Assembly (NCBI GenBank): GCA_017303485.1
Contig: JAFLCY010000026.1
Coordinates: 1 to 42,679 of the forward strand
Reading direction: 5' to 3'
Source: Rhodobacterales bacterium
GTDB taxonomy: Bacteria; Pseudomonadota; Alphaproteobacteria; Rhodobacterales; Rhodobacteraceae
Length of the DNA: 42,679 nt
Shown here: positions 1 through 42,679 of the stretch, piece after piece
How the letters are laid out: every line of letters starts with the position of its first letter
How positions within the stretch are numbered: the stretch's first letter is position 1
Translations under genes and position numbers: made by a program
Notes under the pieces: generated by a model
What the model was told of the DNA's origin: nothing
Seen by the model: only the letters and a program-made list of their open reading frames with translations
The model's database searches: none

Positions 1-50
1 AGCGGCTCAACCACCTGCCACTCCTCATCGCTCAGATCATAGCGTGCCAT
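1..50 (-). CDS. IS5-family transposase, N-terminal fragment (cut by window edge)
   Basis: Only the first 16 or so codons are in the window. Read on the minus strand from the ATG at 50 they give MARYDLSDEEWQVVEPL, the typical N-terminus of IS5-type transposases (DUF4096-like start, before the DDE domain). A purine-rich ribosome-binding site (GGAGGGAAAG) sits directly upstream. The rest of the element, including the catalytic domain and the other terminal repeat, lies outside the window. The insertion-sequence end should fall somewhere in 51-123, but without the partner end I cannot place it. Confidence 0.7.
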   Translation of the reverse strand, partial: MARYDLSDEEWQVVEP

Positions 51-123
51 CTTTCCCTCCCGCCTCACGACAAGAGTGAATCACGCCTTCGCCCAAACAG
101 GAATCCCCTATTGGGTACGTGCC

Positions 124-606
124 CTAGGCGCGGTCGTCCTTGGGGCTGCCCATGACGACGAAGGTGGTGATCGCGCGGACCTGGGGGAGGGTGCCCAGAA
201 CCTCGGTATGCCAGTGCTTGAAGGCGGCAAGGTCGGCGCATTCCACCCGCAGGAGATATTCGACGGTGCCGGTGATGTTGTGGCATTCGCGGACTTCGGG
301 CGCGCGGGCGACGGCCCGTTCGAAAGCCTCTTGCGCGGCCTTGGTATGGGCGCCAAGGCCGACGGTGACATAGGCGACGAAGCCGAGCCCGAGCTTTCCC
401 GGATCGAGGACGGCACGGTAGGACTTGATGACGCCTGCCTTTTCCAGCGCCTGCACCCGGCGCAGGCAGGCGGAAGGCGACAGGCCCACCCGGTCGGCCA
501 GGGCGAGATTGGGCTGGCGGGCGTCGCGCGTCAGCTCACGCAATATCCGGTGGTCTATGTCATCAAGCTTGATCATTTGTTGCGAAGAATGCGGCGACGG
601 CTGCAT
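124..606 (-). CDS. Lrp/AsnC-family transcriptional regulator
   Basis: This is a feast/famine regulator of about 150-160 residues. The N-terminal helix-turn-helix reads LDDIDHRILRELTRDAR then LSPSACLRRVQALEKAGVI. The C-terminal RAM/ligand domain includes VTVGLGAH, ECHNITGTVEYLLRVE and the end LPQVRAITTFVVM. Two starts are possible. ATG 606 has a GAAGGG about 8 bases upstream, while ATG 576 (MIKLDDIDHR) matches the usual family N-terminus but lacks a visible ribosome-binding site. The gene is divergent from a LysE-type exporter starting at 650, the classic arrangement of an amino-acid-sensing regulator controlling its exporter. The short shared promoter region carries two TGCA-N4-TGCA motifs that may be its operators. 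The family call is firm; the ligand is unknown. Confidence 0.92.
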   Translation of the reverse strand: MQPSPHSSQQMIKLDDIDHRILRELTRDARQPNLALADRVGLSPSACLRRVQALEKAGVIKSYRAVLDPGKLGLGFVAYVTVGLGAHTKAAQEAFERAVARAPEVRECHNITGTVEYLLRVECADLAAFKHWHTEVLGTLPQVRAITTFVVMGSPKDDRA

Positions 607-647
607 ATTTGCAACCCTTCGCCACTGAGGGCGCTGCAGAATTGCAG
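602..647. promoter_or_regulatory. Divergent promoter region with two TGCA-N4-TGCA motifs
   Basis: TGCA-TATT-TGCA lies at 602-613 and TGCA-GAAT-TGCA at 635-646; the second extends to a perfect CTGCA/TGCAG arm pair. Their starts are 33 bp apart, close to three helical turns, as expected for an oligomeric Lrp-type protein binding one DNA face. The first motif overlaps ATG 606 of the regulator, which would suit autorepression, or favours the internal start at 576. The binding role is inferred from position and symmetry only. Confidence 0.4.
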
Positions 648-649
648 GC

Positions 650-1249
650 ATGACACACGAGCTGTTCCTTGCCCTTCTGGGCTTTGCCTTCGTCACCTCG
701 GTCACGCCGGGGCCGAACAACATGATGCTGCTGGCCAGCGGGGTGAACTTCGGCTTCCGCCGCACGGTGCCGCATATGCTGGGAATCTCCATCGGCCATG
801 CGCTGATGGTGTTTCTGGTCGGGTTGGGGCTGGCGGGGGTGTTCAAGGCCTGGCCGCCGGCGCTGCTGGCGCTGAAGCTCGCCTCGGTGGCCTATATGCT
901 GTGGCTGGCCTGGAAGATCGCCCATTCCGGCGCGCCGGGCGAGGGGCGGGCAAAGGCTAGGCCGATGACCTTCCTGCAGGCGGCGGCCTTCCAGTGGGTG
1001 AACCCGAAGGCCTGGGCGATGGCGCTGGGGGCAGTCGCGGCCTATGTGACCGAGCCCTCGGTCTGGGCCTACGCAACAGTGGCGCTGGCCTTCTCGCTGG
1101 TCAACCTGCCCTCGGTGTCGGTCTGGGCGGCGGCGGGGCAGGCGGTGCGCCGCTGGCTGGAAGGGCCGGGGCGGCTGCAGGCCTTCAACTGGACGATGGC
1201 GGGACTTTTGGTCCTGTCGCTCTGGCCGGTGGTGATGCTGGAGATCTGA
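650..1249 (+). CDS. LysE/RhtB-family amino-acid exporter
   Basis: A 199-residue inner-membrane protein of the usual LysE/RhtB length with about six hydrophobic segments. The family signature VTPGPNNMMLLASG is at residues 18-31, followed by GFRRTVPHMLGISIGHA; later conserved parts are AAAFQWVNPKAWAMALGA and the C-terminal hydrophobic hairpin. Members export basic or neutral amino acids (lysine, arginine, threonine, homoserine) by proton antiport. The substrate here cannot be read from the sequence. The divergent Lrp-type regulator at 124-606 is its probable controller. The ATG at 650 is preceded only by a weak GCAGG. Confidence 0.93.
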   Translation: MTHELFLALLGFAFVTSVTPGPNNMMLLASGVNFGFRRTVPHMLGISIGHALMVFLVGLGLAGVFKAWPPALLALKLASVAYMLWLAWKIAHSGAPGEGRAKARPMTFLQAAAFQWVNPKAWAMALGAVAAYVTEPSVWAYATVALAFSLVNLPSVSVWAAAGQAVRRWLEGPGRLQAFNWTMAGLLVLSLWPVVMLEI

Positions 1250-1257
1250 GGCCGGGT

Positions 1258-2232
1258 CTAGCGGACCCAGAGGCCTTCCCGTTTCAGGGTATTGCGGATC
1301 ACCTGTTCGCGGCGGGGAAGGTTGGCCCGGTCGAAAAGCGCGCGCGCCTTGACGCCTTCGCCCTGGATCACCATGCGTTTGAAGGCGCTCCAGTGCCGGA
1401 GGACTGGGCGCAGGTCAGGGTCGGCAGCGAGGCTTTCCAGCACCTCGACCGCACGATCGCTTTCGCGGGCGTAGAGGAGCGGCAGGGTGCGGTAGTGGCT
1501 GGTGGCGGCGCGATCCATCGCGTCAAGGTCGGGACCGGGGCGTCCACCGCCGAGGGAATGGACGACCAGCGGCAGGGTGATCTGGTCGAGCCATGGGTAA
1601 AGCTCCTGGCAGACCAGTTCAGCGGGCGGGTTGTCGCGGATCTCCTTGGCCCAGGCGAGGAAGCGGTTGCCGAAGGCATGCGGGCGCTCGTGGAAGAACC
1701 AGCCCGCGTTGAAGTAAAGGAAGCGCTGCCAGTAGTCCTCGGGATGCGACAGGTCGAGCGAGCTGTCGAAGTCCAGACCGAAGCGGTCGTAGAGCGCCTT
1801 CCACGTCTGGGTCGGGGACGGGCCGTAAAGTTCCACCTTGGGCCAGGTATTCTCGCGCTTCATCGAGGCGGAGGGCCGGGCGAAGTCGAATGGGACCTGC
1901 GACAGGGGGCCGGTGATCAGGGTGTCGGTGTCGAGGAAGAGGAAGGGCGCGTCGGGCAGGGCGGCCAGGGCCTCGATCTTGTTGCCGTGCGGGTAGTCTG
2001 ATCCGAAAGCGCGGGTCTCGAAGGGCAGGATCGTCGCACCGAGGGCGGTCAGTGTCCTGCGGCTGCGGTCCGAGATGCGGGGATCGCCCTGCCATTTCGG
2101 CCCCGGCTGCGGTTCGGCGATGAAAAGCGTGCCGGCAAAGCCGGGGTCGGACAGCCGCAGCGAGGCGGCGAGGAGGACCGCCTCATGCTCCAGACGCCCG
2201 GATTGGGCGATGGCGAGGAGGTTGAAGCTCAT
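1258..2232 (-). CDS. Glycosyltransferase-like conserved protein with DxD motif
   Basis: A 324-residue soluble protein without signal peptide or membrane segment. The run APFLFLDTDTLITGPL has a DxD at residues 101-103, in the context of the metal- and nucleotide-sugar-binding motif of GT-A folds; an earlier HGNKIEAL block and a later YFNAGWFFHERP block also resemble such enzymes. I do not recognise a named family. Its ATG (2232-2230) overlaps the TGA of the upstream dimethylargininase-like gene as ATGA, so the two are translationally coupled and form an operon. What a sugar-transferase-like protein does next to an arginine-derivative hydrolase is unknown. Confidence 0.72.
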   Translation of the reverse strand: MSFNLLAIAQSGRLEHEAVLLAASLRLSDPGFAGTLFIAEPQPGPKWQGDPRISDRSRRTLTALGATILPFETRAFGSDYPHGNKIEALAALPDAPFLFLDTDTLITGPLSQVPFDFARPSASMKRENTWPKVELYGPSPTQTWKALYDRFGLDFDSSLDLSHPEDYWQRFLYFNAGWFFHERPHAFGNRFLAWAKEIRDNPPAELVCQELYPWLDQITLPLVVHSLGGGRPGPDLDAMDRAATSHYRTLPLLYARESDRAVEVLESLAADPDLRPVLRHWSAFKRMVIQGEGVKARALFDRANLPRREQVIRNTLKREGLWVR

Positions 2233-3020
2233 GTCGGCGTGAAGCGGAGCGACAGGCAGGACATGCCGCCGTCAAGCTTGGCGCATTCGGAATTGCCGAT
2301 CTCGCGCAGGTTGAACCCGGCGGTGGCGATGGTGTCGCGGGTGCGGGGGAAGCCTGCGGGCATCAGGACAAGATCGTTGAAGCGGATGGTGTTGGCGGCG
2401 GCTTCCTCGCCCTCCGGGATGTCGATGACCCTGTAACCGTGGAAACAGCCGGAGGCCGACAGGCGCCGGGTCGACAGGATGGTTTCTGCGTCGAGAAGCG
2501 AGCAGTCGGTCTTGAAATGCAGGACGCCGGGCGGGGTGTGAACCTCGCGCACCGTATGGCCCCAGGGCGCGACGAGGCGGGCAAGTTCGGCGATCCCGGC
2601 GGCATTGGTGCGGGCCGAGCGGCCGACGAGGATTTCCCGTTCGGTGACAAGGATGTCGCCGCCCTCGATGAAACTGTCCGCGCTGGTGATCGCGACCACC
2701 TGCGCGTAGAGCGCGCGGAGATGCGGGGCCATTTCGGTGGCCTCTCCCAACCGGCTGGGCGCTCCGGGGCGCATGATGACGGCGCCCTGGGGCAGGCATA
2801 GCGCGGTGTCCTCGACGAAGACCGAATCCGGATAGGCGTCCAGCGCTGGAAGCTCGACGACCTTGGCGCCGGTCTCGCGCAGTGTCGCGATGTATGCGTC
2901 GTGATGCGCCTGCATCACCGCAAGGTCGGGGTTCCCGGTATCCACCGCGCGCAGGCCCCGGGTGATCGAGGCCGCCGGGCGGCGGGTGATGGCGTGGGTG
3001 AAACGGAAGGAGAAGGACAT
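2229..3020 (-). CDS. Dimethylarginine dimethylaminohydrolase-like (amidinotransferase superfamily)
   Basis: A 263-residue enzyme of the DDAH/arginine-deiminase fold, which hydrolyses methylated arginines or related guanidino compounds to citrulline and an amine. Visible motifs are TRGLRA near the N-terminus, DSVFVEDTALCLP, SFIEGGDILV, LHFKTDCSLLD with the putative catalytic His, and GGMSCLSLRF at the C-terminus with the nucleophilic Cys. The start at ATG 3020 gives the normal family N-terminus (MSFSFRFTHAITRRP); the longer open frame upstream looks non-coding. It is first in a two-gene operon with the DxD protein. The start lies about 110 bp from the island's left attachment site, so before integration this gene lay beside tRNA-Tyr. 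Exact substrate uncertain. Confidence 0.88.
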   Translation of the reverse strand: MSFSFRFTHAITRRPAASITRGLRAVDTGNPDLAVMQAHHDAYIATLRETGAKVVELPALDAYPDSVFVEDTALCLPQGAVIMRPGAPSRLGEATEMAPHLRALYAQVVAITSADSFIEGGDILVTEREILVGRSARTNAAGIAELARLVAPWGHTVREVHTPPGVLHFKTDCSLLDAETILSTRRLSASGCFHGYRVIDIPEGEEAAANTIRFNDLVLMPAGFPRTRDTIATAGFNLREIGNSECAKLDGGMSCLSLRFTPT

Positions 3021-3131
3021 GCCGAAGATGTCGCACCCCGCAGGCAGCAGTGCAAGGCCATCGCCGACCGGAAAGCCAGTTCGGGCAAGCCAGTGGCCCA
3101 GCACTGTCAGATTGCACACATTTCCTTTGGA

Positions 3132-3150
3132 AATGGTGGGCGACCCTGGA
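3132..3150. repeat. attL core (19-bp copy of tRNA-Tyr 3' end)
   Basis: The sequence aatggtgggcgaccctgga is identical to 13879-13897. It contains the reverse complement of CCA, the discriminator, the 7-bp acceptor strand and the start of the T stem of tRNA-Tyr. No functional tRNA is left on this side; identity stops exactly at both ends of the 19 bp. It marks the island's left boundary. Confidence 0.88.
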
Positions 3151-3198
3151 TCGTCGATTTTGCCCAGCCAAACCCTTATTTCTAAGGCGTTTTCTTAA

Positions 3199-3238
3199 CC
3201 TTGGTCACAGGCAGATTACCCCGGTTTGTATACCAAAA
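3199..3238. promoter_or_regulatory. Left-arm integrase-type sites
   Basis: CCTTGGTCACA (3199-3209) is the inverted form of TGTGACCAAGG found at 13809-13819. TGTATACCAAAA (3227-3238) is identical, and in the same orientation, to 13796-13807. Both motifs occur just inside the two ends of the element and share the core ACCAA, so they look like arm-type binding sites for the integrase or an excisionase. The rest of 3151-3245 holds no gene. Confidence 0.45.
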
Positions 3239-3245
3239 CAAGGGG

Positions 3246-3512
3246 TCAAAACACCCGGAAGCCCCCCAGCTTCGGGATCAGGTCATCTAGCGTGGCCAGT
3301 GTGTCGGAGGTGAGCTTCATCCGGCGGAAGTCGTCTGCGACCCTGAGAAGCCGGAATAGGTCGGTATGGGTGAGGCCCGCTGCCAAGAGTTCATGCAGAC
3401 GCACCCTGACAACCCAATCCAGGAACGCCGCGAACGCCGCCCCGATTTCCTCGGGGCTGGCACCCTCGTCTGGCATCATCGGGGGTGGCGGGAGAGTTCT
3501 GCGGGCGGTCAT
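3246..3512 (-). CDS. Unrecognised 88-aa protein, last gene of the capsid operon
   Basis: Not recognised. It is an 88-residue, mostly helical protein with a Pro-rich start (MTARRTLPPPPMMPDEG) and an amphipathic region (FLDWVVRVRLHELLAAG, FRLLRVADDFRRMKL). It lies 12 bases after the preceding 129-aa gene, so it belongs to the same minus-strand operon, and it ends near the left attachment site. No membrane segment or signal peptide is present. By exclusion it could be the missing small terminase subunit, a size-redirecting factor or a neck component, but nothing in the sequence decides this. Confidence 0.65.
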   Translation of the reverse strand: MTARRTLPPPPMMPDEGASPEEIGAAFAAFLDWVVRVRLHELLAAGLTHTDLFRLLRVADDFRRMKLTSDTLATLDDLIPKLGGFRVF

Positions 3513-3524
3513 GGGCTGCCACCT

Positions 3525-3914
3525 CTATGCGGTTCGGATCAAGGGGGCGTCATCATCGGCAAGAGACGTGCAGGCATAGGTGATTGAAGTGCCCAAGGCG
3601 TCGGCACTGTGCACGTGATCGATGGTGTAGAAGGTGCCATCTAGAAGGATCAGGGCCGCACCGTTCGGGGCCACCTCGGATAGGACCGTGACCAAGGCTT
3701 TGCCGACATACCCCGGCCCCAGGGTGAGCACGGTTTCCTTGGACCTATCGACATAGCCAAGGGTCACTTCGGCACTGTCAAACTGCAACTCCCCTGCGGC
3801 GGTGTAGACCGGAGAACCCGCATCGGTGGCGGTGACATACACCTTTGCCTGCCGGAAGGCCGGATTATGGGCAGCGGCCCGCTTGGCGGTTTGCAGGGGA
3901 GAAAGTCGGGTCAT
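3525..3914 (-). CDS. Putative head-completion/head-tail joining protein
   Basis: A 129-residue protein whose ATG (3914-3912) overlaps the portal gene's TGA as ATGA. After a basic N-terminus (MTRLSPLQTAKRAAAHNPAF) it is beta-rich, with segments such as AKVYVTATDAG, AEVTLGYVDRSKETVLTLG and ALILLDGTFYTIDHVHSAD. Size, beta character and position after the portal fit a head-closure or joining protein of the HK97-type neck, but I do not recognise a conserved motif, so function rests on context. The longer in-frame extension to 4184 lies inside the portal gene and is a shadow. Confidence 0.7.
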   Translation of the reverse strand: MTRLSPLQTAKRAAAHNPAFRQAKVYVTATDAGSPVYTAAGELQFDSAEVTLGYVDRSKETVLTLGPGYVGKALVTVLSEVAPNGAALILLDGTFYTIDHVHSADALGTSITYACTSLADDDAPLIRTA

Positions 3915-4927
3915 TCGTATGCCTCGCCCCAGCCCGCGTATTTCATCGCATCGGCAAGGGGCACTCCCGCCCCCACAAGCACCCCTACCGCGCGAGCACG
4001 GCCCGCGACATCGGCGGACATCATCTGCGCAATCGATACGCTTTCGACCCCGATCTTGCGGGACAGTTCGGGGGTGCATTGACGCGCCAGAGGCAGCACC
4101 GTCTGAAGCGCAAACAGTCGATAGCCTTCCCGCATGGCACCGGCATTGCCGTTCGCGGTCACAAGAGCCGGGGGAATGCCGCACCCCGCCAATAGCCGGT
4201 AATGCAGGTCAGAGGTGAATAGGTTGAGGTCAGCCTTCTGCAGATCGGGGGTGAGGTCCACCCGCCGAAACTCGGACTCGCGTCCCCCGGTCTGGTGCGC
4301 GTAGTCCGCTTTGGAAGAGACTACCGCCAGGGATGACGACTGAAGCCCCACGGCGGCTTTCTGCTGTTGCTCTTCGGTGATGCTGGAGGGCATCGGCAGA
4401 AGGCCTTTGCCCGCGTAGGGCATGGCATTGCTGACTGCCTTTTCGATCTCGGCAATCAGCGTGGGGGAAAGGCCCATCATCCGCCAAGGGGACCGGCCCC
4501 GCCAGGGCTGGGCAGGGTCGGCATTGATCACCAGCTTCAGGACTTCGCCTTCCAATGCCCGCCGGGTTTCGGTGGTGTTCGGCTTGGCGATGTGGAGGTG
4601 GTAGCGACCGTTCGCGAGTTCATCCCAATAGGCGACGGGATCAAGCACCAGGGCAGAGCCTTCGGCCCGGATATGCCAGCAACTCTCCCCCTTCAAAAGC
4701 AGGTCGCGACCCATAGCGGCCAGGGTGGCAGGGTCCACGGGCACCGGGGAGAGGTCGAGCATGGCGAAGGCAGATGACCAGTAGTGCAGCGCAGTGCCCA
4801 CGGTCGCGGACAAGGCCACGGTTCCATCCGTCAGAAGCCCCCGGCGGCGGTTGTCCATGTAGTCGAGGGTGATCCCGAGCGAGGACCGTTGCTCTAGGTC
4901 GGGTTTCTTGCGGAAGGGCCAGATCAT
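3911..4927 (-). CDS. Phage portal protein (HK97-type)
   Basis: A 338-residue portal, somewhat shorter than typical HK97 portals (about 400). It starts MIWPFRKKPDLEQRSS. Recognisable stretches are AAMGRDLLLKGESCWHI, VLDPVAYWDEL, PWRGRSPWRMMGLSPTLIAEIEKA and the late portal block LLAGCGIPPALVTANGNAGAMREGYRLFAL. Portals form the dodecameric ring at one capsid vertex through which DNA is pumped and to which the neck attaches. The gene is coupled at both ends: its ATG overlaps the stop of the connector gene (4924) and its own TGA overlaps the next start (3914). Reduced length is common in compact satellites. Confidence 0.88.
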   Translation of the reverse strand: MIWPFRKKPDLEQRSSLGITLDYMDNRRRGLLTDGTVALSATVGTALHYWSSAFAMLDLSPVPVDPATLAAMGRDLLLKGESCWHIRAEGSALVLDPVAYWDELANGRYHLHIAKPNTTETRRALEGEVLKLVINADPAQPWRGRSPWRMMGLSPTLIAEIEKAVSNAMPYAGKGLLPMPSSITEEQQQKAAVGLQSSSLAVVSSKADYAHQTGGRESEFRRVDLTPDLQKADLNLFTSDLHYRLLAGCGIPPALVTANGNAGAMREGYRLFALQTVLPLARQCTPELSRKIGVESVSIAQMMSADVAGRARAVGVLVGAGVPLADAMKYAGWGEAYE

Positions 4928-5487
4928 ATGCGCACCTCACCCGCCAACAAGGCCCCTGCCCCCGAACCCCGGAAGACTGGCATCAAGGCTTCGCGGCTGA
5001 AGCTGAAGTCTCCCGATGACTGCGATTTGAATTCCCGCCGCGAGGGGGCGTGGATCAACTGATACAGGGCGAGGTTTTGAACCGCCTGCACAACCCCGGC
5101 AGACACCGGTGCACCGGGCACCGTGCCCTCTTGGGTGAGGCGGTAGAGGGTGAACGGTTCAAGATCGATGGTGCCTACGTCTGCGATGTAGCGGGCGGAA
5201 GACGGAACCCAAACACCGCCGCTGTAGGCCTCTACGGTCAAGGCGGCCGGAAAGGGACAACGGGGCCAGCGGAAAGGAACCGCAGAGGCCAGTTTGACGA
5301 TCACCTTCCCCGCGTCCATGTCGCGATACATCGTGCCCGTGAAGGCTTCGACCATTGCCCAAGAGGCGCTGAGCATGGCTTCCGCTTCCGCCTCGGTGCA
5401 GTCGGCTTCAAGCGCCACGTCTGCGGCGACGATTGAGGTGGTCGGGTCCGCCCCAGGCGTGAAGCTGGTTTCCAAGAGTGCGATCAT
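4924..5487 (-). CDS. Head-tail connector/adaptor protein (gp6-like)
   Basis: A 187-residue protein with ATG at 5487 overlapping the protease TGA as ATGA. The layout resembles HK97 gp6-type adaptors: an N-terminal helical part (VALEADCTEAEAEAMLSAS, WAMVEAFTGTMYRD), a central beta insertion (PFPAALTVEAYSGGVWVP, IADVGTIDLEPFTLY) and a C-terminal helix (GVVQAVQNLALYQLIHAPSRREF). Adaptors bind below the portal and form the first ring of the neck. The gene lies between protease and portal in an unbroken run of overlapping genes. The call rests on architecture and context. Confidence 0.7.
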   Translation of the reverse strand: MIALLETSFTPGADPTTSIVAADVALEADCTEAEAEAMLSASWAMVEAFTGTMYRDMDAGKVIVKLASAVPFRWPRCPFPAALTVEAYSGGVWVPSSARYIADVGTIDLEPFTLYRLTQEGTVPGAPVSAGVVQAVQNLALYQLIHAPSRREFKSQSSGDFSFSREALMPVFRGSGAGALLAGEVRI

Positions 5488-6077
5488 GGGAGGATGATCC
5501 TGTGTGGACAGGGCACCGGGGTCTGGGCAGCGAAAGCCCGAAGTTCGGCTTCGCTGTCGCCATAGGCGGGCCGTGTGACAATGCTGAGTTCGTAGAGGAT
5601 CAACGCCCAAAGCTGGCGGATCATGACGCCGGGATTGCCCGGTTCGGGGATTAGCTTTTCCGCCCCCGGCACCACGTCAGAAGGCGGCACTCGGAAACCG
5701 GGCGAGATACCACGCGCAAGGCCGGAACCGATCAGGGCAAGAGCATCCACCACATGGGAAGCCCGTTCTGCCCCTTCCGGGATCGTGGCGACGAATTCAA
5801 GGAAGTCTTCCGTGTCCTTCAGGGCCAAGGTTCCCGAAGATCGGGACGCAAGCGGCTTGTCGAAAGAGTGCCCGAACAAGAGATTGATTTCCCGTGTCAG
5901 GTCGCCAAGGGCGAAGCTGAACGCCCCCGGCATGATGGTTTCCTTCCGCACCGTGCCCCGGTCGGACAGCACGGCAAGGGAGTTGTAGAGGAAGCGGCCC
6001 GCGATGATCGGGCGGCTGTTTTGCTGCCGAACCTCTAGGCCTTCGGCGGGCCAGATCATGCGGGACGCTTCCATCAC
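5484..6077 (-). CDS. HK97-family prohead protease
   Basis: A 197-residue serine protease that cleaves the capsid's N-terminal scaffold during prohead maturation. Typical motifs are RPIIAGRFLYNSLAVLSDRG at the N-terminus, LLFGHSFDKPLASRS with the catalytic His near residue 70, and LYELSIVTRPAYGDSEAE with the catalytic Ser near 165. Translation probably starts at GTG 6077 or the next codon, ATG 6074; the capsid stop codon TAA (6080-6078) immediately precedes the GTG. Its TGA overlaps the connector start. In most HK97-like phages the protease precedes the capsid; here it follows. Confidence 0.9.
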   Translation of the reverse strand: MMEASRMIWPAEGLEVRQQNSRPIIAGRFLYNSLAVLSDRGTVRKETIMPGAFSFALGDLTREINLLFGHSFDKPLASRSSGTLALKDTEDFLEFVATIPEGAERASHVVDALALIGSGLARGISPGFRVPPSDVVPGAEKLIPEPGNPGVMIRQLWALILYELSIVTRPAYGDSEAELRAFAAQTPVPCPHRIILP

Positions 6078-7340
6078 TTAGGCCCGATCTTGGACAGCGG
6101 TCAGCTTGAAGAAATGCGTTGCCGTCCGCTGGATGAGCACGTCCAGGAAGGCAAACATAGTCAGGGCGACCTTGCCCGACTTGCTTTCGCTGTAGGGGTC
6201 CACGATCAATTCCGGGCTGCCCCAGGTCGGGACGTAGGCATTGTTGCTGCCTGCCCCAAAGAAGACCGTGGAGGCACCCTTGCCCGTCCCGTCGCGGGCA
6301 CCACGTGCGGACACCTGCGATGAGAAGACGGGCGAGAACCCTGCAGACTTCAGCCGGTCCAGTTCGGAGACTGCCGTGCCAGTGATTAACGTGTCGGCAA
6401 GAGTCTGCATCAGGATCGGGGCACCAGCAATGCGCACCGCCGAAGGATCGGCCAGCTTGGCGGTTTCCATGATTTCCACGGCCCGGAGCAACAGAGCGGA
6501 GAAGCTTGCCTTGGCCGTGAGGGCGGCAGTGCGGCCCCCGGTTAGAGAAGCCCCAAAACCGGCAGGTTGCTGATCAGCCCCGGTCCCCCGGAAGACGGCA
6601 AGGTCGATACCCTCCCGCAGCACTTCCGAGAGGTCGCGGCGCAGGATCGGTTCAAGGGCAGAATTCTGCCGGATGGCTTGACGGGTCAGGACGTAGCGGC
6701 CCGTCGCCGTCTTGATGGCCGGAGTCTTGCTGGTGGTGGTGATCGCCTCGGCATCAGCCCCCGACCCTTCGGCGACCCAAGACAAGCCGACCCCATCGGT
6801 GATTTCAGGGAAGACAGGGACGCCCGACACCTGCAGCACGTTGACCCCGAACCGGCCAGCGGCAGAGGCTTCGAAGAACCGTTCCAGGGCGTTCATGACG
6901 GGGCGCGAGGCGAGTTCCTGAGAGGTGCCCGCGCTGGCATCAATCGGGGCATCCGCACGGGTTTCCAATGCTTCCCACGGGAAGCGCAGACCCTTCTGCC
7001 CAGAGCCGTGACGCTGTTCCAGTTCCGCCGAAACCTCGGCCTCCCGGCCTGTCAGGGCTTTGCCTTCCGTCATCGCCCCGACCATCGCCGCCATTTCGAA
7101 GCTGCGGCATTCACGGGCGAAGTCGGTGGTGGCCTTGTCGGGTTCCTTGATCTTGTCGCGTTCGGCCCCTTCGACCAGGAGCGCGGCCCGAAGTTCCACC
7201 TCAGCCCCTTCATAGGCATCGGCGAGCGAGCGCAGTTCCGTGCGGGCGTCTTCGGTGATTTCGCTGGCCTTTTGGATTTGGGCCATTTTCTCGCGGCGCT
7301 TGGATTGCGCCAGTTGGATTTCCTGAGATTTCAGCATCAT
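6078..7340 (-). CDS. HK97-fold major capsid protein
   Basis: A 420-residue capsid subunit. Residues 1-110 are charged and helical (the delta or scaffold domain removed by the protease), starting MMLKSQEIQLAQSKRREKMA. The HK97 fold follows from about residue 135, with GVNVLQVSGVPVFPEITDG, VAEGSGADAEAITTTS, YVLTRQAIRQNSALEPILRR, an AVFRGTGADQQPAGF block and the C-terminal axial part PELIVDPYSESKSGKVALTM. Length matches the uncleaved HK97 family. The gene follows the 213-aa gene by 14 bases and abuts the protease. It is the clearest evidence that the island makes its own heads. Confidence 0.93.
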   Translation of the reverse strand: MMLKSQEIQLAQSKRREKMAQIQKASEITEDARTELRSLADAYEGAEVELRAALLVEGAERDKIKEPDKATTDFARECRSFEMAAMVGAMTEGKALTGREAEVSAELEQRHGSGQKGLRFPWEALETRADAPIDASAGTSQELASRPVMNALERFFEASAAGRFGVNVLQVSGVPVFPEITDGVGLSWVAEGSGADAEAITTTSKTPAIKTATGRYVLTRQAIRQNSALEPILRRDLSEVLREGIDLAVFRGTGADQQPAGFGASLTGGRTAALTAKASFSALLLRAVEIMETAKLADPSAVRIAGAPILMQTLADTLITGTAVSELDRLKSAGFSPVFSSQVSARGARDGTGKGASTVFFGAGSNNAYVPTWGSPELIVDPYSESKSGKVALTMFAFLDVLIQRTATHFFKLTAVQDRA

Positions 7341-7354
7341 AGCGCCTTTCAGTG

Positions 7355-7996
7355 TTAGTTAAGGGGTTTGGTGAGTGCGTCGAACAAGGCCGTGAGGGCA
7401 CGGTCAGCGAAGTCTGGGAAGTCGGCTTTCACCTGACTGACCAGCCCCAGGCGCGGACGCACGCGCACCTGTGATTTCAGAGCGTAGAGGGGGATCAGCT
7501 TCCGGCCTTTGCGCTGGAAAAGGATCAGGTTCCCCGCCTTGCTTTCGCGGATGAACGTGTCCTGCCACTGTCGGGGGTTCAGTTTCTTGGGAGTGCCGTC
7601 CGGGTTCAGGGCATCGGGCAGCGGGACGAACAGATATCCGTCCTTGGGCTTTGTCGTGCCCCCGTATTCCTGCACCTTGTATTGGCCCGGAAGCCTGATC
7701 TCGGCTTGGACATCGGCAATCTTTCCGGCTTCGGTGACTGTCCCTGCGGACTTCAGGGATTTGACCAGCGTGCCGGTGCGGGTCGCAAGGCTGGTGTCGG
7801 TGGTGATCGGTCCCGAATGTCTTTCCGCCAGCTTGTCGAGTTCCGCACGGATGAAAGACTTCATCTCGCGGGAAAGGACGTGGCTGTAATCGTCCATGCT
7901 CTTGTTGAGCGACTTGGCAAGCGCGTGAAGGCCTCGGGCCGCGTCCCGGTATCTCTTGTTCCCGTAGCTGACAGAGAGTTCGACTGCCTGTGTCAT
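7355..7996 (-). CDS. HK97 gp10-like neck/tail-completion protein
   Basis: A 213-residue basic protein. The N-terminus is helical (YRDAARGLHALAKSLNKSMDDY, IRAELDKLAERHSGPI). The centre has TRTGTLVKSLKSAGTVTE and the block VQEYGGTTKPKDGYLFVPLP, and the C-terminus has NLILFQRKGRKLIPLYALK. An amphipathic N-terminus followed by a Gly/Lys-rich core ending in an 'LIPLYALK.QV' block is typical of HK97 gp10-like or virion-morphogenesis proteins that complete the head-tail interface. The ATG at 7996 overlaps the upstream gene's TGA (7993). It lies just before the capsid gene. Confidence 0.72.
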   Translation of the reverse strand: MTQAVELSVSYGNKRYRDAARGLHALAKSLNKSMDDYSHVLSREMKSFIRAELDKLAERHSGPITTDTSLATRTGTLVKSLKSAGTVTEAGKIADVQAEIRLPGQYKVQEYGGTTKPKDGYLFVPLPDALNPDGTPKKLNPRQWQDTFIRESKAGNLILFQRKGRKLIPLYALKSQVRVRPRLGLVSQVKADFPDFADRALTALFDALTKPLN

Positions 7997-8487
7997 GTCG
8001 CCACCGGATCAGGGGCGAATTCGCCAAAGCGGGTGCGGGGGTCGTGCGGATCGTGCCGGTAGTGGACGGTGAGGAAGACACTGCCTTCCGCCGTGAGCGT
8101 GTCGGGGTGATCGAGGTCCACCACGTTCCCGCCGTCCTGCACATCGATTGCGAGGCCGTTCAATGTGTGGTCTTTCAGGACACGGCGAAGGATCATGCCG
8201 CCGATGGTTTCGGCAATGATTGCAGGCACCTCGCCAGTCTGCGCCCGATAGCGGAAGTCGATTGCCACGTCCAGGAAGCAGGTAGTCAGGTCGATCTTTG
8301 CCGTCTTGGTTTCCTTTGTGGGAACGATCCCGACGGAGAGGCGCTTGGAGGTCGATTGCGGTAACGGTCCCCGGAAGACTTCCCCGAAGCTGAGGGGATA
8401 GGGATCGTCCAGGGGGTGCCCAGCGGTTACGTCCGAAAGGCTGAGATACAGAGTTTGGAGGATGGCTTCCCGAAAAGTGCTGCCCAT
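7993..8487 (-). CDS. Putative tail-terminator/neck protein
   Basis: About 164 residues from ATG 8487 (MGSTFREAILQTLYLSL); an upstream ATG at 8529 would overlap the HNH gene by 38 bases and is less likely. The pattern is that of small neck or tail-terminator proteins: an N-terminal helix, a long beta hairpin region (SKRLSVGIVPTKET, LTTCFLDVAIDFRY), a helix (EVPAIIAETIGGMILRRVLKD) and a final GSVFLTVHYRHDPHDPR strand. No signature decides the exact role. It sits between HNH and gp10-like genes in the same operon and overlaps the latter by ATGA. A tail-terminator homologue on a tail-less satellite would make the docking surface for a helper tail. Confidence 0.62.
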   Translation of the reverse strand: MGSTFREAILQTLYLSLSDVTAGHPLDDPYPLSFGEVFRGPLPQSTSKRLSVGIVPTKETKTAKIDLTTCFLDVAIDFRYRAQTGEVPAIIAETIGGMILRRVLKDHTLNGLAIDVQDGGNVVDLDHPDTLTAEGSVFLTVHYRHDPHDPRTRFGEFAPDPVAT

Positions 8488-8491
8488 TGTG

Positions 8492-8866
8492 TCAAGTCCC
8501 ACTTTCTTGGGGCGTGCAATTAATTGCACTCAATATGGCGTGGTGGAATTCGTCCCGGCCTTGCACGTTTGATCGCCTGATCTCACCCGTCCGGTCCCGG
8601 CGCTGGTGGCCCTCCCACCTTTCCGAGATGCTCTTTGCGTTGTGGCAGGGCGGGCAGAGGTATTGGAGGTTGTCACGCGCCCACGGGCTGAGGCCTGCCT
8701 TCCGACCCTTGGCGCGGCTGATGACGTGATCAACGTGACCCTGCATCCCGCAGAACGTCCCGCACCGTTCGCAACGATAGCCCGCCCGGTGCGCGATCTC
8801 GGCACGGACGCGCACCCTCCAATGGTGCGTCCCGATGGTGCTGCGATCTTGGACACGCTTCACCAT
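8492..8866 (-). CDS. HNH endonuclease (packaging-associated)
   Basis: A 124-residue protein starting at ATG 8866 (MVKRVQDRST), inside the end of the TerL gene (7-base overlap). It carries a zinc-ribbon HNH motif: YRCERCGTFCG, then VDHVISRAKGR, then NLQYLCPPCHNAKSISER. HNH proteins beside terminase are part of the packaging machine in many HK97-like cos phages, where they assist TerL cleavage at cos. Its presence and coupling to TerL suggest cos-type packaging rather than headful, although no cos site was identified by eye. In the usual order HNH precedes the terminase genes; here it follows TerL. Confidence 0.87.
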   Translation of the reverse strand: MVKRVQDRSTIGTHHWRVRVRAEIAHRAGYRCERCGTFCGMQGHVDHVISRAKGRKAGLSPWARDNLQYLCPPCHNAKSISERWEGHQRRDRTGEIRRSNVQGRDEFHHAILSAINCTPQESGT

Positions 8867-10392
8867 AGCGCCACCTCGTATTCCGGCTTGGGGGCGTCCA
8901 TTGCCGAGACAAAGGCAGAGCAAGCGAGGCAGAGGGCTTGCGCGACGTCGATCCGCGCATTCCGGTGGGATCGATCGATTTGCATTGCCCCGGTGGTCGA
9001 AACCTTCACATCGGTTTCAGCAATGGCGGCTTCGATCAGGAGAGACCGCTTCAGCTTGGCTTTGCCGCTTAGGAAAAGGCGGCGGGTAGCCCGAATGTCA
9101 TTGTCGCCGTCTTTCGGCCCGGTCCCGCGCGTAATCAGAGGCCAATCAACCTTGGCCCTCGCCATAGCCATGAGGAATTCCGCGTGTCTGTAGCGGTCGC
9201 CACTGATCGAAGCCACCGGATGGGTGCCGATTTCATCCCTGAGCCGGGAGAGGAATTCGGCTATATCGGTGATGGCCCCGGATGTTTCGAAAAGTTCGCC
9301 GGACTCGGCTAGGCTGACGTAGAGGTTGCCGACCCCATCGCGCTTTCCACGCTGTGCTAGGTCGAGGTCACCTTCACCGGGAAACGCAGCAAGCGCCCGG
9401 ATCACGCAGCTTTCCTTATAGACGATGACGGCGGCAGTCATCGCTGCAGAGCCGCCCAGGTCGAGGCCCACAAAGCAGGGTTCGTCGGGGATGGGCTGGG
9501 CAGTCGGATCATAGGCCCGCTGCAGGGTGCCATACTCGATCAGAAGCTGCCGGGACGGGGAAAGCGGTTGATTGGTCTGCCACACCCGGAATTCAGTCAA
9601 GCTGCCGGACTTTTCCGCCTTTTCGAAAGCGTCCCTCATGAACGAAACCGACTTGATGCTGCCAAGGCCGGGGTTTGAGGCTGCCCACACGCCGGGGTCG
9701 GAGACGTCGTCCGACAGATCGGCGGCGTAGAGGTGGACGGCGGTGCGGGCGTCGGGGCGTTCGAGAATTGCCCGGAAGTGCGGATTGTCGCCTTGCGTTC
9801 CGGTGAGGATCACCCTTCCATTGCGCGCACCCACCGCGTCGAAGACGTTCTGCAAGGACTCGTTAGAGTTCGGCAGAAGGCCGGTTTCGTCCACAATGCC
9901 AAGGTCGATATCTAGTCCGTGCCCGGAGTTCCGGGTGCCGCTGAGAAACTGCAGCTTCCCCCCACGCGGCCCATGCAACACCCCCGGCAGCGGGGACCGC
10001 ACGAACGATATCCCGGGGTTGACCCCTGAGGCTTCTAGGATGTCGATAACCTGATTGCCGACGATTTGGGCATGCACCACAGACGGAGCCGTCACCGCCC
10101 CCCGGAAGCCGGGAATGAACAATGGGCTGCCTGGGCACATGTAGCCCAGGATCAGCGCCCCCACGGTTGCGGTCTTGCCGTTCTTCCGGGGCGTGCTGAG
10201 AACCGTTGTCCGGTATCGCGGCCCTCCATCTGGATCATCGGCCAGATGGTCGCGAAGGAAGGCGAGTTGGAACGGCAGGAGGGTGAGAGGTTCACCCCGG
10301 GATGGTCCGGCAGGCACGACGAAGGTGTCTCCTAACCATTCGGCCAGCAAGCCCACGCGATCCGCCTTCAGCTTCTTCCGAATGGTGATCAA
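8860..10392 (-). CDS. Terminase large subunit (TerL)
   Basis: The DNA-packaging motor and nuclease. Taken from TTG 10392 it is 510 residues, normal for TerL. Features: N-terminal LLAEWLGDTFVVPAG and LLPFQLAFLRDHL; Walker A STPRKNGKT at 66-74; Walker B IDLGIVDETG with the acidic pair near 168; coupling motif VILTGTQGDN; nuclease domain starting FVGLDLGGS with Asp near 311 and later acidic residues. The frame stays open to an ATG at 10710, but those 106 extra residues look non-coding. The TTG overlaps the stop of a short frame as TTGA, and an AGGCGG lies upstream. No ATG exists between, so the true start is uncertain. I see no P27-type TerS. Confidence 0.88.
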   Translation of the reverse strand: MITIRKKLKADRVGLLAEWLGDTFVVPAGPSRGEPLTLLPFQLAFLRDHLADDPDGGPRYRTTVLSTPRKNGKTATVGALILGYMCPGSPLFIPGFRGAVTAPSVVHAQIVGNQVIDILEASGVNPGISFVRSPLPGVLHGPRGGKLQFLSGTRNSGHGLDIDLGIVDETGLLPNSNESLQNVFDAVGARNGRVILTGTQGDNPHFRAILERPDARTAVHLYAADLSDDVSDPGVWAASNPGLGSIKSVSFMRDAFEKAEKSGSLTEFRVWQTNQPLSPSRQLLIEYGTLQRAYDPTAQPIPDEPCFVGLDLGGSAAMTAAVIVYKESCVIRALAAFPGEGDLDLAQRGKRDGVGNLYVSLAESGELFETSGAITDIAEFLSRLRDEIGTHPVASISGDRYRHAEFLMAMARAKVDWPLITRGTGPKDGDNDIRATRRLFLSGKAKLKRSLLIEAAIAETDVKVSTTGAMQIDRSHRNARIDVAQALCLACSAFVSAMDAPKPEYEVALW

Positions 10393-11004
10393 CGCAGCAC
10401 CGCCTGCGTTCCTGCCAACTCCCAGCCCCCTTCGAGAGTTGGGGGGTTCCCCCCTCTGGCGGACAGGGTTCCCTTGGGCCTCTGGATTACCGCAGAGAGG
10501 GCTTTGCAGGCCGAGACGGGGCGAGACACCCGAACGCACTGCAACGCGCGTGGCACAAAGCCAATGAGGGAACAGACCGATTGCATCTGCGGGCGCACCA
10601 TCCAAGCCGAATTTGGGAGAGGTGCTGCCCGCCCGCTTTCGCGAGCGCCGATGGCTAAGGACATCGGCGGGCAACGTGATTTGATTACCAGTGACCGGGG
10701 CGAAGGTCAATCGGGTTGATTGCAGCTAATTGCTTGCGGGAGGCGGGGGCTATTGGGGGTGGAGGGCATAGGGTTAAACACCTGCACCCTGTGGCCACTG
10801 TTTGCCCAGTTCCATCTTCCCCGAAACCCTCTCCGAAACCTGATCGACCTAAGCTGACCGACCCAAGCGCAGCGCAGGCGTCGTGTCACTGATCTTCGTC
10901 TTCAAACTGAGGAAAGATGAAATCTTTCCGAATCCCTGTCCCCTACTTAAAAGAGGAAGATTAGATTCTATGTAGTGGACAAGGTGGGTTCGGAAAGTTC
11001 TCGT
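10393..11004. other. Long stretch without a convincing gene between TerL and the 229-aa gene
   Basis: About 610 bases without a credible coding frame, although TerL's frame is open back to 10710. It holds a perfect GGGGGG-TT-CCCCCC inverted repeat (10441-10454), two CCGAAACC repeats 12 bases apart (10821-10828, 10833-10840), and an unusually AT-rich patch at about 10940-10980 flanked by TTCGGAA-type repeats. The promoter of the capsid operon should be here, but I cannot place it with confidence. Confidence 0.55.
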
Positions 11005-11035
11005 CTATTCGGAAGATTGTGCTTTGGGTTCGGAA
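10926..11035. other. Candidate replication origin: TTCGGAA repeats around an AT-rich patch
   Basis: TTCGGAA occurs at 10989-10995, 11008-11014 and 11029-11035, spaced 19 and 21 bp (about two helical turns), and in inverted form (TTCCGAA) at 10926-10932. Between the inverted and direct copies lies an AT-rich stretch (10945-10975) that stands out from the GC-rich surroundings. The direct repeats span the 3' end of the 229-aa gene and the bases after it. Iterons beside an initiator gene with an AT-rich unwinding element is the usual layout of satellite and plasmid origins. Function is inferred. Confidence 0.4.
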
Positions 11036-11694
11036 GGTTTCAGGTGTTGCCAAAGCTTCGGGTGCAGGGCCACGATGGATGGTGGTGGCGGTAGCTGGTT
11101 CGCTTGCAGGTGCATGACATACATTTCCAAAGCCATCGAATGAAACGCCCGGATGACCGCAATCGAGGGGAAATCATGACGGCGATGGAATGCGTTCTTG
11201 CCCTCCGCTATGAGGTCATCCACCACGATAGCGACTAGCGCCTTGAAGCCCTTCCAATCGTTCAAAACCAATCGAAAGATTTCAGCCTGCACACCATCCG
11301 GCCAGAATTGGGCCAGCCCCTTCAGCATACCGAAGTCCCTCGGCGACGGCTTCCGTCCCGTCTTGTCGGTGAAGACCTTCGCCATGATGTTCGCGACATG
11401 GCGGTCACTCTTGGCACCGGGTTCGCCAAGCCGCAGCAGCACCGTCTTCTTGCCCTCAACCTGCGTTGTGGTGGTGCAGATCGGAGGCATCTTAATAAGG
11501 TTGCGCACCGTCCTTTCATCCACACCTAGCAAACTGGACCAGTCGGGTTGCGAACGAACGGCCCAGGTGTATCCTTCGAATTCCTGAGGTTGTTCTGCAA
11601 TGTCGGCGGCAATAAGCTGACAAAGCTTCTGATGCCTCAATTGCTTGTCTTTCCTCAATTCTTTGATCCTTGCATTTACTGCCAGGATCAGCAA
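11005..11694 (-). CDS. Unrecognised 229-aa protein with HTH-like segment; possible replication initiator or regulator
   Basis: Not recognised by family. The first 45 residues are basic and helical (ARIKELRKDKQLRHQKLCQL). Near residues 53-68 WSSLLGVDERTVRNLIKM looks like a helix-turn-helix. Later helical parts include VANIMAKVFTDKTGRKPSPR and FRLVLNDWKGFKALVAIVVD. There is no ATG at the N-terminus; the open frame starts at TTG 11694 without a good ribosome-binding site, and an overlapping frame with an ATG at 11767 raises the possibility of a frameshift or different start. Position beside iteron-like repeats suggests an initiator; a packaging-operon regulator is the alternative. No primase or helicase motif is present. 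Confidence 0.6.
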   Translation of the reverse strand: MLILAVNARIKELRKDKQLRHQKLCQLIAADIAEQPQEFEGYTWAVRSQPDWSSLLGVDERTVRNLIKMPPICTTTTQVEGKKTVLLRLGEPGAKSDRHVANIMAKVFTDKTGRKPSPRDFGMLKGLAQFWPDGVQAEIFRLVLNDWKGFKALVAIVVDDLIAEGKNAFHRRHDFPSIAVIRAFHSMALEMYVMHLQANQLPPPPSIVALHPKLWQHLKPSEPKAQSSE

Positions 11695-11761
11695 TTCTTA
11701 CGCCGTGACCTAGCTTGGTAACCTCGGTCGCAATCCTGACTGATCCTCGGGGTTTCAAGGT

Positions 11762-11799
11762 GGGCACTCCGTCGCGCAGGCGGGGTGCCCTTTCTCTTT
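11762..11799 (+). terminator. Intrinsic-terminator-like hairpin
   Basis: GGGCACTCC (11762-11770) pairs with GGGGTGCCC (11782-11790) in a 9-bp stem with an 11-nt loop, followed on the plus strand by TTTCTCTTT. The T-rich tail fits termination of plus-strand transcripts, yet no plus-strand gene is visible in the island. On the minus strand it lies directly after the 93-aa gene and could still act as a hairpin between the two small genes. Confidence 0.5.
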
Positions 11800-12079
11800 A
11801 CAACTGATTTGCAGCGAGTTCTTTTTGCAGCCGTTTGAACGTTGCCCGATAGCTGTTCCGAAACACCGTAGACACGCGCTGGCTTTTTTCGCCACTGAGC
11901 ATGAAAGGCTCAAGGAACCTGTTCAGAGCGTCCCTTTGACGCTCACCATGCTGGTGTCGCCACGGCTTTGGATTTTCGGCGAAGAAAGCTATCGCCTCGG
12001 CTTCACCTGTCTTGTCGGCGAGCACCAGAATTTCGGCATATGTCGCGGGCGGCTTGGCGGGTTTGCGCAGCGTGATCAT
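11798..12079 (-). CDS. Unrecognised 93-aa protein coupled to integrase
   Basis: Not recognised. A 93-residue soluble, basic and helical protein: AKPPATYAEILVLADKTGEA, then AIAFFAENPKPWRHQHGERQ, ending FKRLQKELAANQL. Its ATG (12079-12077) overlaps the integrase TGA as ATGA, with GGAGGAAAG just upstream inside the integrase gene, so it is clearly co-translated. A small gene coupled to an integrase is often an excisionase or regulator, but no AlpA- or Xis-like helix-turn-helix is evident. It is followed by the hairpin at 11762-11790. Confidence 0.7.
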   Translation of the reverse strand: MITLRKPAKPPATYAEILVLADKTGEAEAIAFFAENPKPWRHQHGERQRDALNRFLEPFMLSGEKSQRVSTVFRNSYRATFKRLQKELAANQL

Positions 12080-13788
12080 AGCTTTCCTCCAACGCCGTGT
12101 AGGAAGGTTAGATCGAGGCCGGGATAAGCGATTGCGTCAACGTATTCCCGATGCAGATCGGGGTTGCCCACATCCCCATAGTCGTCCGAAACAGACTTGC
12201 CAGCCGGTGTCCAGCCGCAGACGGCTAGAAGGGTGTCCGCAGGAGCCTTCACGCGACGGAGTGCGTCCCTGACATTGTGGCGAAGGCTGTAAAATGTTTG
12301 CCGTTCCTGCAGTGTGATTTCCTCGGGAATGAAGGTGTCCCGCAAACGCTTCGAAGCATAGGCGGCAAGCGACCCATATTTGTCCGGCTTCAGTTCGGCG
12401 AAAATGCGGGGCTCTTTCGGGCCGTTCCTTTTGCGGCGTGCTTCCACGAATTCCAGAAAGCCGATCTTGACCAATTCGGAGTGCAGAGGAACACGGCGAC
12501 GGCTAGAGCCGGTCTTAAGCGTCTTGCCGTTTTCGTCGCTCAGGCTGAAATACCACGTCCCCGCCTCTGTCTGGCGAATGTCGTCACAATGAAGCTGGGC
12601 CAGCTCATTGGGCCTAGCACCACTGAAAAGCATCAAGAGGGGCAACCAGAACCGCCAGCCTTTGTCTTTCAGTGTGTAGGGGCTTGGCAGGTCCGAAGCG
12701 CAGCGATGGTAGAACTTGCCCTCAAAGAACCCCTTCACCTGATTAGCGTCCCAGGGCATCCGCTTTTCGGCCTCGGTTTCCTTGTCTTTCTGCAGCGGCT
12801 TCAACCCGGTTGCCGGGTTGTTCGGGATTAGGTTCCGCACCCGTCCGGCCTCTAGAATGTCGAAAAGGCAGCGGAGATACAGGCCTTGGCTTTTGATGGA
12901 CAAGACGGGCTTGCCAGCCTTTGCCGCCCGGTCGATTTGCTGTTGCAGGGTCAGACCAGGAAAGACTTTGTTACGGTTTGCCGGCACCTTGGCGATTAGG
13001 ACGCGGAACGCCTGCACCCGGTCGTAGGTGATGCTGACCAAGCCGGTTTCCGCCCCCAGGGCTTCCTTGATCAAGGCAATCTCGCCCTCGATCCTGTCGC
13101 CGCGCTTTTCGTTTGTCTGGTTCGCCGCGAGTTCGGCTGACTTGACCGTCCAATAGACGTTGCAGAGTTCGCCGAAGGTAACCGGGGGTGCGTTCTGAGT
13201 GTCGAATAGCGGATCGTGCGGTCTTGCGCTGAAGTCGTCCCTGAGGCGGTCAAGGCGGCGGTGTTGCAGTTCCATGAGGCCACGGCGGACAATCTCCGCA
13301 AAGCCTGTCAGAGCTTCCTTTTGGCTGAGACTGCCCCCGGCCTGCACCAGCACCTTGTCGAAAACAGAGGCGACCCAACGGTCCCCGTCGGGGTCGTCCC
13401 GGTCCTTCAGGACGTGCAGGTCGATGCCCACGTCCTTCAAGCGTTCCACCCTTTCGAGTTCGGTTTCCGGCGGGTCTGCAGCAAGGCTGGCGGCGCTGCG
13501 CTGATCAAGGCCCTTAATGTGCTGGCGGAGGTGTTCAGTCAGCACGGCAAGAGACATCGGGGCAGGGGGCGTGTCGGTTCCCTGCACCTCTACCGCCGCA
13601 AACTCCGCGTCTATTTGGACGTTCAGGGCGTTCCGAAGGATTTTCGCCTTTTTCAGGTCGGATGTGCCCAGGCTTTTCTTGACGAATGCCTTGCCGACTA
13701 CCGGCACAAGGGCGGTAGGCACTCTTCGGTAGTAGTGCCAAGCGTTGCCACGCTTCTGGAGGTGGTGAGTCTCGGCCATCTTTCGCAT
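12076..13788 (-). CDS. int: Tyrosine-recombinase integrase
   Basis: A 570-residue integrase, long for the family. The N-terminal region (residues 10-60) reads KRGNAWHYYRRVPTALVPVV and KSLGTSDLKKAKILRNALN, the DUF6538-type start of many alphaproteobacterial integrases. A long helical linker leads to a core-binding domain (FGELCNVYWTVKSAEL). The catalytic domain has Arg392 in LFSGARPNELAQL, His504 and Arg507 in YSLRHNVRDALRR, and the putative nucleophile Tyr537 in SVSDDYGD. Start is ATG 13788 or 13779. It lies about 90 bp from the tRNA-Tyr 3' end in the same direction, the classic position for a tRNA-targeting island integrase, and its gene is coupled to the 93-aa gene. Confidence 0.95.
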   Translation of the reverse strand: MRKMAETHHLQKRGNAWHYYRRVPTALVPVVGKAFVKKSLGTSDLKKAKILRNALNVQIDAEFAAVEVQGTDTPPAPMSLAVLTEHLRQHIKGLDQRSAASLAADPPETELERVERLKDVGIDLHVLKDRDDPDGDRWVASVFDKVLVQAGGSLSQKEALTGFAEIVRRGLMELQHRRLDRLRDDFSARPHDPLFDTQNAPPVTFGELCNVYWTVKSAELAANQTNEKRGDRIEGEIALIKEALGAETGLVSITYDRVQAFRVLIAKVPANRNKVFPGLTLQQQIDRAAKAGKPVLSIKSQGLYLRCLFDILEAGRVRNLIPNNPATGLKPLQKDKETEAEKRMPWDANQVKGFFEGKFYHRCASDLPSPYTLKDKGWRFWLPLLMLFSGARPNELAQLHCDDIRQTEAGTWYFSLSDENGKTLKTGSSRRRVPLHSELVKIGFLEFVEARRKRNGPKEPRIFAELKPDKYGSLAAYASKRLRDTFIPEEITLQERQTFYSLRHNVRDALRRVKAPADTLLAVCGWTPAGKSVSDDYGDVGNPDLHREYVDAIAYPGLDLTFLHGVGGKL

Positions 13789-13795
13789 ACCCCTG

Positions 13796-13872
13796 TGTAT
13801 ACCAAAATTGTGACCAAGGGGTGTGAAAAAAGCCCAGCTAATACAGTGATCTATGCAAAATCAATGTATTAG
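13796..13872. promoter_or_regulatory. Right-arm integrase-type sites and 13-bp inverted repeat
   Basis: TGTATACCAAAA (13796-13807) and TGTGACCAAGG (13809-13819) match motifs just inside the left end. Beyond them CTAATACAGTGAT (13838-13850) and the reverse complement of CTAATACATTGAT (13860-13872) form an inverted repeat of 13 bp with one mismatch and a 9-nt centre. Read on the minus strand the repeat is followed after six bases by six T's. It could be an operator for int, an excisionase site, or a terminator protecting int from tRNA-Tyr read-through. Confidence 0.45.
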
Positions 13873-13878
13873 AGGGGG

Positions 13879-13897
13879 AATGGTGGGCGACCCTGGA
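13879..13897. repeat. attR core (within tRNA-Tyr 3' end)
   Basis: This is the second copy of the 19-bp core found at 3132-3150. Here it forms the authentic 3' end of tRNA-Tyr, so the copy brought by the island restores the tRNA. Identity ends one base outside on each side. Confidence 0.88.
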
Positions 13898-13964
13898 ATC
13901 GAACCAGGCGTGGGTCGCCCCGGGGGAGTTACAGTCCCCTGCCGCACCTTGCAGCTCGTCGCCC
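13881..13964 (-). tRNA. tRNA-Tyr (anticodon GUA)
   Basis: The minus strand folds into a class II tRNA. Acceptor GGGCGAC pairs with GTCGCCC; the D arm follows; anticodon stem GGGGA/TCCCC has loop CTGTAAC with anticodon GTA; there is a long variable arm (GGGGCGACCCAC region) and a T arm CCTGG-TTCGATT-CCAGG. Discriminator A and a genome-encoded CCA complete the 84 bases. It is transcribed toward the island, and its last 17 bases are in the attachment core. Confidence 0.95.
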
Positions 13965-14097
13965 GCCGGGGGTTCGTCTAACCCCGGTGCCGGGGGGCGT
14001 CAAGGGTGGATTGGGGGCAGATCCGGGAAGATTTCGGCTTGCATCGGAACCCGTGCCTGCGCAAAGGTCCGGGCTGGTTTTCGAAAGGGTCGGGCAC

Positions 14098-14895
14098 ATG
14101 GCAGCGGGCGGCAAGAAACCGGCCTGGGTGGTGGAAAAGGAACGTGGGCAGAAGGCCGAGGCGCGGGAAACCGTCTGGCTGTTTGGTCTGCATGCGGTGC
14201 GCGATGCGCTGGTGAACCCGCAGCGCGAAAAGCTGCGGCTGGTGGTTACCAAGAACGCGCTCGACAAGCTGGAAGAGGCGGTCGCGGGGTCCAGCATGGT
14301 CCCGGAGGTGGTCGAGCCGCGCCGGTTCGACGTGCCGATCGACCCGGGATCGGTGCATCAGGGGGCGGCGGTCGAGGTGAAACCGCTGAACTGGGGCAAG
14401 TTCGCCGATGTCTGCGCCGCCGGTGAAGGGCTGCCGTTGGTCGTGCTCTTGGACCGGGTGACCGATCCGCACAACGTCGGCGCGATCCTGCGGTCAGCGG
14501 AGGTGTTCGGTGCCCGTGCTGTGGTGGCCCCCAGGCATCACTCGGCGCCCGAAACCGGGGCGCTGGCCAAGACGGCCAGCGGTGCGCTGGAGCGCCAGCC
14601 CTATCTGCGGGTGACGAACCTGGCCGAGGCGATGGAGACGCTGAAGGACATGGGCTTCACCCTGATCGGCCTTGACGGCGAGGCTCCGGTCACGCTGGAG
14701 GAAGCCGTTGCCAACGTGGGAGGACGGCCCATCGGGCTGGTCCTCGGCGCGGAAGGGCCGGGCCTGCGGGAAAAGACGCGTGAGACCTGTGACGTTCTGG
14801 CGCGCATTCCCTTTGCCGGGGCTTTCGGCAGCCTCAACGTCTCGAACGCGGCCGCTGTGTCGCTTTATGCGGCCACTGCCGGGCTCCGCCCGTGA
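14098..14895 (+). CDS. rlmB: 23S rRNA 2'-O-methyltransferase, SpoU/TrmH family
   Basis: A 265-residue SPOUT methyltransferase from ATG 14098 (MAAGGKKPAWVVEKERG), with AAAGGG about 9 bases upstream. An N-terminal substrate-binding domain (VWLFGLHAVRDALVNPQR) precedes the knotted catalytic domain. Its three motifs are LLDRVTDPHNVGAILRSAEV (motif 1, Asn and Arg), GLVLGAEGPGLR (motif 2) and IPFAGAFGSLNVSNAAAVSL (motif 3). RlmB methylates G2251 of 23S rRNA using SAM; other SpoU members cannot be fully excluded, but length and N-terminal domain fit RlmB. It is divergent from tRNA-Tyr. Confidence 0.9.
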   Translation: MAAGGKKPAWVVEKERGQKAEARETVWLFGLHAVRDALVNPQREKLRLVVTKNALDKLEEAVAGSSMVPEVVEPRRFDVPIDPGSVHQGAAVEVKPLNWGKFADVCAAGEGLPLVVLLDRVTDPHNVGAILRSAEVFGARAVVAPRHHSAPETGALAKTASGALERQPYLRVTNLAEAMETLKDMGFTLIGLDGEAPVTLEEAVANVGGRPIGLVLGAEGPGLREKTRETCDVLARIPFAGAFGSLNVSNAAAVSLYAATAGLRP

Positions 14896-15005
14896 TCACA
14901 ACTCTGCGACAGGTCTTTAACCGGGGCTTCGGCCTTCTAAATACCATTGATGAGGCACGGGACCGGAACCCCGTACTCTCTTCACTGTCCCTCGTTCCGC
15001 GACTT

Positions 15006-15038
15006 GGCGCCTGAGGAACCCCTCGGGCGCCTTTTTCT
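15006..15038 (+). terminator. Rho-independent terminator
   Basis: GGCGCC-TGAGG, loop AACC, CCTCG-GGCGCC, then TTTTTCTT. The stem is 11 bp (one G-T type junction allowed) with a clear T-run on the plus strand. It lies 111 bases after the rlmB stop and just before the next gene's ribosome-binding site. It may terminate rlmB or a short independent transcript from 14900-15005. Confidence 0.75.
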
Positions 15039-15052
15039 TGACCGGAGACCCC

Positions 15053-15460
15053 ATGCCGAGTGAGTCCGAAATCCGTGACATCCTGACCAGCGTAAAGACC
15101 ATCGCCGTGGTCGGCTGGTCGCCCAAGCCTGACCGCCCGAGCCACGGGGTCGCTGCCTTTCTGAAACGGCGGGGCTATCGGGTGATTCCGGTGAATCCGG
15201 GGCAGGCGGGACAGCGGGCTTTGGGCGAGACGGTGGTGGCGACGCTGGCCGAGGCCGGGCCGGTGGACATGGTCGACATCTTCCGCCGCAGCGAAGAGGC
15301 GGGCGCGGTGGCCGACGACGCGGTCCGGCTGGGCGCGAAGGTGGTGTGGATGCAGCTTGGCGTGGTCGATGAGTCGGCAGCGGCGCGTGCGCGGGCAGCG
15401 GGGGTTCGGGTCGTGATGAACCGCTGTCCGGCGATCGAGATTCCACGGCTGGGGCTGTAG
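15053..15460 (+). CDS. CoA-binding domain protein (YccU-like)
   Basis: A 135-residue single-domain protein with a Rossmann CoA-binding fold. Seen are [50 protein letters not shown] and [20 protein letters not shown], ending [14 protein letters not shown]. The conserved MNRCP-x-IE ending is typical of the family, which resembles the CoA-binding part of succinyl-CoA synthetase but has no known catalytic activity. The start at ATG 15053 has GGAGA six bases upstream. It follows the terminator at 15006-15038, so it likely has its own promoter. Confidence 0.9.
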
Positions 15461-15461
15461 G

Positions 15462-15506
15462 GCAAGATCCTTCGAGGGATCTTGCAAATCTTTTGGAAAA
15501 GATATG
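15462..15506. repeat. Double-hairpin intergenic repeat, copy 1
   Basis: Hairpin 1 is GCAAGATCC-TTCGAG-GGATCTTGC (15462-15485). Hairpin 2 starts with the same GC and reads GCAAATCTTTT-GG-AAAAGAT (15484-15503). The same two-hairpin arrangement with nearly the same second hairpin recurs at 21524-21569. It lies between convergent genes, so bidirectional termination is a possible role. Confidence 0.65.
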
Positions 15507-15518
15507 ACCCGCTTTGGG

Positions 15519-15820
15519 TTAGCGCTGCGCCTTTTCGGCGAGTCCAGAGGTGCCCTCGCGCCGCTCCAGCTCTGCCAGCACCTCGTCCAGCGCCACATCC
15601 CGTGCGGCAAGCATGACCAGGAGGTGATACAGCACATCCGCCGCTTCCGAGGTCAGCCGGGCGCGGTCGCCCTTCACAGCCTCGATGATCGCCTCGACGG
15701 CCTCCTCTCCGAACTTCTCTGCGCATTTCTCCGGGCCTCTGGCCAGCAGTTTCGCAGTCCAGGAGCTATCCGGATCGGCCCCTTTGCGGGCGGCGATGGT
15801 GGCGGCGAGGCGTTCGAGGG

Positions 15821-15824
<4 letters not shown>
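15519..15824 (-). CDS. hisE: Phosphoribosyl-ATP pyrophosphohydrolase
   Basis: A 101-residue enzyme of histidine synthesis (step 2: PRATP to PRAMP). It shows the MazG-like fold and family pattern [40 protein letters not shown] with the metal-binding acidic helix, and [20 protein letters not shown]. The ATG at 15824 overlaps the hisF stop as ATGA, so hisF and hisE are coupled. The longer open frame upstream is inside hisF and is a shadow. Length is normal for a stand-alone HisE. Confidence 0.95.
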
Positions 15825-16582
<758 letters not shown>

Positions 16583-16620
16583 GGAAGGTGAATGCCGCGC
16601 GGGCGGCTGAAAGGCAAGCC

Positions 16621-17076
16621 TCAGCTTGCCATCCGCGCCACCGCCCCGCGCGAGATCAGGATGTGGAACGGCATCACGGCGGTCAGGTAGGTCCGGCCCC
16701 AGCGATTGTGGGGGTGGACCCAGGTTGACATGTAGACCCGGCCGTCCTGACGGATCAGCCCGATGCGGAAGTTCAGGTGCTTGTCATCGGTGCCAAGGAC
16801 CAGCTCGTCCTCGGTCTCCAGACAGACCGGGAAGATCGGGCTGCCTTCCGCAACTTTGCCCTCGGCCGCGCCGGTCTTGAGGCCGAAGGGCCGGACGAGC
16901 GCGTTGCGGAGGCCGAGCAGTGCCTTGCCCCAGGCGGGCAGCGACAGGCCGCGCGTTGCTGCCTCACGCGGGGAAAGGGTCGAGGCGACAGAGTAGCAGT
17001 CCAGGAAATCGCCGGGCCGGTGAAGTGACCAGAGCGAGGAAGCGGGCGGAAGAGTGTCGGACTGGATCTTGGCCAT
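16621..17076 (-). CDS. DUF2867 family protein
   Basis: A 151-residue protein starting at ATG 17076 ([11 protein letters not shown]). It matches the DUF2867 pattern: [19 protein letters not shown] near the start, [36 protein letters not shown], and the C-terminal [20 protein letters not shown]. These proteins are common beside enzymes of many pathways and have no assigned biochemical role. It is on the same strand as and just upstream of hisF, so it may be transcribed into hisFE. No signal peptide or membrane segment. Confidence 0.75.
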
Positions 17077-17243
17077 GGCACAAGAATGCCTTGGTGGAAG
17101 GCCCTGGGGGAATGGGGCGAGACGTCGCGGGAACTGCATGGATCAGTGCGGCGGGCGGAAAAGGCGCGCTGCAAGGCTGGCGCGTGCCTATTCAAGGCGG
17201 AGCGGTCGTGCATAAGCTTGTCCCCAGTGGCGCGGGGAGAGCG

Positions 17244-18152
17244 ATGGAAAGTTTGCGGTATCTGGCACTGTGCCTTGCATTCGGGGTGATTGCCGTCTGG
17301 GCCGGGGAAAACATGTTCTGGTTCATCCCGCCCGGGGGGCTGCAGCCCCTGGACCTGACACTGACGGTCATCGCCTACTCGATCGCAAGCGGTGTCGGAC
17401 TGAGCCTGGTGATCTGGACCGGCGTTGGTGGTCTGTCGGCAGCGTTTCTGGGTGGGGCGGTGATGGGCTACATGGCGGAAGGCGTGATCGCGGGCACGAT
17501 CTACGACCCCTTGCCATTCTACTGGGTCTGGACGCCGCTGGCCTGGCACGCGCTGATCGCAGGCGGGCTGGCGTTTGGGGTGGGGCGTGCGGGGGCGACC
17601 CTGGGCGCCGGGCGGATGGCGCTGGTCTGGACGGCGCTGGGCGTCGCCGCGGCCTATTGGGGGCAATACTGGCCGAGTGAAATGACAGGCGCAGCCGCGC
17701 TGCCGACAGTCGGGACACTGGCCAGCTATCTGGTGGGGTTCGGGATACTGGTCGTGCTGGCGCAGGTGGGGATGGACCGGATCGGGCAACTGCCGCGACC
17801 GGCGAAGCCGGTGTTGTGGGTCGCACCGGCCATCGCGATGTTGGTTTGGCTGGTACAGGGCGCGGCTGATCTCAATCCCTGGCGGGTGGTGTTGCCTCTG
17901 GTGATGGCACTCCTGCTGTGGGTAATGCGGCGGCTGGGCCATGCCGGTGCCCCGATCAGCCTTGGCGCGCCGGTCCCGGTCTGGCAACACGCGCTGATCC
18001 TGATCGCGCCCGCAATTGCGGTTCTTCTGGCACCCTTGGGCTGGGCACAGGGATGGGGCACGCTTTCGTCCAACATCGTTGTGGCGGTCGCGACTTGTCT
18101 TTTGTCGCTGATCTGGCTGGGGCGGCTGATCTGGCGAGCCATCCGGATTTGA
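17244..18152 (+). CDS. Polytopic inner-membrane protein, unknown function
   Basis: A 302-residue membrane protein with about eight to nine hydrophobic segments. It starts at ATG 17244 (MESLRYLALCLAFGVIAVWA), preceded by GGGGAGA. Membrane runs include ALPTVGTLASYLVGFGILVV and ILIAPAIAVLLAPLGWAQGW; short basic loops follow the positive-inside rule. I recognise no transporter signature. It is on the plus strand inside the minus-strand his series, between hisA and the DUF2867 gene. The frame is open upstream to 16920, but that part overlaps the DUF2867 gene and is not coding. Confidence 0.8.
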   Translation: MESLRYLALCLAFGVIAVWAGENMFWFIPPGGLQPLDLTLTVIAYSIASGVGLSLVIWTGVGGLSAAFLGGAVMGYMAEGVIAGTIYDPLPFYWVWTPLAWHALIAGGLAFGVGRAGATLGAGRMALVWTALGVAAAYWGQYWPSEMTGAAALPTVGTLASYLVGFGILVVLAQVGMDRIGQLPRPAKPVLWVAPAIAMLVWLVQGAADLNPWRVVLPLVMALLLWVMRRLGHAGAPISLGAPVPVWQHALILIAPAIAVLLAPLGWAQGWGTLSSNIVVAVATCLLSLIWLGRLIWRAIRI

Positions 18153-18236
18153 TCGGGCCGCTCGTCGATGACTTCGTCACTCCTTGCTCGCGCTGCGTCG
18201 GGACGGGGCGACGAGAAGACGAAGTCGCTCGAGGAG

Positions 18237-18956
18237 CTATGCCCTGAGGGTTTTCAGCGCTTCGGCCAGGTCAATCGCCCCGTCGTAAAGCGCACGACCC
18301 GAGATCGCGCCGGCGATGATGCCGGTGTCGCGCAGAGCGATCAGGTCTGCCATGCGGGAAACGCCGCCAGAGGCGATGACCGGAATGGCGACAGCCCGGG
18401 CGAGGGCCTCGGTCGCCTCGATGTTCGGACCCTGCATCGCACCGTCGCGGTCGATGTCGGTGTAGATGATCGCGGCGACGCCTGCATCCTCGAAGCTGCG
18501 GGCGAGGTCTGTGGCCATGACATCGGTCTCTGTCGCCCAGCCTTTGGTCGCGACGCGGCCTTTGCGGGCGTCGATGCCGACGGCGATTTTGCCGGGAAAG
18601 GCTTTCGCGGCCTCGCGCACCAGCGCGGGATTTTCCACCGCCACGGTGCCGAGGATCACGCGGGCGAGGCCTTTCTCCAGCCACATCGCGATGGTCGCCA
18701 TGTCGCGGATGCCGCCGCCGAGCTGGGCGGGGACTTGCACGGCCTTAAGGATCGCCTTGACGGCAGCCCCGTTCACCGGCTGGCCCGCGAAGGCGCCGTT
18801 CAGGTCGACAAGGTGCAGCCATTCACAGCCGGCGGACTGAAACTTCAGCGCCTGGGCGGCGGGGTCGTCGCCGAAGACGGTGGCCTCCGACATCTTCCCG
18901 CGGAGGAGACGGACGCAGTGACCGTCCTTCAGGTCGATGGCTGGGTAAAGGATCAT
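18237..18956 (-). CDS. hisA: Phosphoribosylformimino-5-aminoimidazole carboxamide ribotide isomerase
   Basis: A 239-residue barrel starting at ATG 18956 ([20 protein letters not shown]) with catalytic Asp8; CGGAG lies about 8 bases upstream. Family motifs: [62 protein letters not shown] with the second catalytic Asp, and [18 protein letters not shown]. It isomerises ProFAR to PRFAR, the substrate of HisHF. An open frame continues upstream to 20258 but is a shadow across three plus-strand genes. An imperfect inverted repeat (GACTTCGTC 18170-18178, GACGAAGTC 18218-18226) lies just past its stop. Confidence 0.96.
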
Positions 18957-19097
18957 GCGCAGGCTCCGGTTCCGGTCGCCGGGTCTTTGGCACGGGGCGG
19001 CGCGAATGAAAAGGCGGCAAAAGCGACCCCACGTCACGCTTGATCGGTTCTGCAAGGGGCGCATTGTCGCGCGCAGGGACATTGCGGAGGAGAACGC

Positions 19098-19490
19098 ATG
19101 ATGAAGAGTTTCGCAGTTGCGGCAGGCTTGGCTATGCTGGCGGGCGCGGCGATTGCCGACCCGGTGGAGGGTGTCTGGCAAACCAAGAAGGATGACAACG
19201 GCAACTTCGGCTATGTCGAGATCAAGCCCTGTGGCCCCGCGTTCTGCGGCACGCTGATCAAGGCGTTCGACAGCGCCGGCAAAGAGCGCGAGAGCGACAA
19301 TATCGGCCGCAAGATCGTCTGGGACATGGTGGCCTATCCCGGCGGGCTTTACGACGACGGGCAGATCTATTCGCCGGACCGCGACAAGACCTACAACGGC
19401 GACATGACGCTGTCGGGCAACAACCTGTCCGTCCGGGGCTGCGTCCTTGGGATCTGTCGCGACGGCGGAACCTGGAAGCGCGTGAAGTAA
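19098..19490 (+). CDS. Secreted DUF2147 domain protein
   Basis: A 130-residue exported protein. Residues 1-20 form a signal peptide ([20 protein letters not shown], cleavage after Ala). The mature part starts [20 protein letters not shown] and has the DUF2147 pattern with paired cysteines (CGPAFCGTL and CVLGICR), which should form disulfides in the periplasm, and [17 protein letters not shown]. Function of the family is unknown; it has a lipocalin-like small beta fold. A strong GGAGGAG precedes the start. It is a plus-strand gene, divergent from hisA with about 140 bases between starts. Confidence 0.88.
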
Positions 19491-19550
19491 GCAGGTTCCG
19501 GGTCGCCTTTCCCAACGCGCCGGGGCAGTGTCTCGGCGCGGAGGTGACCG

Positions 19551-20426
19551 ATGCGGCGGAATGACTGGCTGATGCTCTGGACCCTGTCCCTGCTGTGGGG
19601 CGGGTCCTTCCTCTTCAATGAACTGGCTCTGGCCGGTCTGCCGGTGATGACGGTGGTCTGGGGCCGGGTGTCTTTGGCGGCGGCGATCCTCTGGGTCGTG
19701 ATGCTGGCCCGGGGCACCCAGTTCCCCGCCAGAGAGATTTGGCCCGCGCTTGTGGTGATGGGCCTGCTGAACAACGCGGTGCCCTTCACCCTGTTCGTTC
19801 TGGCGCAGGGCCAGATCACCGGGGCGCTGGCAAGCGTCCTGAACGCGATGACGCCGATCTTCACCTTGCTGGTGGCTCATTTCGCCACGAGTGACGAGAA
19901 GCTGACCGTGGCGCGGACGGTTGGGGTCGCCCTCGGGTTTGCGGGCGTCCTGGCCATGTTGGCCGATGGCGGGATGCAGGGCACGCGCTGGGCACTCATC
20001 GGCTGCCTTGGCGCGGCCCTGAGCTATGGGCTGGCAAGCGTCTGGGGCCGCAGGTTCCGGGCGGCGGGGCTGACGCCACTGGCAACCGCCTATGGGCAGC
20101 TGATGGCTAGCACGCTGCTTCTCACGCCTGTCTGGCTGGTGGCGGACCGGCCCTGGAGCCTGCACTGGCCAGGTTGGGAGCCGGTGCTGGCCGTCATTGC
20201 GCTGGCGAGCCTGTCCTCGGCGCTGGCCTACCTCATCTTCTTCCGCATCCTGGCGCAAGCGGGGGCGACGGCGGTGTCGCTGGTGACCTTCCTTATTCCG
20301 ATCTCGGCGGCGGGGCTGGGCTGGCTGGTGCTGGGCGAGCGGCTGGAAATGCGGCAGCTTCTGGGTCTGGCGCTGATCCTGGCCGGGCTGGCTGTGATCG
20401 ACGGGCGGCTTCTGCGGCGCCGTTGA
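19551..20426 (+). CDS. EamA-family (DMT superfamily) transporter
   Basis: A 291-residue inner-membrane protein with ten predicted hydrophobic segments in two EamA repeats. Repeat 1 begins [20 protein letters not shown] and contains [11 protein letters not shown]; repeat 2 begins [20 protein letters not shown] and includes [20 protein letters not shown] and the ending [17 protein letters not shown]. Such proteins export amino acids or other metabolites, and the substrate is not predictable here. Start ATG 19551 has GGAGGTG upstream. It is 60 bases after the DUF2147 gene and 31 before the VOC gene on the same strand, so the three may form an operon. Confidence 0.93.
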
Positions 20427-20457
20427 CCGGGCGGCAGTGGGAGCGCAGGATGGCGGG

Positions 20458-20862
20458 ATGCGACCCGAGGCAATCCTGGAAACCGCCCTCTATGCTGCCG
20501 ATCTTGTCGCGGCAAAGGCGTTCTACGGTGAGGTTCTGCGCCTTTCGGTGATCGCAGAGGTGCCGGGACGGCATGTCTTCTTCCGCGTGGGCAAGGGCGT
20601 GCTGCTGGTCTTCAACCCCGACGCGACCGAAGTGCCCTCGGCCAATCCCGCGCTGCCGGTGCCGGTGCATGGCGCGCGCGGAGCGGGGCACGTCTGCTTT
20701 GCCGCCACGCGGGAAGAGATTGCCGGGTGGCGTGACCGGATGACCCTGGCCGGGGTGGCGGTTGAGGCAGAGTTCGACTGGCCGAACGGTGCGCGGTCGC
20801 TTTATGTCCGCGATCCGGGCGGCAACTCGGTGGAGTTCGCGGAAGCGAGGCTTTGGGATTAG
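20458..20862 (+). CDS. VOC-family (glyoxalase/bleomycin-resistance fold) protein
   Basis: A 134-residue metalloprotein-type domain of paired beta-alpha-beta-beta-beta units. Start ATG 20458 ([20 protein letters not shown]). Motifs: [39 protein letters not shown] with a likely metal His, and [20 protein letters not shown] with the final metal Glu and the DPxGN-x-VEF signature. Function (lyase, dioxygenase, resistance) cannot be decided. Its TAG (20860-20862) overlaps the convergent hisH stop (20859-20861), an end-to-end overlap of four bases. Confidence 0.9.
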
Positions 20863-21500
20863 GGCTTCCAGCGCAGGAAGTTACCGATCAGGCGCAGGCC
20901 AGGGGCCTGGCTTTTCTCCGGGTGGAACTGGGTGCCGATGATGGTGTCGCGGCCGACTATGGCGGTGATTTGCCCGCCATAGTCACAGAAGGCCAGCCGG
21001 TGCGCGGGGTCGGTGACGCGGAAATGATAGGAGTGGACGAAATAGGCATGGTCGCCGGTTTTGATGCCGTCAAGGACCGGGTGGGGCCGTTCCACCATCA
21101 GATCGTTCCAGCCCATATGGGGGACTTTCAGGGCGCCGTCGGCGGGCTCGATCTTCACCACGTCGCCGGGAATCCAGCCGAAACCTTCGGTCAGGCGGTA
21201 TTCGTGGCCCCGGCTTGCCAGCATCTGCATGCCGACGCAGATGCCGAGGAAGGGGCGGGCTTTGCGGATCACCGCCTCTTCGATCGCCTCGAAGAGCCCG
21301 CCGTAAGACCCGAGCGCCGTGCGGCAGGCCGGGAAGGCCCCATCACCGGGCAGCACGATGCGGTCGGCGCGGGCGACATCCTCGGGGCGGGAGGTGACGA
21401 GGATGTCGCCGGCGCCGGTTTCGGCCGACATGCGCTGAAAGGCCTTCTCGGCGGAATGCAGGTTGCCGGAATCATAGTCGACGAGGGCGGTCAGAGGCAT
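20859..21500 (-). CDS. hisH: Imidazole glycerol phosphate synthase, glutamine amidotransferase subunit
   Basis: A 213-residue class I glutamine amidotransferase that feeds ammonia to HisF. Start ATG 21500 (MPLTALVDYDSGNLHSAEKA). Motifs: IVLPGDGAFPACRTAL, FLGICVGMQMLASRG with the nucleophilic Cys, KVPHMGWNDL, YFVHSYHF, and IIGTQFHPEKSQAPGLRLIG with the catalytic His and Glu. Length is typical. It follows hisB with an 81-base gap that holds the second double-hairpin repeat. Confidence 0.97.
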   Translation of the reverse strand: MPLTALVDYDSGNLHSAEKAFQRMSAETGAGDILVTSRPEDVARADRIVLPGDGAFPACRTALGSYGGLFEAIEEAVIRKARPFLGICVGMQMLASRGHEYRLTEGFGWIPGDVVKIEPADGALKVPHMGWNDLMVERPHPVLDGIKTGDHAYFVHSYHFRVTDPAHRLAFCDYGGQITAIVGRDTIIGTQFHPEKSQAPGLRLIGNFLRWKP

Positions 21501-21523
21501 GAGGTTCGGGTCTCTGGTTGCGG

Positions 21524-21569
21524 GCAAGAGTTCTCGAAAACTCTTGCAAATCTTTTCGAAAAGATTTGC
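21524..21569. repeat. Double-hairpin intergenic repeat, copy 2
   Basis: Hairpin 1 is GCAAGAGTT-CTCGAA-AACTCTTGC (21524-21547). Hairpin 2 is a perfect palindrome with 11-bp arms, GCAAATCTTTT and AAAAGATTTGC, around CG (21546-21569). The two share a GC and are mutually overlapping, as in copy 1. It lies between hisB and hisH, where it could stabilise or attenuate the shared transcript. Confidence 0.65.
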
Positions 21570-21581
21570 GCGCGCCCTGCG

Positions 21582-22169
21582 CTACAGGGCGCCCTTGGTC
21601 GAGGGGAGCGCGTCACCAAGCCGGGGGTCGGGCTCCACCGCCTCGCGCAGGGCGCGGGCGACGGATTTGAAGGCGGCCTCGGCGATGTGGTGGCTGTTCA
21701 GTCCGTGCAGCTTGTCGACATGCAGGGTGATCCCGCCATGGGTGGACAGCGCCTGAAAGAACTCGCGCACCAGTTCGGTGTCGAAGGTACCGATTTTCGC
21801 CGTGGGAAAATCGACGGTCCAGATCAGGTAGGGCCGGGCCGAGAGATCAAGCGCGGTGGCGATCTGGGCGTCGTCCATCGCCAGCCGGAAATGGCCGTAG
21901 CGGCGGATGCCGCGCTTGTCGCCAAGCGCCTTGGCCAGCGCCTGACCCAATGCGATGCCCACATCCTCGACGGTGTGGTGGTCGTCGATGTGCAGGTCGC
22001 CCTTGGCCCGGACGTTCAGGTCGATCAGGCTGTGGCGTGCGAGCTGGTCGAGCATGTGGTCGAAGAATCCGACGCCGGTCTGGCAATCATGGCGACCGGT
22101 GCCGTCAAGGTTGACGGTGACGGAAATCTCCGTCTCGGCGGTCTTGCGGGTGACTGTCGCGTCGCGCAT
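21582..22169 (-). CDS. hisB: Imidazoleglycerol-phosphate dehydratase
   Basis: A 195-residue dehydratase (IGP to imidazole acetol phosphate), monofunctional as in alphaproteobacteria. ATG 22169 is preceded by AAGGGG; the ATG at 22184 is less likely. Motifs: [40 protein letters not shown] with manganese-binding His/Glu residues, [13 protein letters not shown], and [20 protein letters not shown] with the second HHxxE. It is the first of the minus-strand his genes in this window. Confidence 0.97.
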
Positions 22170-22408
22170 GGGTATCCCCTTCATGTCGCGCGCCTTATAG
22201 GGCCGGGGAGCGCCAAGGGAAAGGCGCTTCGGGCCCCGGGTCGGGCGTGATCACTGGCCGCAGGGAATCCCGGACGTTGCATTTGCGGGGCAAAAGCGTA
22301 TCCCCTTAGTCTAATTCTGGTCTTGATATGGCCCAGACTTGCCGCAAGACATTCTGGAGGTCCCGGACTTGGTCGTTCGGGAAGAAATGATTGGAGTTCG
22401 GTCAGGTC

Positions 22409-23845
22409 ATGCCTGAGATTTTTCCGGTACTACTCTGCGGTGGATCGGGCACGCGGTTGTGGCCGGTGTCGCGCAAGAGCTATCCTAAGCAGTTCGTGCC
22501 GCTGGCTGGACAGGGCACGCTCTTCCAGGCGGCGGCCAGCCGGATGCTGGGCGCGCCGGGGGTGGCCAGTCCGCTGGTGATCACCAATTCCGACTTCCGA
22601 TTCATCGTGGCCGAGCAGCTTGCGGCCGAGGGGATCCGGCCGGGCGCGATCATGATCGAGCCCGCGGCGCGGAACACCGGGCCGGCGATTCTGGCCGCGG
22701 CGGTGCATGTTGCGGCGACTCGGCCCGACGCCCTGCTGCTGGTCATGCCGACCGACCACAGCATTCCCGATATGGATGCTTTCCGGGCCGCGGTCGCAGC
22801 CGGGGTGCCGCGCGCGGCGGCGGGGCGGATCGTGACCTTCGGCGTCCGGCCAGACCGGCCGGAAACCGGCTATGGCTGGATCGAGGTGAAGGCGGTTCCG
22901 ATGGACGCCGAGGCACAGCCGGTGCAGCGGTTCGTGGAAAAGCCGCCGCTGGAAATCGCGCAGACCATGCTCGCGGAGGGACGCTATCTGTGGAACGCCG
23001 GGATCTTCCTCGTTTCGGCGCAGACCTTGCTTTCCGCCTTTACGGACCATGCGCCGGACCTGATCGATCCCGTGACCGCCGCAGTGGCCGGGGCGCGGGC
23101 CGACCTTGATTTCCTGCGCCTGGCCGAAGAGCCCTGGGCGGAGGCGCGCGACATCTCGATCGACTTCGCGGTGATGGAGAAGGCGGCAAACATCGAGGTC
23201 GTGCCGCTGGGCACTGCCTGGTCCGACCTGGGCGACTGGAATGCCGTCTGGCGCGAGAACGGCGGCGGGACTGTCGCACAAGGCTCGGTCACCACGATCG
23301 ACTGCGAGGGGAGCCTGCTGCGGTCGGAGGTCGAAGCGCAGCATGTGGTGGGCATCGGATTGCAGGACCTGGTGGTTGTGGCGATGCCGGATGCGGTGCT
23401 GGTCGCCGACCGCTCTCGCAGTCAGGACGTCAAGACAGCGGTGGCGCAGCTGAAGGCGCGCTCGGTGCGGCAGGCCGAGGTCTTTCCGCGCGACCACAGG
23501 CCCTGGGGCTGGTTCGAGACGCTTGCTTTGGCCGACCGTTTCCAGGTCAAGCGGATCGTGGTCAAACCCGGTGCCGCACTCAGCCTGCAAAGCCATATCC
23601 ACCGGGCCGAACACTGGATCGTCGTATCGGGCACCGCACAGGTGACGGTGGGCGAGGATGTGAAGCTATTGAGCGAGAACCAGTCGGTCTATGTGCCGCT
23701 TGGCGCGGTTCACCGGCTGGCGAACCCGGGCAAGGTGCCGGTGGTGCTGATCGAAGTGCAGACCGGCGCCTATCTGGGAGAGGACGACATCATCCGCTAC
23801 GAGGACATCTATGCCCGCGGCGACGAGAAGGGCAGCGCCCGCTGA
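22409..23845 (+). CDS. manC: Mannose-1-phosphate guanylyltransferase/mannose-6-phosphate isomerase (type II, bifunctional)
   Basis: A 478-residue enzyme that makes GDP-mannose for polysaccharide synthesis. The nucleotidyltransferase part has LLCGGSGTRLWPVSRKSYPK near the start, LLLVMPTDHSI, FGVRPDRPETGYGWIEV, RFVEKPPLEIA and LWNAGIFLVSA. The C-terminal PMI cupin has DHRPWGWFETLALADRFQVK, IVVKPGAALSLQSHIHRAEH and HRLANPGKVPVVLIEVQTG. The ATG at 22409 is chosen; an in-frame TTG at 22391 is less likely. It opens the polysaccharide locus and is followed 27 bases later by a membrane-protein gene on the same strand. Confidence 0.95.
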   Translation: MPEIFPVLLCGGSGTRLWPVSRKSYPKQFVPLAGQGTLFQAAASRMLGAPGVASPLVITNSDFRFIVAEQLAAEGIRPGAIMIEPAARNTGPAILAAAVHVAATRPDALLLVMPTDHSIPDMDAFRAAVAAGVPRAAAGRIVTFGVRPDRPETGYGWIEVKAVPMDAEAQPVQRFVEKPPLEIAQTMLAEGRYLWNAGIFLVSAQTLLSAFTDHAPDLIDPVTAAVAGARADLDFLRLAEEPWAEARDISIDFAVMEKAANIEVVPLGTAWSDLGDWNAVWRENGGGTVAQGSVTTIDCEGSLLRSEVEAQHVVGIGLQDLVVVAMPDAVLVADRSRSQDVKTAVAQLKARSVRQAEVFPRDHRPWGWFETLALADRFQVKRIVVKPGAALSLQSHIHRAEHWIVVSGTAQVTVGEDVKLLSENQSVYVPLGAVHRLANPGKVPVVLIEVQTGAYLGEDDIIRYEDIYARGDEKGSAR

Positions 23846-23872
23846 CCCGGCAAACCGGGTCGTGAGGCCCGG

Positions 23873-24451
23873 ATGACCACGCTGACCTGCGCCTTTACGC
23901 AATGGAGGCTTGGCCTTGGTGACAATGATGCGGTGGGCTGGCTCACAGTAGCCGTCTACCTGCTGGCGGCAGTCACGTCGATGCGGGTGGCCCTGGTCTT
24001 GCTCGGGCCCGATGCCCTGGTTCGGCGCGAGCGGAAGTTCTGGGGCATCTCGGCCCTCGCCATGCTGCTTCTGGCGGTCAACAAGCAGTTGGACCTGCAG
24101 TCCCTGTTCACGATGATCGGCCGCTGCAATGCGCAGCTCATGGGCTGGTACGACATGCGCCGGGTGGTGCAGCATGATTTCATTCTGGCGGTGGCGGGCT
24201 TCGGCATCCTGATACTGGCCATATTGGCGCAACTGCTGAGGGGCATCCTGAAACGGGTCTGGCCCGCGCTTCTCGGAATCGGCCTTGTCTGCATTTTCGT
24301 GCTGATCCGCGCGGCGAGCTTCCATGACGTCGACGGGCTGATTGGAAGCTGGGCGATGGGGCTCAAGGTCAACTGGCTGCTGGAACTGCCCGGCCCTTCG
24401 CTGGTGACCATCGTCGCACTGCGCCGCCGGCAGACTGTCCTCACCGGGTGA
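23873..24451 (+). CDS. Unrecognised 192-aa membrane protein in polysaccharide locus
   Basis: A 192-residue inner-membrane protein with about five hydrophobic segments (VGWLTVAVYLLAAVTSMRVA, FWGISALAMLLLAVN, FILAVAGFGILILAILAQLL, ALLGIGLVCIFVLIRAASF). A conserved-looking loop NKQLDLQSLFTMIGRCNAQL sits between segments 2 and 3. I recognise no family. The ATG at 23873 has GAGG five bases upstream, and a short ACCCGG/CCGGGT hairpin (23845-23860) separates it from manC. Same strand and close spacing suggest co-transcription with manC. Confidence 0.78.
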   Translation: MTTLTCAFTQWRLGLGDNDAVGWLTVAVYLLAAVTSMRVALVLLGPDALVRRERKFWGISALAMLLLAVNKQLDLQSLFTMIGRCNAQLMGWYDMRRVVQHDFILAVAGFGILILAILAQLLRGILKRVWPALLGIGLVCIFVLIRAASFHDVDGLIGSWAMGLKVNWLLELPGPSLVTIVALRRRQTVLTG

Positions 24452-25000
24452 CTCCGGGGTTCGGACGAATCGAGTCTGTCCTCTGGGAGCAGTTGAATCC
24501 GCCTGCGCTTGCAGCATCGGCTTTCGAACCGTGGTGAATTGGACACTTTAACGGAAAATTCACCGTTTCGAGAATCCGTACAATTTCGTGCGGAGAATGA
24601 GTGCCGAAAACGGCGCCGCTCAGGCCCGAACTTCATCCCGTGATTTGCCGGTAAAAACCGCTTCCCTGCAAAGTAGGTAAAAAACGAGGAAAATCATGGC
24701 AATGGTGTGGCATTGGTCCGAATGCTCACGGTGCCGGTCGCCCGGCACCCGGAAAACGATGTCCGCTGTCTGTCTCCGGAAGTGGTCGTCGGCACAACCA
24801 TAGCGTGTAACCCAATGAGAAGTAACCACTTTCTGTGAGATTTGTCACTTAGGGGAACATTGCGGGAGGGTCAGCCGAATGGTAGAAATCTGAAGAGAGA
24901 TGTGAAGTGGCGAGTGCGATGTTGAAAGACGGTCCGGCGAATTATGGCCGGGTCCGGAGAATTTCGCTTAGCGATTGGCACCCTTGCGGAGGCGTTGCGG
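24452..25000. promoter_or_regulatory. 549-base non-coding leader upstream of the initiating transferase
   Basis: No convincing gene. It holds an inverted repeat GGTGAATT (24533-24540)/AATTCACC (24557-24564) with imperfect outer extension, and a strong GC hairpin GGTGCCGG-TCGC-CCGGCACC (24730-24749). Several AT-rich patches (around 24650-24700 and 24820-24850) look like promoter sequence in this GC-rich genome. A short frame (24696-24803, 35 codons) has a GAGG before its ATG but no other support. Length and structure suggest a regulated promoter or leader for the gene at 25001. Confidence 0.5.
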
Positions 25001-25693
25001 ATGGACGTTCGTTCTGGAATAGACCGGCATGATTTTGAGCGGCCTTCCGCGACAGTCAGCCATGGCTGGGTCCGTTCAAAGCAACAACCGCTGTATCGCA
25101 GAACCCTGAAGCGCTGGATGGATGTCGGCTTTGTCGTGATGGCGATGCCATTTGTTGTGCCGGTTGTCCTGGTGCTGGTGGTCGTTCTGAAGCTGACCGG
25201 ACATTCGCCCTTCTTCACCCAGGACCGCGTTGGTCTTGGCGGTCGGACCTTCAAGCTGTGGAAGCTCCGCACCATGGTCCCCGATGCCGAAGCCCGGCTG
25301 CATGACTACCTGCGCAACGACGATGCCGCACGCCAGGAATGGGACGCGTTCCAGAAACTGTCGCGCGACCCCCGGATCACCGAATTCGGCCAGTTCCTGC
25401 GCAAAAGCTCGCTGGACGAACTGCCTCAGCTCTGGAATGTGCTGGTGGGCGACATGAGCCTGGTGGGCCCGCGGCCGATGCTGGTCGACCAGCAGGATCT
25501 TTATCCCGGGAAAGCCTATTTTGCGCTGCGGCCGGGGCTGACCGGAACCTGGCAGATTTCTGATCGCAATCAGTCGACCTTCGCGCAGCGCGCCGAATTC
25601 GACGCCGACTACGAACGCAAACTGTCGTTCTTCAAGGATTTGAGGATCCTGCTGGCGACTGTGGGTGTGGTCCTGCGGGCGACTGGGAAGTAA
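25001..25693 (+). CDS. Undecaprenyl-phosphate sugar phosphotransferase (ExoY/WcaJ type)
   Basis: A 230-residue initiating enzyme of repeat-unit synthesis: it transfers a sugar-1-phosphate from a nucleotide sugar to undecaprenyl phosphate. ATG 25001 is chosen because GGAGG lies eight bases upstream; ATG 24944 is in frame but lacks one. A single membrane segment (about residues 41-62) follows RTLKRWMDVGF. The catalytic PF02397-type domain has DRVGLGGRTFKLWKLRTMVP, SLDELPQLWNVLVGDMSLVG followed by PRP, and RPGLTGTWQISDRN. Short length without the extra N-terminal membrane domain is ExoY-like. The 3' end overlaps the convergent small membrane gene by 62 bases. Confidence 0.92.
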   Translation: MDVRSGIDRHDFERPSATVSHGWVRSKQQPLYRRTLKRWMDVGFVVMAMPFVVPVVLVLVVVLKLTGHSPFFTQDRVGLGGRTFKLWKLRTMVPDAEARLHDYLRNDDAARQEWDAFQKLSRDPRITEFGQFLRKSSLDELPQLWNVLVGDMSLVGPRPMLVDQQDLYPGKAYFALRPGLTGTWQISDRNQSTFAQRAEFDADYERKLSFFKDLRILLATVGVVLRATGK

Positions 25694-25886
25694 GCAACCC
25701 GTCGGGCCCAGTCGTGGGCGGATGCTGTCGCACCCAGCAGATAAGCACAACTCCGGGAAGCAGTATCACTGTGCCTGTCAGCGGATAGGCCAGTAGAACC
25801 ATCCAGAACGAGAAGCCGTAGGCAAAAAGTACCGCCGAGACGCTGCTTGCGCCAAGCATCGCGATCAGTACCAACCCCAAAGCCAT
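25632..25886 (-). CDS. Small two-helix membrane protein (paralogue of 26108-26311)
   Basis: An 84-residue protein with two membrane segments (about 3-26 and 29-52) and a Pro/Ser-rich tail (GPHPQSPAGSSNP). The ATG at 25886 has AAGGAGA six bases upstream. The second segment, FWMVLLAYPLTGTVILL, aligns with AWVVLASYPAACTLTLL of the small protein at 26108-26311, so the two are probably paralogues. No known family recognised. Its last 62 bases overlap the end of the initiating transferase on the other strand. Confidence 0.7.
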   Translation of the reverse strand: MALGLVLIAMLGASSVSAVLFAYGFSFWMVLLAYPLTGTVILLPGVVLICWVRQHPPTTGPDGLLTSQSPAGPHPQSPAGSSNP

Positions 25887-26107
25887 CCCCGTCTCCTTGG
25901 TCGGAGCAATTTTTGTTACATAACCTAACCCCGTCAGGCCTGTAGCTTAGGCCCCAAGGGGCAATGCGTCGAGATAGAAGAGTGATAGTTATTCTGGCGG
26001 TGTGGGTTTCGTGCCGAACTTGGCGAATCTTGGCCGATCATGAGCGGAAAGAAGGGCTGAGTCCTGCCCGATGTCGGCTCATGCGAAACGGTAATCCAGC
26101 AGATCTC

Positions 26108-26311
26108 TCAGACCTGCGGCCGAAGGGCCTGCACGGACTGCGCGGTATTGGCAGGGCGACGGGCAAGGGCGGTCGCCGCAAGGAGAAGAGTCAGGGTGCA
26201 GGCGGCGGGATAGCTCGCCAGAACGACCCAGGCAGGAAAGGACAGGGCGACCGTACCCGCCACAGTCATCAGGCCAACCACCGTCGAGAAAATAACCAGT
26301 CCTGCGATCAT
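26108..26311 (-). CDS. Small two-helix membrane protein (paralogue of 25632-25886)
   Basis: A 67-residue protein, start ATG 26311 (MIAGLVIFSTVVGLMTVAGT), with a GAGG a few bases upstream. Two membrane segments, the second being AWVVLASYPAACTLTLLLAA, then a short basic tail. A longer frame reaches 26449 but its extra N-terminus is not membrane-like. The pair of small genes in tandem inside the polysaccharide locus suggests a local duplication. Function unknown; small membrane proteins of this kind may tune a membrane transferase or flippase. Confidence 0.6.
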   Translation of the reverse strand: MIAGLVIFSTVVGLMTVAGTVALSFPAWVVLASYPAACTLTLLLAATALARRPANTAQSVQALRPQV

Positions 26312-26747
26312 GTGCCTCAACCCCCACGCGAAGTACTGGGTCAGGTTGCTCGCATGGCGTGGCAAGAATGTGACCGCGTTTGGGAGATTCTGCGATTCCG
26401 CGCAACGTGGTCGTCGCGTGGGGAGAACATGATCCGGAACGGTTGGCATGGCGCAATCATAGCGGGTTCAGCCTCGCCTGAGCCGTCATTCTACAGGAAA
26501 TCGGGCGGCCGTACAGGAAATGACTTTTGTAACGCTTTGAAAGGAAATACATATTGTGAAAATGCCAGTCTGCGCACCGCCGCTGGCGATGAATGAAGGA
26601 ACCAGCCGGAAAGATTCGCTCCAGGCTTGGACCAGTGCGGCGTCGGGATGTGGGGTGCCTTGGCGCAGCAGGAGTGACGGAGGAATGCCATTCTTTTGTC
26701 ATGCCGCAACAGCAATGTGCGCCCGCCGCAGACTGTGAGGACAGCAA
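26312..26747. promoter_or_regulatory. Upstream region of the ABC exporter with repeated TACAGGAAAT
   Basis: About 435 bases without a supported gene. TACAGGAAAT occurs twice, at 26492-26501 and 26513-26522, exactly 21 bp apart (two helical turns), next to an AT-rich stretch (26521-26560) that is the likely promoter of the ABC gene. A 60-codon plus-strand frame (26556-26738) shows no family features. The repeat spacing suits binding of a dimeric regulator to one DNA face. Confidence 0.45.
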
Positions 26748-28571
26748 GTGATCAAGACTTTTAGGAAGCTGTTCAAGCTGCTCGACGCCAGAGAGCGGCG
26801 GAATTTCTGGTTGCTGACAGGAATCATGATCCTTGTGGCCGTGGCCGAGATCGCGGGCATATCGGCAGTGCTGATGCTTCTGAATGTGATCGCAGCCCCG
26901 GAGAAGATCGAGAGCAACCCGACCCTCTCGTTTCTTTACACTGCCCTGGGCTTTTCCAGCCGGTTCAGCTTCCAGATTGGTTTGGCACTGGCGGTGCTTT
27001 TCGTCGTCGCCATCGGGCTGGCCATCAAGGCAGCCGGAACCTATGCCACGATCCGGTATTCATCGATGCGCGGTTTCAGCATTTCCAGTCGCCTGCTGTC
27101 GGCCTACCTGCAGCAGCCCTATCCATGGTTCCTGCAAAGGAACAGCGCCGAACTGGAAAAGAACCTCCTGAACGAGGTCGACGGGCTGGTGGGCCGGGTC
27201 ATCACGCCCAGCCTGCGGCTGTTCGCGAATTGCATGATGGTGGTGGCGATTCTGGGCTTCCTGCTGGTTGTAGATCCTCTGGTCACTCTGTTCTGCGGCG
27301 CCGGGTTGGGGATGGGCTACGGTCTGATCTATCTGCGTGTCCGCGAGCGGGTCGTGAAGGTCGGTACGGACATGATGCAAGCGTTGGGAGCCCGCTTTCT
27401 TGTCGCGCAGGAGGCGATCGGCGGCATCAAGGACGTGAAGGTGATGGGCCTGGAGGAGGTCTATGTCCACAGCTATTCGGCCGAGGCCTACAAGAGCGCC
27501 AAGGCGGTGGCCAGGATGGGGATCGTTTCGGAACTGCCACGCTTCATCCTGGAAGGGATCACCTTTGGAACCCTGATCTCGCTGATCCTGCTGCTGCTGT
27601 TCCGCAATGGCGGCAGTGTGACCGAAATCGTTCCGACACTTGGGGTCATTGCATTTGCCACGATGCGACTGCTGCCCTCCCTGCAGCAAATCTACTTTGC
27701 CCTGGTTCTGATCCGTGGCGCCGGGCCTGTGCTGGACACCATCGTCGCCGATTTTGCCGCCAGCCCGCCTCCTGCCGGGATTGCCGCGCCAATAGCCGCC
27801 GCGCCGATGAAGCTGGAGCAGTCGCTTGAACTTGCCGACGTCAGCTTTGCCTATCAAAGCGCAGAGCGGCCGACACTGCATGGCGTCAGCCTGACTATCC
27901 CGGCGCGCAGCACGATCGGAATCGTCGGCGGAACCGGCGCGGGCAAGACCACGCTGGTTGACCTGATCCTTGGCCTGCTGTCGCCCGATTCCGGCGTGAT
28001 GCGGGTGGACGGAACCACGATCACCCCTGGCAACCTGCGGTCCTGGCAAAGGTCGATCGCCTATGTGCCGCAGGCGATCTTCCTGACGGATGACACCATT
28101 GCCGCCAACATCGCCTTCGGGGTTCCGAAGCCCGAGATCGACATGGAAGCCGTCAGGCGCGCCGCCAAGGTTGCGGCCCTGCATGACTTCATTCTGAACG
28201 AACTGCCGGCAGGTTACGACACCGCCGTCGGTGAGCGTGGCGTGCGACTGTCGGGCGGCCAGCGGCAGCGGATCGGGATTGCCCGGGCGATGTATCGCGA
28301 TCCGACGCTTCTGATCATGGACGAGGCGACCTCGGCGCTGGACAACATCACCGAACGGGAAGTTATGGAAGCGGTTGGGCGCATCCGCAAGGACAAGACG
28401 ATCATCCTCATTGCGCACCGGCTCAGCACGGTACGGACCTGCGACACGATCCTTCTTATGGAACGTGGTCAGCTCCTGGCGCAGGGCAGTTATGATGAAT
28501 TGCTGGCCACCAGCGCGGTGTTTCAGCGTATGGTCAAGGGCGATGCACCGGCGGTCGCAGACGCAGGCTGA
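26748..28571 (+). CDS. ABC exporter (membrane-ATPase fusion), PglK/MsbA-like flippase
   Basis: A 607-residue half-transporter. Residues 1-320 form the six-helix membrane domain (RNFWLLTGIMILVAVAEIAG, FQIGLALAVLFVVAIGLAIK, LEGITFGTLISLILLLLF). The ATPase domain follows, with Walker A GIVGGTGAGKTTLVDLILG, Q-loop VPQAIFLTDD, signature LSGGQRQRIGIARAMYRDPT, Walker B LLIMDEATSALDN and H-loop ILIAHRLSTVR. Translation starts at GTG 26748 after GAGGACA. Within a polysaccharide locus such exporters flip lipid-linked oligosaccharides, as PglK does. It is convergent with the Wzy-like gene, the stops being six bases apart. Confidence 0.92.
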   Translation: MIKTFRKLFKLLDARERRNFWLLTGIMILVAVAEIAGISAVLMLLNVIAAPEKIESNPTLSFLYTALGFSSRFSFQIGLALAVLFVVAIGLAIKAAGTYATIRYSSMRGFSISSRLLSAYLQQPYPWFLQRNSAELEKNLLNEVDGLVGRVITPSLRLFANCMMVVAILGFLLVVDPLVTLFCGAGLGMGYGLIYLRVRERVVKVGTDMMQALGARFLVAQEAIGGIKDVKVMGLEEVYVHSYSAEAYKSAKAVARMGIVSELPRFILEGITFGTLISLILLLLFRNGGSVTEIVPTLGVIAFATMRLLPSLQQIYFALVLIRGAGPVLDTIVADFAASPPPAGIAAPIAAAPMKLEQSLELADVSFAYQSAERPTLHGVSLTIPARSTIGIVGGTGAGKTTLVDLILGLLSPDSGVMRVDGTTITPGNLRSWQRSIAYVPQAIFLTDDTIAANIAFGVPKPEIDMEAVRRAAKVAALHDFILNELPAGYDTAVGERGVRLSGGQRQRIGIARAMYRDPTLLIMDEATSALDNITEREVMEAVGRIRKDKTIILIAHRLSTVRTCDTILLMERGQLLAQGSYDELLATSAVFQRMVKGDAPAVADAG

Positions 28572-28577
28572 GGTCGT

Positions 28578-30083
28578 TCAGCGGCGACTGCGGCGGGCCT
28601 CTGCTTCGCGGGTGCTGCGCTGGCGGGTCGGGCCGGTGTCGGGCATGAGCCACGAAGCACGCGTCGGTTCGGGTAACGGGCCTGCCGTCGATGAACCGGA
28701 CACCGCGCCCGACGCAACGCCATCTTCAGTCGGCGCCTGCTGCCACAAGACATAGCCTGCAACGGCGCCAGCTATCAGCCACACATAGTTCTCAAGGCCC
28801 GAATTCGGCAGAAGGTCGATCAGGGTCGCACACAGCACCATGATGACCCCGACCGGAATGAAGGAGGGTCTCGTCACGCTTCGTCGCAAGGCAAAGAACA
28901 GGATTGGCGCGGTCAGCAACCCGAAGCGCCCGATATAGCCGATCCAGCCGAAGACCCCGATCAGGATAATCCAGATTCCATCGACGGTGCTGATCGATTG
29001 ACCCGTCGCGGGATCGTAGATCATGTTCCGCCCCCAGCTTCCCCAGCCTGCGAGCGGCTTCTCGTTGGCGCGTGCCAGCAGGGCGTCTTCATTGTCGAGC
29101 CTGAACTTCAGCGAGGCCGCGCGTTCGGCGTCGATGGACTGGACGATGTCATGAGCGGCATTGACCGGAATCCAGCCTGCGCCGCGCAAGATGGGGTATA
29201 GAATCACCACAGTCGCCACGATCACTGCCAGCGTGACTTGTGGGCGGCGCCCAAGAAGCAAGACGGCTGCGGCCAATCCGACTGCGATCGACATGGCGCC
29301 GAAGTTCTTCGACATTAAGAGGACGGCCAACAGCCAGAGTCCGCTCAACAGCCATTTCGTCGCGGACTTTCCTTCACGCTTGGCCTCGCGAAAGAGCGCG
29401 ATGGCGGCAATGGCCGAAATGCAGAGAAAGATGCCAACCAGAAGACCGTGTGACAGGAAGACCACCGGGCGGAAGCCGCCATTTCGGATGTGCTGGGCAA
29501 AGCTGTGCGGGAAAAAACCATAGACCCAGGTGTGAAGCTGCGGACTGAACCGGACTTCAAACAGGACGGGAATGGTATAGGCAAGGCCGCCAAGAGCCAG
29601 AGCCTTGAGGATGATACGATGTCCCTCGCGCGAATTCAGGTATCGCAGGCCAAGCCAGAACGGAATGAGTGACACCAGGACTTGCGAGATGAGGCCAAAG
29701 GCATCGTAAAGCCGCAGGCCGGGCAAGTATGTCCGCCCGTCGATCACCGGCGCGGTGTTTTGGACCACGGTCAGGATCGGCGACACCAACACGATTGCCA
29801 GCAGGTATACCAGGACGTGTCGCCCGGTCCGGGCCAGCGGATCGCGCGTCGGCGGCTGCGCCGGGGCCATGAGCAGACAGAGGATCAGCGCCGGAACGCA
29901 GGTTACCATCGCCTTGTCGATGGCGGGCAGCATCGGAAACTTGATCTCCGTGCCGGTGGGCAGGAGCAGGTAGCCCCCGATGAGAGACCAGACCAGCGCC
30001 TTTTGCAGCGGCATCATGCGGAACATCAGGATCGTGACAATTGGCCAGGTAAAAATGGCCAGATAGGCAAAGAGATTCGGCAT
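28578..30083 (-). CDS. O-antigen ligase/polymerase-like (Wzy/WaaL) membrane protein
   Basis: A 501-residue protein with about ten to twelve membrane segments, start ATG 30083 (MPNLFAYLAIFTWPIVTILM). A large periplasmic loop between the late segments contains NEDALLARANEKPLAGWGSW and NMIYDPATGQSISTVDG; a 'plxGwG' block in this loop is typical of the O-antigen ligase/Wzy superfamily. The C-terminus is Ser/Pro/Arg-rich and soluble. It would join flipped repeat units into a polymer. The frame open to 30269 overlaps the divergent glycosyltransferase and is not used. Sequence divergence within the family makes polymerase versus ligase undecidable. Confidence 0.83.
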   Translation of the reverse strand: MPNLFAYLAIFTWPIVTILMFRMMPLQKALVWSLIGGYLLLPTGTEIKFPMLPAIDKAMVTCVPALILCLLMAPAQPPTRDPLARTGRHVLVYLLAIVLVSPILTVVQNTAPVIDGRTYLPGLRLYDAFGLISQVLVSLIPFWLGLRYLNSREGHRIILKALALGGLAYTIPVLFEVRFSPQLHTWVYGFFPHSFAQHIRNGGFRPVVFLSHGLLVGIFLCISAIAAIALFREAKREGKSATKWLLSGLWLLAVLLMSKNFGAMSIAVGLAAAVLLLGRRPQVTLAVIVATVVILYPILRGAGWIPVNAAHDIVQSIDAERAASLKFRLDNEDALLARANEKPLAGWGSWGRNMIYDPATGQSISTVDGIWIILIGVFGWIGYIGRFGLLTAPILFFALRRSVTRPSFIPVGVIMVLCATLIDLLPNSGLENYVWLIAGAVAGYVLWQQAPTEDGVASGAVSGSSTAGPLPEPTRASWLMPDTGPTRQRSTREAEARRSRR

Positions 30084-30244
30084 CCCGACAGGCCTTGAAA
30101 GAATGGGCTGCCACCGTTGTAACGGGTTCGGCCGTCGAGGAAAATGCAATCCCGACGCATGATCGCAATCGGCGGTTCGTCCGCCAGAGCCCGCTTCCCC
30201 TTGGAAGCAGGGAGATTCTGTGCTTTCTGGAACGACAAAAGCAT

Positions 30245-31234
30245 TTGGTCCGGGACGCCAGATTGACACGAGAGTTCGCAGCGACGGGCGGCCTTGGCGC
30301 GGTGATCATCGGCCGAAATGAGGGCGAGAGGCTCGTCGCCTGCCTGGCGTCTCTGCAAGGGGCTGTGCGACCGCTGGTCTATGTCGATTCTGGCTCGACC
30401 GATGGCAGTGTGGCGGCAGCCCAGGCGGCCGGGGCGGTCGTGGTCGACCTCGACACGACGGTTCCCTTCACCGCTGCCCGGGCGCGCAACGCGGGTTTCG
30501 CCCGGATGATGGAAATCGGCGCTCCCGAATTCGTTCAGTTCGTCGATGGTGATTGCCAGATGCGGTCAGGCTGGTTGGTCTCGGCGCGGGACTTTCTGGC
30601 TGAGCGGACGGAGGTTGCGGTTGTCTGTGGCCGTCGACGCGAGATGCACCCCGAAGCCTCGGTCTGGAACCGGCTGTGCGATGCCGAGTGGGACACGCCA
30701 CCGGGTCAGGCCAAGTACTGCGGCGGCGACGCGATGATGCGCACTTTGGCGCTGGAACAGGTCGGTGGCTTCAATCCGGACCTGATCGCCGGCGAGGAGC
30801 CCGAGCTTTGCGTCCGGCTTCGGGCGGCGGGCTGGAAGGTCTGGCGGCTCGACAGGGAGATGACCTTGCATGACGCCGCGATGTACCGGATCGGACAATG
30901 GTGGAAGCGCACGCGACGGTCGGGTTACGCCTTTGCAGAAGGCGCGGCGATGCATGGCGCGGCGCCAGAGTTCCACTGGGTCGCGGAAACACGGAGTACC
31001 CTTTTCTGGGGGCTGGCGCTGCCGCTGACGGGCCTTCTCGGCCTGTTCTTCTCGCCCTGGGCGATGCTGGTCCTTCTTGCCTATCCGCTGCAGATCCTGC
31101 GATTGCGGCGACGCCTGGGGACCGAGCGCGCGGTTTTCCTGACGCTTGGCAAGTTTCCCGAAGCGCTGGGAGTGCTGCAATACTATCGAAACCGCGTCCT
31201 GCAACGCCGGGGCGGTCTGATCGAGTACAAGTGA
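30245..31234 (+). CDS. Family 2 glycosyltransferase with C-terminal membrane segments
   Basis: About 330 residues. The GT-A domain has LGAVIIGRNEGERLVACLAS, PLVYVDSGSTDGSVAAA, EFVQFVDGDCQMRSGW (DxD) and GGDAMMRTLALEQVGGFNPD then IAGEEPELCVRLRAAG. Two hydrophobic segments follow near the C-terminus (STLFWGLALPLTGLLGLFFS and AMLVLLAYPLQILRLRRRLG). No ATG exists in frame: the frame is open from TTG 30095, and TTG 30245 or 30263 are the best candidates by position. The start is therefore uncertain. It is divergent from the Wzy-like gene, so promoters for both lie within roughly 30084-30244. Confidence 0.88.
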   Translation: MVRDARLTREFAATGGLGAVIIGRNEGERLVACLASLQGAVRPLVYVDSGSTDGSVAAAQAAGAVVVDLDTTVPFTAARARNAGFARMMEIGAPEFVQFVDGDCQMRSGWLVSARDFLAERTEVAVVCGRRREMHPEASVWNRLCDAEWDTPPGQAKYCGGDAMMRTLALEQVGGFNPDLIAGEEPELCVRLRAAGWKVWRLDREMTLHDAAMYRIGQWWKRTRRSGYAFAEGAAMHGAAPEFHWVAETRSTLFWGLALPLTGLLGLFFSPWAMLVLLAYPLQILRLRRRLGTERAVFLTLGKFPEALGVLQYYRNRVLQRRGGLIEYK

Positions 31235-31330
31235 CGGCGCCATGAGCGGCTGAGCCTGACAGGACCGAAAGTCCTTGCCATTCTGCTTCCGGACGTGCGG
31301 TCGACAAGGTTCAAAGACAGGTCGCCGCGC

Positions 31331-32578
31331 TCAGGGTCGAAGCCGCCCGCCCGCACCGCCATTCCGGAAGATTTCCGCCAGCCAGGCGCTTTCCCGGGCG
31401 ATGTCGAACCCGGTCTCCACCGCCTCGCGCCCAGCCTCGCCCATGGTGCGCGCTGCGGCGGGATCATCCATCAGGCGGATCATCCGGTCCGCCAGCGTCA
31501 CCAGATCGCCGGGCGGAACGGTGAAACCGCAGACGCCGTCCACGACCAGTTCCTGCACGCCGGCAACCCGGCTGGCCACCACCGGAATGCGGCTGGCCAG
31601 CGCCTCCATGTAGACGACCGGCAGGCCTTCGGCGAAGGAGGGAAGCACAAGCATGTCGGAGTTGGCGAGGAGGTCGGCGACCTGACCCTGCGTCATGAAA
31701 CCCGCGAAATGAACCGCGTGGTCGATCCCCAGGGCTTTGGCGCGGGCCTCGGCTCCGGCGCGGGCAGGACCGTCGCCCGCCAGGGTAAGGGTAGCCTCGG
31801 TGTGGGTTTTCAGGACCGTCGCCATCGCCTCGATCAACAGGAGGGCACCCTTCACCGGATCGAGCCGCCCGACGAAGGCCACGCGTTTGCCCGACCCGCC
31901 GGGATCGCGCCGGTAGGATGCCGGGATCACACCGCAATGGACGATTGTGATCTTCGGCCAGTCGGAGGGCCTGGAAAAGAGCATCAGTTGCGAGCGGCAA
32001 AAGTGGGTGATTGCCACCACGAAGGCGGCCCGGGCGATCTTCTCCGGCAGCGACCAGCGGTCGACCTCGAAAAAGATCGCGGGTCCGTGTTCGGTGAAAC
32101 TGAACGGGATGCCCGCCAGTTCCGCGGCAAGCACAGCGACCGAGCAGCTTGAATTGCCAAAATGGTTGTGCAGGTGCCGAACCTGTTTCCCGCGCAGATG
32201 GTCAGCCAGAACGCCGGCTTCGAGGAAGTAGAAAAGCTGCCAGATCAGCGCCTTTAGCCCCGGTGACCGCATCCGGATCGCCAGTGCCAGCGTCCGTGCC
32301 CAGGTCCCGGGCGACCGCAGAAAGGCCCGGCCATGTGCCGCAATAAGCCGGACCGGATTCTTCGCGGCAGCTATGACATAGAACGTATCTGCGCGGGCGG
32401 CCTGTTCCTCCGGTCCGGAGAAATCTGCCGCAGCAGGCTGACGGATCGAACAGGTCAGCACCTCGACTCCCCTGGCGCGCAGGGCCTCGACCTCGCGCAG
32501 GATGAAGGTATGCGAGACCTTGGGGTAGTCGCCGGTAAGATAGGCCACGGGGCCGTCGGGTCCGCCCGAACTGGTCAT
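31331..32578 (-). CDS. Family 4 glycosyltransferase (GT-B)
   Basis: A 415-residue retaining glycosyltransferase, start ATG 32578 (MTSSGGPDGPVAYLTGDYPK). The N-terminal acceptor domain has VSHTFILREVEALRARGVEV, VRHLHNHFGNSSCSVAVLA and SFTEHGPAIFFE. The donor domain has VAFVGRLDPVKGALLLIEAM, LTLAGDGPARAGAEA, and SFAEGLPVVYMEALASRIPV with the EX7E motif, then VDGVCGFTVPPGDLVTLADR. Typical of colanic-acid and exopolysaccharide glycosyltransferases (WcaL/AmsK-like). It is followed on the same strand, after 37 bases upstream, by the GT2 at 32616-33452. Sugar specificity unknown. Confidence 0.93.
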   Translation of the reverse strand: MTSSGGPDGPVAYLTGDYPKVSHTFILREVEALRARGVEVLTCSIRQPAAADFSGPEEQAARADTFYVIAAAKNPVRLIAAHGRAFLRSPGTWARTLALAIRMRSPGLKALIWQLFYFLEAGVLADHLRGKQVRHLHNHFGNSSCSVAVLAAELAGIPFSFTEHGPAIFFEVDRWSLPEKIARAAFVVAITHFCRSQLMLFSRPSDWPKITIVHCGVIPASYRRDPGGSGKRVAFVGRLDPVKGALLLIEAMATVLKTHTEATLTLAGDGPARAGAEARAKALGIDHAVHFAGFMTQGQVADLLANSDMLVLPSFAEGLPVVYMEALASRIPVVASRVAGVQELVVDGVCGFTVPPGDLVTLADRMIRLMDDPAAARTMGEAGREAVETGFDIARESAWLAEIFRNGGAGGRLRP

Positions 32579-32615
32579 GCCACTCTGTCCCTTGTCATGG
32601 TGATATCGGCCACGG

Positions 32616-33452
32616 CTACCGTCCTCGCGTCCATTCGCCAGAGGAGGGACGCAGCCGGACGGCGAGGTGTACGGTGATATAGACCAGGAAGGCCACTGGC
32701 TGCGCGGCCGCGATGGCAAGAAGTCGGCCAGGCGTCAGGCGTGGCTTGGCTTCGTTCGCCAGAAGCTGAGGATAGAGGGCGTGCAGTTCCGCAACGCCCG
32801 CATCCTGACGCCGCCGCACCTTGATCAGATTTCCCAGACCTTCGACCATGGGCCAGTGATACCGCGCTGCCACTTCGACCCGCTCCTGCGGCGTAAATTG
32901 CAGCCGGACGAAGGTGTCGTCCGATATGATCGCGGGAAAGTCCTGCCATCGCGCGCGTCCTGCAGCATTGACGGCAAAGAGGCCAGCCCCGACCGTACCA
33001 CTTTGAACAAAGGGCAGGCGGGTCCAGATGTCGGCGTAGCGCCGGGTGACCCAGGAGCGTGCGGGGGCGACCGAGAGGGTTCCGGTCGCATAGCGCGGCG
33101 CTGTGGTGTCCAAGACGGTGCGGATCTGTCCGATCAGACCGGCATCGCAGGTAATGTCGGCATCGAGATACAATCGGTTGCGCCCCCGCGCAGCCCGGTC
33201 GCCGGCGTTGAGCGCCAGCAACTTCCCGCCCTGGTCGAGGTCGAGAACCTGCATCTCCCAGCCCCGGGCAACGGCCCCGGCAACCCGGTTGCGGGCGATG
33301 GCAACGGTCTGGTCCCGGCAGGCATTGGCGACGACGATGATCTCGATCCGCCCGGCCGCGTCATCCTGTGCCAGAAGTGCGGCCAGACAGCGGTCAAGCC
33401 AGGCTTCCTCGTCATGGGCCGGAATGATCACGCTCAGATCGAAGGTCGCCAT
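32616..33452 (-). CDS. Family 2 glycosyltransferase
   Basis: A 278-residue GT-A enzyme from ATG 33452 (MATFDLSVIIPAHDEEAWLD). Motifs: CLAALLAQDD, IEIIVVANACRDQTVAIARN, GGKLLALNAGDRAARGRNRL followed by YLDADITCDAG (DxD), VGAGLFAVNAAGRARWQDFP, and IISDDTFVRLQF. A C-terminal hydrophobic segment (LLAIAAAQPVAFLVYITVHL) suggests membrane attachment. It precedes the GT4 gene in a two-gene minus-strand unit whose promoter lies in the 226-base divergent gap 33453-33678. Confidence 0.92.
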   Translation of the reverse strand: MATFDLSVIIPAHDEEAWLDRCLAALLAQDDAAGRIEIIVVANACRDQTVAIARNRVAGAVARGWEMQVLDLDQGGKLLALNAGDRAARGRNRLYLDADITCDAGLIGQIRTVLDTTAPRYATGTLSVAPARSWVTRRYADIWTRLPFVQSGTVGAGLFAVNAAGRARWQDFPAIISDDTFVRLQFTPQERVEVAARYHWPMVEGLGNLIKVRRRQDAGVAELHALYPQLLANEAKPRLTPGRLLAIAAAQPVAFLVYITVHLAVRLRPSSGEWTRGR

Positions 33453-33678
33453 GGAAATGTTGGTCCCAAATCCAATTGGAGCCCAGAGGCTGGACGATAT
33501 CCGATGTAGGTTCAAGCCTTTAGTGCCGGATCGGGCCGGACCGGAGCGGGCTGTGATGAACAGATTTTTGCCCAGGCGGAAACAGAGACCGGAATAGCGC
33601 CAAGATCAATGTCTTGTCGTGCCGTTGCATCGGGGCCGCGAAAGAATTGGCTTGCAGGACGACGGATAAAGGGGTCCG

Positions 33679-34521
33679 GTGAAACGGCATATGAACCGAG
33701 TTGTTAGGCTTTCTGACGTTGTGATGATCCCGAGCCAGCCGCCCCCTTCTGCGACGTTGCCGCAGGACCCGATTTCCCCCCTGACCCTGGTCAATTTCAA
33801 CGACCAGTCCAGCCTTCTGGCTGATGTCGAGAGGCATCTTAAGGCAGGAACAGGCTTTGCCATTGCCACCCTGAACCTGGATCATGTCGTGAAGATGCGG
33901 CGCAATCCGGCCTTTCTGCGGGCCTACCGCGCGCACAGCCACGTAGTTGCCGACGGCAATCCGATTGTCTGGCTTTCGCATCTTGCAGGCAGGTCCGGGG
34001 TCCGCTTGGTGCCGGGGTCCGAACTGATTGCGCCGATGGCGGCACTGGCGGCAAGGCTGGGTACACCGCTTGCGTTCCTCGGCTCGACCGATCAGGCGCT
34101 GGCGCTGGCGGCAGAGCGGCTCAGGGCCACCCATCCGGGGTTGCAGATCGCGGCCAGCCTGGCGCCGCCCTTCGGATTTGACCCCGAAAGTGCGGCGGCG
34201 GATGTGCTTCTGGATCAGGTTGCGGCCTCGGGCGCCCGCATCTGCCTGCTGGCACTTGGGGCGCCCAAACAGGAACTGCTGGCGGCACGCGGCCTCGCCC
34301 GGCATCCGGAACTTGGCTTCCTGTCAATCGGTGCGGGGCTCGACTTCATCGCCGGTCACCAAACCCGTGCGCCGGTTTGGGTGCGGAAGATCGCGATGGA
34401 ATGGCTGTGGCGGATGCTGACGAACCCGCGTCGCCTTGCCCGCCGCTATCTGGATTGCTTGCTGGTGATCCCGTCGCTGGCCGGTCAGGCGCTTTCGGCC
34501 CGTGGGAGGCGCAAGGAATGA
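33679..34521 (+). CDS. WecG/TagA/CpsF-family glycosyltransferase
   Basis: A 280-residue enzyme of the GT26 family. Start GTG 33679, with AAAGGGG six bases upstream; ATG 33691 is the alternative. Motifs: FAIATLNLDHVVKMRRNPAF, HVVADGNPIVWLSHLAG, RLVPGSELIAPMAALAARLG, PLAFLGSTDQALALAAERLR, PPFGFDPESAAADVLLDQV, LLALGAPKQELLAARG and FLSIGAGLDFIAGHQTRAP. These enzymes usually add the second sugar to the undecaprenyl-linked primer. Its TGA overlaps the next gene's ATG as ATGA, so the two are coupled. Confidence 0.93.
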   Translation: MKRHMNRVVRLSDVVMIPSQPPPSATLPQDPISPLTLVNFNDQSSLLADVERHLKAGTGFAIATLNLDHVVKMRRNPAFLRAYRAHSHVVADGNPIVWLSHLAGRSGVRLVPGSELIAPMAALAARLGTPLAFLGSTDQALALAAERLRATHPGLQIAASLAPPFGFDPESAAADVLLDQVAASGARICLLALGAPKQELLAARGLARHPELGFLSIGAGLDFIAGHQTRAPVWVRKIAMEWLWRMLTNPRRLARRYLDCLLVIPSLAGQALSARGRRKE

Positions 34522-35489
34522 CCATGCCCGGGAAAATGCCGACCGTGCTGACCGTGATCCTGAACTGGCGCACTGCCGAGATGACGCTGAAGGCGGCAGA
34601 TGCAGCCGAGCGCGCGATGGAAGGCATCGCGGGTGGTATCGTGGTGGTCGACAACGATTCAGGCGATGGCTCTTTCGAGCGCATGACAGAGGCGCTGAAG
34701 GACCGCCCCCGGTTCCGAGTGGTGCAATCGGGGCGGAACGGCGGTTTCGGGGCGGGGAACAACACCGGCATCCGTCTCGGCCTGCCCGGGGGTGAGCGGC
34801 CGGACTATGCCTATATCCTGAATTCGGATGCCTTTCCGGCGCCTGACGCGATCCGCACCTTGCTGGACTATCTGGAGACGCATCGGGCGGTGGGCTTCGC
34901 GGGCAGCTATATCCATGGGCCGGATGGCGAAGCGCATGTCACCTGCTTCCGCTTCCCGTCCCCCGCGTCCGAGTTCGAGGGCGCGGCGCGGACCGGGCCG
35001 ATCTCGAAGCTGTTGGCCAAGCGCTCGGTGTCGATCGGGGTGCCGGACGCAAGCGGTCCGGTCGACTGGCTGGCCGGCGCAAGCCTGATGATGCGCGAAG
35101 AGGTGATCCGCAAAGTCGGCACCTTCGACGAGACCTTCTTCCTGTATTTTGAGGAAACCGACCTTTGCCGTCGCGCGGCGGAGGCGGGCTGGCCAACCCA
35201 TTTCGTTCGGGACAGCCGGGTCGAGCATATCGGCTCGGTCTCGACGGGGATGAAGACCTGGAAACGGGTGCCGGGCTACTGGTTTGACAGCCGCTGGCAC
35301 TATTTCCGCAAATCCGGCGGGACGGGGCGGGCCGTCAGTGCGACGCTGGCGCATCTGTCTGGCGGGCTGATCCTGCTGGCGCGGCGCGTCGTCCGTCCCA
35401 GCATCCCCAGCGGGCCGCCGCATTTCCTGCGTGACATGGTCGGCCACGCGATCCGCCAACTGGTCCGGCCAGGAAAGGACCTGGCCTGA
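34518..35489 (+). CDS. Family 2 glycosyltransferase (rhamnosyltransferase-like)
   Basis: A 323-residue GT-A enzyme, ATG 34518 overlapping the WecG-like stop. Motifs: TVLTVILNWRTAEMTLKAAD, GGIVVVDNDSGDGSFERM, VQSGRNGGFGAGNNTGIRLG, DYAYILNSDAFPAPDAI (NxD/SDA variant of DxD), DWLAGASLMMREEVIRKVGT and FDETFFLYFEETDLCRRAAE. The order of 'NGGFGAGNN' and 'DEtFFlYfEe.DLC.R' is characteristic of rhamnosyltransferase-type GT2 proteins. Last of a two-gene plus-strand unit, convergent with the barrel gene at 35543-36877. Confidence 0.92.
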   Translation: MTMPGKMPTVLTVILNWRTAEMTLKAADAAERAMEGIAGGIVVVDNDSGDGSFERMTEALKDRPRFRVVQSGRNGGFGAGNNTGIRLGLPGGERPDYAYILNSDAFPAPDAIRTLLDYLETHRAVGFAGSYIHGPDGEAHVTCFRFPSPASEFEGAARTGPISKLLAKRSVSIGVPDASGPVDWLAGASLMMREEVIRKVGTFDETFFLYFEETDLCRRAAEAGWPTHFVRDSRVEHIGSVSTGMKTWKRVPGYWFDSRWHYFRKSGGTGRAVSATLAHLSGGLILLARRVVRPSIPSGPPHFLRDMVGHAIRQLVRPGKDLA

Positions 35490-35542
35490 CACACAGGGTT
35501 GGCCGACGATGCCAGCCGCCCGATCCGGTCAGGCTGCGGAGG

Positions 35543-36877
35543 TCAGGGCCGGAACTCGAAGTCCCGGCTGAGCGAGACGAACAGTGTCGGCGATTCGGCA
35601 TGGCCGTCGGCATCGTCGCGGATGCGGTAGCCAATGCCGCTGTCAAGGTTCCAATCCGCCGTCAGCTCGCGGCTGTAGCCCGCCCCGAACGACACTTGCT
35701 CGATCCGCTCGGAGGCTGCATCTCTCAGCTCGTAGTTGATGCCCAACGAGATCGACGAAATATCGTTCACCGTCTTCGCCCAGGACACGCCGGCCACAGT
35801 GGTGGTGACGGGCTCGTCGTCATAGCTGACGCTGCGCTCGAGATTCAGGCCCAGACTGCCATCGGGCAGGTTATGCGCCAGGTTCAGTCGGCCGATAACA
35901 TCCGTTCCTGTTTCGTCGGCATGGGTGACCCCCAGACCGGCAGAAATCGTCATCGAGGGAGTTTCCAGATCACGCCCGATCTCGAAAGTCTCGCGCTGGC
36001 CCTCATCTTCGTCGGTCGTGATGCGGAGCAACGCTGTGGCGGTGCCGACCGGCATGTCATAGGTCAGGCCAATCCTGAGGTCCGGTCCAGTCGTCCGATC
36101 GGTGATGCCGAATTCTTCGGTTTCGGATTCGGTATAGCCAACCTCGGCCGACAGATCGAGCCGCTCGCTCAGCGCATAGTCCAGCCCAGCATAGGTGACC
36201 AGCGTGTCGGTCCGGGTGCTGGCAGCGTCCTCTTCCTCCCGCTCGGTGTAGCGCAGGCCCACGCGACCGGTGGCAATTTCCGAGATATGGAAGATCACCG
36301 CCGCATCGGCGCGTGATTCCGTGACATCGACAAGATCGGGGTCTGACGCATCCACATAGTCGGTTTTGGAGTAGCCGGCACCCAAGGCGAAGCCGATCGC
36401 AGAGGTCCGGCCAATCTCCAGCGCCGTGTTGATACTGAGATCGGTGCGCGTGCCGGTTTCGTCGATGTCGGCAAGTTCGTCGTCGAACTCATCAACCTCG
36501 TCGCTGCGGTAGGAAACGCCAAGATCGAAGACCGCGGAAGGCACCTCACGGTGGTAATTCAGGTCAAGCGCCTCGCGTCCGAAGTCGAAGGAAGTTCCCG
36601 GCTCGTCGTTGCCATTCTCGACGATCACGGCGCCAGAGGCGAGGAATTCCAGCCGGTCGATTGCCGTCTCGCTGGTCAGCCCGAAGGACAGCCGGGTCAC
36701 GTTGGAGATGTCGGTCCCGCCGGCCGGAACCGACAGGCGATCATTGCGGGAGACTTCCAGCCGGTTCTCCAGCCCGAAGATCATGCGCAGACCACCTTCC
36801 TGTGCCAGGGCGGCAGAGGAGGACAGCGCTGCGCTGACGGCACAGAAACCGCCAAGGGCGAGGCCAGACCGGCGCAT
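35543..36877 (-). CDS. Outer-membrane beta-barrel protein of polysaccharide locus
   Basis: A 444-residue secreted protein. Residues 1-25 form a signal peptide (MRRSGLALGGFCAVSAALSS, ending ALAQ). The mature part alternates polar and hydrophobic residues in many short strands ending in aromatic residues (VTRLSFGLTSETAIDRLEFL, FDLGVSYRSDEVDEFDDELA, GRVGLRYTEREEEDA, LVTYAGLDYALSERLDLSAE), typical of a barrel of about 14-18 strands, and ends LFVSLSRDFEFRP. Loops are rich in Asp and Glu, suggesting cation binding. It follows the Wza-like gene by seven bases and may be the outer-membrane pore or an assembly partner. Confidence 0.85.
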   Translation of the reverse strand: MRRSGLALGGFCAVSAALSSSAALAQEGGLRMIFGLENRLEVSRNDRLSVPAGGTDISNVTRLSFGLTSETAIDRLEFLASGAVIVENGNDEPGTSFDFGREALDLNYHREVPSAVFDLGVSYRSDEVDEFDDELADIDETGTRTDLSINTALEIGRTSAIGFALGAGYSKTDYVDASDPDLVDVTESRADAAVIFHISEIATGRVGLRYTEREEEDAASTRTDTLVTYAGLDYALSERLDLSAEVGYTESETEEFGITDRTTGPDLRIGLTYDMPVGTATALLRITTDEDEGQRETFEIGRDLETPSMTISAGLGVTHADETGTDVIGRLNLAHNLPDGSLGLNLERSVSYDDEPVTTTVAGVSWAKTVNDISSISLGINYELRDAASERIEQVSFGAGYSRELTADWNLDSGIGYRIRDDADGHAESPTLFVSLSRDFEFRP

Positions 36878-36884
36878 AACGCGT

Positions 36885-37493
36885 CTACTCGAAAAGTTTG
36901 CGCTGCGGGATGACGATCACGTCGCCAGAGACAAGGCGCGTGGCGCCACCACCCGCTTCGCCGCGTTCGATGGCGTCGAGGTCGAACTTGTACACCTTTT
37001 CGACGCCCGACTTGTCAACCCGGCGCAGCTGGACGCGCTTCTTCGCAGCAAAGGGCGACAGGCCGCCAGCCTGGGCCAGTGCCTGCAACAGGGTGGCGCC
37101 CGGCTTGATTTCGACCTTGCCGGGGGTATTCGCAGCGCCGAGGATGAAGACGTCGATCATGCGCGGTGTGGCCGCGGTGGCCGGCCGACGTTCCGCCAGT
37201 GCGTTGAGTGTGACGAAGACCGTCGGCGGCGTTGCAAAGTTCGGCGCCAAGCGGCTGGCCAGTTCGGTCTGCACTTCGGCAAGGCTGCGACCGGCGGCAC
37301 GCACCGACCCGGCAAGCGGCAGCGAGATCTGGCCATCGGGCAGAACGATCGCGGTGCGGTTCAGCGTCGCGTCTTCCAGAACTTCGATCTGCAGCACATC
37401 GCCCGAGCGGACCTTGTAGTCCTGAGCCCAGGTTGAAACTGCCAGAAGCGGCAGCAGGAACATGGCGGCGGCCAGGCGGCGGAGGATAGTCAT
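36885..37493 (-). CDS. Polysaccharide export protein, Wza/ExoF-type (SLBB)
   Basis: A 202-residue export protein from ATG 37493 (MTILRRLAAAMFLLPLLAVS) with GGGAG upstream. A signal peptide ends about residue 24 (STWA-QDYK); there is no lipobox cysteine, so it is probably not a lipoprotein, unlike classical Wza. The polysaccharide-export domain reads YKVRSGDVLQIEVLEDATLN and DGQISLPLAGSVRAAGRSLA. An SLBB domain follows: IDVFILGAANTPGKVEIKPG, TLLQALAQAGGLSPFAAKKR. The short length, lacking the C-terminal membrane helix, implies a separate outer-membrane pore; the barrel encoded seven bases downstream is the obvious partner. Confidence 0.92.
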   Translation of the reverse strand: MTILRRLAAAMFLLPLLAVSTWAQDYKVRSGDVLQIEVLEDATLNRTAIVLPDGQISLPLAGSVRAAGRSLAEVQTELASRLAPNFATPPTVFVTLNALAERRPATAATPRMIDVFILGAANTPGKVEIKPGATLLQALAQAGGLSPFAAKKRVQLRRVDKSGVEKVYKFDLDAIERGEAGGGATRLVSGDVIVIPQRKLFE

Positions 37494-37659
37494 AAAAAAT
37501 ACTCCCTTGCGTCCAGTCAGAACGGGCGCGACTGCAACAGCCCAAGAGTATTTGGCTCGCGCCGGTTCGGAAAGAGGAAATGCACCCGCAACCGGGCCGA
37601 ATTGGGGTGGGGGGCGGGCCATTTGCCCGAATGCGGGCATCGGTGGCCGAAATGCCACA

Positions 37660-38610
37660 TCAAGTCGTGGTGCCGGACAACCCCAGAGTGTTGACGACCA
37701 AGGCGGTCACCTCCTGCATGAGGCGGGCCGTCTCGGGGTCAGGCGGATCCGCCGCAGTGCCGTCGGCCCGAAGGAGCCGATATGGAAGGCCGACGGGGGA
37801 TTCGTGATAAAGCGCCGCGAAATGCACCAGGGCGACCAGGTAATTGCCCAGGTCGTTCAGGTGAATCATGTCCTGGCTGCCGTCGGCGGCCCGTGCGAAA
37901 AGGTCGGTCCGGCTCTGGACGGACCCGGTCCCGCCCTGGGCCTCAATCGCTCGCACGAAGGCCGCCAGCACCGGGCCTGCCGGAATGAGGTGGATCTGAG
38001 CGGTGGGCGGCAGCCTGCGCAGGGCCGGACCCAGCACTTGCCGCAACCAGTAGCGTTCGTGGTCGCGGTCCAGCCGTTCCAGCCAGCCTTCCGGATCGTC
38101 CAGCGGGTGCCAGGTTTCGTACAGGTAGAGCCGCACGTCCGGCCGCGCGCGCAGGGCGGTCTCGGCCCAGCGATACAGATACAGAGCGCTGTCGAAGTAC
38201 CGGATCGCGTCGCGGATTTCGACCATTTCAGTCAGGACGATGGCGTCATACTCGCCGCTGGCCACCGCCTCATGCGCCGGGCGGAAGCGCGCATGGGCGT
38301 TCTCGGCCTCGAAACCGTTGATCTCGGCATCGCCCCAATGCGCCTTGAGTGTCGTGCCCCAGCCGAGCTGGCTGTCGTAGTGATGGCCTGGTGGGGCGAG
38401 CTGGGCCAGCATTGCCGGCATGTTGCGATTCACGAGGCTGTGGCCAAGGTGGTAGACCGACAGCGGCCCGGTCGGAGCGGACATCGTACCGGCCAGCCGC
38501 TTGCGGACATAGTCCAACGAAGGCGGGCGGGACAGAAGCGCGTAAAAGCCTCCCGCACCAAGCAGTGCCCCGAAGCCGCCAAGGAAGGCCCATCGCCTCG
38601 TCACCGTCAC
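37660..38610 (-). CDS. Membrane-anchored SGNH-hydrolase-like protein
   Basis: A 316-residue protein with an N-terminal membrane anchor or uncleaved signal (AFLGGFGALLGAGGFYALLS). SGNH/GDSL features: block I PLSVYHLGHSLVNRNM with Ser58 as nucleophile candidate, and block V GSQDMIHLNDLGNYL with Asp247 and His250. SGNH enzymes are esterases or acyltransferases; in polysaccharide loci they add or remove acyl groups. The ATG (38610) overlaps the PPTase stop as ATGA, tying it to the NRPS operon. A role in transferring or removing an NRPS-made group on the polymer is inference. Confidence 0.75.
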   Translation of the reverse strand: MTVTRRWAFLGGFGALLGAGGFYALLSRPPSLDYVRKRLAGTMSAPTGPLSVYHLGHSLVNRNMPAMLAQLAPPGHHYDSQLGWGTTLKAHWGDAEINGFEAENAHARFRPAHEAVASGEYDAIVLTEMVEIRDAIRYFDSALYLYRWAETALRARPDVRLYLYETWHPLDDPEGWLERLDRDHERYWLRQVLGPALRRLPPTAQIHLIPAGPVLAAFVRAIEAQGGTGSVQSRTDLFARAADGSQDMIHLNDLGNYLVALVHFAALYHESPVGLPYRLLRADGTAADPPDPETARLMQEVTALVVNTLGLSGTTT

Positions 38611-39257
38611 ATTGCCACCCCCGCAAGCACCAGGCCATCCAGCAAGGCCATCCGGCCACGGACGATCTGCCCAGCCTGGAACGCCCCTGCCTCCTTCAGA
38701 ACGTGGGCATCGAACCTGGTTCCGGCAAGGGTGACGCTCAGGACTTCATGGCCGAACATGGCGCGCCGTCCAGGCTCTTGCGCCTTGAAGACGGCCTCTT
38801 TCGCGCAATAGATGTGCTGGACCAGCCGGCCCGTCCCGTCATGAGCCAGACGTCCTAGTTCCTCTGGCCTGCAAACGATCTCCCACAGGTCAGGCGCGAT
38901 CTCGGCGTCCGCCTCGATGTCGACCCCCACTGCTGCACCCCGCCAGCCCACCGCGACGGCGATGCCTGCGGCATGGGCGATGGAACCGGCGATTCCGTCA
39001 GGCCAGATGGCCGCGCGGTCCGGACCCATCGGCAGGGCCTGCTCCGGCTGCCCGAGCGCCCGCAGCACCCGCCGCGCCGCCGTTCGGCCCGCGACGAATT
39101 CCGCCAGCCGGGACGCGACCGCGCCTGCAATCCCGGCATGTTCCCCGGGCCACAGCGCTTTCGCGTCGGGAGAGACGATCCGCTCTGCCGCCACCGCCAC
39201 CTTGTCCGGGAACAGCGAGCGCAGCGCGGTTTCGACCGGCCCGGTGGCCCGGGTCAT
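38607..39257 (-). CDS. 4'-phosphopantetheinyl transferase (Sfp/EntD type)
   Basis: A 216-residue enzyme that moves phosphopantetheine from CoA to the carrier-domain serine of the NRPS. Start ATG 39257 (MTRATGPVETALRSLFPDKV). Key motifs: ARRVLRALGQPEQALPMGPD, IAGSIAHAAGIAVAVGWRG, VGVDIEADAEIAPDLWEI with the magnesium-binding Asp/Glu, and YCAKEAVFKAQEPGRRAMFG with the KE-x3-K motif. It is coupled by ATGA overlaps to the NRPS upstream and to the SGNH gene downstream, so the NRPS is almost certainly its client. The upstream extension of this frame lies inside the NRPS gene and is a shadow. Confidence 0.94.
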   Translation of the reverse strand: MTRATGPVETALRSLFPDKVAVAAERIVSPDAKALWPGEHAGIAGAVASRLAEFVAGRTAARRVLRALGQPEQALPMGPDRAAIWPDGIAGSIAHAAGIAVAVGWRGAAVGVDIEADAEIAPDLWEIVCRPEELGRLAHDGTGRLVQHIYCAKEAVFKAQEPGRRAMFGHEVLSVTLAGTRFDAHVLKEAGAFQAGQIVRGRMALLDGLVLAGVAM

Positions 39258-42200
39258 CCCAACGCCTTCTCCCGTGCTTCGCGCATCGCCCGGCGTCGTG
39301 CCATCGCATCCATCCGGCCATCCGCAGCACCGTCCGGTGCAGTGGCTGTCGGCGACGACGCATTGGCCGCAGTGGAGGGAGCGGGCAGCGATTTGCCCAG
39401 ATGCGCGGCAAGAGCCGAGACGACAGGGAACCGGAAGATGTCGGTTATGGCCAGCCGGTCCGAGTTCAGCGCGACCTTCATCTCGCGATGCGCCTGCACC
39501 GCCAGCAGGGAATGCCCGCCGAGGGTGAAGAAGTTGTCCGACCGCCCGACCTGCGGCACGCCGAGGACACGCGCCCAGACCGCGGCGATGGTTTCCTCGA
39601 TCCCGCCTTCCAGCGCGACGGGCGTTGCGACAACCGGTGCCGTCGCGAAGGGAGCGGGCATCGCCTTGCGGTCGATCTTGCCGTTCGGGGTCAGGGGCAT
39701 GGCGTCCAGCTTGACGATATGGGCGGGAACCATGACTTCGGGCAGATGCGCGCCAAGGTTGGCCTTCAGCGCCTGTTCGTCGATCATGCCATCGGCGGTG
39801 ACATAGCCCACCAGCCGCACATCGCCCGGCTGGTCCTCGCGCGCGATGACGACGGCCTGACGGATGCCCGCCGCGGCTTCCAGCGCGGCCTCGATCTCGC
39901 CCAGTTCGATCCGGTGGCCGCGGATCTTCACCTGGAAATCGGCACGGCCAAGGTAATCGAGCTTTCCGTCGTCCCTGCGGCGGACAAGGTCGCCGGTCCG
40001 ATACATCCGGCCCGCGCCCGCGAAAGGATCGGGGCGGAAGCGGTCGGCGGTAAGGTCGGGGCGCTGGAAATAGCCCTGCGCCACGCCCTCGCCGCCGATC
40101 CACAACTCTCCTTCCGCGTCGCTGGACACGGGCGCCTGTGCTTCGTCCAGAACGTAAAGAGACGTATTTGCAATGGGTTGTCCGATGTTGACCACGCCCT
40201 CGGCCCCGGTCGTCGCCTCGACCGAAGACCAGATCGTCGTCTCGGTCGGGCCATACATGTTCAGGACCGGCGCGCCGGTCAGACTGGCAAGATCGCCCGC
40301 CAACCGGCCCATCAGCGCCTCGCCGCCGACAAGCATCCGCTTCAGGCCCTTCAGCGCCGCGCGCGCGCCGTCGTCCTCGGCCAGCATCCGCGCCATCGAC
40401 GGGGTGCATTGCAGATGCGTCACGCCATGGCGCTGGATCAGACCGGCCATCGTCTCGCCCGTGTCGCCCCCGGCATTGGTCAGGCGCAGGACCTCGGCCA
40501 CCGGCTTCAGCCCTTCCAGCACGACCGGGGTCGGGATGCCGTAGTCGATCAGGCAGGCAACCTCGTCGATGTCGATGGCCTTCAACTCCTCGACGCGCTT
40601 CACGGCATCTTCCACGGTCCCGAAGAGGCCCGAGTCGTCGAAATAGCGCAGGAAGGCGAAATCGAGGATCGCCTCCAGCTCGTCCGGGGCCAGCGAACCA
40701 AGGTCGATATCCATCGGGTTCGTCATGCCCTGCGGCTTCTTGAAGGCCGGGAAGGCCCAGGCGTATTGCTTGATCAGCCCCGCAGCCGAGCGCAGGTAGC
40801 TTTTCATCGGCTCGCGCGCGACCTCACGCGCGGTCTCGCGGTCGGCGGCAAGGTAGGTGTGCAGCATCAAGGTGACCTTGAATCGGGCGGGGTCATGCCC
40901 GGCCTCGGCCAGCGCCTTGCGGTAAAGCTTAACCTTGTCAGCGACTTCAGCAATGGACTGGCCAAGCAGATGGGTCAGCACATTGGCCCCGGCGCGACCG
41001 GCCTCGCGCCAGGTTTCCGGGTTTCCGGCGGTGGTCACCCAAGCCGCAACCTCGGCCGAGACTGGGCGCGGCTGGGTCTTCACGGCAAAGGGGGTGCCAT
41101 CCTTGCGCGGGAATTCCACCGCCTCGCCGCGCCACAACCGGCGCACCTGATCAAGCGCGTCGAAAAGCGCCTGGCGGTTGGCCGGGGGCGTGTTCTCGGG
41201 CCGCAATACGAAATCATCCGGCTGCCAGCCCGAGGCAAAGGCCATCCCGGCGCGGCCGTTGGTCAGGTTGTCGATCACCGCCCATTCCTCGGCGATCCGG
41301 GCCGGGTGGTGCAGGGGCGCGACGATGCTGCCTGCGCGGACGCCGATATTCTTCGTCAAGGCCGCCGCCGCCGCGCCGGTGACGGCCGGGTTCGGATAGG
41401 GGCCGCCGAAGGCGTGGAAATGGCGTTCCGGCGTCCAGACCGCACAAAAGCCGTTCGCATCGGCGAACTTCGCGCCTTCCAGCAGCAGTTCGTACTTCGA
41501 GGGACCGGGCAGGTCGTCGTTGCCCCAGTAGTAGACCGAGAACTCCATCCCCCGCGCGCTGACGCCGGTGGCGCCCGAAGGCCGGACCCGTGCGCTGTCG
41601 TCGGCGAGGACGACGGTGAAACCGTTGGTCAGCGTCCAGAACAGCTCCAGGACCGAAATGTCGAACGACAGCGAGGTGACGGCCAGCCAGGTGCCGGGAT
41701 CAGTGCCAAGCACATCGTCCATCCCGGCAAAGAAATTCAGCGCGTTGCGGTGGGTGACGACCACGCCCTTGGGCCTGCCGGTGGAGCCGGAGGTGTAGAT
41801 CACATAGGCCGGATCCTCGGCAGCCGGGCCTGAGGGTGGCGTCGTCGGCGTGGCGGCAAGGCGCGGGTCGGTGTCCAGCACCAGAAGCGCCGGACCCTTC
41901 GGCAGGGCCCCGGCCACCGCGTCTTCGGTGACGATCACCGGGCAGCCGGAATCCTCGGCGTAAAGCGCCAGGCGGTCGGCGGGGTAGGCGGGGTCCATCG
42001 GGACATAGGCCGCCCCCGCAAGCTGGATGCCAAGTGCGCCCGCGACCATATCGGTCGTGCGGCGACAGGCAAGGCCGACAAGACTGCCCTTGCCCACGCC
42101 CATGTCTTTCAGGGTATGGGCGATGCGCGCGGCGCGGGCGGCGAGGTCGGCGTAGGTCAGCTTTGCCTCGCCCGCGATAACGGCCAGGGCATCGGGTGTC

Positions 42201-42679
42201 CTGGCGGCCTGCGCAAGGATCGCTGCCGGGATCGCCAGGCTGCGGTCATAGTCGCGCGCCGTGGCGGCGAGGGCGCCCCGGTAGACCAGTGTCTCGGCGT
42301 CGGACAGCGGGGACAGGCTGGCGAGATCGGCGTCGGGATGTGTCGCCATCTCGGTCAGCAGGCGGGTGATCCGGGCGGCCAGCTTGGCGGCTTCCGGGGC
42401 GGACACCTGCGTCGCGTCGTGCCAGAGCGCGTTGTCCGAAAGGGTGACTGCCGTGCCCGCAAGCGGTTCCGCGCCTTCCGTCACAGCCAATCCTGACGGG
42501 GTGACGGCCGTCAGCGCAGGTTCACGCAGGGCGAGATCGGCGGCAAGACCGGTAGCGACGCCGGCAGCCTGCAGCGCCTTTGCTACCTTCGCCTCGGCGG
42601 CCATGACCGGGCCGGTGGCCTCCAGCCGCACGGGCACCCAGGGCAGCACATGGCCGGGCGCGGAGTCATGCCCCGAGGC
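39254..42679 (-). CDS. NRPS with luciferase-like monooxygenase inserted in the adenylation domain (5' end outside window)
   Basis: At least 1,141 residues, open through the right edge, so the N-terminus is missing. Adenylation motifs: LTYADLAARA, LAGAAYVPMDPAYPADRL, YVIYTSGSTGRPKGVVVTH and SFDISVLELFW. A FMN-dependent luciferase-like monooxygenase of the MupA/Atu3671 type is then inserted (about 41548-40540): MEFSVYYWGNDDLPGPSKY, FCAVWTPERHFHAFGGPYPN, RAGMAFASGWQPDDFVL. The adenylation domain resumes with NMYGPTETTIWSS, GELWIGGEGVAQGYFQRPD, YRTGDLV, IRGHRIELGEIEAAL and the catalytic Lys in NGKIDRKAM. A carrier domain (DNFFTLGGHSLLAVQ, Ser) ends the chain, with no thioesterase. It would activate, load and oxidise one amino acid. 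About 150 visible residues before A1 are unassigned. Confidence 0.92.
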   Translation of the reverse strand, partial: ASGHDSAPGHVLPWVPVRLEATGPVMAAEAKVAKALQAAGVATGLAADLALREPALTAVTPSGLAVTEGAEPLAGTAVTLSDNALWHDATQVSAPEAAKLAARITRLLTEMATHPDADLASLSPLSDAETLVYRGALAATARDYDRSLAIPAAILAQAARTPDALAVIAGEAKLTYADLAARAARIAHTLKDMGVGKGSLVGLACRRTTDMVAGALGIQLAGAAYVPMDPAYPADRLALYAEDSGCPVIVTEDAVAGALPKGPALLVLDTDPRLAATPTTPPSGPAAEDPAYVIYTSGSTGRPKGVVVTHRNALNFFAGMDDVLGTDPGTWLAVTSLSFDISVLELFWTLTNGFTVVLADDSARVRPSGATGVSARGMEFSVYYWGNDDLPGPSKYELLLEGAKFADANGFCAVWTPERHFHAFGGPYPNPAVTGAAAAALTKNIGVRAGSIVAPLHHPARIAEEWAVIDNLTNGRAGMAFASGWQPDDFVLRPENTPPANRQALFDALDQVRRLWRGEAVEFPRKDGTPFAVKTQPRPVSAEVAAWVTTAGNPETWREAGRAGANVLTHLLGQSIAEVADKVKLYRKALAEAGHDPARFKVTLMLHTYLAADRETAREVAREPMKSYLRSAAGLIKQYAWAFPAFKKPQGMTNPMDIDLGSLAPDELEAILDFAFLRYFDDSGLFGTVEDAVKRVEELKAIDIDEVACLIDYGIPTPVVLEGLKPVAEVLRLTNAGGDTGETMAGLIQRHGVTHLQCTPSMARMLAEDDGARAALKGLKRMLVGGEALMGRLAGDLASLTGAPVLNMYGPTETTIWSSVEATTGAEGVVNIGQPIANTSLYVLDEAQAPVSSDAEGELWIGGEGVAQGYFQRPDLTADRFRPDPFAGAGRMYRTGDLVRRRDDGKLDYLGRADFQVKIRGHRIELGEIEAALEAAAGIRQAVVIAREDQPGDVRLVGYVTADGMIDEQALKANLGAHLPEVMVPAHIVKLDAMPLTPNGKIDRKAMPAPFATAPVVATPVALEGGIEETIAAVWARVLGVPQVGRSDNFFTLGGHSLLAVQAHREMKVALNSDRLAITDIFRFPVVSALAAHLGKSLPAPSTAANASSPTATAPDGAADGRMDAMARRRAMREAREKALG

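What the first reader, a model, noticed from the sequence alone, without database searches (positions are those of the whole stretch)
3132..13897. Tail-less, capsid-encoding satellite island in a Rhodobacteraceae-type genome
Integrase, attachment repeats, TerL, HNH, portal, protease, capsid, adaptor and neck-type genes are all intact, compact and mostly overlapping, yet there is no tail, tape-measure, lysis or repressor gene and no space for them. This is the gene content of capsid-forming phage-inducible chromosomal islands, which make their own small heads and use helper-phage tails. The replication/regulatory genes here (229 and 93 aa) are not the usual AlpA/primase types, so this may be a distinct lineage.
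Basis: partly seen in the sequence, partly recalled or inferred. Interest (0 to 1): 0.88.

Follow-up and report, generated by a model that had tools for sequence, protein, structure and literature searches.

The report
Capsid-making phage satellite borrowing tails
This is a 10.7-kb piece of mobile DNA in a marine-type bacterium that seems able to build its own virus head but must borrow a tail from another virus, and two of its proteins hint at which kind of virus that is.

Summary
Confirmed: an intact 10.75-kb tRNA-Tyr island with integrase, TerL, HNH, capsid, protease, portal and neck genes, but no tail-tube, tape-measure or lysis gene. Three congeners show the empty site. It is not a one-off deleted prophage: the head module recurs across Rhodobacteraceae, usually with other integrases, at Asn, Pro, Thr, Ser and Glu tRNA genes. 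All 12 islands of this lineage that I could bound are 10.0-11.2 kb; 17 bounded islands of a sister lineage (capsid about 33% identical) are 9.7-11.1 kb. The portal has no tblastn match in 50,697 phage genomes. It works like a capsid-forming PICI, but membership is not shown: gene order differs, no TerS, AlpA or primase was recognised, and capsid and portal show no significant similarity to one E. coli cf-PICI. New: the window's clade carries a tail-terminator-fold protein and a Neck1-like protein whose only phage matches are ~100-kb alphaproteobacterial siphophages such as the apparently virulent RcZahn; Neck1 was found in 3 of 380 Rhodobacterales genomes, each time in a satellite. This predicts helpers of that type and a satellite/helper junction at the tail tube. 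Helper dependence, particles and transfer are untested.

The parts
3129..3150 (.). attR-side repeat (15-nt core at 3134)
   Evidence: 22-nt repeat, 1 mismatch to 13876-13897; core occurs twice on the + strand of the window
13876..13897 (.). attL-side repeat, overlapping the 3' end of tRNA-Tyr
   Evidence: single core copy in three congeners with the empty site
13881..13964 (-). tRNA-Tyr (gta), integration target
12076..13788 (-). tyrosine integrase, 570 aa (DUF6538 + Phage_integrase)
   Evidence: (Phage_integrase below its curated cut-off), PHROG_1 8.7e-22; 74% identical integrase in L036
11798..12079 (-). 93-aa protein, overlaps the integrase by 4 nt; unknown (possible excision/regulatory role, inferred from place)
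   Evidence: no Pfam/PHROG hit at E 0.01; nothing under E 0.05
11005..11694 (-). 229-aa protein, probable replication initiator or regulator (inferred)
   Evidence: relatives at 30-41% in six other islands and 60% in L125; other islands carry 'replication initiation' PHROG hits among their accessory ORFs
8860..10710 (-). terminase large subunit (long form; many relatives start about 100 aa later)
   Evidence: PHROG_9 2.7e-55, TerL_nuclease 5.7e-14
8492..8923 (-). HNH endonuclease
   Evidence: Pfam HNH 5.6e-9
7993..8487 (-). tail terminator-fold protein, 164 aa
   Evidence: AF2 pLDDT 64.7; Foldseek to T5 p142, lambda gpU and others; RcZahn gp23 35%
7355..7996 (-). Neck1/gp10-type protein, 213 aa
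   Evidence: RcZahn gp22 32%, RHph_Y1_11 37%; Neck1 role inferred from its place next to the terminator
6078..7340 (-). HK97-fold major capsid protein, 420 aa
   Evidence: Phage_capsid 2.6e-10, PHROG_617 3.5e-26
5484..6077 (-). prohead protease (Peptidase_S78)
   Evidence: 1.5e-15
4924..5487 (-). head-tail adaptor-position protein, 187 aa
   Evidence: aligned in 13 relatives; no family hit; role inferred from place
3911..4927 (-). portal, 338 aa
   Evidence: Phage_portal 9.9e-6; PDB phage portal 9i8c E 0.008; no tblastn match at E 1e-5 in 50,697 phages
3525..3920 (-). head-completion/stopper-fold protein, 131 aa
   Evidence: AF2 pLDDT 83.8; best Foldseek hits are phage, SaPI and GTA necks, E 2e-3 upward
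3246..3512 (-). 88-aa protein ending the module, unknown
   Evidence: relatives at 28-54% in many group A islands

Best explanation
The island is an intact, integrative phage satellite that makes its own small HK97-type head and neck and uses a helper phage's tail. Steps. (1) Integrase-mediated excision at tRNA-Tyr: site, repeats and empty sites shown; excision inferred. (2) Replication, perhaps started by the 229-aa protein: inferred. (3) Packaging of a ~10.7-kb unit by its own TerL plus HNH into its own capsid: genes shown; capsid size inferred from the tight island length. (4) The portal-adaptor-stopper-Neck1-terminator stack presents a tail-side surface onto which the helper's tail tube docks: terminator and stopper folds predicted, docking inferred. 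(5) Release by helper lysis: inferred from the lack of lysis genes. In this clade the terminator and Neck1 resemble adjacent neck genes of RcZahn-like ~100-kb siphophages, so such phages, probably virulent, are the predicted helpers.
For: Anatomy. Empty sites in congeners G397, G191 and G406. The same tail-less module lies at other tRNAs, mostly with other integrases. Island length: 12 of 12 bounded group A islands 9,989-11,167 bp, mean 10,678, SD 338; 17 bounded group B islands (of 41 loci searched) 9,707-11,147 bp. pN/pS 0.14-0.42 in nine genes against two relatives. Portal without match in 50,697 phages. Group A capsids one clade, support 99/99. Terminator and stopper folds. Neck1 and terminator matched only in large alphaproteobacterial siphophages, adjacent in the four that have both. 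Neck1 in 3 of 380 order genomes, all three in satellites. RcZahn described as apparently virulent (PMC8601537, passages seen).
Against: No induction, particle or transfer data. TerS not identified. At 32-37% identity the RcZahn link is old, and RcZahn-like may only be the nearest sampled phages. Most group A islands lack the terminator gene, so any such mechanism is clade-specific. The Neck1 tree does not resolve how often the gene was taken up. The search for Neck1 in order genomes had no positive control among tailed prophages, and the IMG/VR scans used patterns from satellites, which favour close relatives. The terminator model has moderate confidence, six sequences and modest TM-scores (at most 0.59 on the query). 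pN/pS was measured with synonymous sites near saturation and without a non-coding control. Group A capsids join phage capsids (Mano, S-CBS3, CRP-406; 98/91) on flagged long branches, so their origin is unsure. Damaged copies exist: L066 (Pelagimonas MAG), and L042 with its portal in two ORFs.
Confidence: 0.75

Rival explanations
1. A prophage that lost its tail, lysis and regulatory genes and is decaying.
For: HK97-type gene kinds; damaged relatives exist (L066/L047, Pelagimonas MAG: only protease to 88-aa gene left; L042 portal in two ORFs).
Against: The same tail-less layout recurs at other tRNAs with other integrases; uniform length; all 13 ORFs open; pN/pS well under 1; no tailed relative found in the loci read.
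Confidence: 0.07
2. A capsid-forming PICI in the strict sense, i.e. a member of one of the published cf-PICI radiations with a temperate helper.
For: Same functional set of MCP, protease, portal, connectors, TerL and HNH as listed in PMC10690885, which also calls cf-PICIs widely distributed across Bacteria (passages seen).
Against: Against an E. coli EDL933 island taken as EcCIEDL933: MCP E 0.09, portal E 0.39, different gene order; no TerS, AlpA or primase recognised here. Neck genes point to large, apparently virulent phages. Only one cf-PICI was compared.
Confidence: 0.12
3. A satellite that docks its heads onto the tails of the resident gene transfer agent or of a resident prophage.
For: The own genome holds a tailed prophage-type cluster on contig C57 with tape measure, major tail protein, terminator and endolysin and a second portal on C2. 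A GTA protein is among the stopper's structural hits (rank 12).
Against: Window Neck1 and terminator do not match the C57 loci in a tblastn at E 1e-4. Profiles of adaptor, stopper, terminator and Neck1 hit no GTA or phage chain in the PDB at E 1. GTA genes were not compared directly.
Confidence: 0.12
4. An autonomous virus with an unrecognised very short tail or tail-less entry route.
For: Two genes (88 and 93 aa) have no assignment; the capsid set is complete.
Against: No room for tube, tape measure or receptor-binding proteins; no lysis gene recognised; a terminator and a stopper imply a tail.
Confidence: 0.04

Closest known systems
Capsid-forming PICIs (E. coli island taken as EcCIEDL933: L069 25330-39761)
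   Same: Chromosomal island with integrase and a complete head set (capsid, protease, portal, connector proteins, HNH, TerL) and no tail or lysis genes in the annotation.
   Different: Order here int-93-229-TerL-HNH-terminator-Neck1-MCP-protease-adaptor-portal-stopper-88; there int..DUF927 protein..MCP-protease-portal-closure-connector-HNH-TerS-TerL. Only protease (28%, 5e-9) and TerL (23%, 7e-9) match significantly, HNH marginally (0.02), capsid and portal not. No TerS, AlpA or primase recognised. 10.7 kb against an average of 14 kb given in PMC10803314 (passages). Extra tail-side neck genes.
Streptomyces satellites MulchRoom and MiniFlayer (PMC10690885, passages)
   Same: Encode capsid and packaging genes; associated with virulent helpers; MulchRoom is reported with a small capsid and a helper-length tail.
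   Different: The paper reports direct terminal repeats, no obvious replicases and Streptomyces hosts; sequences were not compared here.
Rhodobacter phage RcZahn and Rhizobium phages RHph_Y1_11 / RHph_TM16 (~100-kb siphophages)
   Same: Neck1 and tail terminator homologous (RcZahn and RHph_Y1_11: 32-37%, E 7e-18 to 6e-45), genes adjacent in the phages.
   Different: None of the other 11 window proteins matches the compared RcZahn and RHph_Y1_11 structural genes (12 and 9 proteins, TerL not among them) at E 0.1; the pair's order is reversed in the satellite.
PICMI, PLE, P4-like and classical PICI satellites
   Same: Small integrated elements that depend on a helper (9.5-18 kb on average for P4, PICI and PLE as given in PMC10803314, passages).
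   Different: As described there, these rely on helper capsids; this island has its own.

Membership tests
Capsid-forming PICI (definition in PMC10690885, passages) | Own MCP, head protease, portal and head-tail connector proteins | tested here: met
   stopper and terminator folds; adaptor by place only
Capsid-forming PICI (definition in PMC10690885, passages) | Own TerL and HNH | tested here: met
Capsid-forming PICI (definition in PMC10690885, passages) | Own small terminase subunit | tested here: inconclusive
   No TerS-type gene recognised; the HNH protein hits PHROG_4581 (TerS) only through residues 32-103, its HNH part
Capsid-forming PICI | No tail or lysis genes; relies on helper tails | tested here: inconclusive
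   No such family recognised in the window; reliance not testable
Capsid-forming PICI | Capsid falls in a published cf-PICI clade | tested here: inconclusive
   Only one cf-PICI available; blastp E 0.09; it lies far away with the C57 prophage on flagged long branches
PICI regulation/replication | AlpA-type regulator and primase/replicase | tested here: not met
   93- and 229-aa proteins without such hits; some other group A islands have excisionase- or replication-initiation-like PHROG hits
Phage satellite (functional) | Helper-dependent induction and transfer | not testable with these tools
   -
Integrative element at a tRNA | tRNA 3' end duplicated, empty site in relatives | tested here: met
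Deleted prophage | Relatives at the site or with the same genes carry a tail module | tested here: not met
   one lone tape measure in a group B island is the only tail gene met in the loci read

The most novel reading that the evidence does not exclude
A widespread alphaproteobacterial lineage of capsid-forming satellites specifies its helper with a swappable docking cassette. One clade carries a tail-side neck pair (Neck1 plus tail terminator) of the kind found in ~100-kb virulent siphophages, so its heads plug directly into tail tubes of such phages. Other clades lack the terminator, or both genes, and would plug in higher up the neck. If so, the helper of an unstudied satellite can be read from its genome.
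Probability: 0.35. Interest if true: 0.82.

Novelty: new variant of a known kind. Interest (0 to 1): 0.7.

Why it matters
One paper (PMC10803314, passages) places cf-PICIs primarily in Enterobacteriaceae, Pasteurella, Morganellaceae and several Firmicutes groups; another (PMC10690885, passages) calls them widely distributed. Here two tail-less lineages are common in Rhodobacterales (portal profile in 47 of 390 genomes), a major marine group. Their constant length suggests a fixed small head, testable by cryo-EM. The docking pair turns the usual unknown, which phage is the helper, into a direct test with isolated phages and laboratory strains.

Tried and rejected
Deleted prophage: rejected on recurrence, length, selection and absence of tailed relatives in the loci read. 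Chance repeats at the four weakest att pairs (14-16 nt): none of 500 shuffles and none of the other pieces of each locus (41, 41, 30, 41) reached the observed length. PDB profile searches with adaptor, stopper, terminator, Neck1 and the 229-aa protein gave only hits that look like chance; the capsid profile hit one major capsid entry, 8gta, at 1.4e-4. PHROGs gave nothing under E 0.05 for the window's neck proteins. The integrase scan of IMG/VR found no relative, although L036 carries one at 74%, so that scan misses relatives. Plasmid search with the portal: one record, 29%. A search of the own genome with part of RcZahn's tape measure found nothing (no positive control, so uninformative). In the capsid tree the closeness of group A to phages Mano, S-CBS3 and CRP-406 was not relied on because the program flags long-branch joins; group B is not supported as one clade there (40/16), so whether A and B share a tail-less ancestor is open.

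Limits. PHROG mass scans list only 25 of 56, 25 of 88 and 25 of 38 families; for group A the unlisted ones are single-member hits with E above about 4e-6, for group B unlisted tail hits are not excluded. One search covered 54 accessory ORFs of 12 islands plus 7 window proteins; one search covered 92 ORFs of 16 group B islands; one search covered 43 of the 184 downstream ORFs listed plus one more. ORFs were called mechanically. Group B att search: 17 of 41 loci gave a repeat of 18 nt or more within the ~11-19.5-kb stretches held. A weak tape-measure hit (E 0.007) to a transposase in L033 was dismissed. In one search the L056 row describes a neighbouring group B portal, not the group A portal of that locus. 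Fetched but not read: L137 (G409), L043, L067 beyond the ORF list. Literature: 10 searches listed no paper on such satellites in Rhodobacteraceae; PMC7174320, listed, was not opened. The original cf-PICI papers did not come up and no supplements could be read, so a prior listing there is possible. PMC12324425 (abstract) concerns 4.6-kb elements and was set aside; PMC6092414, PMC11773190 and PMC13345588 were seen in passages only.
Full report
Observation. The window holds a 10.75-kb island between a 22-nt repeat at 3129-3150 and its copy at 13876-13897, which overlaps the 3' end of tRNA-Tyr (13881-13964). Thirteen ORFs on the minus strand are open and fill 94.3% of it. Pfam and PHROGs name the integrase, TerL, HNH, HK97 capsid and S78 protease, and weakly the portal. 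The adaptor, stopper, terminator, Neck1, 229-, 93- and 88-aa proteins have no family at E 0.01.

The site. Of 21 genomes of the genus (own included), 20 match the right flank and 20 the left flank. In G397, G191 and G406 the two flank matches lie about 150-220 bp apart with a single att core, so these are empty sites. Other congeners have longer intervals here, up to about 8 kb in G404 and 5 kb in G411; I listed the ORFs of those two but did not annotate them. The capsid profile finds 2 of 21 genomes: the own one, and G409 with a weaker, group B-like match that I did not follow.

A family, not a deletion. The capsid finds close relatives (58-70%) in three of 394 family genomes besides the own one, plus one fragment, ten close IMG/VR contigs at 73-84%, and 12 named-genome loci in genera such as Jannaschia, Mameliella, Tateyamaria, Shimia, Phaeobacter, Pseudophaeobacter, Albibacillus, Thiosulfatihalobacter and Pseudotabrizicola (of its 14 loci, L066 is decayed and L067 is not a member). 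As far as each contig reaches, they show the run TerL-HNH-MCP-protease-adaptor-portal, with single genes missing or unrecognised in some, usually followed by stopper and 88-aa genes, and many end at a tRNA. The integrases are mostly of another type (Arm-DNA-bind_3 plus Phage_integrase in L044, L057 and L122); among the group A loci read only L036 shares the window's integrase. A portal scan adds 11 IMG/VR contigs with the same layout. Some named-genome and IMG/VR loci are the same element (for example L055 and L039), so these counts are not all independent. I call this group A.

A sister lineage. Capsids at about 33% identity belong to a second set of tail-less islands, most near tRNA genes (group B). 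The two replication proteins tested carry an AAA_25 domain; two group B capsids share 62% with each other and 33% with the window. The portal profile finds 47 of 390 order genomes (both groups) but only 2 of 385 in a class-wide draw: the own one and a group B island in another family.

Constant length. Exact repeats of 14-49 nt between the tRNA and the integrase side bound 11 more group A islands. With the window, 12 of 12 measure 9,989-11,167 bp (mean 10,678, SD 338). Seventeen of 41 group B loci gave repeats of 18 nt or more; these islands measure 9,707-11,147 bp. Accessory genes, integrases and sites differ, so a packaging limit is the natural reading (inference).

Are tails really absent? 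For 54 accessory ORFs of 12 group A islands plus 7 window proteins, the 25 listed of 56 PHROG families are replication initiation, excisionase, HNH and unknowns. In 42 of 68 loci examined a tRNA lies 0.3-4.2 kb downstream of the portal. Ten ORFs beyond the module in contigs without such a tRNA are integrases, a transposase, a primase, a methyltransferase, a nuclease/nSTAND-like protein, a replication-initiation-like protein or unknown. One exception belongs to group B: G905's island (L186) has a 547-aa tape-measure gene overlapping the end of the portal gene. The control, the tailed prophage-type cluster on contig C57 of the own genome, gives tape measure, major tail protein, fibre, terminator and endolysin. 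The portal has no match in 50,697 phages at E 1e-5, and a group B portal none at E 0.01; the capsid reaches 28% or less in the 20 listed of 26 records.

Selection. pN/pS against two relatives lies between 0.14 and 0.42 for nine genes, with synonymous sites near saturation.

The neck. AlphaFold2 of the 164-aa protein (pLDDT 64.7) matches tail terminators. Of 33 PDB hits at E 0.001 or better, all but three (4acv, 2gjv, 6sga) bear phage, pyocin-like or SaPI neck/tail titles; TM-scores are modest, up to 0.59 on the query. The 131-aa protein (pLDDT 83.8) has no hit at E 0.001, but 18 of its first 19 hits are phage, SaPI or GTA neck, connector or virion entries. tblastn of the 164-aa protein against 50,697 phages at E 0.01 hits 4 records, and of the 213-aa protein 8 records (one phage twice), all phages of Rhizobium, Agrobacterium or Rhodobacter with genomes of 97-110 kb. 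In the four phages that match both (RcZahn, RHph_Y1_11, RHph_TM16, RHph_I4) the two genes are adjacent; in JP1 the Neck1 match lies three genes before one annotated tail tube. None of the other 11 window proteins matches the compared RcZahn or RHph_Y1_11 structural genes at E 0.1. The Neck1 profile finds 3 of 380 order genomes at E 1e-6, all three satellites, and IMG/VR returns only satellite contigs, 8 and 5 loci; none of these searches had a tailed prophage as positive control. The window's pair does not match the C57 loci. RcZahn is described as apparently virulent, with a 297-nm tail, and as lysing or forming plaques on Dinoroseobacter shibae, where it could not be cultivated further (PMC8601537, passages seen). 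The terminator is limited to the window's relatives (L033-L036, L042, L065, L122, L124, L125). Neck1 also occurs without it in L038, L040, L041, L044, L056, L064 and L126. The tree groups ten satellite Neck1 proteins (91/95) but does not resolve the other four from the phages.

Mechanism. Best reading: excision, own packaging into an own small head, and completion of the neck up to a terminator that accepts a helper tail tube. The shared pair suggests helpers related to RcZahn-like phages. Shown: genes, site, recurrence, length, pN/pS, predicted folds, homology. Inferred: excision, replication, head size, docking, helper, release.

Comparison. A cf-PICI in E. coli EDL933 (identified by gene content and recall) has the same functions in another order plus TerS and a DUF927 protein. 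Only TerL and protease match significantly, HNH marginally (E 0.02), capsid and portal not. cfPICI capsids are said to form three radiations (PMC11389934, passages); whether this is a further one needs their sequences. Filed as a new variant of a known kind: it works like a cf-PICI, membership unproven.

Noticed in passing
L186 (G905:C1:218000-237500), 7550-9193 minus: A group B satellite island carries its own 547-aa tape-measure gene overlapping the end of the portal gene, with no tube gene noted nearby; of 47 genomes searched only G904 has relatives, in longer ORFs. It might reset the helper's tail length or be a relic.
   Followed up: partly
L122 3063 and L124/L125 (IMG/VR): Islands of the window's clade by most genes (portal 80-81%, TerL 84% in L122 and L125) have a best capsid ORF of only 56-57% to the window, and L122's capsid sits with another clade in the tree: the capsid gene seems to be exchanged among satellites.
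   Followed up: partly
L056 1-16008 (Rhodobacteraceae MAG ZodW_Metabat.71): A group B capsid-protease-portal set lies directly beside a group A island, as if two satellites share one tRNA-Glu site.
   Followed up: no
L184 (G808:C85) 623-3973 plus: An 1116-aa ORF whose start looks like a Cas9 RuvC motif (recalled, not tested) lies beside a group B island.
   Followed up: no
L129/L062 near 14183-19160 (L129 numbering): Beside a group A island: a second integrase-like gene, a 1067-aa metallophosphatase/nSTAND-like protein and a C5-cytosine methyltransferase, a possible defence cluster.
   Followed up: partly
L066/L047 (Pelagimonas MAG): Decayed group A island: only protease to the 88-aa gene remain, next to a capsid fragment.
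   Followed up: partly
G000:C57 12883-27978: Tailed siphovirus-type gene cluster in the window's own genome (tape measure, major tail protein, terminator, Neck1, fibre, endolysin, fused protease-capsid); no integrase sought.
   Followed up: partly
L093 (G404) and L094 (G411), tRNA-Tyr site: In other congeners the flanks of the tRNA-Tyr site are about 8 and 5 kb apart, with other genes between.
   Followed up: partly
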